DNA of 64,000 bases from NCBI GenBank assembly GCA_947168655.1, contig CAMVMU010000001.1, positions 1-64,000 on the forward strand. The letters run 5' to 3'. The position numbers and the translations under genes are program-made. The DNA comes from an uncultured Oscillospiraceae bacterium. GTDB lineage: Bacteria > Bacillota > Clostridia > Oscillospirales > Oscillospiraceae. The notes beneath the pieces were generated by a model. It did no database searches. It saw nothing but the letters and a program-made list of their open reading frames with translations, and was not told the DNA's origin. Position 1 is the stretch's first letter. The number at the start of each line of letters is the position of its first letter. Shown here in pieces: positions 1 to 64,000 of the stretch.

Positions 1-3000
1 AGGTGGCATCGCCGGTCACGGATGTGATTGTCGGTGTCCAGCCGGTGAACGTGTATGTATACTGCGCAGTGGGGGCCTTGACCGGATCCGCGTGGCTCGG
101 CATGGCGCCGTACTCGTACTCCTCCGTCTCGGTCTCGCCGTCAATGATCCACGTCACCGTGTATTTGTTGACAGTCTCGGAGAACTGCGCCTCGTAGGTG
201 GCATTGGCGGTCACAATCGTGATTTTCGGTCTCCACCCGGTGAAGGAATAGCTATACTGAGAATCTGCTGGCTTGGTGGGATCGGCATGCATCGGCATCT
301 CGCCGTACAGATACTTTTGCATCTCAATTTCACCGTTTATGATCCACGTCACCGTGTACGTGTTCACCACGCTGGAATAGGTGGCTTTGTAAGTCGTGTT
401 GCCGGTCACCTCAGAAATCTCGGGCGTCCACTTGTCGAAGGTGTATGTGTACTGCGCGTCAGCTTCCTTCGTCGGAATCTCGCCGTCATAGCTCGGCATC
501 GTGCCATACTCAACGTTTTCATCCGTCTCCAGCACCGTCCCGTCCTCATTCACCCACGTAACCGTGTATGTGTTCACAGTTCTGGTAAACGTTGCCGTAT
601 AGGTGGCGTCACCTGTCACAACCGCGATCTCGGGTGTCCACTTGTCGAACGTGTACGTGTACTGCGCGTCGCCTTCCTTGGTCGGCGTCGCGCCGCTGTA
701 CACGGGCATTTCGCCATAGGCTACCTTCCCGCTCTGCAATACCGTATCATCCTCATTCACGAAACGAATCGTATATGTACGCTTCGCAGATGTATACGTC
801 GCGGTATAGGTGGCATCCTCCATTACCGGCCCAACTTCAGGACTCCATCCAGCAAAGGAGTAAATGAACTCGTCCGTCGGCTCCTTTGTAGGATTAGTGG
901 GTCTTTCGATACTGGCAGCCGGTGTACCATACTCATAACTCTCACGACTCAGAACAGATCCGTCATCATTAACGAATGTGATTGTGTAGCTGCGTTTTGT
1001 CGAAACAAACGTTGCTGTATAGGTGGCGTCACCTGTCACAGCTGCGATCTCGGGTGTCCACTTCTCGAACGAATACGTGTACTGTGCATCTGCCTCCTTG
1101 ATAGGATCAGCATGATACGGCATGGCGCCGTACGCATACTCCTGCGTTTCGCTCACACCGTCAATCACCCACGTCACCGTGTACGTGTTCACCACGCTGG
1201 AATAGGTGGCTTTGTAAGTCGTGTTGCCGGTCACCTCAGAAATCTCGGGCGTCCACTTGTCGAAGGTGTATGTGTACTGCGCGTCAGCTTCCTTCGTCGG
1301 AATCTCGCCGTCATAGCTCGGCATCGTGCCATACTCAACGTTTTCATCCGTCTCCAGCACCGTCCCGTCCTCATTCACCCACGTAACCGTGTATGTGTTC
1401 ACAGTTCTGGTAAACGTTGCCGTATAGGTGGCGTCACCTGTCACAACCGCGATCTCGGGTGTCCACTTGTCGAACGTGTACGTGTACTGCGCGTCGCCTT
1501 CCTTGGTCGGCGTTGCGCCGCTGTACACGGGCATTTCGCCATAGGCGACGTTTTCATCCGTCTCCAGCACCGTGCCATCATCATTCACCCACGTCACCGT
1601 GTACTCGTTGACGGTCTGGGTGAATACCGCAACAAAGTCAGTATCTGCCGTGATAGTCGGCAGTTCCTTGGATGCCGTACTGTCATCAGTTCCCTTCACC
1701 TTCCAGCCCTTGAATGTGTAGGTGTACTGGGCATCTGCCGCTTTGGTAGGATCTGCAGGCACATTGGGCGTCGAACCTTCAGTAACACTCTGGTCTTCGC
1801 CAATCTGCGTCTTTCCGTCATCCATAAAGAATCTTACTGTGTAAGAGATCGAATCCTGTTCCCACTTGGCATAAAGCGTCAAATCGCCGTTCACGGGCGA
1901 GGTGAAATCATACGCCTCCGTCAAACCATCATCAGAATACCAACCAACGAATGAATAGCCTTCCCTGTTTGGATCGTTTGGCTTTACAACAGTTTGTCCC
2001 TGTGCAACCTGCTGCGATTCCACATTACTTCCACCGTTGGTTTCAAAGGTTACGGTGAAGGAGTTGCCGATGAAATAGTATCCATCTGCCGAGGTGCCGT
2101 TGTGGAACGCTGCACTTCTTGTGCCCACAAGGGTCTTTCCCTCGGGATATGTCTGTCGGTTGGTGTTGTCGGGTTCGTAGATGGCGTTTGCGCGAGTTGA
2201 AGAAGCGCCCTTGAAATCACCACCAGAAATCAGCGTAGCGTGTTCGGGATTTGTGTTGTTGTTTTTATAAGCATTGTTGGTGGCCTTTGCCGCCGTGTAA
2301 ATACCGCCGGTTATGTTCGCAATCCTGGCGTTGGCGGTGTTATACACCGCGTGATACTCCGCCGTGGTGCAGTTGGCGTTGATCTCCAGACCCTCGCCCA
2401 GTTCATCGATGGTGGGCAGATAAGTCGCGTTGTTGCTGCCATTCTGGATGCCGATACCGTTGGTCGTAATGACAGTATTCTTAATGCTGCCGATATGGGC
2501 ATTGAGATACGTATCGGTGTTGGTCACCGTGCCGGCGGTACCATTGCCCGGCGATTCGGATGCGGCAGTATACGGCGTTGTGGTAATGCGGGTATTCAAC
2601 GTTCCGGTGTTGGAATAGATGGCTATACCCTTCGCTCCACTGCCGTTGACAGTTGTAACTGTGCCCGATCCGCTGTCGATGGCAACAATATCACCGCGAT
2701 TTTCGATAACAGGTGTGGTGGCTTGGAAGGAGTTTCCCTCTCCGATCAAATCAATCGTGGGCCTGTCGTAATCGTAGGTTATGACCTTGCTCTGCCCGTT
2801 CATTCCGAAATACACTCTGTTGGAGGTAGCGGCGTTTGCAACCACAGTCACCCAGTCCTCCAGGTTGATGCTGTAGGACAGGACGCGGGAGTCGCCGTTG
2901 TAGAGCGCATATCCCTTTGCGGTCGTACTGCCGGCGGTAATGGTACTGTTCTTAATTGTGCCGATATGACCGCCGTTTCGCAGAGCGTAGGTGTCCGCAG

Positions 3001-6000
3001 GTGTGCGAATCACACAGTTATCAATTGAAGTGATTTCAGCGGGAACACGGGTATAGCTGATGGTCTGCTCGCCCCAGTCCTTGTTGCTGTTCGTCGTATT
3101 CTGCCAGGAGGTTCCGGCAAAAATGGATGCGCCGGAGTACAGACGCATGGAGTGTCGCGTCACATAAGGGCCATAGGTGTAATTGACCAGCGCATTTTGC
3201 TTGCCTACGATCTCACTGTTTTTCAGGGAGACGATCCTTCCCATGTTCTTGAAGGCATAGATACCGGAGGATTCAATATGGACATTGTCCATCAGATCGA
3301 TGGTCGGGATATCATAGGAGTAGGTATAGTCGTACCGTGTTGCGATACCGCTCTCGACCGTCAGGAACGGGGCGGCGTAATTTGTGTTGCGCTCAAGCGT
3401 ATAGCCGCTCTGCCTGGAATCGCCATTCAGGCACAGCGGATAATCCGCTGTGCTGTAAGGTGTAGCATTGGCAGCCAACCCGATGTTTACATTCGATATC
3501 GAGCCGATATGCCCCTGATTCTGCAGTGCGTAATAACCCTTGGAGCCGGTATTCTGCAGTGTTACACCGCTGATACTGTCAATGACGCCGCCCTTTTCCA
3601 GATTTCTGGTATAGATCTCAACGCGCTTTGTCTCGGTGGATGCGGTGGTGTTATCGGTATACGTTCTGGTATAGTCATAGCTGCTCAACGCGCCGGAACC
3701 GGAGTTCAGAATACCGTAATAGCGCGCGGATATCGTCACACCGCCCGTAATGCTGCCAATATGGCCGCTGTTGAAAATACCGTAAGTGGACGTCGCGTGG
3801 ATCGTGCCGCTGCAGGATATCGTACCAATCTCGGAAGGCTGACCGTAGGTCGTGTTGTTGTGAAGCTGTACGCCGCCGATTTTGTCACTGTAGGTGTTAA
3901 CCGTCTTGGCAGTAAACTGACCGTCATTATAGATGGCGGAGTTTCCGCTGGCCGAAATATCCACTGTTCCGGTAATGTTGTGGATGATACCGCCGGCGGT
4001 GTTGCGCAGAGCATAGTTGGAGGCAATGCTCTTGGCATTATTGGGATGCTTATAGGTCTTGATCTCCGTGGTTCCGCTGATGGTTCCGATGACACCGCCG
4101 TTGTTATACAGGGCGCAGCCGTGATCGGCACTGGTGCCGGTGTTTTCGGCATAGATGCGGCAGTCGGTGATGGTGCCGATAGTGGGACGGCAGGATACAT
4201 CCTCCTTGTACTCATCGGTGCGGGTCAATCCACTGTCAGTACGTTTCCAGACAGCAGTGTCATACCACCAGGCGTTGTTATTGTAGACGGTGTAGCACTG
4301 AACGTTGCCCTGAACATTGGCCGCCGTGGTACCATAGGTGTTGACCTGGGCAGAGTCGGGGTGGGCAGTAAAGGTGCAGTTGTTCAGTTCGGTGATCACG
4401 GCATTGTTGTGAATCGCGTACTGACCTGCGGTGATGGTGCTGTCCTTGATCAGGTCAATGGTACCGTAGTTGGCAATGTTGTAGCCCTGTGCAATGGTAT
4501 TGCTGCCGCGGACGTTGCGGTTATACATGCCGTAGGCGCAGTCCACCGTGCAGGAGTCCACAGTGCCGATATGCCCGCCGTAATTGAAGATGGCATAGCC
4601 GCGGGGAGAAAGCAACGTCACATTCTCCAGTGCGGTGATCGCACTTCTGTCGTTCAGAATCACGGACACGTAGCCGTTGACATCCTGCGTGTTCTCCAGG
4701 GTGACGTTCGAGACGCTCATGGTGCCGCCGGAAGTGTTACGGATGACCGCCGAGTGATTGGGAACACCTGCATTGCTGATAGCGTCTGCGGTGATCTTGC
4801 CGCCGCCGACGCTGTCCTGAACTGTCAGCGTCCCGCTGTTGGTGACGGCTGCCACGGCCTGATAGGCCGCCGCCGCAGCCGTTGCGCCGGTGTGGTAATC
4901 CCAGGTACCTCCGTTGAGTTCCAGGGTCATGGTACCCTTGTTGATCAAGCGGCCAACGGCGTGATGGCCGTCCAGGTCAACGGTCAGGTTCGTCGCCTCT
5001 GGGACAGGATAGGCAGCAGCGGCATTCTCTTCTTCAAAACTGCCGCAATCGGCGATTAGCCGAACGGTGCCCGTGCCGGATGAGGGCACAGCTTCCATTG
5101 CCTCTGCCAGCGTGGGATAGTATGCATCAGTGAAGCTATTGTAAGCCACTGCGCCGGTGTAGAAACCATAGATATACGTTTCTCCACCAGCCGTCTCACC
5201 CACAGGAACGCTGCCGGTGTAGGTATTGCCACTGGTGGCGGACACGCCGGAGAGGTTCCACACGATGCCGTTGTGCTTGTCAGCCGTGACACCCATGACG
5301 GCATCCGTCGGGGCAGCATAAGCCGCGCCGACCGCCAGAGCGGCGTCAGCCTTTGCAACCACATAATAAGTTTGGCCGTTAATGTTCCGGGTCTCGGTAA
5401 TGGTGTTGCCGGTGAAGAACCGATAGTTCTGGTACTGCTTTTCGCTGAGAACGAAAGTGGGAATAAACTGTGCCGCAGTACCGGTCAAAGTAACCGTCGT
5501 ATTGGACGTAACATTGGTCACATTGACGTTGGTGCCGCTGACGGCAACGCTGGCAGAACCGGAGGTCACGGACGCACCGAGGTTTGTCAGCCAGCTGGCG
5601 TCATAGGTCACGGTGTCGTTGTTCTCGCAGTAATAGCCCCTGGCGACGGACTTGTCGTTGTACACAAAGTCCACGAGGAAACGATACCAATGCTCGCCGT
5701 CCTTGTCATAGTACCAGGTGCTTGTCCCGGTGCCGGTTGTGGCGGAGTAGCTGTCGTCACCGTTGTGCAGCTTTGGAGCGGTAAAGGAAACGGCGGTTTT
5801 TGTGCTGTTTCCCTCCATCTCATAGATTGTCGAGGTGGCCGTAGGTGCTGTGCTGAAGACGATCCTGCCATTGGTGTCCTCCGTACCCTTGGAGCTGGTG
5901 ATATTGGCGCCGCCGTTGGAGGTAAACATGGAGCCGGCAACGGTCAGCGTACCGTTCACATCGATTTTCGCGTCATTCAGATTGGCCGCGGATCGCACCG

Positions 6001-7795
6001 CCGTCGTACCGTTGGCCACAGAATAGCCGATGGGGTACATTCTGGTGGAGCCGGAGAAATTGCCCCAATCGTCATTGTCATAAACGTAGACCTTCTTGCC
6101 GCTGTTGATCTTCAACTCTGCATTCCGGTCAATGACGATTTCCGTGGACGGCAGGAGTTCGATGTCCTGTGTAATAGATGTGGTTCCGCTGTGCAGGCCA
6201 ATACTGATGCTGCTTGTTATAGGCAAAATGTAATCATCAGTGGAAATACTGCCGATTATCGGCAGGCCGGTCAACGTCATAGGGGAAAGATTGACCGTTC
6301 CGTAAACGTCCACCTGCAGGCGATCTGTCGCCTCAATGTAGTCTTTGATAATGTAACCGTTGGACACAGTGAACATTCCACCGTTGCCCATAAATGTTGC
6401 GGACATCGTATATGCCGAGCCAGAAGCGTTGACGGCAGAGTACAACTTTTCCGATGCACCGGCATTCAGTTTCAGGGGAACCTCGATGTTCTGGATATAG
6501 TATTGATTAAAGATGAAGGCGTATTTATAGACATTGGACGTTGCCGTACCGCCGCGCCAGTCCTTGATCTGGAAGGCCTCGTAGACAGTGGAGCCGGATT
6601 TTGCCTCGACCTCGCCGTCGCCGTAGATATAGCCCCAACAGTAGAGGTTGGCGCCGCTGTTGAGGGTAATCTTGCTGCCGCCCAGCATTTTGATCCGCCC
6701 GTCGGGACCAGTGGGCGTACCGTTCCAGCCGCCCATCTGGCCAGAAGACGACAGCTTGCCGCTGAGGCAAATGGAACCACCGTTCTGAACGGTGATATTG
6801 GCCCCGGGGGCCATAGTGAGTGTACGGAAAGGAGTTGGGTTGGTATGGCTGCCATAGACAACAGCGGGCGTCGCCGTATAAACTGTTTGCGCTTCATCGA
6901 AGGGGATCAGCAGCGTGATGCCGCTGGGGATGGTATAGTTGCCCGCTGAAATTGTTCCGTTTGTAACAAGGGTGATTTTAGATTTGTTGTTACTTTGAGC
7001 ATAGCTAACAGCACTGTTCAGGTTATAAAACTGCTTGCCGGAAACATCAAATACGGCAACTGTATTGTCAACAAAGTAGGCGCTGACAGTCTGATCCTCT
7101 GTGAAAACGAGAGAAGCCGGCGTCTCCGAGCTGATCACGTTACTTGGGTCATTGTTGACGATCCAGCCGGCAAAACTATAGCCACTGGCAGGAGTTGCAA
7201 CAAGGCTGAAACTCTCCGTCGATTTCTTGGTAATGGTCTTGCTGTTGTTGATGACGATGTCATCAACAGTATATGAGCCATTCTCAGACGGCACGAATGT
7301 GATATTAACATTCTTTTCCGAAATAAGCTGAATGTTGGAAAGTGTAACCTTTGTTGTTTTTTCAGCCGTCTCGCAGGATTTGATATACACACTTACCGTT
7401 TCATTGGCAGCCAGCGCAAAGGAATACTCCCTGCTTCCTGCAATATTTCCATTGATCTGTATCACACCATCGTTTGTATCAGCCGTAACAGCAAACAACA
7501 GTGTCGCTTTACTTCCGCTGGTGTTCTTCAGCGTCAGTGTGCCTTCCGCGGCAGAGTAGTTGGTACCACCGCCGCAACCAGAAGACGACGTTGTTGTGAC
7601 TGATCCAGTAATCGTCGTACCGCTACGGCTCCAAGTGCCACTGTCATAAGAGGCGCTAAGTCCGGTTATTCCCGTATTAAGATCCGCCGCCCAGACGACC
7701 TGCGGGATAAAGGCAGCCATCATCAGCACGACCATCAGCAGGGACAGGCTGCGCTTCAATACGTTTTTAATCATTCTCGTTACCTCATTTCTCAT
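1..7795 (-). CDS. Giant secreted surface protein, beta-helix-like N-terminal part plus InlB/Flg_new-type repeats; 3' end beyond window
   Basis: Manual minus-strand translation from ATG 7795 (or 7774): MRNEVTRMIKNVLKRSLSLLMVVLMMAAFIPQVVWA-AD... is a clear signal peptide. I followed the open frame to position 1. It has many short 'HIGSIxN..I' turns, then FTVTFETNGGSNVESQQV...EGYSFVGWYSD..., then ~70-aa repeats YTVTWVNEDGTVLETDENVEYGTMPSYDGEIPTKEADAQYTYTFDKWTPEISEVTGNTTYKATY. Absent from the ORF track because there is no stop inside the window. Confidence 0.85.
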   Translation of the reverse strand, partial: MRNEVTRMIKNVLKRSLSLLMVVLMMAAFIPQVVWAADLNTGITGLSASYDSGTWSRSGTTITGSVTTTSSSGCGGGTNYSAAEGTLTLKNTSGSKATLLFAVTADTNDGVIQINGNIAGSREYSFALAANETVSVYIKSCETAEKTTKVTLSNIQLISEKNVNITFVPSENGSYTVDDIVINNSKTITKKSTESFSLVATPASGYSFAGWIVNNDPSNVISSETPASLVFTEDQTVSAYFVDNTVAVFDVSGKQFYNLNSAVSYAQSNNKSKITLVTNGTISAGNYTIPSGITLLIPFDEAQTVYTATPAVVYGSHTNPTPFRTLTMAPGANITVQNGGSICLSGKLSSSGQMGGWNGTPTGPDGRIKMLGGSKITLNSGANLYCWGYIYGDGEVEAKSGSTVYEAFQIKDWRGGTATSNVYKYAFIFNQYYIQNIEVPLKLNAGASEKLYSAVNASGSAYTMSATFMGNGGMFTVSNGYIIKDYIEATDRLQVDVYGTVNLSPMTLTGLPIIGSISTDDYILPITSSISIGLHSGTTSITQDIELLPSTEIVIDRNAELKINSGKKVYVYDNDDWGNFSGSTRMYPIGYSVANGTTAVRSAANLNDAKIDVNGTLTVAGSMFTSNGGANITSSKGTEDTNGRIVFSTAPTATSTIYEMEGNSTKTAVSFTAPKLHNGDDSYSATTGTGTSTWYYDKDGEHWYRFLVDFVYNDKSVARGYYCENNDTVTYDASWLTNLGASVTSGSASVAVSGTNVNVTNVTSNTTVTLTGTAAQFIPTFVLSEKQYQNYRFFTGNTITETRNINGQTYYVVAKADAALAVGAAYAAPTDAVMGVTADKHNGIVWNLSGVSATSGNTYTGSVPVGETAGGETYIYGFYTGAVAYNSFTDAYYPTLAEAMEAVPSSGTGTVRLIADCGSFEEENAAAAYPVPEATNLTVDLDGHHAVGRLINKGTMTLELNGGTWDYHTGATAAAAAYQAVAAVTNSGTLTVQDSVGGGKITADAISNAGVPNHSAVIRNTSGGTMSVSNVTLENTQDVNGYVSVILNDRSAITALENVTLLSPRGYAIFNYGGHIGTVDSCTVDCAYGMYNRNVRGSNTIAQGYNIANYGTIDLIKDSTITAGQYAIHNNAVITELNNCTFTAHPDSAQVNTYGTTAANVQGNVQCYTVYNNNAWWYDTAVWKRTDSGLTRTDEYKEDVSCRPTIGTITDCRIYAENTGTSADHGCALYNNGGVIGTISGTTEIKTYKHPNNAKSIASNYALRNTAGGIIHNITGTVDISASGNSAIYNDGQFTAKTVNTYSDKIGGVQLHNNTTYGQPSEIGTISCSGTIHATSTYGIFNSGHIGSITGGVTISARYYGILNSGSGALSSYDYTRTYTDNTTASTETKRVEIYTRNLEKGGVIDSISGVTLQNTGSKGYYALQNQGHIGSISNVNIGLAANATPYSTADYPLCLNGDSRQSGYTLERNTNYAAPFLTVESGIATRYDYTYSYDIPTIDLMDNVHIESSGIYAFKNMGRIVSLKNSEIVGKQNALVNYTYGPYVTRHSMRLYSGASIFAGTSWQNTTNSNKDWGEQTISYTRVPAEITSIDNCVIRTPADTYALRNGGHIGTIKNSTITAGSTTAKGYALYNGDSRVLSYSINLEDWVTVVANAATSNRVYFGMNGQSKVITYDYDRPTIDLIGEGNSFQATTPVIENRGDIVAIDSGSGTVTTVNGSGAKGIAIYSNTGTLNTRITTTPYTAASESPGNGTAGTVTNTDTYLNAHIGSIKNTVITTNGIGIQNGSNNATYLPTIDELGEGLEINANCTTAEYHAVYNTANARIANITGGIYTAAKATNNAYKNNNTNPEHATLISGGDFKGASSTRANAIYEPDNTNRQTYPEGKTLVGTRSAAFHNGTSADGYYFIGNSFTVTFETNGGSNVESQQVAQGQTVVKPNDPNREGYSFVGWYSDDGLTEAYDFTSPVNGDLTLYAKWEQDSISYTVRFFMDDGKTQIGEDQSVTEGSTPNVPADPTKAADAQYTYTFKGWKVKGTDDSTASKELPTITADTDFVAVFTQTVNEYTVTWVNDDGTVLETDENVAYGEMPVYSGATPTKEGDAQYTYTFDKWTPEIAVVTGDATYTATFTRTVNTYTVTWVNEDGTVLETDENVEYGTMPSYDGEIPTKEADAQYTYTFDKWTPEISEVTGNTTYKATYSSVVNTYTVTWVIDGVSETQEYAYGAMPYHADPIKEADAQYTYSFEKWTPEIAAVTGDATYTATFVSTKRSYTITFVNDDGSVLSRESYEYGTPAASIERPTNPTKEPTDEFIYSFAGWSPEVGPVMEDATYTATYTSAKRTYTIRFVNEDDTVLQSGKVAYGEMPVYSGATPTKEGDAQYTYTFDKWTPEIAVVTGDATYTATFTRTVNTYTVTWVNEDGTVLETDENVEYGTMPSYDGEIPTKEADAQYTYTFDKWTPEISEVTGNTTYKATYSSVVNTYTVTWIINGEIEMQKYLYGEMPMHADPTKPADSQYSYSFTGWRPKITIVTANATYEAQFSETVNKYTVTWIIDGETETEEYEYGAMPSHADPVKAPTAQYTYTFTGWTPTITSVTGDAT
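345..721 (-). repeat. Intragenic near-identical repeat, copy 1 (two InlB-like modules)
   Basis: Sequence from cacgtcaccgtgtacgtgttcaccacgctgg to gggcatttcgccatagg recurs 825 bp further on, nearly identical (gtcggcgtcgcg vs gtcggcgttgcg noted). Confidence 0.85.
1170..1546 (-). repeat. Intragenic near-identical repeat, copy 2 (two InlB-like modules)
   Basis: In-frame (825 bp = 275 codons) duplicate of 345..721. Confidence 0.85.
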
Positions 7796-8478
7796 ACGCG
7801 CTTGCGCTCATCTCTGGGCGCACGGCGGCGTTTGATCTCGGCATACAGTGCAAGGCCGAGGGAAAAAGCAATCAATGCCCAAATGTGGGACAGGTGAAAC
7901 AGATGATCTGTTGACGAAACGCGGAAGAATTCCAACACACAACGCGTAATGCCATACGAAAACATGTAAAGGGGATATACTTGACCATATGTCTTTCCAG
8001 ACAGGATACGGGGTACTAGTATTGCCAAAATGACGATGTAGAAAACAATCTCCAGTTCGCGTGTAGGGAACCGCCACGGCTCCAAACCGGGAATTTCTCG
8101 ACCCTGACAGCAGCCGGCAAACAGGCAGTTGACCCGGGCACACATCAGCGTGAATATCATGCACGGTGCAAAGATGTCGAATACCTCTGCCGCGCTCCGC
8201 TTCGTGAGCTTTGCGCCGAGCCAATAGGCAAGCGGCATGAAAAATACAGCGCCGAACAGACTCATAGCGCCGTTTGAAACGGGGTTCCCCTCCAGCACTG
8301 CGAAGACCTTGACGCAAAAGACGCCGTAAACCACATGCAGAATGCTCAGGACAAGAGCAACGTACCATTTCATCCGGAGGCGGCCGCGAAATTGGAGAAG
8401 CCATACAAAGGTGACAACAGCGGCCAGCCCAAGGAGCAGGAGCAATCTATTCTCTTGTAGGAAAGGAATCTCCATCAC
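7792..8478 (-). CDS. Divergent prolipoprotein diacylglyceryl transferase (Lgt)-like multipass membrane protein
   Basis: Multiple TM segments; ARVNCLFAGCCQGREIPGLEPWRFPTRELE and YGITRCVLEFFR resemble the Lgt-family core. GTG/ATG start at 8478/8475. Stop overlaps the ATG of the giant gene (ATGA). Confidence 0.65.
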   Translation of the reverse strand: MMEIPFLQENRLLLLLGLAAVVTFVWLLQFRGRLRMKWYVALVLSILHVVYGVFCVKVFAVLEGNPVSNGAMSLFGAVFFMPLAYWLGAKLTKRSAAEVFDIFAPCMIFTLMCARVNCLFAGCCQGREIPGLEPWRFPTRELEIVFYIVILAILVPRILSGKTYGQVYPLYMFSYGITRCVLEFFRVSSTDHLFHLSHIWALIAFSLGLALYAEIKRRRAPRDERKRV

Positions 8479-8509
8479 TCCCCTTCTGATTCTCTCTTAA
8501 CGCATGCGG

Positions 8510-8546
8510 GACGGTCTCCCTCCCTGCTCACAGGGAGGGGACCGTC
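8510..8546 (-). terminator. Intergenic hairpin (weak terminator, attenuator or processing stem)
   Basis: gacggtctccctccctg-ctca-cagggaggggaccgtc; no strong T tract on the minus strand. Confidence 0.5.
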
Positions 8547-8557
8547 GCACAATTCAT

Positions 8558-9553
8558 TCAGGGATTGGAAGCCGTTGCCGTCCAGGTTTCGCCGTTGAAT
8601 ACGGCATGCCAGGCGCTCTCATAAGCGGAGGTGGGCTCGGTCTGCATAGCCTCAGCCATAATGTCAATCTGCAGCGTGCAGTCTTCAGGAGCAGTATATT
8701 CACCAACAGAGGCGATCATGGGGGAGGTCTTCCCATTGGGTGCAACGGTACCATTGTAATATAGGTACAGTACACCGTCCTGGGTCAGCTGTGTCCAGTC
8801 ATCGCCAAAGGTGATGGCTGGCAGGGCATCAGCAATGGAATAATAAGGATCGCCCTCATCGTCCACCCAGTTCGGCACCACCGTTGCGCGAATCACCGTG
8901 TCGATATTACCGATGTTCGTGACGGTATATTCCTTCTCATCGACCGTACACTCCGCTGAGGCAGGGATAAAGGCCTGTTCCGCAACGGCCGTCTTGACGG
9001 CAGCACCGGAAGAATCCATATTGGCAAAGCTGTCCTTTGCATCAACGCCATCCACCTGCTGGATCAGATATGCCTTGTACTGCAGCATCTGATTATTCTC
9101 TGCAGGCACCGTATCCGCCGTGAAAGAACCTTCGACAGGGATAGCAGCAGGCTGTTCCGTCAGCGCCGTGCCGTTGTTATAGACAAACACGTTGTCTGCA
9201 CCGTCCAGCTTTGTCCAACCAACCCCAAGGGACGTGATCTCTGCGGCGTGATCGCCCGAGAGTTCCAGATAGAGATAGGCGGGGACGGCGTCATCCGGCC
9301 ACGTGACCGTCACAGATGTGACGGTATTGATCGTTGTGCCCGGAATCAGGATAATGTCGTCACATGGGGCAACGGAGATATCAGCCATGGCAACAGAGGA
9401 TTGCGGCGCGTACTTGACCGTGCCTTTGAGGACGACCGTCTTGCTGTACTTGGCAAAGCTGTTGCCCGCAAGCATGGAAAGCGACAGGATCAGCAGCAGC
9501 GCCAGACAGAGAAGAAAACCACAGTTTCTCTTAAAGAAACTCACTTTTCTCAT
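8558..9553 (-). CDS. TasA/camelysin-like secreted protein with SipW-type signal peptide
   Basis: MRKVSFFKRNCGFLLCLALLLILSLSMLAGNSFAKYSKTVVLKGTVKYAP...: hydrophobic leader ending in SFAKY as in SipW-processed proteins; Ig-like domain. Lies just downstream of a SipW gene. Confidence 0.6.
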   Translation of the reverse strand: MRKVSFFKRNCGFLLCLALLLILSLSMLAGNSFAKYSKTVVLKGTVKYAPQSSVAMADISVAPCDDIILIPGTTINTVTSVTVTWPDDAVPAYLYLELSGDHAAEITSLGVGWTKLDGADNVFVYNNGTALTEQPAAIPVEGSFTADTVPAENNQMLQYKAYLIQQVDGVDAKDSFANMDSSGAAVKTAVAEQAFIPASAECTVDEKEYTVTNIGNIDTVIRATVVPNWVDDEGDPYYSIADALPAITFGDDWTQLTQDGVLYLYYNGTVAPNGKTSPMIASVGEYTAPEDCTLQIDIMAEAMQTEPTSAYESAWHAVFNGETWTATASNP

Positions 9554-9567
9554 CTTCTCGCCACCCC

Positions 9568-10011
9568 TCAATCAATCTGGGTGAATGAAACCGTCACCGT
9601 AAAGGGGGCAGTGCCATCACCCTTATCGTCTTGAAGCACAAACGTGACAGGGATTTTTGCAGTGCTCCCGTCAGTACCGTTCGGCGTCAATACTCCGCTT
9701 AAAGCGGCAGAATCAATTGAGAAACGTCCTACGTCCTTCTCCTCATCAAATGTAATATTGACTACATAATCAACGGAGAAATCGCTGCCGTTTTTAACAT
9801 TGATCTCATATCCGTTCTCGCCGGCATTGACCTCTGCATAGTCCGGTGTTGCCGAGACATCAAACTCAGCAGCATGGCTCCTGTCGCTGCCCTGGGCCCG
9901 GGTCACAAATCGAGCGTACATCCCGGACGTGAAGTGGGCCGTGACCAGCACAAGGCACAGCAGCACGGCTGCCACGCTCAGCGCAGACGGAAATATCTTT
10001 TTCGTTTTCAT
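9568..10011 (-). CDS. Small TasA/camelysin-like secreted protein
   Basis: MKTKKIFPSALSVAAVLLCLVLVTAHFTSGMYARFVTRAQGSDRSHAAEFDVS...; C-terminus SFTQID resembles the 11817 protein (ATATQID). Confidence 0.6.
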   Translation of the reverse strand: MKTKKIFPSALSVAAVLLCLVLVTAHFTSGMYARFVTRAQGSDRSHAAEFDVSATPDYAEVNAGENGYEINVKNGSDFSVDYVVNITFDEEKDVGRFSIDSAALSGVLTPNGTDGSTAKIPVTFVLQDDKGDGTAPFTVTVSFTQID

Positions 10012-10058
10012 CCTTCCCTGTCTCCTTTACCAATTACTCAACAGGATCTCACTTGAAG

Positions 10059-10076
10059 CGCCGGGATCGCCCGGCG
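10059..10076 (-). other. Short intergenic hairpin
   Basis: cgccggg-atcg-cccggcg perfect 7-bp stem between the SipW-like gene and the small TasA-like gene. Confidence 0.4.
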
Positions 10077-10081
10077 GGAAT

Positions 10082-10669
10082 TCACTCTTTTGAATCTTCC
10101 AGTTCTTTCAACCGGCGTATCTCTTCCTTGATATCATCCAGTTTCTTATCGTCCTCCGCCCGTTCCTTCCGCCAGGACAGGCTCACCAGCGCGGCAATCA
10201 GCACGATAACCAGAACGGAACCCAACGTGCTCTGCAACAGACGAACCGGCAGGCCCAGATACGGAACGGCAAACGCCATGCGGCCTTTCACAGCAGACAG
10301 GGAAACGGGATCATCCTCGGTGTTGTTTGCATCGCCTTTGGTGACCACATACTCGTCCTCCACACGGACGATGCGGTGGATCACAAGGCTGCTGCCGGAC
10401 TGGTATACCACTACATCACCCTCGGCATAGGACCCTGCTGCACGCACAATGACCAGGTCATTGACGGAAAGCGTGGGTTCCATGCTGCCGGACAGAACCA
10501 CCGAGGCGCCGACGCCAAAAGGCATGGGCAGCGCGTTGCGCATGACGCGGCGAGCGTTGAGGGAATAGACGCTGCCGCCGAGGAACACGCTGAGGAGCAC
10601 AATCAGTACGATGCGATAGATCAGGCGACCGGTTCTTCTGTTTTTATTATCCGGATCAGTCGTCTTCAT
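10082..10669 (-). CDS. sipW: Signal peptidase I, SipW/archaeal-ER type (Ser/His)
   Basis: MKTTDPDNKNRRTGRLIYRIVLIVLLSVFLGGSVYSL...VVLSGSMEPTLSVNDLVIV...VIHRIVRVEDEYVVTKGDANNTEDDPV: SGSMEPT serine box and HR(I/V)V histidine box. Start overlaps the upstream gene by 14 bp. Confidence 0.85.
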   Translation of the reverse strand: MKTTDPDNKNRRTGRLIYRIVLIVLLSVFLGGSVYSLNARRVMRNALPMPFGVGASVVLSGSMEPTLSVNDLVIVRAAGSYAEGDVVVYQSGSSLVIHRIVRVEDEYVVTKGDANNTEDDPVSLSAVKGRMAFAVPYLGLPVRLLQSTLGSVLVIVLIAALVSLSWRKERAEDDKKLDDIKEEIRRLKELEDSKE

Positions 10670-11624
10670 CGGTCTTTTTCCTGTTGCGGCGCATGAGGAA
10701 CAACAGCACGACAATTCCGACCAATGCGGCACCTGCAATGCCGCCCCATAGGTACAGGCGGGCGTTATCACCGGTGGGAACGGGCTCCTCCTCATCCACA
10801 CAGGCCAGTGTACGGATGATGATGTGGAGCGTCAGATCCTCGTCCACTGCCAGATTGCCCAGCATGGTGTCATAGGCGTCGTTGCTGTCCAGCCCATCGC
10901 CATCGAACCGTTCAAAGGGCCAGCGCCAATCCAAGGTGTAGACGTAGTGGCGGCCGGAATCGATCTTGCCATCCTCCCGGTAGCCATCCAGTTCCAGCAC
11001 GTCAGGCCACTCCTCTGCGGAGCCCACCACGTAGCCGCCGGGGCTGCGGCTCAGGCGGCCCTCAATGGGGATCCACAGACCGTTGGTGTTCTCATAGAAC
11101 GCCTCCACGGTGAGGATGTAGTCCAGATTATACTTGCCGTCGTTGGCGAGAGTGAACTCATAGGTCTGCTCCGTGCCGGGGGCAAAGACATTGTCACCTT
11201 TCTCAGAATTAACGGTGATTTCGGCCTGTCCGTTCTTGTAGCTGACGCTGAAAATGTCAATATCCGTCTGCGTCGACCAGACCTGATCCTTGTCGTAGAC
11301 GCTGAAACCGGTCTTATTCTCCGCCAGGCGCACCGGATTCATTCCGCCGCTGCTGGCTGCCAGAAAGACAGGCCTCATCGTTGAGCCATGAGCGGCCGTT
11401 CTGATGAAGTTGCCGTTTTCGTCCACGCGTCCAACTTGTACGGTACCATTGGCAGACCCCTCGGTGAGAGAGATATACGTACCCTTATGGCCTGTGGTGA
11501 AGGTCGTCAGCTGGGAGAACAGCATCGAAATAGAGCATATTTCCAGTACGACCAAAAGCACGACCAGGATCACAAGGCCGGAGCTACGGCCTTTTTGTTT
11601 GCGAAGGGAAGCATAATCATTCAT
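10656..11624 (-). CDS. TasA-like protein with two TM segments and a PTGDN-type C-terminal anchor-like tail
   Basis: MNDYASLRKQKGRSSGLVILVVLLVVLEICSISMLF...TLDWRWPFERFDGDGLDSNDAYDTMLGNLAVDEDLTLHIIIRTLA...EEPVPTGDNARLYLWGGIAGAALVGIVVLLFLMRRNRKK. RBS GGAGGAGCTCGC before ATG 11624. Confidence 0.65.
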   Translation of the reverse strand: MNDYASLRKQKGRSSGLVILVVLLVVLEICSISMLFSQLTTFTTGHKGTYISLTEGSANGTVQVGRVDENGNFIRTAAHGSTMRPVFLAASSGGMNPVRLAENKTGFSVYDKDQVWSTQTDIDIFSVSYKNGQAEITVNSEKGDNVFAPGTEQTYEFTLANDGKYNLDYILTVEAFYENTNGLWIPIEGRLSRSPGGYVVGSAEEWPDVLELDGYREDGKIDSGRHYVYTLDWRWPFERFDGDGLDSNDAYDTMLGNLAVDEDLTLHIIIRTLACVDEEEPVPTGDNARLYLWGGIAGAALVGIVVLLFLMRRNRKKTDEDD

Positions 11625-11712
11625 GCGAGCTCCTCCATTCTGAATGTTGTTTTGCGCTTGCAAATGCCCGCGGGATCCGTGGGGATTTGCAAATACAAAA
11701 CCGGGAAACGGA

Positions 11713-11749
11713 GATTGCCCCCGCCCCGCCACGTTGAGCGGGGGCAATC
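11713..11749 (-). terminator. Intergenic hairpin after the first TasA-like gene (partial terminator or 3' stabiliser)
   Basis: gattgcccccgc / gcgggggcaatc perfect 12-bp stem, 13-nt loop; only a weak T run follows on the minus strand. Confidence 0.55.
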
Positions 11750-11816
11750 CGTTATGACTTGTTCAGCCGTTGATCGACAGAGCGCAGTTCCTTATATGTA
11801 ATAAGGTGTGCTGCAA

Positions 11817-12766
11817 TCAGTCGATCTGGGTAGCGGTGGCAATCAGAGTAGCAGCGATAGTGGTGCTGGCGTTATCGTCAGTGACAACGCCGGCAGCAAC
11901 GTTGCCCAGGTAGGTGTCAGCAGCGTCATACAGTGCAACGTTCTCCTGCTCGAAAGCCCAAGCCCAGGACAGAGTGAACGTGAAGTCCATCTCCTTGTTG
12001 GGATCGAAGTCATAGGACAGCTTGAAGGTGCCGGCATCCTTGTCGGCCTCCAGCTCAAAGTTGCGGCCGCCGGACACGATATTGCCCAGGGCAGTCTCAA
12101 CGATGTTCTTGTAACCCTCGTTGCCGGCAACCTTCTGGATAATGGTAATGGCATCAAAGATGGAGCAGCCCTCGCGGGTCAGGCCATAGGCCTCAGCCTG
12201 AGCAAGGTTGGCAGCGGGCAGATTGTCATACAGGGCGGTTGCGACGTCCAGGGTCTTACCCTTGCCCTCGATGACCATGTTCCACTTGATGGGAGCATAG
12301 TCCTTGTCCAGGGTGAAGGTATCGGTGTAGCCGTAGGTACCGTCATTGGCCTTCACCAGATGGGTATAGTCGGTGTAGGTGCCGGCCTTCAGCACGACGT
12401 CCTCGATGCCGGAGCCTTCCATGGTGTAGCGGGCAGCGACCTCGGGCGTACCCGTTACAGAGCCCACCAGGTTGGCGCCGACCTCTTCGGAGCTGGTGCC
12501 GGGAGCGACAACCTGCTCGCCCTCGACGGAGCTGACGACGCTGTACTCGCCGCCGTCCTCTTTGTAGGCAGCATCGGTTGCAGCATACTTGTCAGCAAAG
12601 GCATTGCCGTCAACGGAAACCAGGACGCCCCACTTGGCGACGCGGGCCTGATCCTCGCCCTCGGCCTTGGTCACGTACTTGGCGAAGGTGCCGGAGATGG
12701 CGCAGGTGGAGATGAGAGTCAGAGCCAGCAGCACGGAAAAGACTCTCATAATGCGGTTCTTCTTCA
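11817..12766 (-). CDS. TasA/camelysin-like secreted protein, candidate major fibre subunit
   Basis: MKKNRIMRVFSVLLALTLISTCAISGTFAKYVTKAEGEDQARVAKWGV...: SipW-type leader ending TFAKY. C-terminal FTFTLSWAWAFEQENVALYDAADTYLGN...ATQID. RBS AGGAGAATTCAGA before ATG 12766. Confidence 0.7.
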
Positions 12767-12901
12767 TTCTGAATTCTCCTTTCATGTTTTGCCGCATGTG
12801 CGGCGGTTTCTTCTTCCCCCCTTGGGTGACACGCAGATCGCAGCTTCCGCGGTGGAAAGCACCGGTCCGCTTCTATCCCCGTCCCACTCCCGGGGGAGAA
12901 T

Positions 12902-12944
12902 GTATTATATTCGCCCCCGTCGTGGCTTGCGGGGGAAGAATACC
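12902..12944 (-). other. Imperfect intergenic hairpin between sipW and the first TasA-like gene
   Basis: gtattatattcgcccccgtcgtggcttgcgggggaagaatac; 6-bp CCCCCG/CGGGGG core with outer gtatt/aatac pairing. Confidence 0.4.
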
Positions 12945-12962
12945 TTTGTTACATGCCGGGGA

Positions 12963-13640
12963 TCACTCGGCCTTGTCCTTCTCCTTGTCGGACTCGGCCT
13001 GTCTGGCCCGGAGCTCCTCCAATTCCTTGAGCAGAGCCTCCGTATCTTCGTTCCTGGCCTTATCGTACTTTTTACGCCGCAGCAGCTCCACGCCCACCAG
13101 AAGCACCAGCGGCACGCCGATACATACGATCAGGCCCGGCGTACTCTGCAGGAACATGGCGACATTGCCGGCGCCGTTGATCTTGCTTTGATAGACGCCG
13201 ATCAAATTTTCAGCCGGAGCCAGGGACGGGTCTTCGGCATTGTTGGCGTCGCCCTTGGTGCGGAAGTGCAGCGTATCGTTCTCGGTGACAAGCTCCACCA
13301 CTCTGTGGGTCAGCACACTGGTGCCGCTGCCGTCCGGGTCAAAGAAGGCAATCACATCGCCCACCTTCACATCCTCAGCGTCCGCCGCCTTGACAATGAT
13401 CAAATCGCCGCTCTTGATGCCGGGATACATGGAGTCCGTCAGGACAATCAGCGGAGAGTATCCTCCAATGGACGGCACCTTACTGGGGTTGACAAGGCCC
13501 TTAACGATCATTGTAATATTGACGATCAGAATCGGGATCAACAGCACACACAGGACAATGCCGATGACTTCGCCGGCACTGAGCTTCTTCTTTTGCTGCT
13601 TTTTTTCCTCATTCTCAATCAAATCTATTTGTTCACTCAT
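12963..13640 (-). CDS. sipW: Signal peptidase I, SipW/archaeal-ER type (Ser/His)
   Basis: MSEQIDLIENEEKKQQKKKLSAGEVIGIVLCVLLIPILIVNI...SPLIVLTDSMYPGIKSGDLIIVKA...VLTHRVVELV...FRTKGDANNAEDPS. RBS AAAGGAGATTTCCGT before ATG 13640. Confidence 0.85.
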   Translation of the reverse strand: MSEQIDLIENEEKKQQKKKLSAGEVIGIVLCVLLIPILIVNITMIVKGLVNPSKVPSIGGYSPLIVLTDSMYPGIKSGDLIIVKAADAEDVKVGDVIAFFDPDGSGTSVLTHRVVELVTENDTLHFRTKGDANNAEDPSLAPAENLIGVYQSKINGAGNVAMFLQSTPGLIVCIGVPLVLLVGVELLRRKKYDKARNEDTEALLKELEELRARQAESDKEKDKAE

Positions 13641-13779
13641 ACGGAAATCTCCTTTAAGAACTGGATCAGCACAGGGTATATCCGACTGGAGTCTGCCCTA
13701 ACACAGTACAGCAGCGGAATAAGATGAAGATCAGCGAAAATGGAAAAGTTTAAACTTCCCCACCTTGATAATCAATCAC

Positions 13780-13808
13780 ATATTAGCATACAAATCACCA
13801 AAATGCAA
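13780..13808 (-). promoter_or_regulatory. Sigma-A-type promoter upstream of the SipW/TasA-like locus
   Basis: Minus strand TTGCAT - 17 nt - TAATAT with extended TG (TATGCTAATAT), inside an AT-rich block upstream of 13640. Confidence 0.6.
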
Positions 13809-13930
13809 GCGAAATTATGAGCTATTTTTGTCGAAAAACACTTCAAATCAGCAATTGTTACAAAAGGATTACAGAATGCTTGTACATTTTATATAATCAA
13901 CTTAAAACGTTTTTTCATTATATCAGCGAT

Positions 13931-13981
13931 GGGGCAAAAATACCGCACCAGGGGGACGCCCTGGTGCGGTATTTTTGCCCC
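13931..13981 (-). terminator. Strong intrinsic (bidirectional-capable) terminator
   Basis: Perfect 23-bp inverted repeat ggggcaaaaataccgcaccaggg-ggacg-ccctggtgcggtatttttgcccc directly after the 13999 gene. Confidence 0.85.
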
Positions 13982-13998
13982 TGTTTTTCCGTCGACGA

Positions 13999-14829
13999 TC
14001 AATGGCAGGCGCAGTAGTTGCGTGCGCTGGTGTAGTCGGTGGGCGTTTCCACCGTGTTGGGCGGGAAAAACTCGCTGACCGGGAAGGCCACGCTGCGGAA
14101 CAGGCCGCAGGGATCCTCCTGATCATTGCTGGGGCAGTCGGTCTGGGGGATGCAGTAGTCGTACACCGGGATCAGCAGCTGGGTATCCCGCTCCAGGCGA
14201 ACCAGAGAGAACTGACCAAGGGTCACGTAGTAGCGGCGTTCATCGCTGTTGTCGAAGACCAGCTCGCCGGAAAAACTCTCCGCGATGAAGGCGGGGATAT
14301 CCGTCAGCGGAACGTCGGTGCCGATGCTGCGATCGGCAATTCGGGTGTCCAGCACGATGGGATCCACGGCCTCCACCACCGCCACGGGAAGATTACTGCG
14401 CATGGCTCCGGGGATATCCAGCTCTTCCAAAACCGTGTCCGACGTGAAGATCTTGGCATTTCCCTCGCTGCCGAAGAGAATGCAGCGCTTGTCGAACACG
14501 CACAGGCCTTCAGCCTCGGTGTAGCGCGGCGCACCGGTGTAGACCTGCAGGTTGACGCGGTAGAAAAACCGCATATCAATAGAGTAAAAGCCCCGGTTAA
14601 AGGTCACCGGCTCCACATCGGTGTAGACATACAGCAGCTCCGCCGTGCCGCCCTTGACCATCTGAGACGTGTTGAGAATATCGCGTGCCTCAGCCGTGGG
14701 ATAAAATCGCAGGTCTTCGACGCAGTCCTTGTCACGGCAGCTGTCAAAGATCTTTCTCGTATGGATACAGACGGACTCGCGGATCTTCTCCAGATCGTCC
14801 ACCGGGCCCGGCATCACATTTTCAGGCAT
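13999..14829 (-). CDS. Conserved hypothetical Cys-containing protein (VCIHTRKIFDSCRDKDC motif)
   Basis: 276-aa ORF, N-terminal SCRDKDCVEDLRFYPT, C-terminal RNYCACH; no enzyme motif recognised. Confidence 0.6.
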   Translation of the reverse strand: MPENVMPGPVDDLEKIRESVCIHTRKIFDSCRDKDCVEDLRFYPTAEARDILNTSQMVKGGTAELLYVYTDVEPVTFNRGFYSIDMRFFYRVNLQVYTGAPRYTEAEGLCVFDKRCILFGSEGNAKIFTSDTVLEELDIPGAMRSNLPVAVVEAVDPIVLDTRIADRSIGTDVPLTDIPAFIAESFSGELVFDNSDERRYYVTLGQFSLVRLERDTQLLIPVYDYCIPQTDCPSNDQEDPCGLFRSVAFPVSEFFPPNTVETPTDYTSARNYCACH

Positions 14830-14909
14830 GTTGTTACCTCCTATGATAAGTAGTGAAAGATGGCCTCTTTCAATCCAGTGTATGCCATGGCGCGGTGAGT
14901 GTGAAAAAA

Positions 14910-14938
14910 GGAGGCTCCGGCAAATCGCCGGGGCCTCC
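14910..14938 (-). terminator. dnaE intrinsic terminator
   Basis: ggaggctccggc-aaatc-gccggggcctcc followed on the minus strand by T6. Confidence 0.75.
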
Positions 14939-14956
14939 TCCCTGTTCAGTCTCGTT

Positions 14957-17900
14957 TTATTTCTCCCTCACTACCACATTTTCGTTCCCCAGCCATTCAC
15001 GGCACTCCTGCAGGAGGGCGGGATGGTAAAGGCACTGTCCGCCCAACAGCTTGCCGGTGTCCGCCACACGGATCTTCACGGGGGTCTCCCCCTCAAACAT
15101 GGTCATCACCAGCTTGATGTGGCGAAATTCCACACTGTCCACGCTGGGGACACGAAGGAAAATGGTTGCAGCGGTCCCCTGGGGAGCCGGTGTTGCCGTC
15201 TCCTCCCCCGGTGCGGTGAGCTGCTTCAGCGGAACAATGCTGTCGCACATGATCTGGGGGGGCTTCTCATCCCGGACAGACAGGCGGCCCTTCACCAGCA
15301 CCGGGGTATTGACCGCCATATAGCTGCCGCTGCTCTCAATGACGCGGTTGAAACAAAGCAGCTCGATGGAGCTGAGCTCATCCTCCACGGTCACGTAGGC
15401 CATGAGGGTGTTGTTCTTGGTGGTGCGGGTCTTGCTGGCGGTGACAATGCCCGCAACGGTGATGTTCTGGCCGTCTGAAAAGCGGGCGGGCCCGTCCTCA
15501 CGGGCAAAATCCTCCATGATATCGTGGATGGAGGCAGCGCCCAGCTTCCGTGCCGAGGCGCGATAATCCGCCATAGGGTGGCCGCTGAGATAGAGGCCCG
15601 TGGTCTCCTTCTCCATAAACATCCGCTCGGTGGCTGAGATCTCCGGGATGTCCGGCAGGTGGATATCGCTGTGGCCGGAGTTGCTGGCGGCGGAGGTCAT
15701 GCCGAAGAAGTCCATCTGGCCCTCCACGTTGTGGCGGCGGCTGTCGGCAATGCTGTCCAGCACCTTTTCATAGACCGCCAGCAGCTGGGAACGTCGGGCG
15801 CCCAGCGAGTCGAAGGCCCCGGCCTTGATGAGGTTTTCCACCGCCCGCTTGTTCATGTCATTGCAGTCGAACATGCGCTGGCAGAAGTCCTGGAAGGAAG
15901 CAAAGAGACCGCCGCTTTCTCTCTCTCGCACCATGGATTGGATAAACCCCCGGCCGATATTCTTAATGGCCACCAAACCGAAGCGGATGCCCCCCTCCTC
16001 CACCGTAAAGCGGTCGTAGGAGCGGTTCACGTCCGGCGGCAGCAGGGGGATCCTGCACTCCCGGCACTCGGCAATATACTCGGCGATCTTGTCGGTGTTG
16101 TCCAGCACGCTGGTCAGCAGGGCCGCCATGTATTCCCGCACGTGGTGACACTTGAACCAGGCGGTCTGATAGGCCACCACGGCGTAGGAAACAGCGTGGG
16201 CCTTGTTGAAGGCGTAGTTGGCAAAGTCGTAGATCTCGTCGTAAATGGACTGGGCCACGTCCTCCGGGATGCCGTTGGCGGCGCAGCCTTTGATATTGCG
16301 GGTGGGATCGCCGTGGAGGAAGGCCCCTCTCTCCTTCTCGATGTCCTTGACCTTTTTCTTGCTCATGGCCCGGCGCACCATATCCGCCTGACCCAGAGAA
16401 TAACCCGCCAGCTGCTGGAAAATCTGAATGACCTGCTCCTGATAGACGATGCAGCCGTAGGTCACGTCCAGAATGGGCTTGAGAGACGGGTGCTTATAGG
16501 AGATCAGCCGGGGATCGTGCTTGCAGGCAATGAACCGGGGAATAGATTCCATGGGGCCGGGGCGGTACAGGGCGATAATAGCGGTGATGTCCTCTATGTT
16601 CTCCGGCTTCAGGCCCAGGCACACCCCGGTCATGCCGGAGGACTCCATCTGAAAGACGCCGGAGGTCTTTCCCTCTTGCAGCATTTTGAACACCGCCGGG
16701 TCGTCCATGGGGATCTGATCCAGGGTGAAATCCGGCTGCCTCCGCTGCACCATCTTCAGCGCATCGTCCAGCACCGTCAGATTCCGCAGGCCCAGAAAGT
16801 CCATCTTCAAAAGCCCCAGTTCCTCCAGGGTGATCATATTGTACTGGCAGACGATGGCCTCATCGTTTCTGGCAAGGGGCACATATTCGTACACCGGCCG
16901 CTTGGTGATCACCACGCCGGCTGCGTGGGTGGAGGCGTGGCGGGGCATGCCCTCCAGCGCCTTGGCGGTGTCAATCAGGCGGTGGATGCGCTCATCGCCC
17001 TCATAGAGATCGCTGAGCTGCCTGGAGAGCTTCAGGGCATCATCCAGGGTGATATGCAACGTGGCGGGCACCAGCTTGGCCACCGCGTCCACCTCGGCGT
17101 AGGTCATGTTCAGAGCACGGCCCACGTCACGGATGGCGCCCCGGGCAGCCATGGTGCCGAAGGTGACGATCTGGGCCACGTGGTCATCGCCGTACTTCCG
17201 GCGCACATAGTCCACTACCTCGCCCCGGCGTGTGTCGCCGAAGTCCATGTCGATATCGGGCATGGACACGCGCTCGGGGTTCAGAAAACGCTCAAAATAG
17301 AGATTATACCGCATGGGGTCGATATCCGTGATATGCAGACAGTAGGACACCATGGAGCCGGCGGCGCTGCCGCGGCCGGGTCCCACGGGGATGCCTGCGC
17401 TTTTGGCATAGCGGACGAAATCAGACACGATGAGGAAATAGTCAGTGAAGCCCATCTTCTCGATCATGTTCAGCTCATAGGCCAGCTGATCACGATACCG
17501 GGGAGTTCCCTCGCCGTACCGCTCGGCAAAACCCTCGTCGCAGAGCTTGCGCAGATAGGTGGGCGAGTCATAGCCCGGGGGCAGCTTGAACTCCGGCAGG
17601 TGGTATTTGCCGAAGGTGAATTCTACCTGGCAGCGGTCGGCAATACGCTGGGTATTCTCCACCGCGTCTGGATAGCCGGAGAACAGCTCCTCCATCTCCT
17701 CCGTGGAGCGGAGGTAGAAGTTCTGCGGCTCATATCGCATGCGGTTCTCGTCATCCACCGTCTTGCCCGTCTGGATACAGAGCAGCACGTCGTGGCTGGC
17801 GGCGTCCTCACGGCGCAGATAGTGGGCGTCGTTGGTGCATACCAGAGGAATGCCCGTCTCCTGATGCATCCGGAGCAGGGCGCGATTCACCGTAGTCTGG

Positions 17901-18442
17901 TCTGCGATGCCGTGGTCCTGCAGCTCCAGATAGAAGTTGCCCTCCCCGAGGATGCTCTGCATCTCCAGAGCGTAGGACCTGGCGCCCTCATAGTCGCCGT
18001 TCAGGATCCGCCGGGGAATCTCACCGGCGAGACAGGCGGACAGACCTATGAGACCCTCGGCATGTTCGCGCAGCAGATCCAGGTCGATGCGAGGCTTGAT
18101 GTAAAAACCCTCCACATATGCCTGGGAGACCATATAGGAGAGATTTCGGTAACCCGTCTCGTTTTCGCAAAGCAGCACCAGATGGCGGGACTCGCTGTCG
18201 TATTCGTGGATCTTGTCGAACCGGGTGCGGCGTGCCACATACACCTCGCAGCCGATGACGGGATGGATCCCCTCGGCCTTGCAGGCGCGGTAAAAGTCGA
18301 TCACGCCGTACATGGCGCCGTGATCGGTGATGGCTACCGCCGTCTGCCCCATGTCCTTGACCAGCTTGGGCAGGTCACGGATGCGGCAGGCGCCGTCCAG
18401 CAAGCTGTATTCCGTATGCACATGGAGGTGTGCAAATGCCAT
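14957..18442 (-). CDS. dnaE: DNA polymerase III subunit alpha (DnaE)
   Basis: MAFAHLHVHTEYSLLDGACRI PHP start; GPGRGSAAGSMVSYCLHITDIDPMRYNLYFERFLNPERVSMPDIDMDFGDTRR. Confidence 0.97.
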   Translation of the reverse strand: MAFAHLHVHTEYSLLDGACRIRDLPKLVKDMGQTAVAITDHGAMYGVIDFYRACKAEGIHPVIGCEVYVARRTRFDKIHEYDSESRHLVLLCENETGYRNLSYMVSQAYVEGFYIKPRIDLDLLREHAEGLIGLSACLAGEIPRRILNGDYEGARSYALEMQSILGEGNFYLELQDHGIADQTTVNRALLRMHQETGIPLVCTNDAHYLRREDAASHDVLLCIQTGKTVDDENRMRYEPQNFYLRSTEEMEELFSGYPDAVENTQRIADRCQVEFTFGKYHLPEFKLPPGYDSPTYLRKLCDEGFAERYGEGTPRYRDQLAYELNMIEKMGFTDYFLIVSDFVRYAKSAGIPVGPGRGSAAGSMVSYCLHITDIDPMRYNLYFERFLNPERVSMPDIDMDFGDTRRGEVVDYVRRKYGDDHVAQIVTFGTMAARGAIRDVGRALNMTYAEVDAVAKLVPATLHITLDDALKLSRQLSDLYEGDERIHRLIDTAKALEGMPRHASTHAAGVVITKRPVYEYVPLARNDEAIVCQYNMITLEELGLLKMDFLGLRNLTVLDDALKMVQRRQPDFTLDQIPMDDPAVFKMLQEGKTSGVFQMESSGMTGVCLGLKPENIEDITAIIALYRPGPMESIPRFIACKHDPRLISYKHPSLKPILDVTYGCIVYQEQVIQIFQQLAGYSLGQADMVRRAMSKKKVKDIEKERGAFLHGDPTRNIKGCAANGIPEDVAQSIYDEIYDFANYAFNKAHAVSYAVVAYQTAWFKCHHVREYMAALLTSVLDNTDKIAEYIAECRECRIPLLPPDVNRSYDRFTVEEGGIRFGLVAIKNIGRGFIQSMVRERESGGLFASFQDFCQRMFDCNDMNKRAVENLIKAGAFDSLGARRSQLLAVYEKVLDSIADSRRHNVEGQMDFFGMTSAASNSGHSDIHLPDIPEISATERMFMEKETTGLYLSGHPMADYRASARKLGAASIHDIMEDFAREDGPARFSDGQNITVAGIVTASKTRTTKNNTLMAYVTVEDELSSIELLCFNRVIESSGSYMAVNTPVLVKGRLSVRDEKPPQIMCDSIVPLKQLTAPGEETATPAPQGTAATIFLRVPSVDSVEFRHIKLVMTMFEGETPVKIRVADTGKLLGGQCLYHPALLQECREWLGNENVVVREK

Positions 18443-18445
18443 GGT

Positions 18446-18895
18446 TTACTCCTTTTCCAGCTCGTCCAGCATATCGCTCAGCAGCTCCACCGCCGAGACA
18501 ATCAATTTGTCACAGTGGGCATCCACGTTCAGCTTCTCCGTCATCTCCGTGCCCTGCAGGTCACCGATGGCCAGCAAATCCCGGCAGTCCAGCTTGCCGA
18601 ACTGCGCGGTGAAACGGCTCTCAAACTCCTTGGTCAGCCGCGTGGCGCGGCGCTTGCCATCCATGCCGTTTTCCGGTGTGTGAGGGTACAGCAGCCCCAG
18701 GATCATCACTGCGGCGCTGACGGTGCCGCACACTCCGCCGTAGCGGACGCCGCCGCCAAAGCCGCTGCCAAGGGCGGCGCACTGATCATCGCTCCAACCG
18801 AGGCGGTCGGAGAAGGCACACAGGACGCTCTGGGCGCAGTTGAGCGTGGTGGCGTGGCAAGCCAGGGCCTTGCGGCAGCGTTCCTCTTTTGTCAT
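18446..18895 (-). CDS. C_GCAxxG_C_C family (redox-type Cys) protein
   Basis: MTKEERCRKALACHATTLNCAQSVLCAF...GSGFGGGVRYGGVCGTVSAAVMILGL. Confidence 0.7.
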   Translation of the reverse strand: MTKEERCRKALACHATTLNCAQSVLCAFSDRLGWSDDQCAALGSGFGGGVRYGGVCGTVSAAVMILGLLYPHTPENGMDGKRRATRLTKEFESRFTAQFGKLDCRDLLAIGDLQGTEMTEKLNVDAHCDKLIVSAVELLSDMLDELEKE

Positions 18896-18940
18896 ATGAT
18901 CTCCTCCTCTGCAGGCTCCATTGGCCGGCACATTCAAATG

Positions 18941-19891
18941 TTACGCGTCTTTGTGGGGTAAAAAGCGCACATCGGCGGCATCCCGCTTGCGCTCTTCGGC
19001 GGCAAGCTCCATCAGCTTCCGGATCCGATGGTTGATGCAGGATTTGCTCACCGGCGGATCACACCGCTGGGCAAGATCCTGGAGGGAAAGCTCCGGATAG
19101 TCCAGACGCAGCAGGGCCGTTTGGCGCAGCTTATCCGGCAGGGAATCCAACGCGCCGTCATCTCTCAGTTTTTCGATGGCGGTAAGCTGTTCCCGGGCGG
19201 CGTCCAGGGCCTTTTCCATGTTGGCCATGTCGCAGTTGAAAGCCCGGTTGGTGCGGTTGCGGATCTCCTTATCCACCTTGGCGGTCATGATATCCATGGC
19301 GGAGACCGGGGCGCCGATGGTGGTCAGAAAGTCCTCGATATGCTCCGATTGCTTGAAATAGATCACGCTGCTTGCGCCGCGCATCACCGTATGGGGCACA
19401 AAGCCCATCTCCGTCAGCAGGGCGGACACCTCACGGCTGGCCTGAATATGGGACGTAGCCAGTTCCAGATGATAACGCTTTTCCGGGTCTGTGACGCTGC
19501 CGCCGGAGAGAAACGCACCGCGGAGAAAAGCCCCACGGCAGCAGTCGTCCTCCACCATGGCGAAGTTCACGTGCTGGGCAAAAGATTGGCGGGGATCGTA
19601 GCCGAACTGGTTGATGATCCGGTGGAGCTTGTCCGTGTCGGTGATGCGGAAAATCAGCTTGCCACGTGTGCCGTCCTCCGGCACCGCGTCAAATTTCAGT
19701 GAAAACGCCTTGTGAAATAGACGGGGCAGCCGTGCGGCAAACTCCGGATTTTCTGTGATAATGCGCACCTCATGGGCGGAAAACGTGTTGGCAAACAGCA
19801 GCACGCCGTATGTCTCCGCCCGGGCGCAGCAAAGCCGCTGCACCGGCGTGCGGCACAGCTCCGAGCGGACCTTATAGGCAAAGGACGGCAT
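18941..19891 (-). CDS. whiA: DNA-binding protein WhiA
   Basis: MPSFAYKVRSELCRTPVQRLCCARAETYGVLLFANTF...RAFLRGAFLSGGSVTDPEKRYHLEL; follows yvcK as usual. Confidence 0.93.
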   Translation of the reverse strand: MPSFAYKVRSELCRTPVQRLCCARAETYGVLLFANTFSAHEVRIITENPEFAARLPRLFHKAFSLKFDAVPEDGTRGKLIFRITDTDKLHRIINQFGYDPRQSFAQHVNFAMVEDDCCRGAFLRGAFLSGGSVTDPEKRYHLELATSHIQASREVSALLTEMGFVPHTVMRGASSVIYFKQSEHIEDFLTTIGAPVSAMDIMTAKVDKEIRNRTNRAFNCDMANMEKALDAAREQLTAIEKLRDDGALDSLPDKLRQTALLRLDYPELSLQDLAQRCDPPVSKSCINHRIRKLMELAAEERKRDAADVRFLPHKDA

Positions 19892-19905
19892 AGTCTCCTC
19901 CTCTC

Positions 19906-20958
19906 TTATTCCTCCACACGGTTGGTGGTCTCGTGTCGGGTGGATTCGCCCACCACACGCATGGCACGACGGGCGTACAGTTCCATCAGCTCCCGGGCCA
20001 GGTGGCCGGGGCTGTGGCGCACCCAGCCGTTCTCCACCGTGGAAACGGGACGGCTGACAATCTCCACGCCCAGCCCCTCGCAAGCTGTCTGGTCACAGAG
20101 GATGACCTCCGCGCCGTCCATGGCGTAGCGAAGGGAGACCGACGTGGGAATGGACTGGGAATTGACCAGACAGATGTGGAACAGGTCCGGGCAGGAGTGA
20201 CGCTGCAGCGCCTGGATATGGTCGGAAACGGTGTAACCCTCCGTCTCCCCCGGCTGGGTCATCACGTTGCAGATGTAAACCTTCAGCGCCGTGGAGCGGC
20301 GGATGGCGTCTACGATGCCGTCCACCAGCAGATTGGGGATGATGCTGGTATAGAGGCTGCCGGGGGCCAGAAGGATCATGTCCGCCTCCTCAATGGCGGT
20401 CAGCGCCGCCGGAAGCGCCTTGGGATGTCCTGGCACCAGTTCCACATAGGAGATGCGGCACTGCTGTTCCCGTTTCATCATGGCGATATGGGACTCCCCC
20501 ACCACGGAAGAGCCGCTCTCAAACACAGCCTTTAACTGGACATTTTCGTTGGTGACGGGCAAAACCCGCCCGGTAATAGCGAGGACCTGGCTGAGGCTCT
20601 CCACCGCCTCGTCAAAACTGGGCATAATGCCATAAAGCGCTGCCAGGAACAGGTTGCCGAAGCTCTGGCCTGCCAGCACGCCGTCAGTGAACCGATAGTG
20701 CATCAATTGGGACATCATGGGCTCGCAGTTTGCCAGCGCCTCCATGCAGTTGCGGATGTCCCCCGGGGGCAGCATGCCCAGATCATGGCGCAGCATGCCG
20801 GAGCCGCCGCCGTCATCGGCTACGGTTACAATGGCTGTAATATGCCTTGTATACATTTTCAGTCCGCGCAGCAGGGTGGAAAGGCCCGTTCCGCCGCCGA
20901 TGGCGACAATCCGGGGACCCCGTTCCGGCGGGATCTGATACAGATATTCTTCCATCAA
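19906..20958 (-). CDS. yvcK: YvcK/CofD-like gluconeogenesis factor
   Basis: PRIVAIGGGTGLSTLLRGLKMYTRHITAIVTVADDGGGSGMLRHDLGMLPPGDIRNC. Confidence 0.93.
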   Translation of the reverse strand: MMEEYLYQIPPERGPRIVAIGGGTGLSTLLRGLKMYTRHITAIVTVADDGGGSGMLRHDLGMLPPGDIRNCMEALANCEPMMSQLMHYRFTDGVLAGQSFGNLFLAALYGIMPSFDEAVESLSQVLAITGRVLPVTNENVQLKAVFESGSSVVGESHIAMMKREQQCRISYVELVPGHPKALPAALTAIEEADMILLAPGSLYTSIIPNLLVDGIVDAIRRSTALKVYICNVMTQPGETEGYTVSDHIQALQRHSCPDLFHICLVNSQSIPTSVSLRYAMDGAEVILCDQTACEGLGVEIVSRPVSTVENGWVRHSPGHLARELMELYARRAMRVVGESTRHETTNRVEE

Positions 20959-20984
20959 TGCGCTCCTTCCAGAGGCACGCCTTT

Positions 20985-21842
20985 TTACCGGGAGATGTCC
21001 CGATGGTTCTCCGTCACCTGATAACCGGCCTTGGCGATGAATTCAGACAGCTCGTGGGCCACCGCCACGCTGCGGTGATGGCCGCCGGTGCAGCCAATGG
21101 CAATGACCAGCACAGACTTGCCCTCCTCCCCGTAGAGAGGCAGCAGGAAGGACACCATCTTCTCCAGCTGGTCCATGAAATCATGGGTCTGACGGAAGGA
21201 AAACACAAAGTCCCGCACGTCCTTATCCAGACCCGTTTTGCGCTTCAATTCCGCAACGTAAAAGGGATTGGGCATAAACCGCACGTCAAACACCAGATCC
21301 GCCTCAATGGGAATACCGTGCTTGAAGCCAAAGGAGAGCACATTTACATGCAGGCCGGCATGATCCCCCTGGGTGCCGAACAGATTCAGCAGTTCGCTGC
21401 GGAGCTTCGCTGTGGAAAAGGATGTACTGTCAATGATGTAATCCGCGTGGTCACGGATTGGTGAGAGCATTTCCCGCTCCTGCTGGATGCACTTCTCGAT
21501 GCTCTGCCCCCCGTTAGACAGGGGATGGATGCGCCTTGTCTCCTTGTATCGGTTGACGATAGTGGTGGTTGACGCCTCCAAAAACAGCATACGGCAGGTG
21601 ACGCCGATGCTGCGGATCTGGTCCAGCGTCTCCACCAGCACGGTAAAGGGCTCACCGGCCCGGATATCATAGACCAGGGCCACCTTGTCATAGTGGCCGC
21701 CGGATGCCACGCAGAACTCGGCAAATTTCACCATCATCTCAGCGGGCAGATTGTCCACCGTGTAGTAGCCGATATCCTCCAGATAGGAGGCTGCCTGGCT
21801 TTTGCCGCTGCCGCTGAGACCCGATATGATCAGTATTTCCAT
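20985..21842 (-). CDS. rapZ: RNase adapter protein RapZ
   Basis: MEILIISGLSGSGKSQAASYLEDIGYYTVDNLPAEMM...SFGFKHGIPIEADLVFDVRFMPNPFY...IGCTGGHHRSVAVAHEL. Confidence 0.95.
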   Translation of the reverse strand: MEILIISGLSGSGKSQAASYLEDIGYYTVDNLPAEMMVKFAEFCVASGGHYDKVALVYDIRAGEPFTVLVETLDQIRSIGVTCRMLFLEASTTTIVNRYKETRRIHPLSNGGQSIEKCIQQEREMLSPIRDHADYIIDSTSFSTAKLRSELLNLFGTQGDHAGLHVNVLSFGFKHGIPIEADLVFDVRFMPNPFYVAELKRKTGLDKDVRDFVFSFRQTHDFMDQLEKMVSFLLPLYGEEGKSVLVIAIGCTGGHHRSVAVAHELSEFIAKAGYQVTENHRDISR

Positions 21843-21860
21843 GGGAACCTCCTCATCTGC

Positions 21861-22775
21861 TTAGTCGATGATCCGAACCTCCGGCTCCAAAAGCACGCCG
21901 TCCTTTTCCAGCACCGTTTTCCGGATGTGGGCAATGAGGCCCTTCACGTCGGCACAGGTGGCGTTTCCGGTGTTGATAACGAAGCCTGCGTGCTTGGGGG
22001 AAACCTGCGCTCCGCCCACGGAAAAGCCTTTCAGGCCCGCCTGTTCGATAAGAGCGCCGGCATAGTATCCGGTGGGGCGCTTGAAGGTGCTGCCCGCGCT
22101 GGGGAACTCCAACGGCTGGGACGATTTGCGCCGAGCCATCAGCTCATCCATTCTCTGACGGATCGCTGCGCCGTCCCCTTTCTCCAGGCGGAAAACGGCA
22201 TACAGCACCACCGCGTCAGGGTGATCCGTAAGGATGCTGTGACGGTAGCCAAGGTCCAGCTCATCCACCGTGAAAAATCGCACGCCCTCCTCCGGAAACC
22301 AGATCTGTGCGCCCACCAGCACATCCTTCATCTCACCGCCGTATGCGCCTGCGTTCATACATACCGCCCCGCCCACGCTGCCCGGGATGCCATGGGCAAA
22401 CTCCAGACCCGCCAGCTCATTCTGCTGGGCAAACACGGCAAGACGCGCAAGGCTCAGGCCCGCCTCAGCCCGGATCTCACTCTCCCCTGTCCGCTCCATG
22501 CGGCACAGATCGCGGGTGCTGATCACAAGCCGGTCCAACCCTTCATCGGGAAACAGGATATTGGTGCCGTTGCCCAGCACCAGCGGGTCAGCCATACAGG
22601 CACGGCCGATCTTATCCAGCATCACCAGTTCGCCCGACGTAGACGGAAAAGCCATCCGTCTGGCCGGACCTCCGATCCGAAAGGAACAATGACGCGCCAG
22701 AGGTTCATCGACCATTATGACAGCATCCGGAAGATGCTCGCCGATCTCCCTGTCCAATTTCTCGTACCAGAGCAT
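21861..22775 (-). CDS. murB: UDP-N-acetylmuramate dehydrogenase
   Basis: SFRIGGPARRMAFPS...LGNGTNILFPDEGLDRLVI...GIPGSVGGAVCMNAGAYGGEMKDVL. Confidence 0.95.
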   Translation of the reverse strand: MLWYEKLDREIGEHLPDAVIMVDEPLARHCSFRIGGPARRMAFPSTSGELVMLDKIGRACMADPLVLGNGTNILFPDEGLDRLVISTRDLCRMERTGESEIRAEAGLSLARLAVFAQQNELAGLEFAHGIPGSVGGAVCMNAGAYGGEMKDVLVGAQIWFPEEGVRFFTVDELDLGYRHSILTDHPDAVVLYAVFRLEKGDGAAIRQRMDELMARRKSSQPLEFPSAGSTFKRPTGYYAGALIEQAGLKGFSVGGAQVSPKHAGFVINTGNATCADVKGLIAHIRKTVLEKDGVLLEPEVRIID

Positions 22776-22784
22776 AGTTTCCTC

Positions 22785-23747
22785 CTAAACACGCTTGTTT
22801 TTACCCAAAAAGGCGGCGCCGATGATGCCGGCCCGGTTGCCGAGTTCCGCCTTTACGATTTTCGTCATTTTGTCCCGGCTGCACGGGATGCTCTCCCGCT
22901 CCACCCGGCGGCGCAGGGGCTGCAGCAAACAGGCGTCATCCTCGTTGCTGACGCCGCCGCCAATGGCCAGAGTGTCCGGTTGGAAGATGTTCACCAGATT
23001 GATGATCCCGGCGGCCAGATAGTCGATGTAACGTTCACAAACCGCACGGCCCAAGGCATCGCCGCGGCGCATGGCCTCAAAAGCCGAGCGGCCGGAGACG
23101 TGGCCGCCGTTTTCCGCCACGACTTTGCCCAAACCGGTGTCGGGGTGCTCCCGCACCGCCTGCTCCGTCATTCGTTTGAGCGCGTTGGCGGAGGCGTACC
23201 GTTCCCAGCAGCCCCGCCTGCCGCAGGGGCAGGGTTCGCCGCCGTAAACAATGCTCATATGTCCCACTTCGCCGGCCATACCGTTGGCGCCGTGGAAGAT
23301 TTTGCCGTTATGGATGATGCCGCCGCCGATTCCTGTACCGAGAGTGACGGTGATAAAACGCTTGCTGCCCTGGCCGGCGCCAACGAAATACTCCGCCAGC
23401 GCCGCGCAGTTGGCGTCGTTCTCCAGATAAAAGGGCGTTGCCAGGTAGCGATGAAACAACTTGCGCAGCGGAACGTTTTTCATCGACAGGTTGCAGGTGT
23501 AGAGAACGGTACCGGTGCGGATCTCCACCGTGCCCGGTATTCCGACCCCCACAGAGGCAACCTGGTCCAGGGAAACGGAAGCGGACCGGCACAGATCCTG
23601 GGTCAGCGCAACCAGCGTCCAGGCAAGGGAATCAGCGTCCTCCACCTGTCCCATCTTTATGCTGTGTGTGGCCAGAATCAGCCCAGATTCATCCACAAGA
23701 CCCGCTTTGAGGTTCGTGCCGCCCACGTCAATACCGATGTATTTCAT
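22785..23747 (-). CDS. ROK family glucokinase-like protein
   Basis: MKYIGIDVGGTNLKAGLVDESG...GEVGHMSIVYGGEPCPCGRRGCWERYAS. Confidence 0.9.
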   Translation of the reverse strand: MKYIGIDVGGTNLKAGLVDESGLILATHSIKMGQVEDADSLAWTLVALTQDLCRSASVSLDQVASVGVGIPGTVEIRTGTVLYTCNLSMKNVPLRKLFHRYLATPFYLENDANCAALAEYFVGAGQGSKRFITVTLGTGIGGGIIHNGKIFHGANGMAGEVGHMSIVYGGEPCPCGRRGCWERYASANALKRMTEQAVREHPDTGLGKVVAENGGHVSGRSAFEAMRRGDALGRAVCERYIDYLAAGIINLVNIFQPDTLAIGGGVSNEDDACLLQPLRRRVERESIPCSRDKMTKIVKAELGNRAGIIGAAFLGKNKRV

Positions 23748-24706
23748 TTCAGATCCTTGTTCTTGCGCGCCATGGTGTCGATCCGCCTGTCGAACTGCTC
23801 CACAAAGTCACGGGCGCTGTTATAGCCGTAGGCCATCTGGCGGTTCTTCATGGTGGCGATCTCCACGATTCCGGCCAGGTTTCGTCCCGGCCGCACCGGC
23901 ACCGTCACCACAGGCAGGGATACGCCCAGGATCTTGATCTTTTCCTCACCCAGACCCAGCCTGTCGTAGAATTTGCCCTCGACCCACTGCTCCAGCCGGA
24001 TCACCAGGTCAATGTCCGTCTCAAACTGCACCGAGCCCATGCCGAACAACTGCTGCACATCGATGAGGCCGATGCCGCGGATCTCGATAAAATGGCGTAT
24101 GATCTCCGGCGCCGCACCGTACAGCTCGTTGGAGATTTGGCGGATATCCACAGCGTCGTCCGCCACAAGGCGGTGGCCGCGCTTCAACAGCTCAATGGCC
24201 GTCTCGCTTTTTCCGATGCCGGATTCGCCCAGGATCAGCACGCCCTGGCCATAAATATTCATCAGCACACCGTGGCGTGTGATCTTCGGTGCCATGGCGC
24301 GGTTGAGATAGTCGATGATGCGGCTGGAGATCTCCACAGTGGATAGCGGCGTGCGCAGCAGCGTGCGGCCGTGTTTCTCGGCGCTCTCCCGGATCTCCGG
24401 CATGATCTCAATGCCGCGCGCCACAATCAGTGCGGGGATCTCGCAGCGGAACAGATCGTTGAAAACCTTCCTGCGCCGGTCAGCGTCCATGGACTGCACG
24501 TAGGTGGTCTCCGCCCGGCCCAGAATCTGCAGGCGCGTCACGTCAAAATTGTCGTAAAAACCCACCAGCTGCAGGGCAGGACGGTTCACATCGGAGATAT
24601 TGATCTCCCGCGTGTTATAGTCAGTGCCCTTGTTGATGATCTCCAGGCCAAAGTCCTCCACCAGCTGTTTGAGCTTTGCCGGCGTAATCCGCACCTTTTC
24701 TTCCAT
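23744..24706 (-). CDS. hprK: HPr kinase/phosphorylase
   Basis: GVLILGESGIGKSETAIELLKRGHRLVADDAVDI Walker motif; EIRGIGLIDVQQLFG. Start MEEKVRITPAKL. Confidence 0.95.
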   Translation of the reverse strand: MEEKVRITPAKLKQLVEDFGLEIINKGTDYNTREINISDVNRPALQLVGFYDNFDVTRLQILGRAETTYVQSMDADRRRKVFNDLFRCEIPALIVARGIEIMPEIRESAEKHGRTLLRTPLSTVEISSRIIDYLNRAMAPKITRHGVLMNIYGQGVLILGESGIGKSETAIELLKRGHRLVADDAVDIRQISNELYGAAPEIIRHFIEIRGIGLIDVQQLFGMGSVQFETDIDLVIRLEQWVEGKFYDRLGLGEEKIKILGVSLPVVTVPVRPGRNLAGIVEIATMKNRQMAYGYNSARDFVEQFDRRIDTMARKNKDLK

Positions 24707-24854
24707 AGAGGCCTCCTTCTTCGGCAAATTCGGCGGAATCTGTCAATTGCCGCTAAAACGCCTATTTTTATTTAATGTATTATAGCGTATTCAGCCTCGT
24801 TTCGCAATAGTTTCCGCGCAGTGCAGATTTTTTCGTTTTTTTTGAAAATTATAC

Positions 24855-24883
24855 TTGCTTTTTTCCTTTTCATCTGTTAAGAT
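24855..24883 (+). promoter_or_regulatory. Sigma-A-type promoter for rpmB
   Basis: TTGCTT - 17 nt - TAAGAT upstream of rpmB. Confidence 0.5.
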
Positions 24884-24940
24884 ACCTTGTGCTTGCAAAT
24901 GCGAGCCACGTAATTAAGTCACAGCAAGGAGGTGCAACGG

Positions 24941-25129
24941 ATGGCAAAGTGCGAGTTCTGCGACAAGGGCGTGACCTTCGGCATCAAGGTTTCCCACTCC
25001 CACAGACGTTCCAATCGTCCCTGGAAGCCCAACGTCAAACGCGTGAAGGCAATCATCAATGGTACGCCCCGCCATGTGTACGTTTGTACCCGGTGTCTGC
25101 GTTCCGGTAAAGTGACCAGAGCGGTCTGA
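24941..25129 (+). CDS. rpmB: 50S ribosomal protein L28
   Basis: MAKCEFCDKGVTFGIKVSHSHRRSNRPWKPNVKRV; RBS aaggagg. Confidence 0.95.
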   Translation: MAKCEFCDKGVTFGIKVSHSHRRSNRPWKPNVKRVKAIINGTPRHVYVCTRCLRSGKVTRAV

Positions 25130-25140
25130 TATGGACAAGC

Positions 25141-25170
25141 AAAAGCCCTGCTCGATAGAGCAGGGCTTTT
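25141..25170 (+). terminator. Intrinsic terminator between convergent rpmB and pcrA
   Basis: aaaagccctgctc-gata-gagcagggctttt perfect stem with flanking A/T runs. Confidence 0.85.
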
Positions 25171-25178
25171 TACTGTTT

Positions 25179-27620
25179 TCAGAGCTTTGTCAGATGCTTC
25201 CCAGCCGCCTTCAGCATCAACTTTTTAGTGCCGACCTGGTCGAAAGCGACCTCCACCAAGGCGTCGCCGCCCATCGGCCTCACGCTGATCACCATGCCCG
25301 TTCCGAATGCGTCGTGCCGAACGCCGTCCCCCGCCTCCAGATGCATCAGCTTCGCCGGCTCGGAGTTGCGGTGGAACCCACTGTCGCCGATGGTGTTTGC
25401 TTTTCTGGGAACGGAGGACCGTTTTTCGGCGCCATATCCACGGTCGGACAAGCCGAAGCCGCCGTCCTGTTCCCAGCCGTCGTCCCAGCCGAACCGCTCC
25501 CGGCGCGGCTCCGGCTTGCCGATCCATTCCATGTTTTTATCCGGAATCTCATTGAGAAAACGGGACGGTGTGCAGGGGGTAGTACGGCCAAACAGCATCC
25601 GCTGCCGGGCGTTGGTCATGGTCAGCTGCTCCTTGGCCCGGGTCATGGCGACGTAGCAAAGCCGCCGCTCCTCCTCCATCTCCTCCGCTTCACCCATAGC
25701 GCGATTCCCGGGGAACAGTCCGTCCTCCATCCCCACAACGTAGACATAGGGGAACTCCAATCCCTTGGCGGCGTGCATGGTCATCAGCGTCACCATGTTA
25801 TCGCTGTCTTTGGTATCATCCAGATCGGTGTAGAGGGCGATCTCATCCAGGAAGCCGGCCAGTGTCGGATTATCCGGCTCATTTTCCAGAAACCCCTGGA
25901 TACTGGAGGCCAGCTCCTGCACGTTCTCAATGCGTCCCTGGCTCTCCGGGTCGTTCTTCTCCATCAGTGCACGCACGTATCCGGAGCGGTCACAGACATA
26001 CTCGTAGAACTCTACCAATCCCATCTCGGGAACACGGTTGCGCATTTCTTCCACAAGGTCTGTAAAGGCTATCAGCTTGCCAGCAGAGCTCTTCAGCTCC
26101 GGGTACTCCGATGCGTGGCGAAGCACTTCGTACAGGGGCAACCCGTTGGCGGTGGCGAGCTGCTGGGCTTTATCCACGGTGGCGTCACCGATCTTACGCG
26201 ACGGCACGTTGACGATGCGGCGCAGGCGCAGATCATCGGTGGGGTTGTTGATCAGGCACAGATAAGCAAGCATGTCCTTGACCTCAGCGCGGTCAAAGAA
26301 CTTCATGCCCCCCACCACGCGGTAGGGCACACCGTTGCGCTTGAAGGCATACTCCAGCGCATTGGACTGGGCGTTCATGCGGTACAGCACGGCGCTGTCC
26401 CGCCAGTTTGCGCCCCGGTGATATGACATCAGGATCTGCCCCACCACGAAGTTGGCCTCATCCGTCTCATTGAAGGTGGTTTTTACCAGCACCTTCTCTC
26501 CCGCTCCGTTCTCCGTCCACAGCGTTTTGCCCTTGCGACCCAGGTTGTGGCGGATCACCTCATTGGCGGCGTCCAGGATATTCTGGGTGGAGCGGTAATT
26601 CTGCTCCAGGCGAATGACACGGGCGCCCCGGTACTCCGACTCAAAGCTGAGGATGTTCTCGATGTTGGCGCCCCGGAAGCGGTAGATGCTCTGATCGTCG
26701 TCACCCACTACGCAGATATTCCGGTAACCCCCGGCCAGCAGGCTGGCCAGCAGATATTGCAGGTGGTTGGTGTCCTGATACTCGTCAATCAGCACGTAGC
26801 GGAACTTGTGCTGGTAGTATTCACGGGTCGCCTTGTCACTCTGCAGCAGCCGCACCGTGTGCAGAATGATGTCATCGAAGTCCAGCGCGTTGGCTTCCCG
26901 CAATTTTTTTGTGTAAAGGTCGAATACTTTACCTATACGGATTTTCCGCCAGTCACCGTTGGTCTGGGCCTTCTGAGTGAATTCCTCCGGGGTCGTCATC
27001 TCATCCTTGGCCGCGGACATGATCGCCAGGATCTCCCGGATGGGGAAAGTTTTCTCGTCCAGGCTCAGATCCTTCAGGAGCCCTTTGATGACCCGCTTGC
27101 TGTCGTCGGTATCGTAGATCGTAAAATCCCGGGAGAAGCCCAGCTTGTCGATGTCCCGCCGCAGGATACGTACACAGGCAGAGTGGAAGGTGGCCGCCCA
27201 CACGTCCCGGGCCTCCTCCCCCAGCATCCGCTCCAGACGCTCTTTCAGCTCGTTGGCAGCCTTGTTGGTGAAGGTGATGGCCAGCACCTCCCAGGGCCTG
27301 GCCGGCTCCACGGCGCACAGGTACTGCATCAGTGGGCGCTGGGACTCCGTGGGATGGTCAGTATACTGCTCCAGAAACTCCACCTCGTCCCCGGACACCG
27401 GCACGGGGATCTCGCTGCAGTCGCTGCCCCGGCCATATCGCAGCAGGTTGGCCACACGGTTGATGAGCACGGTGGTCTTACCGCTGCCGGCCCCCGCCAG
27501 CAGCAGCAGCGGGCCCTCGGTGGCCAGCACTCCCTCTCTCTGCCGCTCGTTCAAGTGCATGTAGTCCATCGAAATTGCCCGGCGTCTGGCTTTGATGAAT
27601 CTCTGTTCCAGTTCGTTCAT
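25179..27620 (-). CDS. pcrA: ATP-dependent DNA helicase PcrA/UvrD
   Basis: LNERQREGVLATEGPLLLLAGAGSGKTTVLINRV...YVLIDEYQDTNHLQYLLASLLAG...LMTMHAAKGLEFPYVYVVGMEDGLFP. Confidence 0.96.
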   Translation of the reverse strand: MNELEQRFIKARRRAISMDYMHLNERQREGVLATEGPLLLLAGAGSGKTTVLINRVANLLRYGRGSDCSEIPVPVSGDEVEFLEQYTDHPTESQRPLMQYLCAVEPARPWEVLAITFTNKAANELKERLERMLGEEARDVWAATFHSACVRILRRDIDKLGFSRDFTIYDTDDSKRVIKGLLKDLSLDEKTFPIREILAIMSAAKDEMTTPEEFTQKAQTNGDWRKIRIGKVFDLYTKKLREANALDFDDIILHTVRLLQSDKATREYYQHKFRYVLIDEYQDTNHLQYLLASLLAGGYRNICVVGDDDQSIYRFRGANIENILSFESEYRGARVIRLEQNYRSTQNILDAANEVIRHNLGRKGKTLWTENGAGEKVLVKTTFNETDEANFVVGQILMSYHRGANWRDSAVLYRMNAQSNALEYAFKRNGVPYRVVGGMKFFDRAEVKDMLAYLCLINNPTDDLRLRRIVNVPSRKIGDATVDKAQQLATANGLPLYEVLRHASEYPELKSSAGKLIAFTDLVEEMRNRVPEMGLVEFYEYVCDRSGYVRALMEKNDPESQGRIENVQELASSIQGFLENEPDNPTLAGFLDEIALYTDLDDTKDSDNMVTLMTMHAAKGLEFPYVYVVGMEDGLFPGNRAMGEAEEMEEERRLCYVAMTRAKEQLTMTNARQRMLFGRTTPCTPSRFLNEIPDKNMEWIGKPEPRRERFGWDDGWEQDGGFGLSDRGYGAEKRSSVPRKANTIGDSGFHRNSEPAKLMHLEAGDGVRHDAFGTGMVISVRPMGGDALVEVAFDQVGTKKLMLKAAGKHLTKL

Positions 27621-27649
27621 AGCGCCCTCTCTGTCTCTTATTTTGCTAT

Positions 27650-27678
27650 ATTCTAATACAGATTGCGCCTCTGGTCAA
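27650..27678 (-). promoter_or_regulatory. Sigma-A-type promoter for pcrA
   Basis: Minus strand TTGACC - 17 nt - TAGAAT. Confidence 0.6.
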
Positions 27679-27696
27679 CCTCCGCATTATATAATT

Positions 27697-27710
27697 AGAA
27701 ATTTTGTTCG
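27697..27710. promoter_or_regulatory. Weak LexA-like half/near site (box C)
   Basis: cgaacaaaatttct on the minus strand; degenerate second half (GAAC-N4-TTTC). Confidence 0.3.
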
Positions 27711-27718
27711 ATTTATAC

Positions 27719-27747
27719 TTGACAAAAACACTTGTTCGAGTTACAAT
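27719..27747 (+). promoter_or_regulatory. Strong sigma-A-type promoter for the radical-SAM operon
   Basis: TTGACA - 17 nt - TACAAT. Confidence 0.75.
27725..27738. promoter_or_regulatory. LexA/DinR-like operator (box A) inside the promoter spacer
   Basis: Minus strand CGAACAAGTGTTTT; GAAC-N4-GTTT, close to the Firmicutes consensus CGAACRNRYGTTYC. Confidence 0.65.
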
Positions 27748-27753
27748 GCAAAT

Positions 27754-27767
27754 AGAACATAAGTTTC
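27754..27767. promoter_or_regulatory. LexA/DinR-like operator (box B) at the expected +1 region
   Basis: AGAACATAAGTTTC; GAAC-N4-GTTT. Confidence 0.55.
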
Positions 27768-27783
27768 ACAGGAGGTAACCGAC

Positions 27784-27900
27784 ATGACAACTCTCGGCTA
27801 TATCATCGTGATCCTGGGCGCCGGCTCTATCGCCGTGAATCTGATGCGCCTCATCGACCGGCTCGACCAGCCCCAGCGGCGCAGACGTCACGCCTATTGA
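27784..27900 (+). CDS. 38-aa single-TM peptide leading the SOS-like operon
   Basis: MTTLGYIIVILGAGSIAVNLMRLIDRLDQPQRRRRHAY; good RBS aggagg and spacing; below the ORF-track length cutoff. Confidence 0.6.
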   Translation: MTTLGYIIVILGAGSIAVNLMRLIDRLDQPQRRRRHAY

Positions 27901-27910
27901 TCCACCGGCT

Positions 27911-29182
27911 ATGGATCTGCTGGAAAAACTGACGATCCTGTCTGATGCGGCCAAGTATGACGCTGCCTGTACCTCCAGCGGGGCGAGGCGCAACTATGAG
28001 CCGGGTAAAATCGGGAATACATCCTCCTCCGTCGCAGGGTGCTGCCACAGTTTTTCCGCCGACGGGCGCTGCATCACGCTGTTGAAGGTGCTGATGACCA
28101 ACTGCTGTGTCTACGACTGCAAATACTGCGTCAACCGGCGCTCCAACGATACGCGACGTGCCGCCTTCACGCCCCGTGAACTGGCGGAGCTGACCATCGG
28201 GTTCTACCGGCGCAATTACATTGAGGGTCTGTTTCTCTCCTCCGGCGTACTGCGCAATCCGGATTACACCACGGAGCAGATGATCCGGTGCCTGGAGATC
28301 CTGCGCCGCGACTACGCTTTTAACGGCTACGTTCACGCAAAGGCCATCCCCGGCACGTCCGAGGAATTGGTGACCCGGCTCGGGCTGCTGGCCGACCGGC
28401 TCAGCGTCAACGTGGAGCTGCCCTCGGAGGATGGATTACGCACCCTCGCGCCGGACAAAACCAAGGCCGCCATTCTGCGGCCCATGGGCCAGATCCGCGA
28501 CGCGGTCGTGCAGAGTAAGGCGGAGCTGGTAAAATACCGGCATGCTCCCAGCTTTGCCCCGGCGGGACAGAGCACCCAGCTGATTGTAGGCGCAACCGGA
28601 GACAGCGACCGGCACATCCTGAATCTGACAGAATCTCTTTACCGGCGCTACCGGCTCAAGCGGGTGTTTTACTCCGCCTATGTACCGGTGGTGGAGAATA
28701 CGCTCCTCCCCTCTCCGGACACCAAGCCGCCTCTGCTGCGGGAGCACCGGCTCTATCAGGCGGACTGGCTGCTGCGCTTTTACGGTTTCCGTGCCGAGGA
28801 GCTGCTCACCGAGGAGCAGCCGGATTTCAACCCATTGATCGATCCCAAGTGCAACTGGGCCATCGGGCATCTGGATCAGTTTCCCGTGGAGATCACCACT
28901 GCCGATTACGAGACACTGCTGCGTGTGCCCGGCATCGGACCGCTGAGTGCCAAGCGCATCATCTCTGCACGGCGTGTCTCCCATCTGCGCTTCGAGGACC
29001 TGAAAAAACTGGGGATCGTACTGAAGCGGGCACAGTTTTTTATCACCTGCGGCGGGCGAATGCGCAGCGGCCTGCGCTATTCCGCCTCCACCCTGGTGCG
29101 CCAGCTGGAGAGCATTCAGCGGGGCGAGCTGCCATGTGACGGGACGCCCGTTCAGCTATCCCTTTTTGATACTGCGGGGTGA
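27911..29182 (+). CDS. Putative DNA modification/repair radical SAM protein (TIGR03916-like)
   Basis: LLKVLMTNCCVYDCKYCVNRRSND has CX3CX2C; C-terminal helix-hairpin-helix VPGIGPLSAKRII. Confidence 0.85.
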   Translation: MDLLEKLTILSDAAKYDAACTSSGARRNYEPGKIGNTSSSVAGCCHSFSADGRCITLLKVLMTNCCVYDCKYCVNRRSNDTRRAAFTPRELAELTIGFYRRNYIEGLFLSSGVLRNPDYTTEQMIRCLEILRRDYAFNGYVHAKAIPGTSEELVTRLGLLADRLSVNVELPSEDGLRTLAPDKTKAAILRPMGQIRDAVVQSKAELVKYRHAPSFAPAGQSTQLIVGATGDSDRHILNLTESLYRRYRLKRVFYSAYVPVVENTLLPSPDTKPPLLREHRLYQADWLLRFYGFRAEELLTEEQPDFNPLIDPKCNWAIGHLDQFPVEITTADYETLLRVPGIGPLSAKRIISARRVSHLRFEDLKKLGIVLKRAQFFITCGGRMRSGLRYSASTLVRQLESIQRGELPCDGTPVQLSLFDTAG

Positions 29183-29186
29183 TGAC

Positions 29187-30026
29187 GTGGCATGGGATGA
29201 AGTGATTTATCAATACGACGGCAGCTATGACGGGTTTCTCTGCTGCGTCTACGAGAGCTATATCAACAAAGAATTCCCCATCGCCTTTTCGGGCGATGAG
29301 GAATGTTTTTCCCTCTATCCGGTGCGCTGCGTCATTACAGACGCCGGTCACGCCCGGCGCGTCCAGCGGGGATTGGAGAAAATGTCAGTTCCCGGTGCCC
29401 AGATCCTGCGCCGAGCCTTTCTCACCTGCATGGAGGATAAAGAGCAGCGGATGTATGCCTTTTCCCGCAAGCTATTCTCGCAGGGAGGCGCATTTTTGAA
29501 GAACCAGTCTGACGAGGTTTATCATCCCCTGGCCACCGCCATACGACATATGAACGGCGAGGTGGAAAAGCTGCGGGGCTTTGTCAGATTTTCGGACTAC
29601 GGCGGCGTACTGGGTGCGGAGATCGAGCCGAAAAACCGCGTGCTGCCGCTCCTGCGCAGTCACTTCTGCAACCGCTGTGCCAACGAGGCATTTTTCATCT
29701 ACGACCGTACCCACCGGGATCTGCTGCTGTACGCAAACGGGCGTTCCCGGATTTTACGCGTAGATCAGCTGCAGCTGGAACTGCCCGGTGAAGAGGAGGT
29801 CCACTACCGGGAGCTTTGGAAACGGTTCTATGAGACCATCGCCATCAGGGAGCGGATCAATCCACGGTGCCAGGATTCCCGCATGCCAAAGCGATACCGC
29901 GGCACCATGACAGAGTTTCTTCCGGCAGACCACGAGCGGCGTCATGCTATTCCTCCAGCTGCCGGCGCAGCTTTTCCAGGCTCCGCCGCTCCAGGCGGGA
30001 TACCTGCACCTGCGAAACCCCGATGA
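29187..30026 (+). CDS. TIGR03915-like putative DNA metabolism/repair protein, partner of the radical SAM protein
   Basis: GTG start: VAWDEVIYQYDGSYDGFLCCVYESYINKEFPIAF...FRDYGG-type middle; PKRYRGTMTEFLP near the C-terminus; 4 nt after the radical SAM stop. Confidence 0.75.
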   Translation: MAWDEVIYQYDGSYDGFLCCVYESYINKEFPIAFSGDEECFSLYPVRCVITDAGHARRVQRGLEKMSVPGAQILRRAFLTCMEDKEQRMYAFSRKLFSQGGAFLKNQSDEVYHPLATAIRHMNGEVEKLRGFVRFSDYGGVLGAEIEPKNRVLPLLRSHFCNRCANEAFFIYDRTHRDLLLYANGRSRILRVDQLQLELPGEEEVHYRELWKRFYETIAIRERINPRCQDSRMPKRYRGTMTEFLPADHERRHAIPPAAGAAFPGSAAPGGIPAPAKPR

Positions 30027-30651
30027 TGCGCGCTGTCTGCGCCTGGGTCAGGCCCTTGAAAAAGCGCAGCAGTACGGTCCATTTTTCCCGCTCCGGGAGG
30101 CTGTCTACAGCCTCCCGGAGCGCTATTTTTTCCACCAGCAGCTCCTCCGGCCCATCGGTGCCCAACATGGATTCCAGCGTCAGCCCGTCGCCGTTTTCCT
30201 GCTGCAGCGACTCCGGCACAGCCATGGCAAGGTCGATCACCGCGATCTCTTCCACCGTCATGCCGGAGGCCTCAGCCAGCTCGGAAAGACGCGCCTCCCG
30301 CCCCAAACTGCTTCGCAGCCGCTCGCGGATCCTGCGCAGGGACTGCCCCTTCTCCTTTGTGGTACGCCCGACCTTGATGGCTTGATCATCCCGCAAGAAG
30401 CGACGGATTTCCCCGGCGATCTTGGGAACCGCATAGGTAGAAAACTGCGTCCCGTATGTGAAGTCGAATTGCTTTACAGCCTTTATAAATCCAATACAGC
30501 CAAGCTGGAACAGGTCTTCTGTTTCCACCCCGCATCCTCCGTAGCGACGGACAACGGACCAGATGAGCCCTTCATTCTCCTCCAGAACGGTCTCATAGGC
30601 GGCCTCGTCCCCCTGCTGCGCTCTCTCCAGCAGGGCAAATAACTCGCTCAT
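29947..30651 (-). CDS. sigF: RNA polymerase sporulation sigma factor SigF
   Basis: MSELFALLERAQQGDEAAYETVLEENEGLIWSVVRRYGGCGVETEDLFQLGCIGFIKAVKQFDF; directly after spoIIAB with ATGA overlap. Confidence 0.92.
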   Translation of the reverse strand: MSELFALLERAQQGDEAAYETVLEENEGLIWSVVRRYGGCGVETEDLFQLGCIGFIKAVKQFDFTYGTQFSTYAVPKIAGEIRRFLRDDQAIKVGRTTKEKGQSLRRIRERLRSSLGREARLSELAEASGMTVEEIAVIDLAMAVPESLQQENGDGLTLESMLGTDGPEELLVEKIALREAVDSLPEREKWTVLLRFFKGLTQAQTARIIGVSQVQVSRLERRSLEKLRRQLEE

Positions 30652-31094
30652 CGTCTTCCATTGGCCCGAGTTGCGATCCGCTTGCGCATGGTGACGGTGG
30701 TACCCTTTCCGGGCAGGGACTTCACAGAGAGGCGATCCATAAAACTCTCCATAATGGTGAATCCCATGCCGCTGCGCTCTGCGCCGCCGGTGGTGTAAAG
30801 CGGTTGACGCGCCTGCTCCACATTTTCGATCCCCCGGCCCCAATCCCGCACCGTCATCTCCAGAACGCCACCCTCTGTGATGCGCAGCTTCAGCAGAATA
30901 CGGCCCAATTCATCCGGGTAGGCATGGACGATGGCGTTTGTCACGGCCTCACTGACGGCGGTTTTGATGTCTCCCAGCTCGTCAAGCGTGGGGTCAAGCT
31001 GCGCGGCAAATCCTGCCGCGGCGATACGGGCAAACCCCTCGTTGGTGCTGCGGCTGAGAAACTCGATTTTCACGTAGTTTTCCGTGCGTTTCAT
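30648..31094 (-). CDS. spoIIAB: Anti-sigma F factor SpoIIAB
   Basis: VSEAVTNAIVHAYPDE...MTVRDWGRGIENVEQARQPLYTTGGAERSGMGFTIMESFMD. Confidence 0.94.
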   Translation of the reverse strand: MKRTENYVKIEFLSRSTNEGFARIAAAGFAAQLDPTLDELGDIKTAVSEAVTNAIVHAYPDELGRILLKLRITEGGVLEMTVRDWGRGIENVEQARQPLYTTGGAERSGMGFTIMESFMDRLSVKSLPGKGTTVTMRKRIATRANGRR

Positions 31095-31106
31095 ATGTAA
31101 CCCTCC

Positions 31107-31412
31107 CTATTCAATGGCTACCAGTTTGCTGATGCCTGATGCGTCAAATACTTTGCGGGGCTGCGCCGGAACATGGCACAGCGTCACCGTCCCCCCCAGC
31201 TCCCGCATCCGCTGGCGGCACCGCATGACCACCGCGATGCCGGAGCTGTCCATAAATGTGATGCCGCTCAAATCCAGTGCCAGCTGCAGTGGAAGCGACG
31301 TGTCGATCTCCTGCTCTGCCCGCCGGATCAACCCTCTTGCGCCGTGATGATCCAGCTCCCCCCTCAGATACAGCGTCAAACGCCGCTCATCGCTGGACGC
31401 GCTGACTTCCAT
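31107..31412 (-). CDS. spoIIAA: Anti-sigma F factor antagonist SpoIIAA
   Basis: MEVSASSDERRLTLYLRGELDHHGA...LDLSGITFMDSSGIAVVMRC STAS domain. Confidence 0.92.
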   Translation of the reverse strand: MEVSASSDERRLTLYLRGELDHHGARGLIRRAEQEIDTSLPLQLALDLSGITFMDSSGIAVVMRCRQRMRELGGTVTLCHVPAQPRKVFDASGISKLVAIE

Positions 31413-31442
31413 TTCTCTGCCTCCTTCGTATAAATAGTAAAA

Positions 31443-31472
31443 AATCACCGCAGATCCGTGATCTGCGGTGAT
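31443..31472 (-). terminator. valS intrinsic terminator
   Basis: aatcaccgcagatc / gatctgcggtgatt inverted repeat, T run on the minus strand. Confidence 0.7.
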
Positions 31473-31540
31473 TATACTCTATGGTTCGAATTGCAATCCG
31501 TCGAACACTGTCATGATGCCGGATAAATCATTTGAATTCA

Positions 31541-34174
31541 TCAAATTTTCATTCCGGCGGCGGACTCTTCCAGCTTGGCGATGAGAGCTCGGGCCTTTTC
31601 CGCCTTCTCCCGCTCGGCATTGACAACGGCCTCCGGCGCCTTGGAGACAAAGGCCTCGTTGCGCAGTTTGCCCTCCAGCCGGGCCAGATTATCCCTGGCC
31701 TTGGCCAGTTCCTTGGCGATGCGCTCGCGCTCCTTCTCCAGATCCACCAGCTCACTCAGCGGCATGTACGCCGTGGCATCGTGGGTGGAGACCGTGACCA
31801 TGCCGCTCAGATCGGCAGGCGCCTGCGTGAGAACCTCCACCTCAGAAGCATAGGCAAGGCGGGTGATGAAATGGGCGCCCTCCTCATAGGGCATGGGCTG
31901 AGCGGTGGCGATGATGACCTTCGCCTTCTTAGACGGCGGCACGTTCATCTCGGCACGGCGGGCGCGGACGGCGGAGATGGCGTCCTTCACCGCCTCCATG
32001 GCGGCCTCGTCCTCCGGGAAATGGAGTTCGTCGCGATACTCAGGCCAGGAGGCGCGGATCAGGAAATCGCCCTCGTGGGGCAGCGCCTGCCAGATCTCCT
32101 CCGTGATGAAGGGCATGAAGGGATGCAGCAGCTCCAGGATCCGCAGCAGCACGTAGCAAAGCACGTTCTCGGCTGCCAGTCGGGCCTCCGGATCCTCGCC
32201 GTTGAGGCGGGTCTTGGTCAGCTCGATATACCAGTCGCAGTAGGTGTCCCAGATGAAGTCATAGATCTTGGCGGATGCCACACCCAGCTCGTAGGCATCC
32301 ATATTGACGGTAACCTCTCGAATGAGGTCGTTGAGCTTGCTGAGCACCCAGCGGTCCTCACGCTCCAGCTTGGCGGGCAGCTCCACCTTGTCGATGGTCA
32401 GATTCATCATCACGAAGCGGGATGCGTTCCAGATCTTGTTGGCAAAGTTGCGCATGGCCTCGCACTTCTCCACAAAAAAGCGCATGTCGTTGCCGGGGCT
32501 GTTGCCGGTGATGAGGTTGAAGCGCAGGGCGTCGGCGCCGAACTGATCCGCCATCTCCAGCGGGTCGATGCCGTTGCCCAGAGACTTGGACATCTTGCGG
32601 CCCTTGTCATCCCGGACCAGGCCGTGAATAAAGACGGTCTTAAAGGGCTCCTTCTTCATCTGCTCCATGCCGGAGAAGATCATCCGGGCAACCCAGAAGA
32701 AGATGATGTCGTAGCCGGTGACCATGACAGAGGTGGGATACCAGTATTTGAGATCCGGCGCCTCGGTGTCAGGCCAGCCCAGCGTAGAGAAGGGCCACAG
32801 AGCAGAGCTGAACCAGGTGTCCAGCACGTCCTCCTCACGGGTCAGATGCTCACATCCGCACTTTTCGCAGCGGGTGGGATCCTCCCTGCTGACGTTGATG
32901 TGGCCGCACTCATCACAGTACCAGGCAGGGATCTGATGGCCCCACCACAGCTGACGGGAGATGCACCAGTCGTGGACGTTCTCCATCCAGTTGATATAGG
33001 TCTTGGTGAAGCGCTCCGGCACGAACTTGATGGTGCCGTCCTTCACCACGCGGATGGCCTCCTTGGCAAGGGGTGCCATCTTCACAAACCACTGGGCGGA
33101 GATCAGGGGCTCCACGTCGTTGTGGCAGCGGTAGCAGGTGCCCACGTTGTGGGAATAGGGCTCCACCTTCACCAGGTAGCCCTGCTCCTCCAGGTCCTTC
33201 ACCAGCTGCTTGCGGCAGGCGTAGCGGTCCATGCCGTTGTACTTGCCGCCGTTCTCGTTGATGGTGCCGTCATCATTGATGACGCGGATGACCTCCAGAT
33301 TGTGGCGCAGACCCACCTCAAAGTCGTTGGGGTCGTGGGCGGGCGTCATCTTCACGGCGCCGGTGCCGAAGCCGATCTCACAGTACTCATCGCCCACGAT
33401 GGGGATCTCACGGTTCATGATGGGCAGGATGCAGGTCTTGCCGATGAGATGGTTGAGCTTCTCGTCCTCCGGGTTCACCGCCACGCCGGTGTCGCCCATC
33501 ATGGTCTCCGGGCGGGTGGTTGCCACCACAACGTCGCCGCTGCCGTCAGACAGCGGATAGCGGATATACCACAGGTTGCCCGGCTTATCCACGTATTCCA
33601 CCTCTGCGTCACTGAGGGCGGTGAGGCAGTGGGGGCACCAGTTAATGATGCGGCTGCCCTTGTAGATGAGGCCCTTGTCATAGAGCTCGCAGAAGGTCTC
33701 CCGGACGGCACGGGAACAGCCCTCGTCCATGGTGAAGCGGGAGCGGCTCCAGTCGCAGGAGGCGCCCATCTTCATCTGCTGCTCCACGATGCGGTTGCCG
33801 TACTTCTCCTTCCAGGCCCAGACGCGCTCCAGGAACTTCTCCCGGCCCAGGTCATAGCGGGTCAGGCCCTCTTCCTTGCGCAAATTCTCCTCCACCTTGA
33901 TCTGGGTGGCGATGCCGGCGTGGTCCGTGCCGGGCAGCCACAGGGCGGAATAACCCTGCATCCGCTTGAAGCGGGTGAGAATGTCCTGCAGGGTGGAGTC
34001 CATAGCATGGCCCATGTGGAGCTGACCCGTCACGTTGGGGGGCGGCATCACGATGGAAAATGGCTTCTTGTCCGGGTCGGCTTCCGCCCGGAAGCAGCCG
34101 TTGTCCATCCACATTTTGTAGATCCGGGATTCCACGTCCCGAGGATCGTACACTTTCGGCAGTTCTTTTCTCAT
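31541..34174 (-). CDS. valS: Valine--tRNA ligase
   Basis: [28 protein letters not shown]...[25 protein letters not shown]...[12 protein letters not shown]. Confidence 0.96.
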
Positions 34175-34198
34175 GGGGATCGTTTCTCCTTCTTTCAG

Positions 34199-34463
34199 AA
34201 TGTCGGCAAAAACAGAAAACGCCCTGTTTTGCCGCAGCAAAACAGGGCGAACAAAAGTCCGCGGTACCACCTGTATTCGGGATCGCTCCCGCACTCTGCC
34301 GGCACAGCCGTGCCGTGTCCCGCTAACGGGGGACATCCGTCGCCGCCTACTGAAAGGTTCGGGGCGATGCTCCGGGACGACTTGGGCGGGGCTTCACGGG
34401 AGCTTACACCGACCGCTCCCTCTCTTCGCATCCGCTGACCGCTTACTGCTTCCCTTCATCGCA
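34199..34463 (-). ncRNA. T-box leader upstream of valS
   Basis: gcggtaccacc (reverse complement GGTGGTACCGC T-box core) plus an aaaacgccctgttttgccgcagcaaaacagggcg terminator-like stem between it and valS. Confidence 0.9.
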
Positions 34464-34500
34464 TGTATGTTGGCAAGTATAATACAGTTTTCCCGGCTTG

Positions 34501-34764
34501 TCAAGCATCAACCGGCGGTTCCACATTTACAGTGAGGTGGGGATTGTCCGCCGCAGCGTCCTCCATCACCTGCCGCATGGAGAGCAGATTTGTCGCCGTC
34601 CAGTTCACCAGCACCAGCTCCGTGTCCTCGTGGAGATCCGTCAGGCAGTCGTAGAGGGCGTCCAGATTGCGGCCGTACCAGGCGGGAAACCCCAGCTTCC
34701 GCGCAAGAACGCGGTGGACACGGCACCTATACCGCAGTTTCTTGCCGTCAAGAATCAGTTGCAT
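34501..34764 (-). CDS. Barstar-family ribonuclease inhibitor
   Basis: FPAWYGRNLDALYDCLTDLHEDTELVLVNW; TGATG overlap with the upstream barnase-like gene. Confidence 0.85.
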   Translation of the reverse strand: MQLILDGKKLRYRCRVHRVLARKLGFPAWYGRNLDALYDCLTDLHEDTELVLVNWTATNLLSMRQVMEDAAADNPHLTVNVEPPVDA

Positions 34765-35354
34765 CAGCCGTCCTCCTCTCCATAAAGAAGCGTGAAGGTG
34801 TTGTAGTGATCCTCCGTATAATAGATCAATCCGTCGTTGGAAAACACGATCCGCTTGGCGCCGCGGCTGTTGGCCCCAAGGGTATCGATGTCACACTCCT
34901 GATACCTGCGCCCATCCTTCACCGGAAGGAGCTTCTCGTAGTTGCCAAACCGATCGCCGCCGATGCACTTGCCCGGCGCATAGGGTTCCAGCGAGCCGCC
35001 GGACCAGCCCAGATCCTCCGCGTCGCGTTTGGTGATGAAGTTGCCGGGCAAATGGCCGTACAAATGCAGATAGAGCGCCACGTCATCTTTGGTCGTATAG
35101 ACGCCGTCTTCTGCAAGGGTCTGGGGCTGATCGTCTTTGGGGTCGTCAGAGGGATCATCGGACGGGTCATCTGTGGGGTCGGTGACGGGCAGATCAATGG
35201 GATTGTTTCCATCGTCGATCTGGCCGGTCTGCTGACCTGCCGGATCACTGACAGGAAGCTGCGCGGGGCTGCTGGAGCGCACCCATTGCATCACTGCCAG
35301 GATGACGACAACTGCCGCAATTGCAATGCCGATCCACCGTTTTGCGTTTTTCAT
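34764..35354 (-). CDS. Barnase-like guanyl-specific ribonuclease with N-terminal TM and Asp/Pro-rich linker
   Basis: DDVALYLHLYGHLPGNFITKRDAEDLGWSGGSLEPYAPGKCIGGDRFGNYEKLLP...YQECDIDTLGANSRGAKRIVFSNDGLIYYTEDHYNTFTLLY aligns with barnase, including Glu, Arg and His catalytic positions. Confidence 0.88.
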   Translation of the reverse strand: MKNAKRWIGIAIAAVVVILAVMQWVRSSSPAQLPVSDPAGQQTGQIDDGNNPIDLPVTDPTDDPSDDPSDDPKDDQPQTLAEDGVYTTKDDVALYLHLYGHLPGNFITKRDAEDLGWSGGSLEPYAPGKCIGGDRFGNYEKLLPVKDGRRYQECDIDTLGANSRGAKRIVFSNDGLIYYTEDHYNTFTLLYGEEDG

Positions 35355-35415
35355 ATTGTCACCTCATTGGTATATTTTTCCCTATCATACGGCAAGTACG
35401 CCCGTGCTGTCAAGT

Positions 35416-35455
35416 CGAAACCGGAACGTCAGACTCATCGGACGCTCCGGTTTCG
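35416..35455 (-). terminator. spoIVA intrinsic terminator
   Basis: cgaaaccggaacgtc-agactcatcg-gacgctccggtttcg. Confidence 0.6.
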
Positions 35456-35473
35456 GCGGAAAGTAGTTTTACT

Positions 35474-36955
35474 TTACAGTATAATGCAGATAAGGCCTCC
35501 GCTTCCCTCGTTGATAATACGCTCCAATGCCTCCCGCATCTTCTTCTGGGCATCCTCCGGCATCCGCTTCAATTTGGCCTGCAGATCGTCCCCCACGATC
35601 TCATGAAAGCTGCGGCCGAAGATGTTGGACTGCCAGATCTTGCTGGTGTCTCCCTCAAACTCCTGGAGCAGATAATTGACCATATCCTCGGACTGTTTTT
35701 CGTTTCCGACAATGGGTGAGACGGTGGTCTCAATATCCGCGCGGATCATGTGAATGGAAGGCGCGCTGGCTTTCATGCGCAGTCCATAACGTCCCCCCTG
35801 CTTCACAATTTCCGGATCCTCCAGGTTCAGCTCCTCCACGCTCGGTACAACAATGCCGTAACCGGTCTCTTTGGCGTCGCGCAGGGCCGACGCCACCTTG
35901 TCGTATTCGGTTTTTACGGCGGAGAGTGCCGTCAGCTGCTCCATCAGGTCGCCGTCATCGGAAACCTGCAGGCCGGATCGCTCGCTCAACGTCTGGTAAA
36001 ACAGTTTTCGTGGCATGACAATCTCCGCAGACGCTATGCCCGTGCCAAGATCAATGGAACGGATTCTGGCAGAATCAACGTTCCCCTCTTCGGCCATGCT
36101 CATCATACACCCGTCGATCTGGCGGATGTGGCGCAGCTCACCGGTCTGATTCCGGATGGTCTGATAGAGATTGCTGCGGATGGGGTGCTCCACCGGCAGC
36201 GCATCCACCCACGCCGGCAGAAACAGATCCAGCTCCTGCAAAGGGAACTCATACAGCAGGTCACGCATCAGCTCCGTCACCGTATCCTCGTCCAGTTCCT
36301 GACAGTTGGCCGGCACGCACTTTGCGCCGCAGCGCCGTTGGATCTCCTCCACCGTCGCCGCGGCCAGCGCCCCCTCCGGATCCCGTGAATTGACCACCAC
36401 GATAAAGGGTTTTCCGATTTCCTGCAATTCCCGTATCACACGCTCCTCGGCCTCACGGTAGTCCTCCCGGGGGAATTCCGTCACCGTGCCGTCGGTGGTG
36501 ATGACGATGCCTACGGTAGAGTGGTCGGTGATGACCTTTCGTGTCCCGATCTCCGCCGCCTCCGTCATGGGAATCTCGTGGTCAAACCAGGGTGTCATGA
36601 CCATGCGCGGCGCCAGGTCCTCAAATTGGCCCACGGCGCCCGGGATCATATATCCCACGCAGTCGATCAGCCGCACAGAAAAGGATACGCCCTCGTCCAG
36701 CTTGACCTGCACCGCCTCCTCCGGCACGAATTTGGGCTCCGCCGTCATAATGGTGCGGCCGGACCCGCTCTGGGGCAGCTCGTCCTTGGCCCTGTCACGG
36801 CGGAAAGAATCGTCGATATTGGGGATCACCTGGGTCTCCATAAAGCGCTTGATAAAGGTGGACTTTCCCGTCCGGACCGGCCCCACCACGCCGATATAAA
36901 CGCTGTTCCCCGTGCGAACAGCCATGTCCTGATAGATGGATGTGGATTGATTCAT
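35474..36955 (-). CDS. spoIVA: Stage IV sporulation protein A
   Basis: IYQDMAVRTGNSVYIGVVGPVRTGKSTFIKRFMETQVIPNI...ends SGGLICIIL. Confidence 0.96.
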   Translation of the reverse strand: MNQSTSIYQDMAVRTGNSVYIGVVGPVRTGKSTFIKRFMETQVIPNIDDSFRRDRAKDELPQSGSGRTIMTAEPKFVPEEAVQVKLDEGVSFSVRLIDCVGYMIPGAVGQFEDLAPRMVMTPWFDHEIPMTEAAEIGTRKVITDHSTVGIVITTDGTVTEFPREDYREAEERVIRELQEIGKPFIVVVNSRDPEGALAAATVEEIQRRCGAKCVPANCQELDEDTVTELMRDLLYEFPLQELDLFLPAWVDALPVEHPIRSNLYQTIRNQTGELRHIRQIDGCMMSMAEEGNVDSARIRSIDLGTGIASAEIVMPRKLFYQTLSERSGLQVSDDGDLMEQLTALSAVKTEYDKVASALRDAKETGYGIVVPSVEELNLEDPEIVKQGGRYGLRMKASAPSIHMIRADIETTVSPIVGNEKQSEDMVNYLLQEFEGDTSKIWQSNIFGRSFHEIVGDDLQAKLKRMPEDAQKKMREALERIINEGSGGLICIIL

Positions 36956-37033
36956 AATGCTCCCTCCGTACCGTAACAGCTTGTTGCTCTATGTTTATGG
37001 CCGGCAGGACGGTTTTAGAAGTGATTGACAGCA

Positions 37034-37071
37034 AAAACATCCGTAAAGCAGGTTTACTTTACGGATGTTTT
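37034..37071 (-). terminator. sigE intrinsic terminator
   Basis: aaaacatccgtaaag / ctttacggatgtttt. Confidence 0.75.
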
Positions 37072-37074
37072 ATA

Positions 37075-37779
37075 TCAGCTCATTTTTATGATATCACTTT
37101 TCAAGCGGGAAATGATTCTCTTTTCCAGCCGTGAGATGTAGGACTGGGAGATCCCAAGCCGGTCGGCAACCTCCTTCTGTGTCAGTTCCTTGTGGCCCCG
37201 CAGGCCGAAGCGCATGGTTATGATGTCCCGCTCTCGTTTCCCCAGTCTGGACACGGCTGTATGGAGCATCTGACGGTCCACATCCTGCTCAATGGGACGC
37301 ATCACCACGTCACTGTCCGTGCCCAGCACGTCGCTGAGCAGCAGCTCCTTTCCGTCCCAATCGGTGTTCAGCGGCTCGTCAAAGCTGATCTCTGTGCGGG
37401 AGTTGCTGGTCTTGCGCAAATGCATCAGAATCTCGTTTTCAATGCACCGGGAGGCGTAGGTCGCCAGCTTGATGTTCTTGTCAGAGCGGAAGGTGTTCAC
37501 CGCTTTGATGAGTCCGATGGTTCCGATGGAGATAAGATCCTCAATATTGATGCCCGTGTTTTCAAACCGTCTGGCCAGATAGACCACCAGACGCAGATTC
37601 CGCTCGATCAGCGCCTGACGCGCGGAGGGATCGCCCTGCTCCAGTCTGGCGATCAGCTCCGTCTCTTCCTCCCGCTGGAGCGGCGGAGGCAGCGTATCGC
37701 TGCCCCCGATATACATCACCTTACACGGCCTGATCCATCCCCGGATCCAATTCCGAACAATGCGCCAGATCTTTCCCAT
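37075..37779 (-). CDS. sigE: RNA polymerase sporulation sigma factor SigE (pro-form)
   Basis: [23 protein letters not shown]...[38 protein letters not shown]-terminal ~22-residue pro-sequence. Confidence 0.94.
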
Positions 37780-38671
37780 ATGTTCTCCCCTCTTCTCCGC
37801 CCCAAAGGGCGTGATATGCGCCTCCGTCGCTGAGCGGTCCCTCGGAAAGGGCCAGCAGCGCGCGGCGATGATCCCGGCCGCCCACAGTGATAAGATCGCT
37901 GCGATAGGCCAGCATCAACCCAGACGGAACACCTACACTGCGAAACGGAAGCAGCGAAAAGTCCCCGCCCATGTGAATGTGGTGCAGGCGGACCATTTTT
38001 TCTTCCGGAGCTATCTTCTTCCGCAGAATCGTGCTGACCTCCTCAGGCCAGAGGGAGAACAGCACCTGCTGCTCCAGCACCAGCACCGCCTCCCCGCTGA
38101 CCGGATCACACAGGGTATTCCCCGTGTCGTACAGTGCCCGGACCGCCTGCTTCTTTCCTCCGATGGTGACTGTGATATCCATGATCTCTCCTCCCCCATG
38201 GCGCATCGACTGCCGGAACAGCAGCTGCACCAAGCCATAGAATACGACAGTTGCCGCAGCGAACAGCGGCCAGCTGATCTTGGCGCGAAACAGCATTCCG
38301 CCAAGCTGTCCCGGTGAGCCGCACGCCAGGCTCACCGCCAGCAGCAAGCCCGCCATGGCGCCGGAGAGCAGCAGGAACAACGCCACCAAACGCATCCGCC
38401 GCGGCTGAGGCCAGTAAGCCAGCAGCGACATTCCAACGCCGCAGGCAATCTTACACGCCGGGTGTGCCAGAAAACCGCACGGCGGCAGAAAAACGGCCAC
38501 GGCGTACACGCCGCCCAGTGCGGCGGCCAATGCCAGCCTTCTCCGGCGCAGGGGGACGCCAGCCATGCGCGCCGCCGTGAGCAGCAGCAGATAATCCACC
38601 AGCGCGTTGAGTGCAAACACCCGGTCGATGTAGATCACCGGCACCGGCACCACCTCCCCGTGCCAGCCCAT
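37721..38671 (-). CDS. spoIIGA: Sigma-E processing peptidase SpoIIGA
   Basis: [36 protein letters not shown] domain; [20 protein letters not shown] aspartic protease motif; upstream of sigE. Confidence 0.9.
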
Positions 38672-38700
38672 TATAGCCGTGATACGCTGAAAAAACCGTC

Positions 38701-38735
38701 AAAAAAAGAGCCCGCCAAGTGGTGGGCTCTTTTTT
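38701..38735 (-). terminator. Intrinsic terminator
   Basis: aaaaaagagcccgcc-aagt-ggtgggctctttttt. Confidence 0.8.
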
Positions 38736-38742
38736 CGTTATG

Positions 38743-39030
38743 TTACATTTCAAAGTCAAAAATGGCCTTTTTCTCCAATAAATCGCCGTATTCCCGCTTC
38801 CACGCGCGGTGCATTTCAGACGCGTCGTAGAGGGGCAGCGCCTCTCGGTCCATGTCCAGGGAAATCATCACGTCGTAGCGGTTGTCCCGCTCCACGCAGC
38901 ATGGGTACACGTTTACGCCGTGTACACCGGGGATCTGGTCGGCGGCGGAAAACAGCTCACGGATCGGTTCCAGCAGCGCAGCCTTGTCGGTCACGCCGGT
39001 ATGGAACTTTGCCAATATCAGATGCTTCAC
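38743..39030 (-). CDS. Dabb family (stress-responsive A/B barrel) protein
   Basis: MKHLILAKFHTGVTDKAALLEPIRELF...DVMISLDMDREALPLYDASEMH. Confidence 0.75.
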   Translation of the reverse strand: MKHLILAKFHTGVTDKAALLEPIRELFSAADQIPGVHGVNVYPCCVERDNRYDVMISLDMDREALPLYDASEMHRAWKREYGDLLEKKAIFDFEM

Positions 39031-39040
39031 CGTTCTAACC

Positions 39041-39142
39041 TCAATTCATAACGTAGGGCAGGATCAGACCCGCCAGCATCAGAACTGCCAGCAGCAGGGC
39101 GATGCCCATTGCCACGTAGCGCGTCCACTTTCTCTGCTTCAT
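39041..39142 (-). CDS. 33-aa single-TM peptide
   Basis: MKQRKWTRYVAMGIALLLAVLMLAGLILPYVMN; ATGA overlap with the upstream DUF951-like gene. Confidence 0.55.
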   Translation of the reverse strand: MKQRKWTRYVAMGIALLLAVLMLAGLILPYVMN

Positions 39143-39333
39143 TTCGTCTCCTCCTCTTTCGGTAGTATGCTTCGAATGGCCTTCTCCGCCTTGCGCCGGG
39201 GGACCATCACCTCATGCCCGCATCCCAGGCACCGCAGCTTAATATCCATGCCCACGCGCAAAACCTCCCACGTCTTGCTTCCGCAGGGGTGCTGGCGTTT
39301 CAATTCCACTTTATCATGCAGTTTCAGATCCAC
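39139..39333 (-). CDS. DUF951-like protein
   Basis: MDLKLHDKVELKRQHPCGSKTWEVLRVGMDIKLRCLGCGHEVMVPRRKAEK. Confidence 0.8.
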   Translation of the reverse strand: MDLKLHDKVELKRQHPCGSKTWEVLRVGMDIKLRCLGCGHEVMVPRRKAEKAIRSILPKEEETK

Positions 39334-39343
39334 ATTCCGCCTC

Positions 39344-40606
39344 CTACTCTCCGCCTTTGATCAGATCCCAGTAGCGTTTGGCAGCCTGCTCCGTCTTGTT
39401 GTCGCCATATTCATAATAGCGTCTGTTCCCCATCTCCAACGGGAGATATCGCTGCGGCACGTAGTGGTTGGGGTAGCTGTGGGGATATTTGTATCGATCC
39501 GGTGCCTCGCTGCCGGTGCTGTCGGCGTGCACGTTCTGGAGATGGCGGGGAATCTGTCCCACTGCGCCGCGCTCAATATCGGCCATGGCCGCGTTGATGG
39601 CGGCCTCCACGGAGTTGGATTTCGGCGCCGTGGCCAGCATCAGCGCCGCCTCCGCCAACGGGATCCGCGCCTCCGGCAGACCGATCTGCACCGCAGCGTC
39701 CACGCATGCCTTGGTGATAGCGATGGCCTGCGGATATGCAAGGCCGATATCCTCCGCGGCAATCACCAGCAGACGCCGGCAGGGTGACAGCAGATCTCCG
39801 GCTGCCAGCAGCCGTCCCAGATAGTAGACCGCCGCATCCGGGTCAGAGCCGCGGATGGATTTCTGCAATACTGAGAGGAGATCATAGTGGTTGTCCCCAT
39901 CTCTGTCATACCGCATCGCACTGCGCTGAGCTAACTGTAAAGCGTCTTCCCTTGTCACATATAGTGCGCCGTTCCGAAGCCGTGCGGACTGATAGAGCAG
40001 TTCCACGGCGTTGATGGCCTTGCGCACATCGCCGCCGCAGGAAGAAGCAATGGCGGTCGGTACGCTATCCTCCCAGGAAAAAGGCAGGCCGCTTCGTTTT
40101 CCCACGATGCGCAGCGCCCGTTCCACGGCAGGGACCGTCTCCTCCGCCGTCAGCGCCTTGAACTCAAACACGGTGCTGCGGGAGAGCAGCGCATTGTAGA
40201 CATAGAAATAGGGGTTCTCGGTGGTGGAAGCGATGAGAGTGATCTTGCCGTTTTCCATGAACTCCAGCAGACTCTGCTGCTGTTTTTTGTTGAAATACTG
40301 GATCTCGTCCAGATACAGCAGCACGCCGTTGGGCGCCATCATGGTGTCCACGTCGGCGATGACGCTCTTCACGTCCTGGAGGGAAGCTGTGGTGGCGTTG
40401 AGATGGTAAAGCGCCTTCTCCGTCCGTTTGGCGATAATGTTGGCAATGGTGGTCTTTCCTGTCCCGGAGGGACCGTAAAAGATCATATTGGCGGAGGTGC
40501 CGTTCTCAATCAGCCGGCGCAGCAGGGCGCCTTCGCCCAGCAGATGCTTCTGCCCCGCCACCTCATCCAGCGTCTGGGGCCGGATCTCGTCTGCCAGCGG
40601 TCTCAT
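39344..40606 (-). CDS. rarA: Replication-associated recombination protein A (RarA/MgsA)
   Basis: MRPLADEIRPQTLDEVAGQKHLLGEGALLRR...MIFYGPSGTGKTTIANIIAKRTEKALYHLNATTASLQDVK. Confidence 0.93.
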   Translation of the reverse strand: MRPLADEIRPQTLDEVAGQKHLLGEGALLRRLIENGTSANMIFYGPSGTGKTTIANIIAKRTEKALYHLNATTASLQDVKSVIADVDTMMAPNGVLLYLDEIQYFNKKQQQSLLEFMENGKITLIASTTENPYFYVYNALLSRSTVFEFKALTAEETVPAVERALRIVGKRSGLPFSWEDSVPTAIASSCGGDVRKAINAVELLYQSARLRNGALYVTREDALQLAQRSAMRYDRDGDNHYDLLSVLQKSIRGSDPDAAVYYLGRLLAAGDLLSPCRRLLVIAAEDIGLAYPQAIAITKACVDAAVQIGLPEARIPLAEAALMLATAPKSNSVEAAINAAMADIERGAVGQIPRHLQNVHADSTGSEAPDRYKYPHSYPNHYVPQRYLPLEMGNRRYYEYGDNKTEQAAKRYWDLIKGGE

Positions 40607-40713
40607 ATGGTCACCTCCCTTGCCTTCGTTTCCGCACATACATTATATTGGAATTATATCACGAATTGCATTTTTCTGCAACCGCTGATATAATGAGGCC
40701 GAGGTGATGCCGA

Positions 40714-41346
40714 ATGAAGTCGAAAACCGACACCGTCGCTATCATAGAGCGTCTGAAAACCCTTTATCCCGATGCGGTTTGCTCTCTTGATTACGGAAAA
40801 GACTACGAACTGCTGATCTCCGTGCGGCTGTCCGCCCAATGCACCGACGCCCGGGTCAACCTGGTGACACCGGCTCTGTTCGATCGTTACCCGACGCTGG
40901 AGGCATTTGCCGCCGCAGACGTGGACGAAGTAGGACAATACATCCACTCCTGCGGCTTCTGGCGGGCCAAGGCCCGGGACATCGTGGGCAGCGCGCAGCA
41001 GCTTTTGGAGCGCTTTGACGGCCGGGTGCCGGACAATATGGAGGATTTGCTATCCCTTCCCGGCGTTGGACGGAAGACCGCCAATCTGCTGCTGGGCGAC
41101 ATCTACGGCAAGGAGGGCTATGTCTGCGACACCCACTGCATCCGCATCACCGGACGACTGGGCCTAACCGACGGCAGCAAGGACCCCTTGAAGGTGGAGC
41201 AGCAGCTCAGAGCCTGCATCCCGCCGGAGGAGTCCAACAATTTCTGCCACCGGATGGTGCTGTTCGGCCGCGACACCTGCACCGCACGCAGCCCCCAATG
41301 CGCCGGCTGCCCGCTGCGGGACCTATGTGACAACCCTGTGGAATGA
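40714..41346 (+). CDS. nth: Endonuclease III
   Basis: LPGVGRKTANLLLGDIYGKEGYVCDTHCIRITGRLGL HhH-GPD; C-terminal CX6CX2CX5C cluster. Confidence 0.95.
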   Translation: MKSKTDTVAIIERLKTLYPDAVCSLDYGKDYELLISVRLSAQCTDARVNLVTPALFDRYPTLEAFAAADVDEVGQYIHSCGFWRAKARDIVGSAQQLLERFDGRVPDNMEDLLSLPGVGRKTANLLLGDIYGKEGYVCDTHCIRITGRLGLTDGSKDPLKVEQQLRACIPPEESNNFCHRMVLFGRDTCTARSPQCAGCPLRDLCDNPVE

Positions 41347-41361
41347 CCAAACGTTATGATC

Positions 41362-41394
41362 CGTGTCTGCCCCAATGGGCAGGCACGTTTCTTT
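41362..41394 (+). terminator. nth intrinsic terminator
   Basis: cgtgtctgccc-caat-gggcaggcacg then tttcttttt. Confidence 0.75.
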
Positions 41395-41443
41395 TTGCCT
41401 TTTCATATACTGCCATGAGAAATGACTGAGGAGGCTCTATCCC

Positions 41444-41695
41444 ATGGATCAGAAGGAAATGATCGAACGGCTGAAACGGAATCCGGCGGCGGTGCAAGCC
41501 CTGTTGAACTCGCCGGATGGCCAGGCGCTGATGCGCATGCTGCAGGGGCAGGACAGCGGGCAGACGCTGGATCGGGCCGCGGCCCAGGCGTCCGGCGGCA
41601 ACACCGCCCAGATGACGCAGATGCTGAAAAACGTTATGTCCACACCGGGCGGCGCCCAGCTCATCAGGCGTATTGCCCAAAGCCTGCAAAAATAA
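41444..41695 (+). CDS. Small hypothetical protein (SPDGQALMRML motif)
   Basis: 83 aa, start ATG 41444; in a four-gene plus-strand cluster. Confidence 0.6.
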   Translation: MDQKEMIERLKRNPAAVQALLNSPDGQALMRMLQGQDSGQTLDRAAAQASGGNTAQMTQMLKNVMSTPGGAQLIRRIAQSLQK

Positions 41696-41713
41696 CGGAG
41701 GGAGGAGATCACC

Positions 41714-42085
41714 GTGGCCGAACTGGAGGATAGACTGAACGCGCTGCTGTCCGATCCGGACAGCATGGCGCAGGTCATGCAGATGGCCCAGCAGCTCTCG
41801 GCCACCATGGGACAGGATACTCCGCAGGAGTCCTCCCCTCCCCCTCCGCCTTCGCCCGGCGCGTCCCCCATGATGGACGGGCTGGATCCCAAGCTGTTGA
41901 CGCGGCTGCTGCCTTTGGTGAAGGAATACAGCCAGAGCAACAGCCGAACCATGCAGCTGCTGATGGCATTAAAGCCCTTCCTCAAACCGGAAAAGCAGGA
42001 GAAGGTTGCCCGGGCGGCTCAGCTCTCTCACTTGATCCACATCGGAAAGAAATTCCTGCTGGAGCGGAGGGACGGACATGTATAA
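41714..42085 (+). CDS. Hypothetical protein, 123 aa
   Basis: MAELEDRLNALLSDPDSMAQVMQMAQQLSATMG...; RBS gggaggagat. Confidence 0.6.
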   Translation: MAELEDRLNALLSDPDSMAQVMQMAQQLSATMGQDTPQESSPPPPPSPGASPMMDGLDPKLLTRLLPLVKEYSQSNSRTMQLLMALKPFLKPEKQEKVARAAQLSHLIHIGKKFLLERRDGHV

Positions 42086-42431
42086 CCGCTATATCCGAGA
42101 CGACTACGGGCGCTATGAACGAGTGCCACAATTTGACACGCCGCCTGCCTCGTCTCCCCCTCCTTTCACACCTCCCCCTTCTCCCGCTCCTCCTCCGCCG
42201 CCGCACCGAAGGCCAGAGGATTCCGTTCCTCCCCCGCCCATTTACGAACCCCTTCAGCCGCCCAAACCGAAGCTGCCGGATCTCCGGTTCTTTGATCAGC
42301 TGTTGGATAAGCTGCACCTGGGCGACATGGACTCCGGGGATTTGCTGCTGCTTTTGATCCTCTTTCTTCTTTTCCGTCAGGAAGCCGACGAGGAGGTGCT
42401 GATCGCGCTGGGACTGCTTCTGATTCTTTAG
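42078..42431 (+). CDS. Pro-rich hypothetical protein with Leu-rich hydrophobic tail
   Basis: PPASSPPPFTPPPSPAPPPPPHRRPEDSVPPPP...DLLLLLILFLLFRQEADEEVLIALGLLLIL; overlaps the upstream gene by 8 bp. Confidence 0.6.
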   Translation: MYNRYIRDDYGRYERVPQFDTPPASSPPPFTPPPSPAPPPPPHRRPEDSVPPPPIYEPLQPPKPKLPDLRFFDQLLDKLHLGDMDSGDLLLLLILFLLFRQEADEEVLIALGLLLIL

Positions 42432-42491
42432 GTGCACAGCTCTTCTCCTTCCGGCATAAGCTGGAGCGTAAACCAAAGGAGGAATACGACA

Positions 42492-42716
42492 ATGGATCAG
42501 GATTCAGTCATTATGCAGGGACGTGTGCTGCGGGTGCAGCGTGACAGTCTGTTGGTGCGAGACTGTCGCACCGGGCAGAACGTGCAGGTCAACACAAATC
42601 GCGCCAGGCGGTTTCGGATGGGTCAGCGCGTCATCATCCAATACAGCGGCGCCATGACCATGAGCATCCCGCCACAGATCAGCGCCGAGGAGATCATCCC
42701 CGCCGCCAGATGCTGA
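42492..42716 (+). CDS. Small beta-rich hypothetical protein, 74 aa
   Basis: MDQDSVIMQGRVLRVQRDSLLVRDCRTGQNVQVNTNRARRFRMGQRVIIQYSGAMTMSIPPQISAEEI; RBS aaaggagg. Confidence 0.6.
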   Translation: MDQDSVIMQGRVLRVQRDSLLVRDCRTGQNVQVNTNRARRFRMGQRVIIQYSGAMTMSIPPQISAEEIIPAARC

Positions 42717-42749
42717 GTGATCAGCAACCAGGGTCTTTTAACAAAATAG

Positions 42750-42777
42750 CAAAGGCAGACCGGCCGGTCTGCCTTTG
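42750..42777. terminator. Palindromic bidirectional terminator
   Basis: caaaggcagaccggccggtctgcctttg, T run on the plus side. Confidence 0.75.
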
Positions 42778-42795
42778 TTGTTTTTGCTGGTTGGT

Positions 42796-43497
42796 TTAAT
42801 CCAGGATCCTGCCATCCCTTGAAATCGTTACGACTTGCCAGGGAATGAACTTGCCGCTGTTGCGAAGCGCCGTCTCCGCTGCCCGCTGCAATCCGCCGCA
42901 GCAGGGCACCTCCATACGGACGACGGTCACGCTTTTCACGTCATTATCCCGGATGATCTCCGTCAGCTTCTGGGAATAATCTACCGCATCCAGCTTGGGA
43001 CAACCGATCAGGGTGATCTTGCCCTTCATGAAGGCTTCGTGCATATTGGCATAGGCGTATGCGGTGCAATCCGCCGCGATCAGCAGCCTTGCGCCATGAA
43101 AAAAGGGCGCTTGGGTGGGAAGAAGCTTGATCTGACAAGGCCACTGGTTCAGCCGGGACACAGGGCCGAAACTCCCTTGCGCCGCCGTGTTCTTATCGTC
43201 CCTGTTCAGATCCATCATTCGGGAGCCGGGGCATCCGCCTGCGCGGCGGGGCTCCGTTTTTTTCACCTGGCTGGCTTTTACCGCCGCCTCATCATAGGCA
43301 GGCGCCTCTCGCTCTTCAAAAGAGATGGCTCCAGTGGGACAGGCTGGCAGACAATCGCCAAAGCCGTCACAGAAGTTTTCTCTCACCAGCTTCGCCTTGC
43401 CGTCAACAATGTCGATCGCCCCCTCATGGCATGCGCCGGCACACAGACCGCAGCCGGTGCACTTTTCCTCATCAATGCGGATGATTTTGCGAACCAT
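42796..43497 (-). CDS. 4Fe-4S ferredoxin-like protein
   Basis: CTGCGLCAGACHEGAI and CDGFGDCLPACPTGAI clusters. Confidence 0.85.
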   Translation of the reverse strand: MVRKIIRIDEEKCTGCGLCAGACHEGAIDIVDGKAKLVRENFCDGFGDCLPACPTGAISFEEREAPAYDEAAVKASQVKKTEPRRAGGCPGSRMMDLNRDDKNTAAQGSFGPVSRLNQWPCQIKLLPTQAPFFHGARLLIAADCTAYAYANMHEAFMKGKITLIGCPKLDAVDYSQKLTEIIRDNDVKSVTVVRMEVPCCGGLQRAAETALRNSGKFIPWQVVTISRDGRILD

Positions 43498-43584
43498 ATC
43501 ATAGCCTCCCTTGTATTTTTGCCGGAATTGCCCTGCAGTTCCAACAAATCATAAGCAGTTGTAACCACGTTTTGAAAAAATGTG

Positions 43585-44949
43585 CTATTTATCCAGGATC
43601 AGTCTGCTGCGGTCCATCCACTTGCCCTTGCGGTAGTAGATCAGGATCGCCAGACCGGTGATCACCCAGGAAACAGCGTAGCAGTAGCAGAGGATGGGCA
43701 GGGTGTGGAACCATTGGAACACGGTGAGGATCCAGATGATGCGGAACAGACAGACGCCGAGGCCGATAATAATCACCGGACGCACCGCATCGCCCGCCCC
43801 GCGGAGCACCGCCGAGAGCACCTCGATCAGCGTCCACGTGAAGTAGAAGGGCACGAAATAGGTCATCATCTCATAGGTGGTATCGATGACGGCCTGATCC
43901 TTCGTGAGGATATGCAGCAGGGGCCGCCCCGCCAGCATGATCAGGGCGCTGAGACCTACGGCGATGCTGAAAGACAGGATCATGCCCTGCCGGACGCAGA
44001 GCTTGACACGGTCGTGCTTCCGTGCGCCCAGATTCTGCCCCACAAAGCTCGTGATAGCCGCGCCCAGTGCGTTGCTGACCGCCCAGAAAATACCGTCCGT
44101 CTTGGAGGTCATGGCCCAGGAGGCTACCACCACCGTGCCCAGGGAGTTCACGCCGATCTGCACGATCATATTGGATACGCCGTACATGGCGTTCTGCACT
44201 CCGGAGGGCAGACCCAGCCGGAACATGTTTCTGAGATACACGCCCCGGAGCTTCAGCTCCTTCAAGCTGAGACGGTAATCCTCCTTTGTGCGCATGAGCT
44301 TCACCGTCAGAAGAGCCATGTTGACCACCTGGGCCGCCACCGTGGCAACGGCGACGCCGGCGATGCCCCAGTGAAACACCACCACAAACAGAGTGTCCAG
44401 CAGGATGTTCGTCACGCAGCCCACCACCATGAAGAGGAAGGGGCTCACGGAGTCGCCCACGGAGCGGAGCATGTTGGACTCCATGTTCAAAACCAGAATA
44501 AAGGGCACGCCGATAAAATAAATCCGCAGATAGAGGACCGATGCCTGGAGGGTATCCTCCGGCGTGCGGAGCAAGTGGAGCATGGTAGGGGCTGCCACAA
44601 TGCCCAATGCCATCAGCACCAGACCCAGCAGGGTGAAAACGGCAATGGCATTGCCGGCAGCCACGGGGACGTCCTCCCTGCGCCCCGCCCCGTAGATCTG
44701 TGCGATGACCACCGAGGCGCCCGCCGTGGTGGCCACAAAGAAGCCGATGAGCACGTTGATGATCTGGGCGGAGCTGCCGCCCACGGCGGCCAGGGCGATG
44801 GTGCCCACAAAGCGACCCACGATAAGCCCGTCCACCGCGTTATAGAGCTGCTGGATACAGGTGCCTGCCGCGATGGGCAGGAAGAACAGCAGCAGCTGCT
44901 GCCATACCACGCCCTCGGTCAAATCTCGATTGGAAAGCTGTTTCTTCAT
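43585..44949 (-). CDS. MATE family efflux transporter
   Basis: 454 aa, 12-TM-like; QQLYNAVDGLIVGRFVGTIALAAVGGSSAQIINVLIGFF. Confidence 0.9.
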   Translation of the reverse strand: MKKQLSNRDLTEGVVWQQLLLFFLPIAAGTCIQQLYNAVDGLIVGRFVGTIALAAVGGSSAQIINVLIGFFVATTAGASVVIAQIYGAGRREDVPVAAGNAIAVFTLLGLVLMALGIVAAPTMLHLLRTPEDTLQASVLYLRIYFIGVPFILVLNMESNMLRSVGDSVSPFLFMVVGCVTNILLDTLFVVVFHWGIAGVAVATVAAQVVNMALLTVKLMRTKEDYRLSLKELKLRGVYLRNMFRLGLPSGVQNAMYGVSNMIVQIGVNSLGTVVVASWAMTSKTDGIFWAVSNALGAAITSFVGQNLGARKHDRVKLCVRQGMILSFSIAVGLSALIMLAGRPLLHILTKDQAVIDTTYEMMTYFVPFYFTWTLIEVLSAVLRGAGDAVRPVIIIGLGVCLFRIIWILTVFQWFHTLPILCYCYAVSWVITGLAILIYYRKGKWMDRSRLILDK

Positions 44950-44973
44950 ATATCTGCCTCGAAAAAAAGGTTG

Positions 44974-45597
44974 TTACGCTTCAAACCAATGCGCGGCAAA
45001 TTCCGCCACAGCGGAGGTCAGTTTCTTGATCTCCCAATGGGCGGCATTCACCGTCAGGTCGAACATGCTGCTGTCCCCCCGGGTCTTGCCGGTCAGGATC
45101 TCCCTGGTCTGGGCGCGGTTTCTGTCGATGCGGCGGATGTTTCGGAGGATCTCTTTCTCCGTCAGGCGCTCTGACTTGGGCTTCTTCTCCTCGTGGGACA
45201 TGCAGCGCGCCAGGCGGGCCTGCAGATCGGCACAGACGTACACCCGGAACGGATGGTACTCATGCAGTATTACGTCGGCGTCCCGTCCAACGATGACGCA
45301 GTCATTGCCTGCCTCGGCAATTGCCCGGATGATTTCGCCCTGCCGCCGGAGCAGTTGAGTCCGTGCATCGTGGTCAAAGCCGAGATGGGAAAAACTGTTT
45401 TTATACGTCAGCTGTACGTTGTGCCAGCCGTGGTGGCTCAGGGAAAACCGGACGTCCTCCGGGCTCATGCCCCGCTCCTGCGCCAGGGTCTCGATGATCT
45501 CCTTGTCATAATAGTCCCAGCCCAGCAGGTCGGAGAGCCGTTTGCCCAGCTCTCTGCCGCCGCTGCCAAACTGTCTGCTGATGGTAATGATTCGCAT
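44974..45597 (-). CDS. Cytidylate kinase-like family protein
   Basis: MRIITISRQFGSGGRELGKRLSDLLGWDYYDKEIIETLAQERGMSPEDV. Confidence 0.88.
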   Translation of the reverse strand: MRIITISRQFGSGGRELGKRLSDLLGWDYYDKEIIETLAQERGMSPEDVRFSLSHHGWHNVQLTYKNSFSHLGFDHDARTQLLRRQGEIIRAIAEAGNDCVIVGRDADVILHEYHPFRVYVCADLQARLARCMSHEEKKPKSERLTEKEILRNIRRIDRNRAQTREILTGKTRGDSSMFDLTVNAAHWEIKKLTSAVAEFAAHWFEA

Positions 45598-45732
45598 CTG
45601 AGATTACCTGCTCTTCCTGTCAGAATGGGGTCCGCGTTTCTATCACGATTTATCAAAATACCACTGTTTCAGGACTTTGTCAACTTATGGAGAAAAGAAC
45701 ACAGCCACCTTTTCTCATCTCACTTGTCATAA

Positions 45733-45768
45733 AAAAGAATGACCTGTCAACAGACAGGTCATTCTTTT
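45733..45768 (-). terminator. tRNA-Gln terminator
   Basis: aaaagaatgacctgtc-aaca-gacaggtcattctttt perfect 16-bp stem. Confidence 0.8.
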
Positions 45769-45841
45769 GGCAGCGGGAGAAGGATTCGAACCCTCACATA
45801 CGGAGTCAGAGTCCGCTGTGCTACCTTTACACAATCCCGCT
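45768..45841 (-). tRNA. tRNA-Gln (CTG) with encoded CCA
   Basis: AGCGGGATTGTGTAAAGGTAGCACAGCGGACTCTGACTCCGTATGTGAGGGTTCGAATCCTTCTCCCGCTGCCA folds as a cloverleaf; loop CTCTGAC gives anticodon CTG. Confidence 0.92.
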
Positions 45842-45963
45842 GTGTTCCTGACGAACAAAGATTATTATACAGATTCCACGGCGTTTGTCAACAGTTTTTT
45901 TCACACAAGCGGAAATAATCCCGGCCCGCCCGGGCGGACGGGTCGGGAGGTTATCCTAAGACG

Positions 45964-46518
45964 TTATTTCCTGTCGAACAGCTTTTGCGCCGGAACGATC
46001 AGCACCGCGCAGATCGCCACGGCCAGGATCGTGTTGGGCACCATGTAGGTGCCGTTATAGAGCAGTGAGTACAGGGCAGGGGTCATATTCTTGATGCCCA
46101 TGAACTCATCCGGCATGTACTGGGCGTAAACGGTGACGCCGCTGATAAAGTGGATCACGAAGCGGGCCAGGCAGCCGATGAGAGCAGCCACAGGCAGCAG
46201 CTTGTACTTCCGGCGCAGGATGCCGGCCAGGCCCACCGCGGCATAGGCCACAGAATAGTCGAAGATGATGGAAACCCAGCTGATGGAGCCGTGGCTGCCG
46301 ATAAAGTACTTCAGCGTACCGAAGGCAAGACCGGCCAGCACGCCCCAGCCGCAGCCCCAGCGGACGGCGAACACGATCAGCGGGATCATCACCAGATCAA
46401 TGGAGCCGCCGAACCCGCCAAAGGTCAGGCCGATGGGAATTTTCAGATAGCTCAATGCAATGGACAGGGCGATACATACGCCGGCCTCCGCCAGCATCAG
46501 GGTCTTTTTGTCTTTCAT
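45964..46518 (-). CDS. thiT: Energy-coupled thiamine transporter ThiT
   Basis: ALSYLKIPIGLTFGGFGGSIDLVMIPLIVFAVRWGCGWGVLAGLAFGTLKYFIG; TPP riboswitch upstream. Confidence 0.9.
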   Translation of the reverse strand: MKDKKTLMLAEAGVCIALSIALSYLKIPIGLTFGGFGGSIDLVMIPLIVFAVRWGCGWGVLAGLAFGTLKYFIGSHGSISWVSIIFDYSVAYAAVGLAGILRRKYKLLPVAALIGCLARFVIHFISGVTVYAQYMPDEFMGIKNMTPALYSLLYNGTYMVPNTILAVAICAVLIVPAQKLFDRK

Positions 46519-46595
46519 CGTTCAATAGTCCTTTCCACAAAAAAATACCTCACGGCGGGCCGTGGGGCGTGGAAATGCGGTATAAATGATGGTAT

Positions 46596-46686
46596 CGCAT
46601 TCCTACGCCGGCATTACCCGGATCAGGTTCGAGGGTCGCAGCGGCTCTACGCTGCGTCTCAGCCGGCTTGCGCCAGCGCCCCTTGG
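46596..46686 (-). ncRNA. TPP riboswitch (THI element)
   Basis: Minus strand GGGGCGCTGGCGCAAGCCGGCTGAGACGCAGC...ACCCTCGAACCTGATCCGGGTAATGCCGGCGTAGGAATG. Confidence 0.95.
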
Positions 46687-46759
46687 ATTGTGAGATCATT
46701 GTATCACCGGTGCGATACCATGTCAAGGCGCAGAATCCGTGAATCGCGGGATACGCCGG

Positions 46760-47518
46760 CTATCGCAGTTTGAAGAAGCGCAGAATCTGCGCAATCGCAA
46801 GATCCATATTTCTGGGGTCAATGAATCTGTGGTCTGCCGTCTCAAAGGGGATCAACTCAATGCAGTATTCGTCGGCAAAGGCGCTGACCTCGTCAAATGG
46901 CACAATCTCGTCCTTCACACCGTGCAGGATCAGCATGTCGTCGGCATAATCAAGATAGTCCCGCTTCCGGATGTCGTCTGCCTTCAGTTCCTCCAAAAAG
47001 TCCGACGTGATCTCCACCTTGCGGTCAAAACCCACCAGGGCCGGCTTGCCCTTGTTCAGCTTGTCAATGGCGTCCGGATCCAGAATTGTCTTTGTCAGGA
47101 CCTCATACATGGGAACCGCGGGACAGCGCAGCGCCAGCCGTTCAAAGGGATTGCCGTGGATCGCCAGATAGCGCAAAAACAGATACCCGCCGAAGCTTGT
47201 GGCATAGCCCAGCAGCCGCTCCGGGGTCCAGGCTTGCTCAATGTGTTCCAGTACCAGGCGCAGATAGCTATCGCAGGCGTCCAGCGTGATCTTTTTCAAG
47301 GCGTCATCGCCATGGCCCGGCCAGTTGAAGCAGAGAACCAACACGCTTTTGTTTTTTTCCAATACGCGGCCGGCAAAGCGCTCCACTGCTTTGTTGTCCT
47401 TGTGGCCTCCGAATCCGTGGCCACACAGGATCACTGTCCGGGGCGTTTTCCAATCGTCGTAATATGCCTTGCAGCGGATGCTCAACTTTTCGGCGTTGAT
47501 CGTGAAATACTTTTCCAT
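46760..47518 (-). CDS. Alpha/beta hydrolase
   Basis: VILCGHGFGGHKDNKAVERFA...YATSFGGYLFLRYLAIHG; ILHGVKDEIVPFDEV. Confidence 0.8.
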   Translation of the reverse strand: MEKYFTINAEKLSIRCKAYYDDWKTPRTVILCGHGFGGHKDNKAVERFAGRVLEKNKSVLVLCFNWPGHGDDALKKITLDACDSYLRLVLEHIEQAWTPERLLGYATSFGGYLFLRYLAIHGNPFERLALRCPAVPMYEVLTKTILDPDAIDKLNKGKPALVGFDRKVEITSDFLEELKADDIRKRDYLDYADDMLILHGVKDEIVPFDEVSAFADEYCIELIPFETADHRFIDPRNMDLAIAQILRFFKLR

Positions 47519-47553
47519 GAATCGTTGAATTCTCTCTGTTATTATCTTCGGGT

Positions 47554-49134
47554 TTACATCCAGATGGCAAACAGGCGCAGAAAAGCGCTCATCGCTTTGC
47601 GGTACCAGGGACGCCTGCGCCAGGTCTCCAGCGTCACCTCTTCGCTCAGTGCGATGATCTCATCCATGTCTTCCAGCACGTTTTCTATGACCGGGTGGTC
47701 GAACAGCAGTGTGCCGCATTCAAAGTGCAGGCGGAAACTGCGGTAGTCCATATTCACCGAGCCGACAAAAACAGCCTCCCTGTCGGCAAGGATCGCCTTG
47801 CTGTGCAAGAAGCCGGGGGTATAGGTGAAGATCCGTACACCGTGGCTGAGAAGCTCACCGTAATAGCACTCCGCCACCAGATAGGCGTATTTTTTATCCG
47901 GGATGCCGGGCAGCATCAACCGCACATCCACGCCGCTGTCGCCCGCCAGGCACAGGGCTTTGATCATCGCATCGTCGATGGCAAGATACGGCGTGGTTAC
48001 GTACACCATTCGGTTGGCGCCGCTGATCAGATCCAGGTAGATGTCCTCCACTGTGCTGCTGGGGTTGTTGTTCGGTCCGTCAGACACGCTCTGGCAGAAG
48101 CCGGGCGTGTCGTACCGGCCGTGGGGACGGTAATAGTCGTGCTCCCGCTCCATGTGGCCGCCAAGATCCTCCCACATGTGGATAAAGTCGCGGGTCAGGC
48201 CCCAGGCGCCCTCCCCCTCCAGGCGGACACCGCAATCCTTCCAGTGGCCGAATTTGTGGGTGATATTGGCGTATTCGTCGCCAATGTTGACGCCGCCGGT
48301 ATAGGCCACGTTGCCGTCGATGCTGGTAATTTTCCTGTGATCCCGGTAATTAAAATAGAGGCGGTTGACATAGTGGTGGACGGGATTGAAGACTTTCACC
48401 TCAACGCCCATCCGGCGCAGCTGCTCCACGTCCTCCCGCCGGATCCGCATCATGCTGCCAAAATCGTCAAAAACCAGCTTGATCTCCACCCCCTGGGCGG
48501 CCTTTCGGGAGATGACGTCCACTGTTCGGTCCCAAATGGTGCCGGTAGCCATGATGAAGTATTCCATCAGAATGAAGTGCTCGGCGTCTTCCATGTGCCG
48601 CAGCATATCATCCAGATATGACTCACCGGAGGAGAGATAGTCCACGTTGGTGTGCTGATACAGAGGAAAGCCCTGCCGGTGCAGATAGGACGCCAGCCGT
48701 CCCCAGTGGGGGTAGCTCCGGCGCAGCTTTTCCACGTTGAGCCGGCTCTGCTCCTGCCGCGTCTCCGATTCCACGGGGGCAGGGATCCGCTTGAGGTTCA
48801 GATGCTTGCTCTGATGCTCGCCGCTCCAGAGCAGATACAGGATCAAGCCGGCCACAGGAACAGCGACCACCAGCAGAATCCAGCCCGTGCGGTACGCGGA
48901 GCCGCCGGGTCGGCTGTTGATGCGGATGGCCGCCACAAGCGCCACCACCGCCAGCACGGTATAGACAATGGCAAAACGGTGCTCCAGGAGGATACTCAGG
49001 CCAAAGACCAGCGCGATCTGCGCCAAAAGCAGAAACGCAGCCAGCATCAAACGCAGGAATGCGGAGATTCGCCGTTCTGTATGCTGTTGTACATCGTGAT
49101 TCTTCACAGGTGCGGTCTCCTTCCACTCCGTCAA
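47554..49134 (-). CDS. cls: Cardiolipin synthase
   Basis: Two HxK PLD motifs: NYRDHRKITSIDGNVAYTGGVNIGDEY and LHSKAILADREAVFVGSVNMDYRSF. Confidence 0.92.
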   Translation of the reverse strand: MTEWKETAPVKNHDVQQHTERRISAFLRLMLAAFLLLAQIALVFGLSILLEHRFAIVYTVLAVVALVAAIRINSRPGGSAYRTGWILLVVAVPVAGLILYLLWSGEHQSKHLNLKRIPAPVESETRQEQSRLNVEKLRRSYPHWGRLASYLHRQGFPLYQHTNVDYLSSGESYLDDMLRHMEDAEHFILMEYFIMATGTIWDRTVDVISRKAAQGVEIKLVFDDFGSMMRIRREDVEQLRRMGVEVKVFNPVHHYVNRLYFNYRDHRKITSIDGNVAYTGGVNIGDEYANITHKFGHWKDCGVRLEGEGAWGLTRDFIHMWEDLGGHMEREHDYYRPHGRYDTPGFCQSVSDGPNNNPSSTVEDIYLDLISGANRMVYVTTPYLAIDDAMIKALCLAGDSGVDVRLMLPGIPDKKYAYLVAECYYGELLSHGVRIFTYTPGFLHSKAILADREAVFVGSVNMDYRSFRLHFECGTLLFDHPVIENVLEDMDEIIALSEEVTLETWRRRPWYRKAMSAFLRLFAIWM

Positions 49135-49220
49135 TATCGTGTTGTAGCTGCCCGATCTCCCGGATAAGCCCTACCGTGTATCGACACTTTGTCAACACAC
49201 GGTATTTGGATTGATTTCAC

Positions 49221-49261
49221 GTGAAGGGGGAGTCCCCTCCCCCTTCACAATTCCCTATGCG
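49221..49261. repeat. Dispersed palindromic element A, copy 1
   Basis: gtgaagggggagtcccctcccccttcacaattccctatgcg. Confidence 0.6.
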
Positions 49262-49313
49262 TATCTGAATGCTTTGCAAATAACCTTTTGATGTGGTCCG
49301 TTGGGAGTCTTTC

Positions 49314-50765
49314 TCAGTTGTTGCTGGCGTGCAGCAGATCCTGCTGGATCTGCCAGAGCTTGTCGGACAGGTCCACGTAGTAGGTCTGGGGATTGTCAAA
49401 ACGCTTGATCTCATCCCAGAACTTATCCACCTGCTCACGGCAGTAGTCCTGGATCTCCTGCAGCGTCGGGCACTCATAGACCCGCTTGCCGTTCAGGAAG
49501 ATGGGCACCAGCAGCTCCTGGGCGTTGAAGTCGTACACCGTCTTCTTCTTCCACGTGGCGTGGGGATCGAAGATCACCAGGTCGTGGCTGTCGTCCACGG
49601 TCTCGTCGTGGAGGGTGATATAGTCGGCAATTGCCTTGCCGGTGTCGTTGCCGAAGAAGCGATAGACCTTCTTGAAATGGGGAATGGTGATCTTCTCGAT
49701 GTTCTCGCTGACCTTGATCTTGGGGGTGATGTTGCCCTGGTCATCCTCCACGGCCACCAGCTTATACACGCCGCCGAACACCGGCTCGGACCGGGAGGTG
49801 ATCATCCGCTCACCCACGCCGAACATGTCGATCTTGGCGTCCTGGAGCAGCAGATCACGGATCAGATACTCATCCAGAGAGTTGGAGGCGGAGATCTGGC
49901 AGGACTCCCAGCCGGCCTCGTCCAGCATCTTGCGGGCCTCGCGGCTGAGGTAGGCGATATCGCCGGAGTCCAGACGGATGCCGCACTTGGTGATGCCCAG
50001 GGGCTTGAGCACCTCGTTGAAGGCGCGAATGGCGTTGGGCACGCCGGACTTCAGGGTGTTGTAGGTATCCACAAGCAGCGTAGCGTTGGTGGGATAGATC
50101 TGGCAGTAGGTCTTGAAGGCCTCATACTCCGTGTCGAACATCTGGACCCAGGCGTGGGCCATGGTTCCGCCGGCGGGCACGCCGTAGAGCTGGTCGGAGA
50201 TGGTGCAGGCGGTACCGTTGACGCCGCCGATGTAGGCCGATCTGGCGCCCACGATAGCGGCGTCGGCGCCCTGGGCGCGGCGGGAGCCGAACTCCAGCAC
50301 CACGCGGCCCTTGGCGGCGCGGACAATGCGGTTGGCCTTGGTGGCAATCAGGCTCTGATGGTTGATGGTCAGAAGCGTAAAGGTCTCGATGAGCTGGGCC
50401 TCGATGGCCGGCGCCCGGACCACCACCAGCGGCTCACGGGGGAACACCGGCGTGCCCTCAGGCACGGCGTAGATGTCACCGGTGAAGCGGAAGTCCTTCA
50501 GATAGGCCAGGAACTCCTCGCTGAACAAATTCCGGCCGCGCAGATAGGCGATGTCCTCCTCCGTGAAGTGGAGATTTTCAATGTAGTCGATCAGCTGCTC
50601 CAGACCGGCCGCGATGGCAAAGCCGCCGCCATCGGGAACACGGCGGAAAAACACATCGAAGTACGTGATGCGATCCTTGTAGCCGTTCTGGAAATAGCCG
50701 TTGCCCATGGTCAGCTCATAGAAATCGCACAGCATGGTCATGTTCAGTTTCTCTTCCGTTTTCAT
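49314..50765 (-). CDS. pncB: Nicotinate phosphoribosyltransferase
   Basis: MTMLCDFYELTMGNGYFQNGYKDRITYFDVFFRRVPDGGGFAI...RLDSGDIAYLSREARKMLDEAGW. Confidence 0.93.
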   Translation of the reverse strand: MKTEEKLNMTMLCDFYELTMGNGYFQNGYKDRITYFDVFFRRVPDGGGFAIAAGLEQLIDYIENLHFTEEDIAYLRGRNLFSEEFLAYLKDFRFTGDIYAVPEGTPVFPREPLVVVRAPAIEAQLIETFTLLTINHQSLIATKANRIVRAAKGRVVLEFGSRRAQGADAAIVGARSAYIGGVNGTACTISDQLYGVPAGGTMAHAWVQMFDTEYEAFKTYCQIYPTNATLLVDTYNTLKSGVPNAIRAFNEVLKPLGITKCGIRLDSGDIAYLSREARKMLDEAGWESCQISASNSLDEYLIRDLLLQDAKIDMFGVGERMITSRSEPVFGGVYKLVAVEDDQGNITPKIKVSENIEKITIPHFKKVYRFFGNDTGKAIADYITLHDETVDDSHDLVIFDPHATWKKKTVYDFNAQELLVPIFLNGKRVYECPTLQEIQDYCREQVDKFWDEIKRFDNPQTYYVDLSDKLWQIQQDLLHASNN

Positions 50766-50887
50766 CTTTCATACCTCTGTCTCAAATATTATAATGGGGA
50801 ACTTGCACGGGTACACAGATATGGATATTATAACTCTTTTTGTGCGGCGGCGCAATGCCTTTCCCCTATTTTGTGGCAAGATCAAAT

Positions 50888-50930
50888 GTGAAGAGGGGAC
50901 TCCCATCCCCTCTTCACAATCTTCCCATGC
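50888..50930. repeat. Dispersed palindromic element A, copy 2
   Basis: gtgaagaggggactcccatcccctcttcacaatcttcccatgc. Confidence 0.75.
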
Positions 50931-50966
50931 TGTTCGCTGCCGTTATCTTCTGGATTTACTCAGTTG

Positions 50967-51000
50967 AAAAAGCCGGCGGAGAGATCTCCGCCGGCTTTTA
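50967..51000 (-). terminator. Intrinsic terminator
   Basis: aaaagccggcggagagatctccgccggcttt palindrome. Confidence 0.75.
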
Positions 51001-51013
51001 GGGTGATTGACAA

Positions 51014-51454
51014 TCAGTCCTCGTCTTCCTCGTCGTCCTTAGCGGTGGCGTTGGCCAGATCACTCAGGTCAAACTCCAGCTTGGCGCCGCAGTTGGGGCA
51101 GACGACCTCGCCATCCTCCAGGACGGACTCGTCAAAGATGACCTCCTCCTCGCACTCGGGGCAGGTGGTGACGAAATACTCGTCATCGTCATCCTCGTCT
51201 TCCTCGTCCTCATCGTCGCTGGTCTCATAGAGGAACTCCTCCACGTCGTTGAGATCATCGCTGACGGCATCCAGGCCGTCCTCCAGATCCACGATCTCGT
51301 CCTCGATGTCCGCAAACTCATCGGCCATCTCGTCCAGCACGTCAACGATGGCCAGCAGCAGCTTGCCCTCCTTGGTGGACTCGTCCAGGTCCAGGCCCTC
51401 GGCCAGGCCCTTCAGATAGGCGACCTTTTCAGAAATTCCCATGTTCATACTCCT
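51014..51454 (-). CDS. CD1247-type N-terminal domain protein with zinc ribbon
   Basis: MGISEKVAYLKGLAEGLDLDESTKEGKLLLAIVDVLDEMADE...CPECEEEVIFDESVLEDGEVVCPNCGAKLEF. Confidence 0.75.
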   Translation of the reverse strand, partial: RSMNMGISEKVAYLKGLAEGLDLDESTKEGKLLLAIVDVLDEMADEFADIEDEIVDLEDGLDAVSDDLNDVEEFLYETSDDEDEEDEDDDDEYFVTTCPECEEEVIFDESVLEDGEVVCPNCGAKLEFDLSDLANATAKDDEEDED

Positions 51455-51481
51455 TTCCATTCCGTATGTCCGGTTGCTTCC

Positions 51482-52048
51482 TTACTTCGCGCGGCCCAGA
51501 TATTCGCCGGTGCGGGTATCGATGGTGATCCGGTCGCCGATGTTGATGAACAGCGGCACGCGGACTTCAGCCCCGGTTTCCACCGTGGCGGGCTTCAGAG
51601 TATTGGTGGCGGTGTTGCCGGCCAGACCGGGCTCGGTCTCAGTGACCTCCAGCTCCATGAAGTTGGGGCACTCCAGGCCGAACACGTTGCCCTTGTAGCT
51701 CAGCACCTTGCAGACGGTGTTCTCGGTGATGAATCGGAAAGCATCGCCCAGCAGATCCTTGCCCAGGGGGACCATGTCGAAGGTCTCCTGATCCATAAAG
51801 TAGTACAGATCGCCGTCCTGATAGCTGTAAGCCATATCCTTGCGCTCGATGAAAGCTTCCTCGAACTTGGCAGTGGGGTTAAAGGACGTCTCCGTCACGC
51901 CACCGGTCACGATGTTCTTCATCTTGGTGCGGACAAAAGCGGCGCCTTTGCCGGGCTTGACGTGCTGGAACTCCACGACCTGCATGATCTTGCCCTCGTA
52001 CTCGAAGGTCTTGCCGTTTCTGAATTCACCGGCGGTAATAGTTGCCAT
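51482..52048 (-). CDS. efp: Elongation factor P
   Basis: [46 protein letters not shown]. Confidence 0.96.
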
Positions 52049-52196
52049 ATTCTCGTTCCTCCTGTATGTGTGAGGAAACTCCCATTTCCTCGGATTGATA
52101 GTGTGCGCCCATTCGGACGAGCTTATTCTACATGATGCTTTTCTGTTTGGCAAGGGTTTTTCCCGGATTTTTTACCAAATTTCCCGGGTTTTTCCC

Positions 52197-53261
52197 TTAC
52201 AGAATGATCAGAGACTTGTCGGCCAGAGCCAGATCGGTGACACCGTTTTCCTCCACAACGATCACATCCTCGATTCGGACGCCGAAGCGCTCGGGCAGAT
52301 AGATGCCCGGCTCGGCAGAGATCACCGCGCCGCAGGGCAGGGGCTTGTCGTTGGTGGGGTTGGCGTTGGGGGCCTCATGGATTTCCACGCCCACGCTGTG
52401 GCCGAAGCCGTGGCCGAAGTACTGGCCGTAGCCGGCTTTGGCGATATAGTCGCGGGCAGCGCCGTCCACCGCAACGCCGGTGACGCCGGCCTTGGCGGTG
52501 GCGATACCGGCCAGCTGGGCCTGCAGCACGATGTTGTAGACCTCTCTCTGCTCGTCACTGACCTGGCCCAGGGCAACGGTGCGGGTCATATCGGAGCAGT
52601 AGCCCTGGTAGACACAGCCGAAGTCCATGGTGATGAACTCACCCTTGCGGATCTTCTTCTCAGAGGGAACAGCGTGGGGCATGGAGCCGTTGGGGCCGCT
52701 GGCGATGATGGGGTCGAAGGACATGCGCTCGGCGCCGTAGCGCAGCATGAGATACTGCAGACGGGCGGCGATCTCCTGCTCGGTCTGACCCTCGTGGATC
52801 TCCTGCAGCAGGTCGTTCAGTGCCTTCTCAGAGATGCGCTGTGCGCCGGTCAGGCGGCGGATCTCCTCAGCGTCCTTCACGCCGCGCAGCTCCGTCATCA
52901 TGGCGGAGGCGGGCAGCAGCTCGCAGTGGAGGGCATCCTGATAGGCACGGAAGGAGGCGACGCTCATGGTGGCGTCCTCGAAGCCCACCTTCACGGCACC
53001 GGTCTTGGCAAGCGCCTCGTTGATCCATGCGGTAAAGGGCTTGGCGCGCTCGATCATGCCGATGGTTGCGCCGCTGATCTGACGCTCGGCAGCCTCGATG
53101 TAGCGGGAATCGGTGAAGTAGAAGCTGCCGCCGCGGGTCACCAGTGTTACGCCCTCACCGTGGAAATACGTGGCCCAGAAGCAGTTGGGGTCGCTGGTCA
53201 GCAGCATGGCGTCCAGTCCGTTGCGCTCCAGCGCGTTTTCGATGCGATCGAGATGGTTCAT
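52197..53261 (-). CDS. pepP: Xaa-Pro aminopeptidase (M24B)
   Basis: MDFGCVYQGYCSDMTRTVALG...YFGHGFGHSVGVEIHEAPNANPTNDKPLPCGAVISAEPGIYLPERFGVRIEDVIVV. Confidence 0.93.
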   Translation of the reverse strand: MNHLDRIENALERNGLDAMLLTSDPNCFWATYFHGEGVTLVTRGGSFYFTDSRYIEAAERQISGATIGMIERAKPFTAWINEALAKTGAVKVGFEDATMSVASFRAYQDALHCELLPASAMMTELRGVKDAEEIRRLTGAQRISEKALNDLLQEIHEGQTEQEIAARLQYLMLRYGAERMSFDPIIASGPNGSMPHAVPSEKKIRKGEFITMDFGCVYQGYCSDMTRTVALGQVSDEQREVYNIVLQAQLAGIATAKAGVTGVAVDGAARDYIAKAGYGQYFGHGFGHSVGVEIHEAPNANPTNDKPLPCGAVISAEPGIYLPERFGVRIEDVIVVEENGVTDLALADKSLIIL

Positions 53262-53761
53262 TTCTTGTTCCTCCTGTTCAAATTCTTAAACGGCTCCTGC
53301 ATGGCATGCAGTGCCTTTTGCAACAGTGTTTTCGGTCCGCCCAGCGGCTCCACCATCAAAGCCCGGGAGCCGTTGAAATGGGCGCAGAGAACGTCCGTCA
53401 GAAGCTTGTCGCCCAGCATGGCGGTCTCCCCTGCCGTGACGCCGGCCTTGTCCATGGCCCGGCGGAAGCCGCCGGCAAAGGGCTTGCCGGCATGACCCAC
53501 ATAGTCGATGCCCAGATCGCGGCAGAAGGCGTCCACCCGGGCGGGGCTGCGGTTGTTGGAGAGGATCATGACGCACACGCCGCCGCGCTTCATCCCGGCG
53601 ATCCAGCGGCGCACCGCCTCATCCGGGATGCGGACGCTCTTAGGCGCCAGGGTGTAGTCCAGGTCGCACAGCAGCAGCTTTACGCCCAGCCGGTTCAAAT
53701 GCTCCGGTGTGATCTCCTCATACGACCGGAACAGGTGATCCGGTACCAGGGAAAAGCGCAT
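53258..53761 (-). CDS. YqeG family HAD IIIA-type phosphatase
   Basis: LLLCDLDYTLAPKSVRIPDEAVRRWIAGMKRGGVCVMILSNNRSPARVDAFCRDLGIDYV. Confidence 0.88.
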   Translation of the reverse strand: MRFSLVPDHLFRSYEEITPEHLNRLGVKLLLCDLDYTLAPKSVRIPDEAVRRWIAGMKRGGVCVMILSNNRSPARVDAFCRDLGIDYVGHAGKPFAGGFRRAMDKAGVTAGETAMLGDKLLTDVLCAHFNGSRALMVEPLGGPKTLLQKALHAMQEPFKNLNRRNKK

Positions 53762-53836
53762 ATTCGTCCGTCTCCTCTCATATATCCGATTGTATAGTGT
53801 ATCATTCTTTTAACCGGAAAACAAGGGGGAATCGCC

Positions 53837-54595
53837 ATGGAGCGCTATCTTGCCGCCGCGCCGGAGCTTCTCAATCGGGCCGGACAGTTCAGCCTGCCGG
53901 TGGCTCATGCCGCCTACCGCGTCGATCCCGCGGGGCGGCTGGCTGTTCGGGGCCTGCCCCAGCAGGTGCGAGGCGGCCTTATGATGCTGTCCGACCGGGA
54001 GATGCCCGCCGCCATGTCGCCGGACGTCCTGTGCCGGGATATTGTGCAGGAGTGCCAGCGGCGGGGCTACGGCGGCGCGGTTCTGGATTTTGAGGGTCCA
54101 CCCTCCTCCCTGTTCATCCGGCTGATGCGGATGCTGGAGGAGGAGCTTCATAAAAGGCAAAAACGGTTGTTCGTGCCGGAACTGTGGGGGAATCACGCCA
54201 GGACGGCAACGATTCTGATCTGCACGGCCATCTCCGGCGGCACACTGCGCGGACGGCTGGAGGAGGCTGTGCGAAAGTATGCGTCCCGGCCATTGGCGCT
54301 GGACTGTCAGCGGCTGGCCATGGATTTCCTGCTGCCCTCCCCCAACGGCGAGGGCTCGCCTTTGACAATTCCGCAGCTGACGCGGCTGAGGCAGGGACAC
54401 ACCGCTTACTTCTCCCCTGACCTTTGCGCAAGGTACTTCACCTACCGCACCAGCGCCCACACACACTTTGTGCTTTTCGATGATGCCGACACACTGCGCC
54501 GCAAGCTGGCACTGGGGGCGGAGCTGGGGATCGGCACTGCCTTTTTCATGCTGCCGGAGGTGGACGATCTGGGTTCGGAGCTGTTTGGGCGGTGA
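53837..54595 (+). CDS. GH18-like TIM-barrel hypothetical protein lacking a signal peptide
   Basis: RRGYGGAVLDFEGPPSSLFIRLMRMLEEELHK and HFVLFDDADTLRRKLALGAELGIGTAFFMLPEVDDLG resemble GH18 barrel-end motifs. Confidence 0.5.
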   Translation: MERYLAAAPELLNRAGQFSLPVAHAAYRVDPAGRLAVRGLPQQVRGGLMMLSDREMPAAMSPDVLCRDIVQECQRRGYGGAVLDFEGPPSSLFIRLMRMLEEELHKRQKRLFVPELWGNHARTATILICTAISGGTLRGRLEEAVRKYASRPLALDCQRLAMDFLLPSPNGEGSPLTIPQLTRLRQGHTAYFSPDLCARYFTYRTSAHTHFVLFDDADTLRRKLALGAELGIGTAFFMLPEVDDLGSELFGR

Positions 54596-54609
54596 GGTCT
54601 TTCGTTTTG

Positions 54610-54670
54610 CCCCTCATCCGTCTGCCCTTGGGGCAGCCACCTTCCCCCCGGGGGGAAGACTTATGAAAAA
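54610..54670. repeat. Dispersed GC-rich element B, copy 1
   Basis: cccctcatccgtctgcccttggggcagccaccttccccccggggggaagacttatgaaaa. Confidence 0.55.
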
Positions 54671-54705
54671 GAGAAAGAGCCATCTCGTTTGAGATGGCAC
54701 TCATG
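54671..54705. repeat. Palindromic element C, copy 1
   Basis: gagaaagagccatctcgtttgagatggcactcatg; matches the rpsU terminator stem. Confidence 0.55.
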
Positions 54706-54760
54706 AGCCATGAGGCCCATGAGTGCGCAAGCTCCATTATGGAGCTTGCAATCATCAAAA

Positions 54761-54804
54761 GTAAAGAGGGGACTCCCATCCCCTCTTCACAATCTCCCCA
54801 TGCG
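54761..54804. repeat. Dispersed palindromic element A, copy 3
   Basis: gtaaagaggggactcccatcccctcttcacaatctccccatgcg. Confidence 0.75.
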
Positions 54805-54841
54805 TGCTGAGCCCCCCTCACTTCTATGGCAAAGCATATAG

Positions 54842-54870
54842 AAAGAGCCATCTCAAATGAGATGGCTCTT
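54842..54870 (-). terminator. rpsU terminator (also element C copy 2)
   Basis: aaagagccatctc-aaat-gagatggctctt. Confidence 0.75.
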
Positions 54871-54877
54871 CATGGGA

Positions 54878-55063
54878 TCAATAATAACGCTTGTTCCGGT
54901 TCTTGCGGGCGGCCTCGGACTTCTTGCGGCGCTTGACGCTGGGGCTCTCATAGCACTCTCTCTTCCGGACCTCTGCCAGAACGCCGGCCTTGGCGCAGCT
55001 CCTCTTGAAACGCTTCAGAGCGCTGTCCAGGCTCTCGCCTTCCTTGACATGTACTTCGGACAT
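54878..55063 (-). CDS. rpsU: 30S ribosomal protein S21
   Basis: [54 protein letters not shown]. Confidence 0.95.
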
Positions 55064-55198
55064 CTATTTTCCCTCCCTCCGATATACCCGGCTCGATCCA
55101 GGGTACTCAGTAAGAGTCATTGGACATGACTAACGGATGTATTATACAAGCCATGTTCAGCCTTGTCAAGGCGTTTTTTCAACTTTTCCTTGAAAATC

Positions 55199-57706
55199 TC
55201 ACTTGGCTGGCTTGACGATGAGGTTCACCAGCTTGTTCTTCACCAGAATGGTCTTGATAAGCTGCATGCCCTCCGTGCCCTTCTTCACCTTGTCCAGGGC
55301 CATGGCAGCGGCAACTACCGTCGCCTCGTCACTGTTCAGCGGCACCACCACGGTGCCCTTCAGCTTGCCATTGATCTGAACGGCCATCTCCACCTCGGCG
55401 TCGATGGTTTTTGCCTCGTCGTACTTGGGCCAGGGCATCTGCATGGCCATCTTGCCGTACTGGGCGGCAAAGCCCATGTTCTCCCACATCTCCTCGGCCA
55501 TATGGGGCACGAAGGGGCTGAGCATGAGAATGAGCTGCTCCAGGTCGCCCTTGGACAGGCCGTTTCCGTAAAACTCGTTGACCATGGCCATGAGAGCGGC
55601 GATGGCGGTGTTCAGCTTCAGCTCGTCCAGGTCGGAGGTGACCTTCTTGATGGTCTTGTGGATGAGGGACTCGTTCTTTTTAGACAAGCCCGCCTCGTCG
55701 GTGGCCATATCCTGCAGATTGAAGCAGCGGTCCAGGAACCGCTTGGAGCCCTTTACCGCCTCATCGGACCAGGTGGCGGTCTTTTCAAAGTCGCCGATGA
55801 ACATGATATAGAGGCGCATGGTGTCGGCGCCGTAGGCCTTCACCACGTCGTCGGGGTTCACCACGTTGCCCAGGGACTTGGACATCTTCACCGCCGGGCG
55901 CAGGGCCTGGTTGCCGTACTTGGCGATGAGGGCCTGCTTCTCCTCCTCGGTCTCCACGTTGCCCACATAATGGGGGTTCTTGCCCAGGATCATGCCGTGG
56001 CTGGTGCGCTTGGCATAGGGTTCCTCGGTGTGGACCACGCCGATGTCGTAGAGGAACTTGTGCCAGAACCGGGAGTACAGCAGGTGGAGTGTGGTGTGCT
56101 CCATGCCGCCGTTGTACCAATCCACCGGGCCCCAGTACTCCTCCGCCTCCCCGGAGACGGGGGCTTTGTCGTTGTGGGGGTCCATATAGCGCAGGAAGTA
56201 CCAGCTGGAGCCGGCCCACTGGGGCATGGTATCAGTCTCCCGCTTGGCGGGGCCGCCGCAGCAGGGGCAGGTGGTATTGACCCAATCGGTCATCTTGGAG
56301 ATGGGGCTCTCGCCGTCGTCGGTGGGCTCGTAGCTGTCCACCTGGGGCAGCATCAGCGGCAGCTGATCCTCAGGAACGGGCACCCAGCCGCACTTGGGGC
56401 AGTTGACCAGGGGGATGGGCTCGCCCCAGTAGCGCTGGCGGGAGAACACCCAGTCGCGGAGCTTGAAGTTGACCTTCTCCTTGCCCCAGCCCTGTTCCAC
56501 GGCGTATTTTTTCATAGCCGGGATGGCCTCCTTGACGCTCATGCCGTTGAGGAAGCCGGAGTTCACCATGATGGCGGTGTCGTCCTTGGCGACGAACGCC
56601 TCCTTGGTGATGTCGCCGCCCTTGACCACCTCCACGATGGGCAGGCCGAACTTGGTGGCAAACTCCCAGTCGCGCTGGTCGTGGCCGGGCACGCCCATAA
56701 CGATGCCGGTGCCGTAGCCCATGAGCACATAGTCGGAGACGAACATGGGCACCACCTTGCCGGTGGCGGGGTTGGTGACCTCCACGCCCTGGAGGCGGAC
56801 GCCGGTCTTGTCCTTGTTCAGCTCACCGCGCTCAAAGTCGGACTTGCGGGCGGCCTGGGCCTGATAGGCGGCCACCTCGTCCCAGTTGGCAATGCGGTCC
56901 TTCCACTCCTTCAGCAGCGGGTGCTCCGGGGAGATGACGGTATAGGTGACGCCGAACAGGGTGTCGGCGCGGGTGGTATAGACGGTGACCGGCTTTCCCA
57001 TATTGGTCTGGAAGGTGACCTCCGTGCCGGTGGAGCGGCCGATCCAGTTGCGCTGCTGGAGCTTCACCCGCTGGATGAAGTCCACATCGTCCAGATCGTC
57101 CACCAGTCGGTCGGCGTACTTGGTGATGGCCAGCATCCACTGGCTCTTCTCCTTGCGGATCACCGGGCTGCCGCAGCGCTCGCAGACGCCCTCCACCACC
57201 TCTTCGTTGGCCAGCACGCACTTGCAGCTGGTGCACCAGTTGACGGGCATGGTGGCCTTATAGGCAAGCCCCCGCTTGAACATCTGCAGGAAAATCCACT
57301 GGGTCCAGCGGTAATAATTGGGGTCGGTGGTATCCACCACCCGGTCCCAGTCGAAGCTGTAGCCAAGCATCTTCAGCTGGCGGGTGAAGTTCTCGATGTT
57401 CCGCCTGGTGACAATGGCGGGATGGATGTGGTTCTTGATGGCGAAGTTCTCCGTGGGCAGGCCGAAGGCGTCAAAGCCGATGGGGAACAGCACGTTGTAG
57501 CCGTCCATCCGCTTTTTGCGGGCGATGATGTCCAGAGCGGTGTAGGGACGGGGATGGCCCACGTGGAGGCCGGCGGCGCTGGGATAGGGGAACTCCACCA
57601 GCGCATAGAACTTGGGGCGCTTGTCCCCGGTCACGGCGGCGTAGGGCTTGGTCTGCTCCCACCGCTCCTGCCATTTTTTCTCGATGGCGGCAAAATCATA
57701 CTTCAT
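55199..57706 (-). CDS. leuS: Leucine--tRNA ligase
   Basis: [69 protein letters not shown]. Confidence 0.97.
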   Translation of the reverse strand: MKYDFAAIEKKWQERWEQTKPYAAVTGDKRPKFYALVEFPYPSAAGLHVGHPRPYTALDIIARKKRMDGYNVLFPIGFDAFGLPTENFAIKNHIHPAIVTRRNIENFTRQLKMLGYSFDWDRVVDTTDPNYYRWTQWIFLQMFKRGLAYKATMPVNWCTSCKCVLANEEVVEGVCERCGSPVIRKEKSQWMLAITKYADRLVDDLDDVDFIQRVKLQQRNWIGRSTGTEVTFQTNMGKPVTVYTTRADTLFGVTYTVISPEHPLLKEWKDRIANWDEVAAYQAQAARKSDFERGELNKDKTGVRLQGVEVTNPATGKVVPMFVSDYVLMGYGTGIVMGVPGHDQRDWEFATKFGLPIVEVVKGGDITKEAFVAKDDTAIMVNSGFLNGMSVKEAIPAMKKYAVEQGWGKEKVNFKLRDWVFSRQRYWGEPIPLVNCPKCGWVPVPEDQLPLMLPQVDSYEPTDDGESPISKMTDWVNTTCPCCGGPAKRETDTMPQWAGSSWYFLRYMDPHNDKAPVSGEAEEYWGPVDWYNGGMEHTTLHLLYSRFWHKFLYDIGVVHTEEPYAKRTSHGMILGKNPHYVGNVETEEEKQALIAKYGNQALRPAVKMSKSLGNVVNPDDVVKAYGADTMRLYIMFIGDFEKTATWSDEAVKGSKRFLDRCFNLQDMATDEAGLSKKNESLIHKTIKKVTSDLDELKLNTAIAALMAMVNEFYGNGLSKGDLEQLILMLSPFVPHMAEEMWENMGFAAQYGKMAMQMPWPKYDEAKTIDAEVEMAVQINGKLKGTVVVPLNSDEATVVAAAMALDKVKKGTEGMQLIKTILVKNKLVNLIVKPAK

Positions 57707-57766
57707 GTGGTTGCTCCTTTATGTGTAAATGGTTAATACTTGACAGTTGTTGGGGAGTCCGTTTTC

Positions 57767-57832
57767 CACCTCGTCCGTCACGGCCTGCGGCCGCACCACC
57801 TTTCCCTCAAGGGGAAGGCTGATGGAAATGAA
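57767..57832. repeat. Dispersed GC-rich element B, copy 2
   Basis: ccacctcgtccgtcacggcctgcggccgcaccacctttccctcaaggggaaggctgatggaaatgaaa. Confidence 0.5.
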
Positions 57833-58062
57833 AAAGCCCCTGGCCGGAGTCTCCGGTCAGGGGCGTCATGTCAGATCACGCGGTACCACCCTGCTTCGCC
57901 GCATAATACGGCCTCACATGCGCCGGTAACGGGGCGCGGTCCGTTCCGCCCTGTTCAGGCGGAAGACTCCGGGGCCAGTACAGACAGGCTTCTCCGCCGG
58001 CTCGCACCTTACCGCCGGCTCTCTTGAGGCAGAATGTCCCGTCCTTTTTCCCTTCATCGTCG
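57828..58062 (-). ncRNA. T-box leader upstream of leuS
   Basis: gcggtaccacc core; terminator-like stem aaaaagcccctggccggagtctccggtcaggggc next to leuS. Confidence 0.88.
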
Positions 58063-58117
58063 TTAACTCGATAACGTATCTATTTTATGTGGTGCGGATG
58101 GTTTTGTCAAGGGGTGA

Positions 58118-59680
58118 TTATTCCTTCTCCCCCAGGATGCCCGTCAGGTCCACCTGCTTGCCGTCGCGCCACAGGTGCTCCAGGCCGTAGAACTGGCGGT
58201 TCTCGGCGTTGAACACGTGGACGGCGATGCAGCCGTAGTCCAGCAGGACCCAGGTGCCGCCGCGGTAGCCCTCCCGGTGCAGGGGTTCCTCCCCCGCCTG
58301 CTCGTGGAGCTCCTTCTCCACGTTGTCACCCAACGCGTTGATCTGGGTGTTGCTGGAGCCGGTGGCGATGACAAAATAGTCCGCCAGCGTGGTGAGATCA
58401 GTGATCTCCAGCACCTGGATGTCCCGGGCTTTCTTGTCGTCCAGGGCCTTGGCGGCCATGATGGCCAGCTCTTTGGGTGTCTTCATGGTGTGTCCCCCGT
58501 TCTTCAGTAGATAATCCCGCGCCTCGCGGGTGTTTTTATGGATCGGATTGCCCATCTCCTCCATCTCTCGGATGGTCATTTCAAGGCCCATCAGCAGCCC
58601 CGCGTCCAGATCGGCGCGGACGGTCTGCCGCAATTCCTCCACGCCGGGAAAATCGCGGGTGGGCTCGATATAGTCGGCGAGATAGATGACCTTCTCCAGC
58701 AGCGTCATGTCCGGCTTGCCGGTGGTGTGCCAGAGAATGGCGTTATAAACCGCGTCGCTGACGCCGAACACGTCACGTGCTATGGCGGCGCCGGTTTTGC
58801 TGTGTAAAAGTTTCAAGGCCCTGCGCTCCAGATCGTCCAGCTCAATGCCGTAGTGCTCGCATAGCTCCAGCTGCTCCTCCAGGTCCAGCTTTTTGGTGCA
58901 GTCGTGGAGCAAAGCGGCAATGCGCGCCTCCGTGACGTCGGCGCCGTACTGCCTGGCAAGGCGCACAGCCTCAGCCTCCGTACCCAGCACGTGGGGCATC
59001 CGCTTGGGCTTGAGGTAGCTCAGCGCGATGGGCCGCAGCTCCTCCGGCGTCAGGTGCTTCAGGTCGCAATCTGTACCGTATAGCTGTTGGCGCAAAATGT
59101 AGCCGTAAACAGCCTCCGGCAGCATATCCTTTCCGCCTCCGCCGGGCAGAGCGCCGCGGACCTCCGTGGAGCTCAGTTCGATGACCTCCCGGTTGTCCAC
59201 GGTGGCGACGGTAGCGCCGTAGGTCTCCTCCAGATACGCCTTCTGTGCGGCGAAGGCGGCGTCCTCGTCCCCCTCCACGCGGCTGAAAGCGCCCACGTTC
59301 ACCAGCGATAAGATCACCTCCGGCTCGTGCCACGTGTGGAGGCTCAGAAACATGTCCGAGCCCATCAGCAGCCACAGCTCGTCGTCCGGATACTGCTGGC
59401 GCAAAGCCCGAAGGGTGTCACTGGTATAGCTTTTTCCTGTTCTGCGCAGCTCAATGTCAAGGACTTCCGCCTTACACTCCAGCTCCGCGGTTGCCAGCAC
59501 CGTCATCTCCAGCCGCTGGGTTGGAGAGGCGCTGCCCTCCGGCAATGCCTTGTGAGGCGGCACGTTGGCAGGAACCAGCAGCAGCTTGTCAAGGCCCAAC
59601 TGCTCCACGGCAGCCCGCGCCGCGGTGAGGTGGCCCCGATGAATGGGGTTGAAGGTGCCCCCGTAGATGCCGATCCGCAT
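58118..59680 (-). CDS. Fused NadD (nicotinate-nucleotide adenylyltransferase) - YqeK (HD) - RsfS (ribosome silencing factor)
   Basis: MRIGIYGGTFNPIHRGHL (NadD); ARIAALLHDCTKKLDLEEQLELC...DAVYNAILWHTTGKPDMTLLEKVIYLADYIEPTRDFPGV (YqeK HD); MKTPKELAIMAAKALDDKKARDIQVLEITDLTTLADYFVIATGSSNTQINAL (RsfS); one uninterrupted frame. Confidence 0.9.
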   Translation of the reverse strand: MRIGIYGGTFNPIHRGHLTAARAAVEQLGLDKLLLVPANVPPHKALPEGSASPTQRLEMTVLATAELECKAEVLDIELRRTGKSYTSDTLRALRQQYPDDELWLLMGSDMFLSLHTWHEPEVILSLVNVGAFSRVEGDEDAAFAAQKAYLEETYGATVATVDNREVIELSSTEVRGALPGGGGKDMLPEAVYGYILRQQLYGTDCDLKHLTPEELRPIALSYLKPKRMPHVLGTEAEAVRLARQYGADVTEARIAALLHDCTKKLDLEEQLELCEHYGIELDDLERRALKLLHSKTGAAIARDVFGVSDAVYNAILWHTTGKPDMTLLEKVIYLADYIEPTRDFPGVEELRQTVRADLDAGLLMGLEMTIREMEEMGNPIHKNTREARDYLLKNGGHTMKTPKELAIMAAKALDDKKARDIQVLEITDLTTLADYFVIATGSSNTQINALGDNVEKELHEQAGEEPLHREGYRGGTWVLLDYGCIAVHVFNAENRQFYGLEHLWRDGKQVDLTGILGEKE

Positions 59681-59681
59681 A

Positions 59682-60002
59682 TCAGACCGTTTTCTTCCGG
59701 TCGCGCACCAGCTCGATGCGGCGTTTTTCCTTGTTGTGCTGGAAGCGGTACAGCACGAACTTGCTGCCGATGACCTGCACCACCTCGCTGCGGGTCAGGC
59801 GGCTCAGCTCCTCAGCGGCCTCCCGGGCGGTGTAGAGGCTGTTCTCCAGTACACGCCCCTTGATGAGCTCCCGGGCCTCCAGGGCATCGTTGGCCTGCTT
59901 GATGAGATTCTCCCCGATACCATCCTTGCCCACGTGGAGGATGGTATCCTCATTGGCGGCGATGGCGCGCAGCTGCGCTCTCTGTTTGCTTGTCAGTTCC
60001 AT
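59682..60002 (-). CDS. yhbY: YhbY family RNA-binding protein
   Basis: MELTSKQRAQLRAIAANEDTILHVGKDGIGENLIKQANDALEARELIKGRVLE. Confidence 0.9.
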   Translation of the reverse strand: MELTSKQRAQLRAIAANEDTILHVGKDGIGENLIKQANDALEARELIKGRVLENSLYTAREAAEELSRLTRSEVVQVIGSKFVLYRFQHNKEKRRIELVRDRKKTV

Positions 60003-60003
60003 A

Positions 60004-60600
60004 TCAGTTCTTCTCCATATATCTCTGCAATTCCACCGCAAAGGCCCGCAATGCGTTGCCCCGGTGGGAAATGGCGTTCTTCTCCTCCGCGCTTAGCTGG
60101 GCGAAGGTTTTTCTCAACTCCGGCACGAAGAACACGGGATCGTAGCCGAAGCCGCCCTCCCCCATGGGGGCAAAGGCGATGGTGCCGGGGCAGTCGCCCT
60201 CGGCGGTGACGGTGTCGCCATTGGGGAAACAGCACACCACCGCGCAGTGGAAATGGGCGGCGCGGCTGGTGGCGCCCCGAAGATTGTTCAAGAGCAGACG
60301 GTAGCGGGCCGCGTCGTCGTCCAGGCCGCTGTAGCGGGCAGAGTAGACGCCCGGTGCGCCATTCAGCGCGTCCACGCACAGGCCGCTGTCATCGGCAATG
60401 GCGGGCAGACCGCTGGCCTCCATGACGGCTTTGGCCTTGATGGCGGCATTTTCCAGGAAAGTGGCGCCGTTCTCCTCCGGCTCCAGATTCAGGCCAAGGT
60501 CGGACTGGAGAACCACCTCCACGCCCAGTGTGCCCAAAATCTCCTGCATCTCCTTCAGTTTCCCACGGTTGTGGGACGCCAATACGAATTTCATCTTCAA
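60004..60600 (-). CDS. rdgB: XTP/dITP diphosphatase
   Basis: FVLASHNRGKLKEMQEIL...SGLPAIADDSGLCVDALNGAPGVYSARYSG. Confidence 0.95.
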   Translation of the reverse strand: MKMKFVLASHNRGKLKEMQEILGTLGVEVVLQSDLGLNLEPEENGATFLENAAIKAKAVMEASGLPAIADDSGLCVDALNGAPGVYSARYSGLDDDAARYRLLLNNLRGATSRAAHFHCAVVCCFPNGDTVTAEGDCPGTIAFAPMGEGGFGYDPVFFVPELRKTFAQLSAEEKNAISHRGNALRAFAVELQRYMEKN

Positions 60601-60974
60601 CCCTCCCAGGGATCCTTTTTGCGGCGCTTTTCGCGGGTCTTTTCCCGCTGCGTCTCCCGTTGCTCCTCCGCGTGACGGGCCCGCGCTTCAGCGACGTCAT
60701 CTATAAAGTTCTTTAACTTGTCAGCTATTGCTTTGGTGTAGTTTTTCCTCTCCTGCACTTCGGCGACAATCACACCGCAATCCGGGCAAAAGAAAACCTT
60801 GTTTCCTGCGCCAAAACACTGGAGCATCCGGTAGGGCAAAACCAGCTCTTCCGATTTTGCGTCCCGGTCGTCCAGCCATTTCACCGCAACCGGTTCAGCC
60901 ATGGCACCGGTAACAGCTTCGCCGGATGCCATCTCATGGGAACAGACCGGACAATGCATGGAGTTGTTATCCAT
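60597..60974 (-). CDS. Zinc-ribbon hypothetical protein
   Basis: MDNNSMHCPVCSHEMASGEAVTG...CFGAGNKVFFCPDCGVIVAEV. Confidence 0.65.
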   Translation of the reverse strand: MDNNSMHCPVCSHEMASGEAVTGAMAEPVAVKWLDDRDAKSEELVLPYRMLQCFGAGNKVFFCPDCGVIVAEVQERKNYTKAIADKLKNFIDDVAEARARHAEEQRETQREKTREKRRKKDPWEG

Positions 60975-61705
60975 CACAGTCTCCCGAGAATCTCGCGCTG
61001 TTTGGCGATGAGCTCCCGGTTGCCCTTGGCGCACAGCTCCAGCAGCTCCTGCTGCTCCCGCACGGTGAAGGCGCGGCCCTCGCCGGTGCCCTGGATCTCG
61101 ATGATCTCCCCCAGCTCGTTCATGATGCAGTTGAGGTCCACCTGGGCGCGGCTGTCCTCCTCATAGGGCAGGTCCAGCCGGGGCTCGTCGTCCACGATGC
61201 CGGCGCTGACGCCGGCGACAAAGTGGCGGATGGGGCTGCTGCCCAGATCGCCGTCGGCCACCAGCTTTTTGCAGGCCAGGGCCAGAGCGATAAAGCCGCC
61301 GGTGACGCTGGCGGTGCGTGTGCCGCCGTCGCCCTGGAGCACGTCGCAATCGATGGTGATGGTGCGCTCGCCCAGGGCGCGGAGATCCACCGCCGCGCGG
61401 AGGCTGCGGCCGATGAGCCGCTGAATCTCGGCACTGCGGGAGGAGAGCTTCAGCTTGTCTATATCCCGGCGGCTGCGCTCCCGGTTGGCACGGGGCAGCA
61501 TAGAATACTCCGCCGTGACCCAGCCCCAGCCGGGGCGGACGTGGGGCGGGACGCGGTCCTCCACCGAGGCGTTGCACAGCACCTTGGTGTCGCCGCACTG
61601 GATGAGCACGCTGCCCTCGGCAAACTTAACAAAGTCCTTGGTGATGGTCACCGGACGCAGCTCGTTGCATTTTCTGCCGTCTTTCCGCACAGTATTCCCT
61701 CCCAT
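60974..61705 (-). CDS. rph: Ribonuclease PH
   Basis: VRKDGRKCNELRPVTITKDFVKFAEGSVLIQCGDTKVLCNASVEDRVPPH...GDGGTRTASVTGGFIAL. Confidence 0.95.
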   Translation of the reverse strand: MGGNTVRKDGRKCNELRPVTITKDFVKFAEGSVLIQCGDTKVLCNASVEDRVPPHVRPGWGWVTAEYSMLPRANRERSRRDIDKLKLSSRSAEIQRLIGRSLRAAVDLRALGERTITIDCDVLQGDGGTRTASVTGGFIALALACKKLVADGDLGSSPIRHFVAGVSAGIVDDEPRLDLPYEEDSRAQVDLNCIMNELGEIIEIQGTGEGRAFTVREQQELLELCAKGNRELIAKQREILGRL

Positions 61706-62574
61706 CAGAACATATCGCTGAGAAACTCATTGGCGTCGAAGGGCTGGAGATCGTTGATCCCCTCGCCCAAACCCACGAATTTCACGGGCACGCCCAGCTC
61801 TTTGGCGATGGCGATGACGATGCCGCCCTTGGCGGTGCCGTCCAGCTTGGTGAGGATGATGCCGGTGAGTCCGGCGGTCTCCTTGAAGGTGCGGGCCTGG
61901 ATGAGGCCGTTCTGCCCTGTGGTGGCGTCCAGCACCAGCAGCGTCTCCACAGAGGAGTCCGGGCACTCCCGGTCGATGATCTTGCGGAGTTTGGCCAGCT
62001 CCTTCATCAGATTTGCCTTGTTGTGGAGCCGTCCGGCGGTGTCGCACAGCACCACGTCCACGTCCCGGGCCTTGGCGGCCTGGAGGGCGTCAAACAGCAC
62101 GGCGCCGGGATCGGCGCCCTCGTGCTGGCGGACGATGTCCACCCCGGCGCGGTTGGCCCAGATCTCCAGCTGATCGGCGGCTGCGGCGCGGAACGTATCA
62201 GCCGCGCACAGCAGCACCTTCTTGCCCTGGCCCTTGAGACGGTGGGCCAGTTTTCCGATGGAGGTGGTCTTGCCCACGCCGTTGACGCCGATCACCAGCA
62301 CAACGGCGGGGGTGTGCTTCATATCCAGTCCGGGATCGCCCACGTTCAGGCTCTTGCCCAGGATGTCACGCAGGGCGCCCTTGACCTGATCACCGGTCAT
62401 AAGCATGTCCTTGTAGGCTCTGTCCTGCAGCTCCTTTACCGCGGACTCGGAGATTTCCATGCCCACATCGCCCAGGATCAGGGATTCCTCCAGATTGTCG
62501 TAAAAGTCGTCGTCCAGCGTGTCCCACGAGATGGGGGCCAGCCACGCCTTTTTCAGTTTTGCAAACAGACCCAT
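61705..62574 (-). CDS. ftsY: Signal recognition particle receptor FtsY
   Basis: VLVIGVNGVGKTTSIGKLAHRLKGQGKKVLLCAADTFRAAAADQLEIWANRAGVDIV; LDGTAKGGIVIAIAKELGVPVKFVGLGE. Confidence 0.96.
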   Translation of the reverse strand: MGLFAKLKKAWLAPISWDTLDDDFYDNLEESLILGDVGMEISESAVKELQDRAYKDMLMTGDQVKGALRDILGKSLNVGDPGLDMKHTPAVVLVIGVNGVGKTTSIGKLAHRLKGQGKKVLLCAADTFRAAAADQLEIWANRAGVDIVRQHEGADPGAVLFDALQAAKARDVDVVLCDTAGRLHNKANLMKELAKLRKIIDRECPDSSVETLLVLDATTGQNGLIQARTFKETAGLTGIILTKLDGTAKGGIVIAIAKELGVPVKFVGLGEGINDLQPFDANEFLSDMF

Positions 62575-62585
62575 TGCGGTCCCTC

Positions 62586-64000
62586 CTACTTGATCTTGTA
62601 TTCCTTGGCCAGCTCGTTAAGGTTGGCCGTCAGCACCAGGGAGATCCCCCGCTCCTGCATGGTAACGCCGTAAAGCACGTCCGCCTCTTCCATGGTACCG
62701 CGCCGGTGGGTGATGACGATGAACTGGGTCTTACCGGCGATGCGGCGCATATAGCGGGCAAAGCGCACCACGTTGGACTCGTCCAGTGCGGCCTCGATCT
62801 CGTCCATGACACAGAACGGCGTGGGATGTACCTTCAGGATGGCAAAGTACAGGGCGATGGCCACAAACGCCTTCTCGCCGCCGGAGAGCAGCGTGATGGT
62901 CTTGAGCTGCTTGCCGGGGGGCTGCACCTTGATCTCGATGCCGCAGTTGAGGATATCCTTTTCATCCTCCAGCTCCAGCTGGGCCTTGCCGCCGCCGAAC
63001 AGCTCCAGGAACGTCTGCTGGAAGCTCTCGTTGAGCAGCTTGAACTGCTCGGCAAAGATCACCGTCATCTGTTTGGTGATCTCCTCAATGACGCCCAGCA
63101 GCTCATCCTTTGCTTTTTCCACGTCGGTGCGCTGTTCGCTGAGGTAGGTGTAACGTGTATTGACACGGTCGTATTCCTCGATGGCGCCGATATTGGGGGT
63201 GCCCAGGGCCTTGATGCCCCGGTTCAGCTCGGCAATGCGCCGGGTGGCCTTTGCCACGCTCTCCAGCTCGACGCGCTGCTCCATGGCGTCGGAGTGGCTC
63301 AGCTCGTAATGCTCCCAGAGCTTGTCGAGAATCGCTTTCTCCTCCATGGCGTTGGCGCTGAGCTTCTGCTCCAGGCGGTTGACCTCCTGGGTGCAGTTGA
63401 TGAGGGTCTCGTTGCGCTCCTCGATCTGGCGCATGACTGAGCTGCGGCGTGCCTCCAGCTCCATCTTGTTGGCCATCAGGCCGTCCAGCTTGGCGCGCAG
63501 CGCATCGGCGCGACCGCGAAGCCCGTCGGCCTTGACACGATGCTCCGCCATATCGGATTGTGCCTTCGCCATGGTCTCGGCAAACTGGCGGCACAGCTCC
63601 TCCCGGCCGGAACGGTCGGTCAGCAGCTGGTCGCGAAGCTGCTCCAGCTCGGCGATAGCGCGGCGGGAGGTCTGATGCTCGGCGGCCAGAGCGGCCTGCA
63701 TGGCCCGCTTCTCGCTGATCTCCCGGGACAGGGCAGTGCTGCGGTCCAGCAGATCCGAACGCCCGGCCTGGCTGGCCTCCACGGCGCGATGGAATCCGGC
63801 AGCCTCCTCCTCGCGATCGGAGATGACGCGGTGAAGTTCCTCCATCTTTCCCGCACTCTCTTCCCTGCGGCGATCCAGCTCACCCAACTCCTGCTCCATG
63901 CTTTCCCGCGCAGCACGCAGGCCGTCCAGCAGCACGTCGTACTGCTTCCCGGTTCCCTCCAGGGCGATGACGTCGTCCTCAGCCTTGTGCTGCTGCTCAC
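62586..64000 (-). CDS. smc: Chromosome segregation protein SMC, C-terminal part (5' end beyond window)
   Basis: LELEDEKDILNCGIEIKVQPPGKQLKTITLLSGGEKAFVAIALYFAILKVHPTPFCVMDEIEAALDESNVVRFARYM; coiled coil upstream, frame open to the window edge. Confidence 0.95.
   Translation of the reverse strand, partial: EQQHKAEDDVIALEGTGKQYDVLLDGLRAARESMEQELGELDRRREESAGKMEELHRVISDREEEAAGFHRAVEASQAGRSDLLDRSTALSREISEKRAMQAALAAEHQTSRRAIAELEQLRDQLLTDRSGREELCRQFAETMAKAQSDMAEHRVKADGLRGRADALRAKLDGLMANKMELEARRSSVMRQIEERNETLINCTQEVNRLEQKLSANAMEEKAILDKLWEHYELSHSDAMEQRVELESVAKATRRIAELNRGIKALGTPNIGAIEEYDRVNTRYTYLSEQRTDVEKAKDELLGVIEEITKQMTVIFAEQFKLLNESFQQTFLELFGGGKAQLELEDEKDILNCGIEIKVQPPGKQLKTITLLSGGEKAFVAIALYFAILKVHPTPFCVMDEIEAALDESNVVRFARYMRRIAGKTQFIVITHRRGTMEEADVLYGVTMQERGISLVLTANLNELAKEYKIK

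Follow-up and report, generated by a model that had tools for sequence, protein, structure and literature searches.

The minus strand of the window, by which the whole analysed stretch of 64,000 nucleotides from an uncultured Oscillospiraceae bacterium is meant, carries a conserved operon in which a putative fibre subunit (P0002) and a membrane protein (P0001, the anchor) are shown by alignment to be homologous, predicted beta-sandwich proteins, and in which the subunit gene lies between two RNA hairpins, the loops of which, 5' GCCACG and 3' CGUGGC, are complementary (Table 1). On balance we consider it probable that the cassette is a SipW-type surface-fibre system, with the anchor as its acceptor-only base and a kissing RNA pair on the subunit mRNA, all three elements being taken jointly.

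The gene order sipW1, subunit, anchor, sipW2 and small protein (P0005) is conserved; in most cases a further SipW-type protein and a giant surface protein come next. The cassette was seen in upwards of 20 Oscillospiraceae/Clostridia genomes from gut or rumen and in one member of the Eggerthellaceae, with one Enterococcus carrying it in part; adjacent subunit and anchor genes, accompanied by two SipW-type signal peptidases, are found together in more than 20 genomes, and the gene order extends to another phylum. By profile score both P0003 and P0004 are ER/archaeal-type signal peptidases I, lying above the TIGR02228 cut-off, and the Ser and His of P0003 can be read from its sequence (Ser in LTDSM, His in LTHRV); the Bacillus SipW equivalog NF046067 was reached by neither (90.5 and 61.8 bits, cut-off 190). 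A P0003-type gene precedes the subunit gene in most cassettes; the ATG of P0004 overlaps the anchor stop codon, and its position after the anchor is conserved. P0006 alone matches the BsaA family TIGR04090, with E = 3.5e-5 and 23.7 bits under a cut-off of 60, and a comparable SipW-type protein occupies its place in most loci. The Lgt-like gene is also found directly 3' of an orphan subunit gene in genome G112, and P0009 is likely an adhesin belonging to the same operon, a giant secreted ORF being located downstream of the cassette in at least 13 loci. The effective number of codons is 28.9 for the subunit gene and 41–58 for the other cassette genes.

Table 1. Features of the cassette, in order of position in the window.
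Feature	Position	Strand	Basis or remark
P0009, giant secreted protein, InlB B-type repeats	1..7774	-	PF09479, 3.4e-27; truncated by contig end
P0007, Lgt-like membrane protein	7792..8478	-	Pfam LGT, 60.1 bits
P0006, further SipW-type secreted protein	8558..9553	-	weak BsaA-family match, TIGR04090
P0005, small SipW-type protein	9568..10011	-	subunit-like N-terminal strand YARFVTRAQG, C-terminal QID
P0004, second SipW-type signal peptidase	10082..10669	-	TIGR02228, 81.1 bits (cut-off 51.85)
P0001, anchor, 322 aa	10656..11624	-	N-terminal helix, TasA-like extracellular domain, C-terminal helix, RRNRKK tail
Anchor C-terminal membrane helix	10695..10751	-	hydropathy 2.44 over 19 residues
Degenerate sorting motif PVPTGD	10767..10784	-	RPQTGD, PPQTGD, LPETGD and others in homologues
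Shared motif in anchor, WRWPFERFDGDGLDSNDAYDTMLGN	10854..10928	-	BLASTP and homologue alignment
DN RNA hairpin, subunit-anchor intergenic region	11710..11752	-	loop CGTGGC at 11728-11733, complementary to UP loop
P0002, putative major fibre subunit, 316 aa	11817..12767	-	signal peptide, N-terminal strand, beta-sandwich core, C-terminal TATQID
Shared motif in subunit, WAWAFEQENVALYDAADTYLGN	11901..11966	-	BLASTP of P0001 vs P0002
Long-range closing helix of 5' leader	12811..12940	-	TTCTTCCCCC at 12931-12940 with GGGGGAAGAA at 12811-12820
UP RNA hairpin, 5' untranslated region of subunit gene	12898..12946	-	loop GCCACG at 12921-12926
P0003, first of the two SipW-type signal peptidases I (archaeal/ER-type, Ser-His)	12963..13640	-	NCBIfam TIGR02228, 98.5 bits (cut-off 51.85)

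Both open reading frames of a preliminary description of this DNA lie at the places given there, on the minus strand, and the strings that it quoted, including the tail EEPVPTGDNARLYLWGGIAGAALVGIVVLLFLMRRNRKK, are present. It had proposed a C-terminal module common to the two proteins; the sharing is real, its restriction to the C terminus is not. BLASTP of full P0001 against P0002 recovered the WxWxFE...DxxDTxLGN segment (E = 3e-5, 14/33 identical), and the profile-profile alignment that had been suggested as a check, carried out with hhalign on 23 anchors and 20 subunits, returned a probability of 99.4% (E = 1.1e-21, 136 columns). Since 99.2% was retained without the N-terminal signal and transmembrane segments while reversed-sequence controls remained at or below 0.7%, the similarity lies far beyond chance. 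The shared region begins at an F...Y strand, passes APGT and ends at DTxLG, which is most of the extracellular domain.

The signal peptide of P0002 ends in GTFA and is followed by a conserved N-terminal strand, KYVTKAEGED.ARVAKWGV; W.W and D[TN].LG are present in 20/20 subunits, and a C-terminal sorting tail appears in none of the aligned homologues. The AF2 monomer (pLDDT 81, pTM 0.74) falls below 50 for residues 21-45, so that the N-terminal segment, kept in all 20 subunits, is yet unplaced in the model, which is weak evidence for a donor strand. Pfam and NCBIfam scans of all members assigned no family to subunit or anchor, the few matches being sorting tails or below cut-off; a PDB sequence search gave no match, and Foldseek with the subunit model gave nothing significant, only generic beta-sandwiches, the best of which include collagen-adhesin domains. 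Subunit genes are mosaic: between genome G025 and the window, identity is 59% over the subunit and 80-91% over sip1, leader and anchor, and the divergent block starts downstream of the N-terminal strand, within the coding region, and not at the hairpins. Covalent cross-linking via the invariant Lys30, an idea prompted by the SDS-resistant polymers of BsaA, was discarded, the equivalent residue being Arg in most small proteins.

Homology of these proteins to TasA appears remote. Pfam PF12389 matched neither P0001, P0002 nor P0005, nor any other protein of the same genome, and TasA is not among the top 50 Foldseek matches. With signal peptides removed, the TasA/camelysin profile was matched by the anchor at 83% (E = 9e-6), by the small protein at 89% and by the subunit directly at only 3%, with controls at or below 0.7%; a direct subunit-TasA match reached significance only when the signal peptide was retained, and was discarded as evidence. 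Over the TasA, camelysin and BsaA profiles the small protein reached 89-93%, and P0005 matched the subunits at 97.5% and BsaA-like proteins at 93%.

The conserved parts are divided among the three proteins, in a split that was defined after the alignments had been seen. The N-terminal strand, in the form A[KRE][YF], is found in 20/20 subunits and 18/18 small proteins, and in none of the 23 anchors, in which A[KR][YF]/ARVA was sought; the APGT/WxW core is present in all subunits and anchors and in no small protein, P0005 itself being devoid of APGT/WxW/DTxLG. From this distribution P0005 is proposed to be a donor-only initiator or cap.

The anchor starts at the ATG at 11624, which has an AGGAGG site, and not at the TTG at 11747 that was assigned mechanically. 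An N-terminal hydrophobic helix (aa 17-35) is followed by the extracellular domain (approximately aa 115-276) and a C-terminal helix (aa 292-310) with a basic tail. Hydrophobic helices at both termini characterize 23/23 anchors, the C-terminal one with a hydropathy of at least 1.85 throughout, which bears out the earlier claim that one of the two proteins carries a membrane tail. The same holds for the suggestion of a sorting signal missing one residue: intact xPxTG[D/E] occurs in 14/23 anchors, including RPQTGD in a species of the same genus and LPKTGE in Enterococcus, and the window anchor has PVPTGD in place of xPxTG before its C-terminal helix, the degenerate form P[VI]PTGD being common to three species. 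Against TIGR01167 (cut-off 15.9) it scored 13.9 bits as a protein and 18.3 bits in a genome-frame search; genome-wide counts of sorting tails are from an HMM search. Sortases are present in nearly all genomes with xPxTG anchors, and the genome of the window (G000) encodes two intact class-B-like enzymes, with no sortase gene inside the cassette. The structure model of the anchor is poor (pLDDT 64), and its low-TM Foldseek matches were dismissed as spurious.

It can be rationalized on this basis that SipW1 would release the subunit, whose freed N-terminal strand KYVTKAEGED may slot into the groove of the neighbouring subunit in the manner of TasA fibres. The anchor, with an acceptor core and no donor strand, would take the strand of the first subunit and so form the base of a cell-bound fibre, a role assigned to it on account of its two terminal membrane helices and of the sortase motif in most homologues; as that motif is degenerate in the window's species, tethering there is probably to the membrane and possibly to the wall as well. 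P0005, with a donor strand and no core, would act like TapA in starting or capping the polymer. Polymerisation of the subunit, and donor-strand assembly on an acceptor-only base that is not a TapA analogue, are what we infer from these patterns.

Other readings of the proteins have to be weighed against this one. The preliminary description had regarded the two proteins as analogous in role to TasA and TapA, and the pairing of a SipW-type subunit with an anchored homologue is supported; the TapA analogy is not. Were the anchor the TapA equivalent, its N terminus would be cut by SipW2, and it would leave the membrane, donate a strand and nucleate the fibre; the N terminus of TapA is nearly identical to that of TasA and donates a strand, and the genes of TapA and TasA likewise adjoin SipW (PMC10151520), just as a second SipW-type peptidase gene overlaps the anchor gene here. 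The strand, however, is missing from every anchor and present in all P0005-type proteins, the C-terminal helix is kept in all anchors, and no AXA-like site can be read after the N-terminal helix of the window anchor, which renders this reading decidedly unlikely. Very improbable is a sortase-built pilus, in which a pilin-type sortase links the subunits and the anchor is the base pilin: the xPxTG motifs and the prevalence of sortases would suit it, but the cassette loci searched contain no TLxTC sortase gene, the subunits have no sorting tail, the sortases of the genome itself are class-B-like, and SDS-resistant BsaA polymers of C. perfringens form without the neighbouring srtB (PMC7395162). 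That there is no fibre at all, P0001 and P0002 being ordinary Ig-like proteins, one membrane-bound and one secreted, such as a receptor with its ligand, or parts of an adhesin complex that includes the giant protein, is unlikely; the subunit lacks a direct sequence or fold match to TasA, collagen-adhesin domains rank among its top Foldseek matches and a giant adhesin-like protein ends the operon, while the SipW linkage, the strand-motif split, the remote profile matches to TasA/BsaA that two of the three homologues show and the strong codon bias of one subunit gene speak for the fibre.

Turning to the RNA, 9/11 pairs of the UP hairpin are changed on both sides, with a covariation of 0.277 (shuffled 0.203 ± 0.017) that is modest and inflated by related sequences; for DN, 14/14 pairs are changed on both sides, with 0.557 (shuffled 0.203 ± 0.023). 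The DN model (R1) selects the DN site in nearly every locus, and the UP model (R2), built with the window's genome included, has the UP site as its sole match there. Across 394 genomes the UP model found one site each in 11, ten of which are cassettes in the model; two new sites outside the model both bracket subunit genes, one of them an orphan that has neither sipW nor an anchor gene next to it, and in G112 the UP-subunit-DN unit stands alone behind tRNA genes. Two matches in G728 (27-29 bits), with neither GCCAC nor a subunit gene, were put down to chance.

The UP and DN loops are complementary in 28/29 loci, with no pairing outside the six bases. The variable loop position is G-C in 21 loci, G-U in five and A-U in two; the other five of the six never vary, so that pairing at these rests on complementarity. 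Double changes comprise one solid case (L055) and one in a doubtful UP element (L063), and L124 has lost the sixth pair. UP and DN are present or absent jointly, and their flanking stems differ from each other, each covarying as a helix; loop complementarity and helix covariation are direct observations. The 5' strand of the closing helix overlaps that of the UP hairpin, so the two compete; a perfect 7-12 bp complement of differing sequence (e.g., TATTTATCCCTC/GAGGGATAAATA) exists in about 26/30 loci, and in a few it is no better than shuffles. The RNA pair is not essential to the protein system, since it is missing from Enterococcus (L129) and G181, which have both subunit and anchor. A conserved AATATAA follows the UP hairpin; a sigma-70 promoter at this element was rejected, there being no matching -35 and the element lying well inside the leader in G112.

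The subunit would be needed in excess, in keeping with the most biased codons of the cassette and an mRNA bracketed by hairpins, and the UP and DN loops probably kiss, closing and protecting the subunit segment of the operon mRNA, with the competing helix in the leader as a possible switch. That the bracket stabilises the subunit mRNA is our favoured guess. The two hairpins might instead act separately, as a leader structure and as an attenuator or 3' stabiliser, their complementary loops reflecting coincidence or binding of a common factor. A T-run after DN in some loci (e.g., L117, L120) would fit, as would C. perfringens, where a terminator after bsaA ends the transcript behind the subunit gene with readthrough (PMC7395162); exactly six complementary bases in nearly all loci, the solid double change, the joint occurrence of the elements and the many DN hairpins without a T-run make this rather unlikely. 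UP and DN could also be DNA sites, i.e., inverted repeats for exchange or inversion of the subunit cassette, which is what the loops are at the DNA level, and the mosaic genes and the lone unit in G112 are in line with this. Against it, the stems differ and covary as helices, G-U in five loci breaks DNA identity and keeps RNA pairing, no inverted subunit gene was found, and the mosaic block does not start at the hairpins; its probability is low. The kissing pair is retained as the preferred reading.

To our knowledge, the attachment of TasA-like fibres to the cell is not settled, and, because anchor and subunit are homologous, a simple docking rule suggests itself for a dedicated base protein. 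SipW-type fibres would also be extended to uncultured gut and rumen Oscillospiraceae, in which subunit and anchor are without Pfam or NCBIfam family. The bracket is unmatched in the reference library searched, Rfam 15 giving only chance matches in window positions 9000-15000 and none at the gathering threshold in 10 loci; should it act in the way proposed, it would be a new RNA family and a compact genetic means of fixing subunit-to-anchor stoichiometry in one operon. The joint claim, tentative and a shade short of probable, is of a new cis RNA architecture, in which 5' and 3' hairpins with complementary six-base loops bracket and travel with a fibre-subunit cistron, loop its mRNA and raise its expression far above that of its neighbours, the fibre being tethered by an acceptor-only, membrane- or wall-anchored homologue of the subunit.

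Among known systems, TasA-TapA-SipW of Bacillus subtilis (PMC9674648, PMC10151520) shares the SipW-type peptidase, a secreted beta-rich subunit with a conserved mature N terminus, an accessory homologue with that same N terminus, and a remote resemblance, at the level of profiles, between the M73/TasA family and both anchor and small protein; unlike it, the cassette has two peptidases, a dedicated double-TM anchor with a sorting-like tail, a giant adhesin in the operon, a subunit unrecognised by PF12389 and the RNA bracket. The sipW-bsaABCRSD operon of Clostridium perfringens (PMC7395162, TIGR04090) also begins with sipW, followed by the subunit and two more secreted proteins, and P0006 and P0005 show weak to moderate similarity to the BsaA family; BsaA, however, has no predicted LPXTG-like motif (PMC7395162), which here is carried by a separate anchor, and the cassette lacks two-component genes and stays under the BsaA HMM cut-off. 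Motif, hydrophobic helix and basic tail link 14/23 anchors to LPXTG/PxTGD sortase substrates (TIGR01167), from which they differ in an N-terminal helix that looks uncut and in a motif that three closely related species have in degenerate form and several homologues lack. With chaperone-usher pili only the structural logic of proposed acceptor-only, donor-plus-acceptor and donor-only subunits is shared, the cassette being Gram-positive and SipW-released, without chaperone or usher. Kissing-loop RNAs and programmed operon mRNA decay (e.g., PMC5927463) are the closest parallels to the RNA pair, through complementary hairpin loops in the one and, in the other, differential stability within an operon, by which stoichiometry is known to be set; the pair described here differs in that it matches no Rfam family and brackets, as a conserved cis element, a single structural gene.

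Both TasA-like proteins of the preliminary description are present in the window, as a putative fibre subunit and a membrane-bound homologue, the anchor. The block WxWxFE...DxxDTxLGN aligns between them with E = 3e-5 in BLASTP of the pair, and in the profile-profile alignment proposed for them, profiles built from 23 anchors and 20 subunits of other genomes match with 99.4% probability (E = 1.1e-21; reversed controls at most 0.7%), still with 99.2% once signal peptides and N-terminal helices are removed. Every one of the 20 subunits and 23 anchors contains both APGT and WxW, and DTxLG is found in 20/20 subunits and 21/23 anchors. The shared C-terminal module described earlier holds as homology but not in its C-terminal limit, the shared part being most of the extracellular domain. 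Homology and gene context support the reading of the pair as subunit plus anchor well; polymerisation of the subunit is predicted.

Features of the cassette in minus-strand order, followed by features of compared loci
Feature	Position	Strand	Remark
Upstream gene	13999-14829		
Perfect 20-bp hairpin	13933-13979		between upstream gene and cassette
SipW-type peptidase (sip1)		minus	
Gap with hairpin UP	12768-12962		flanks subunit gene
Subunit	11817-12767	minus	
Gap with hairpin DN	11625-11816		flanks subunit gene
Anchor	10656-11624	minus	start codon ATG at 11624; AGGAGG site ahead of ATG
Second SipW-type peptidase		minus	
Small SipW-type protein		minus	
SipW-type protein		minus	weak BsaA match
Lgt-like membrane protein	7792-8478	minus	within cassette in the window's genus
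Giant protein	1-7774	minus	InlB B-type repeats; cut by contig end
G112, region with promoter-like stretch	L197, 3880-4779	reverse complement	
G112, Lgt-like gene	L197, 6105-6782	reverse complement	directly 3' of orphan subunit gene
G025, subunit gene	L110, 3200-4177		
Anchors with cytoplasmic extension	L121, 5809-7131; L124, 5740-7152		

The five genes from the first peptidase to the small protein keep their order in more than 20 genomes, drawn from an order-wide search (any match in 41 of 394 genomes, about 10 of these full-length anchors) and from a GTDB-wide pattern scan, which returned rumen and gut Oscillospiraceae/Clostridia MAGs, one Eggerthellaceae MAG and Enterococcus sp. PF1-24. Across the phylum the anchor is rare, being present in 5 of 300 genomes. 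At least 13 loci continue downstream of the cassette with a fourth SipW-type protein and a giant secreted protein. The Eggerthellaceae locus L130, from another phylum, holds a complete cassette including the RNA elements discussed below, which suggests horizontal transfer. The giant protein is full-length in L024, where its C-terminal end has no sorting signal. The Lgt-like protein, linked with the fibre genes, is a relative of a lipoprotein-modifying enzyme, and the hairpin ahead of the cassette looks like a bidirectional terminator.

A hydrophobic helix is found at each end of all 23 anchors. The degenerate sorting tail of the window's anchor had called for a search of homologues for intact signals, and xPxTG[D/E] is indeed intact in 14 of the 23 (e.g. 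RPQTGD in the same genus, LPKTGE in Enterococcus), with LPETGD in one further homologue (L026). The window species shares P[VI]PTGD with its two closest relatives, the motif is degenerate in L120 and L122, and the anchors of L121, L124, L125 and L126 keep the C-terminal helix without any sorting motif. With helices throughout and the motif in 14, predicted membrane anchoring is the constant feature of the anchors and putative sortase attachment the optional one. The window genome encodes two class-B-like sortases that retain His and Cys, and another candidate substrate (APDTGD). In L121 and L124, both lacking the sorting motif, the protein runs on past the C-terminal helix for about 150 residues as a conserved cytoplasmic extension.

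Scans of subunit and anchor returned no Pfam or NCBIfam family, and Foldseek only generic beta-sandwiches. Profile comparison with real M73/TasA-type proteins gave 83% for the anchor, 89% for the small protein and no direct match for the subunit; the small protein reached 93% with BsaA-like proteins. It is plausible that the fibre system works like TasA, while TasA as the family identity of the pair is a candidate at most. The mature N terminus A-K-Y ... A-R-V-A-K is conserved in 20/20 subunits and its A[KRE][YF] part in 18/18 small proteins, both motifs being absent from all 23 anchors; the APGT/WxW core is confined to subunits and anchors, and a C-terminal QxD strand to subunits and small proteins, a split defined only once the alignments had been viewed. 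The donor strand of TasA consists of its first eleven mature residues, and the strand that TapA donates is almost the same (PMC10151520, PMC9674648). By analogy, we infer donor-strand exchange logic from the motif split, in which the subunit would be donor and acceptor, the small protein donor only and the anchor acceptor only. The likeness to TapA, earlier assigned to the anchor, fits the small protein better. An AF2 model of the subunit (pLDDT 81, pTM 0.74) does not confidently place residues 21-45, which hold the conserved strand.

The newest part of the finding is a pair of hairpins bracketing the subunit gene. A terminator search revealed that nearly every locus has a strong constant-loop hairpin (DN) between the subunit and anchor genes, and a second (UP) lies 5' of the subunit gene, its loop complementary to that of DN; Rfam holds no family matching either. 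All 14 pairs of the DN stem are changed on both sides (covariation 0.557; shuffled, 0.203 ± 0.023; best slid version, 0.335), as are 9 of 11 in UP (0.277 vs 0.203 ± 0.017). The invariance of loops GCCAC and GTGGC is built into the search; the variable sixth position pairs in 28 of 29 loci (21 G-C, 5 G-U, 2 A-U, 1 A-A), positions just outside the six-base match are unpaired on either side, and a double loop change is solid in L055 and doubtful in L063. For the loop duplex, an energy of -9.3 kcal/mol was computed. The 5' leader is closed in about 26 of 30 loci by a long-range helix that uses the same 5' strand as UP, so the leader can, as far as pairing predictions go, take two mutually exclusive forms.

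The UP model finds exactly one site per genome in 11 of 394 genomes, ten being cassettes used in the model or closely related to these. A new site, in G112, makes the eleventh: here UP stands ahead of an orphan subunit gene that follows tRNA genes, sipW and anchor not adjoining, and DN lies 3' of that gene, as predicted. Both elements are present in a second new instance, G823, and both are absent from L059, L061 and L128, where the peptidase-anchor interval holds no subunit gene. The orphan with the bracket and the subunit-less loci devoid of it show that the bracket follows the subunit gene. G181 and Enterococcus have the cassette proteins and no RNA pair. In L027 (G038), four tandem subunit paralogues follow one sipW, and the pair surrounds only the last, in a 399-bp gap. 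The G112 locus also carries a promoter-like TTGCAT...TGCTAATAT resembling the stretch upstream of the window's sipW1.

The main alternative takes UP and DN for DNA elements of cassette exchange, and subunit genes are indeed mosaic: that of G025 is 59% identical to the window's, against 80-91% for sip1, leader and anchor. The break, however, falls within the coding sequence, and the G-U loop pairs favour RNA. Since identity drops only past the N-terminal strand, the comparison suggests that the exposed part of the subunit has been exchanged between close species. As RNA, the bracket may have a protective role: a putative kissing UP-DN pair would shield the subunit segment of the mRNA. Codon usage in the subunit gene is the most biased of the cassette (effective number 28.9 vs 41-58), the pattern expected for a major structural protein. 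The sipW-bsaA operon of C. perfringens has a terminator with readthrough 3' of the subunit gene, which sets the ratio (PMC7395162), and protection of the subunit segment by a kissing pair would serve the same end.
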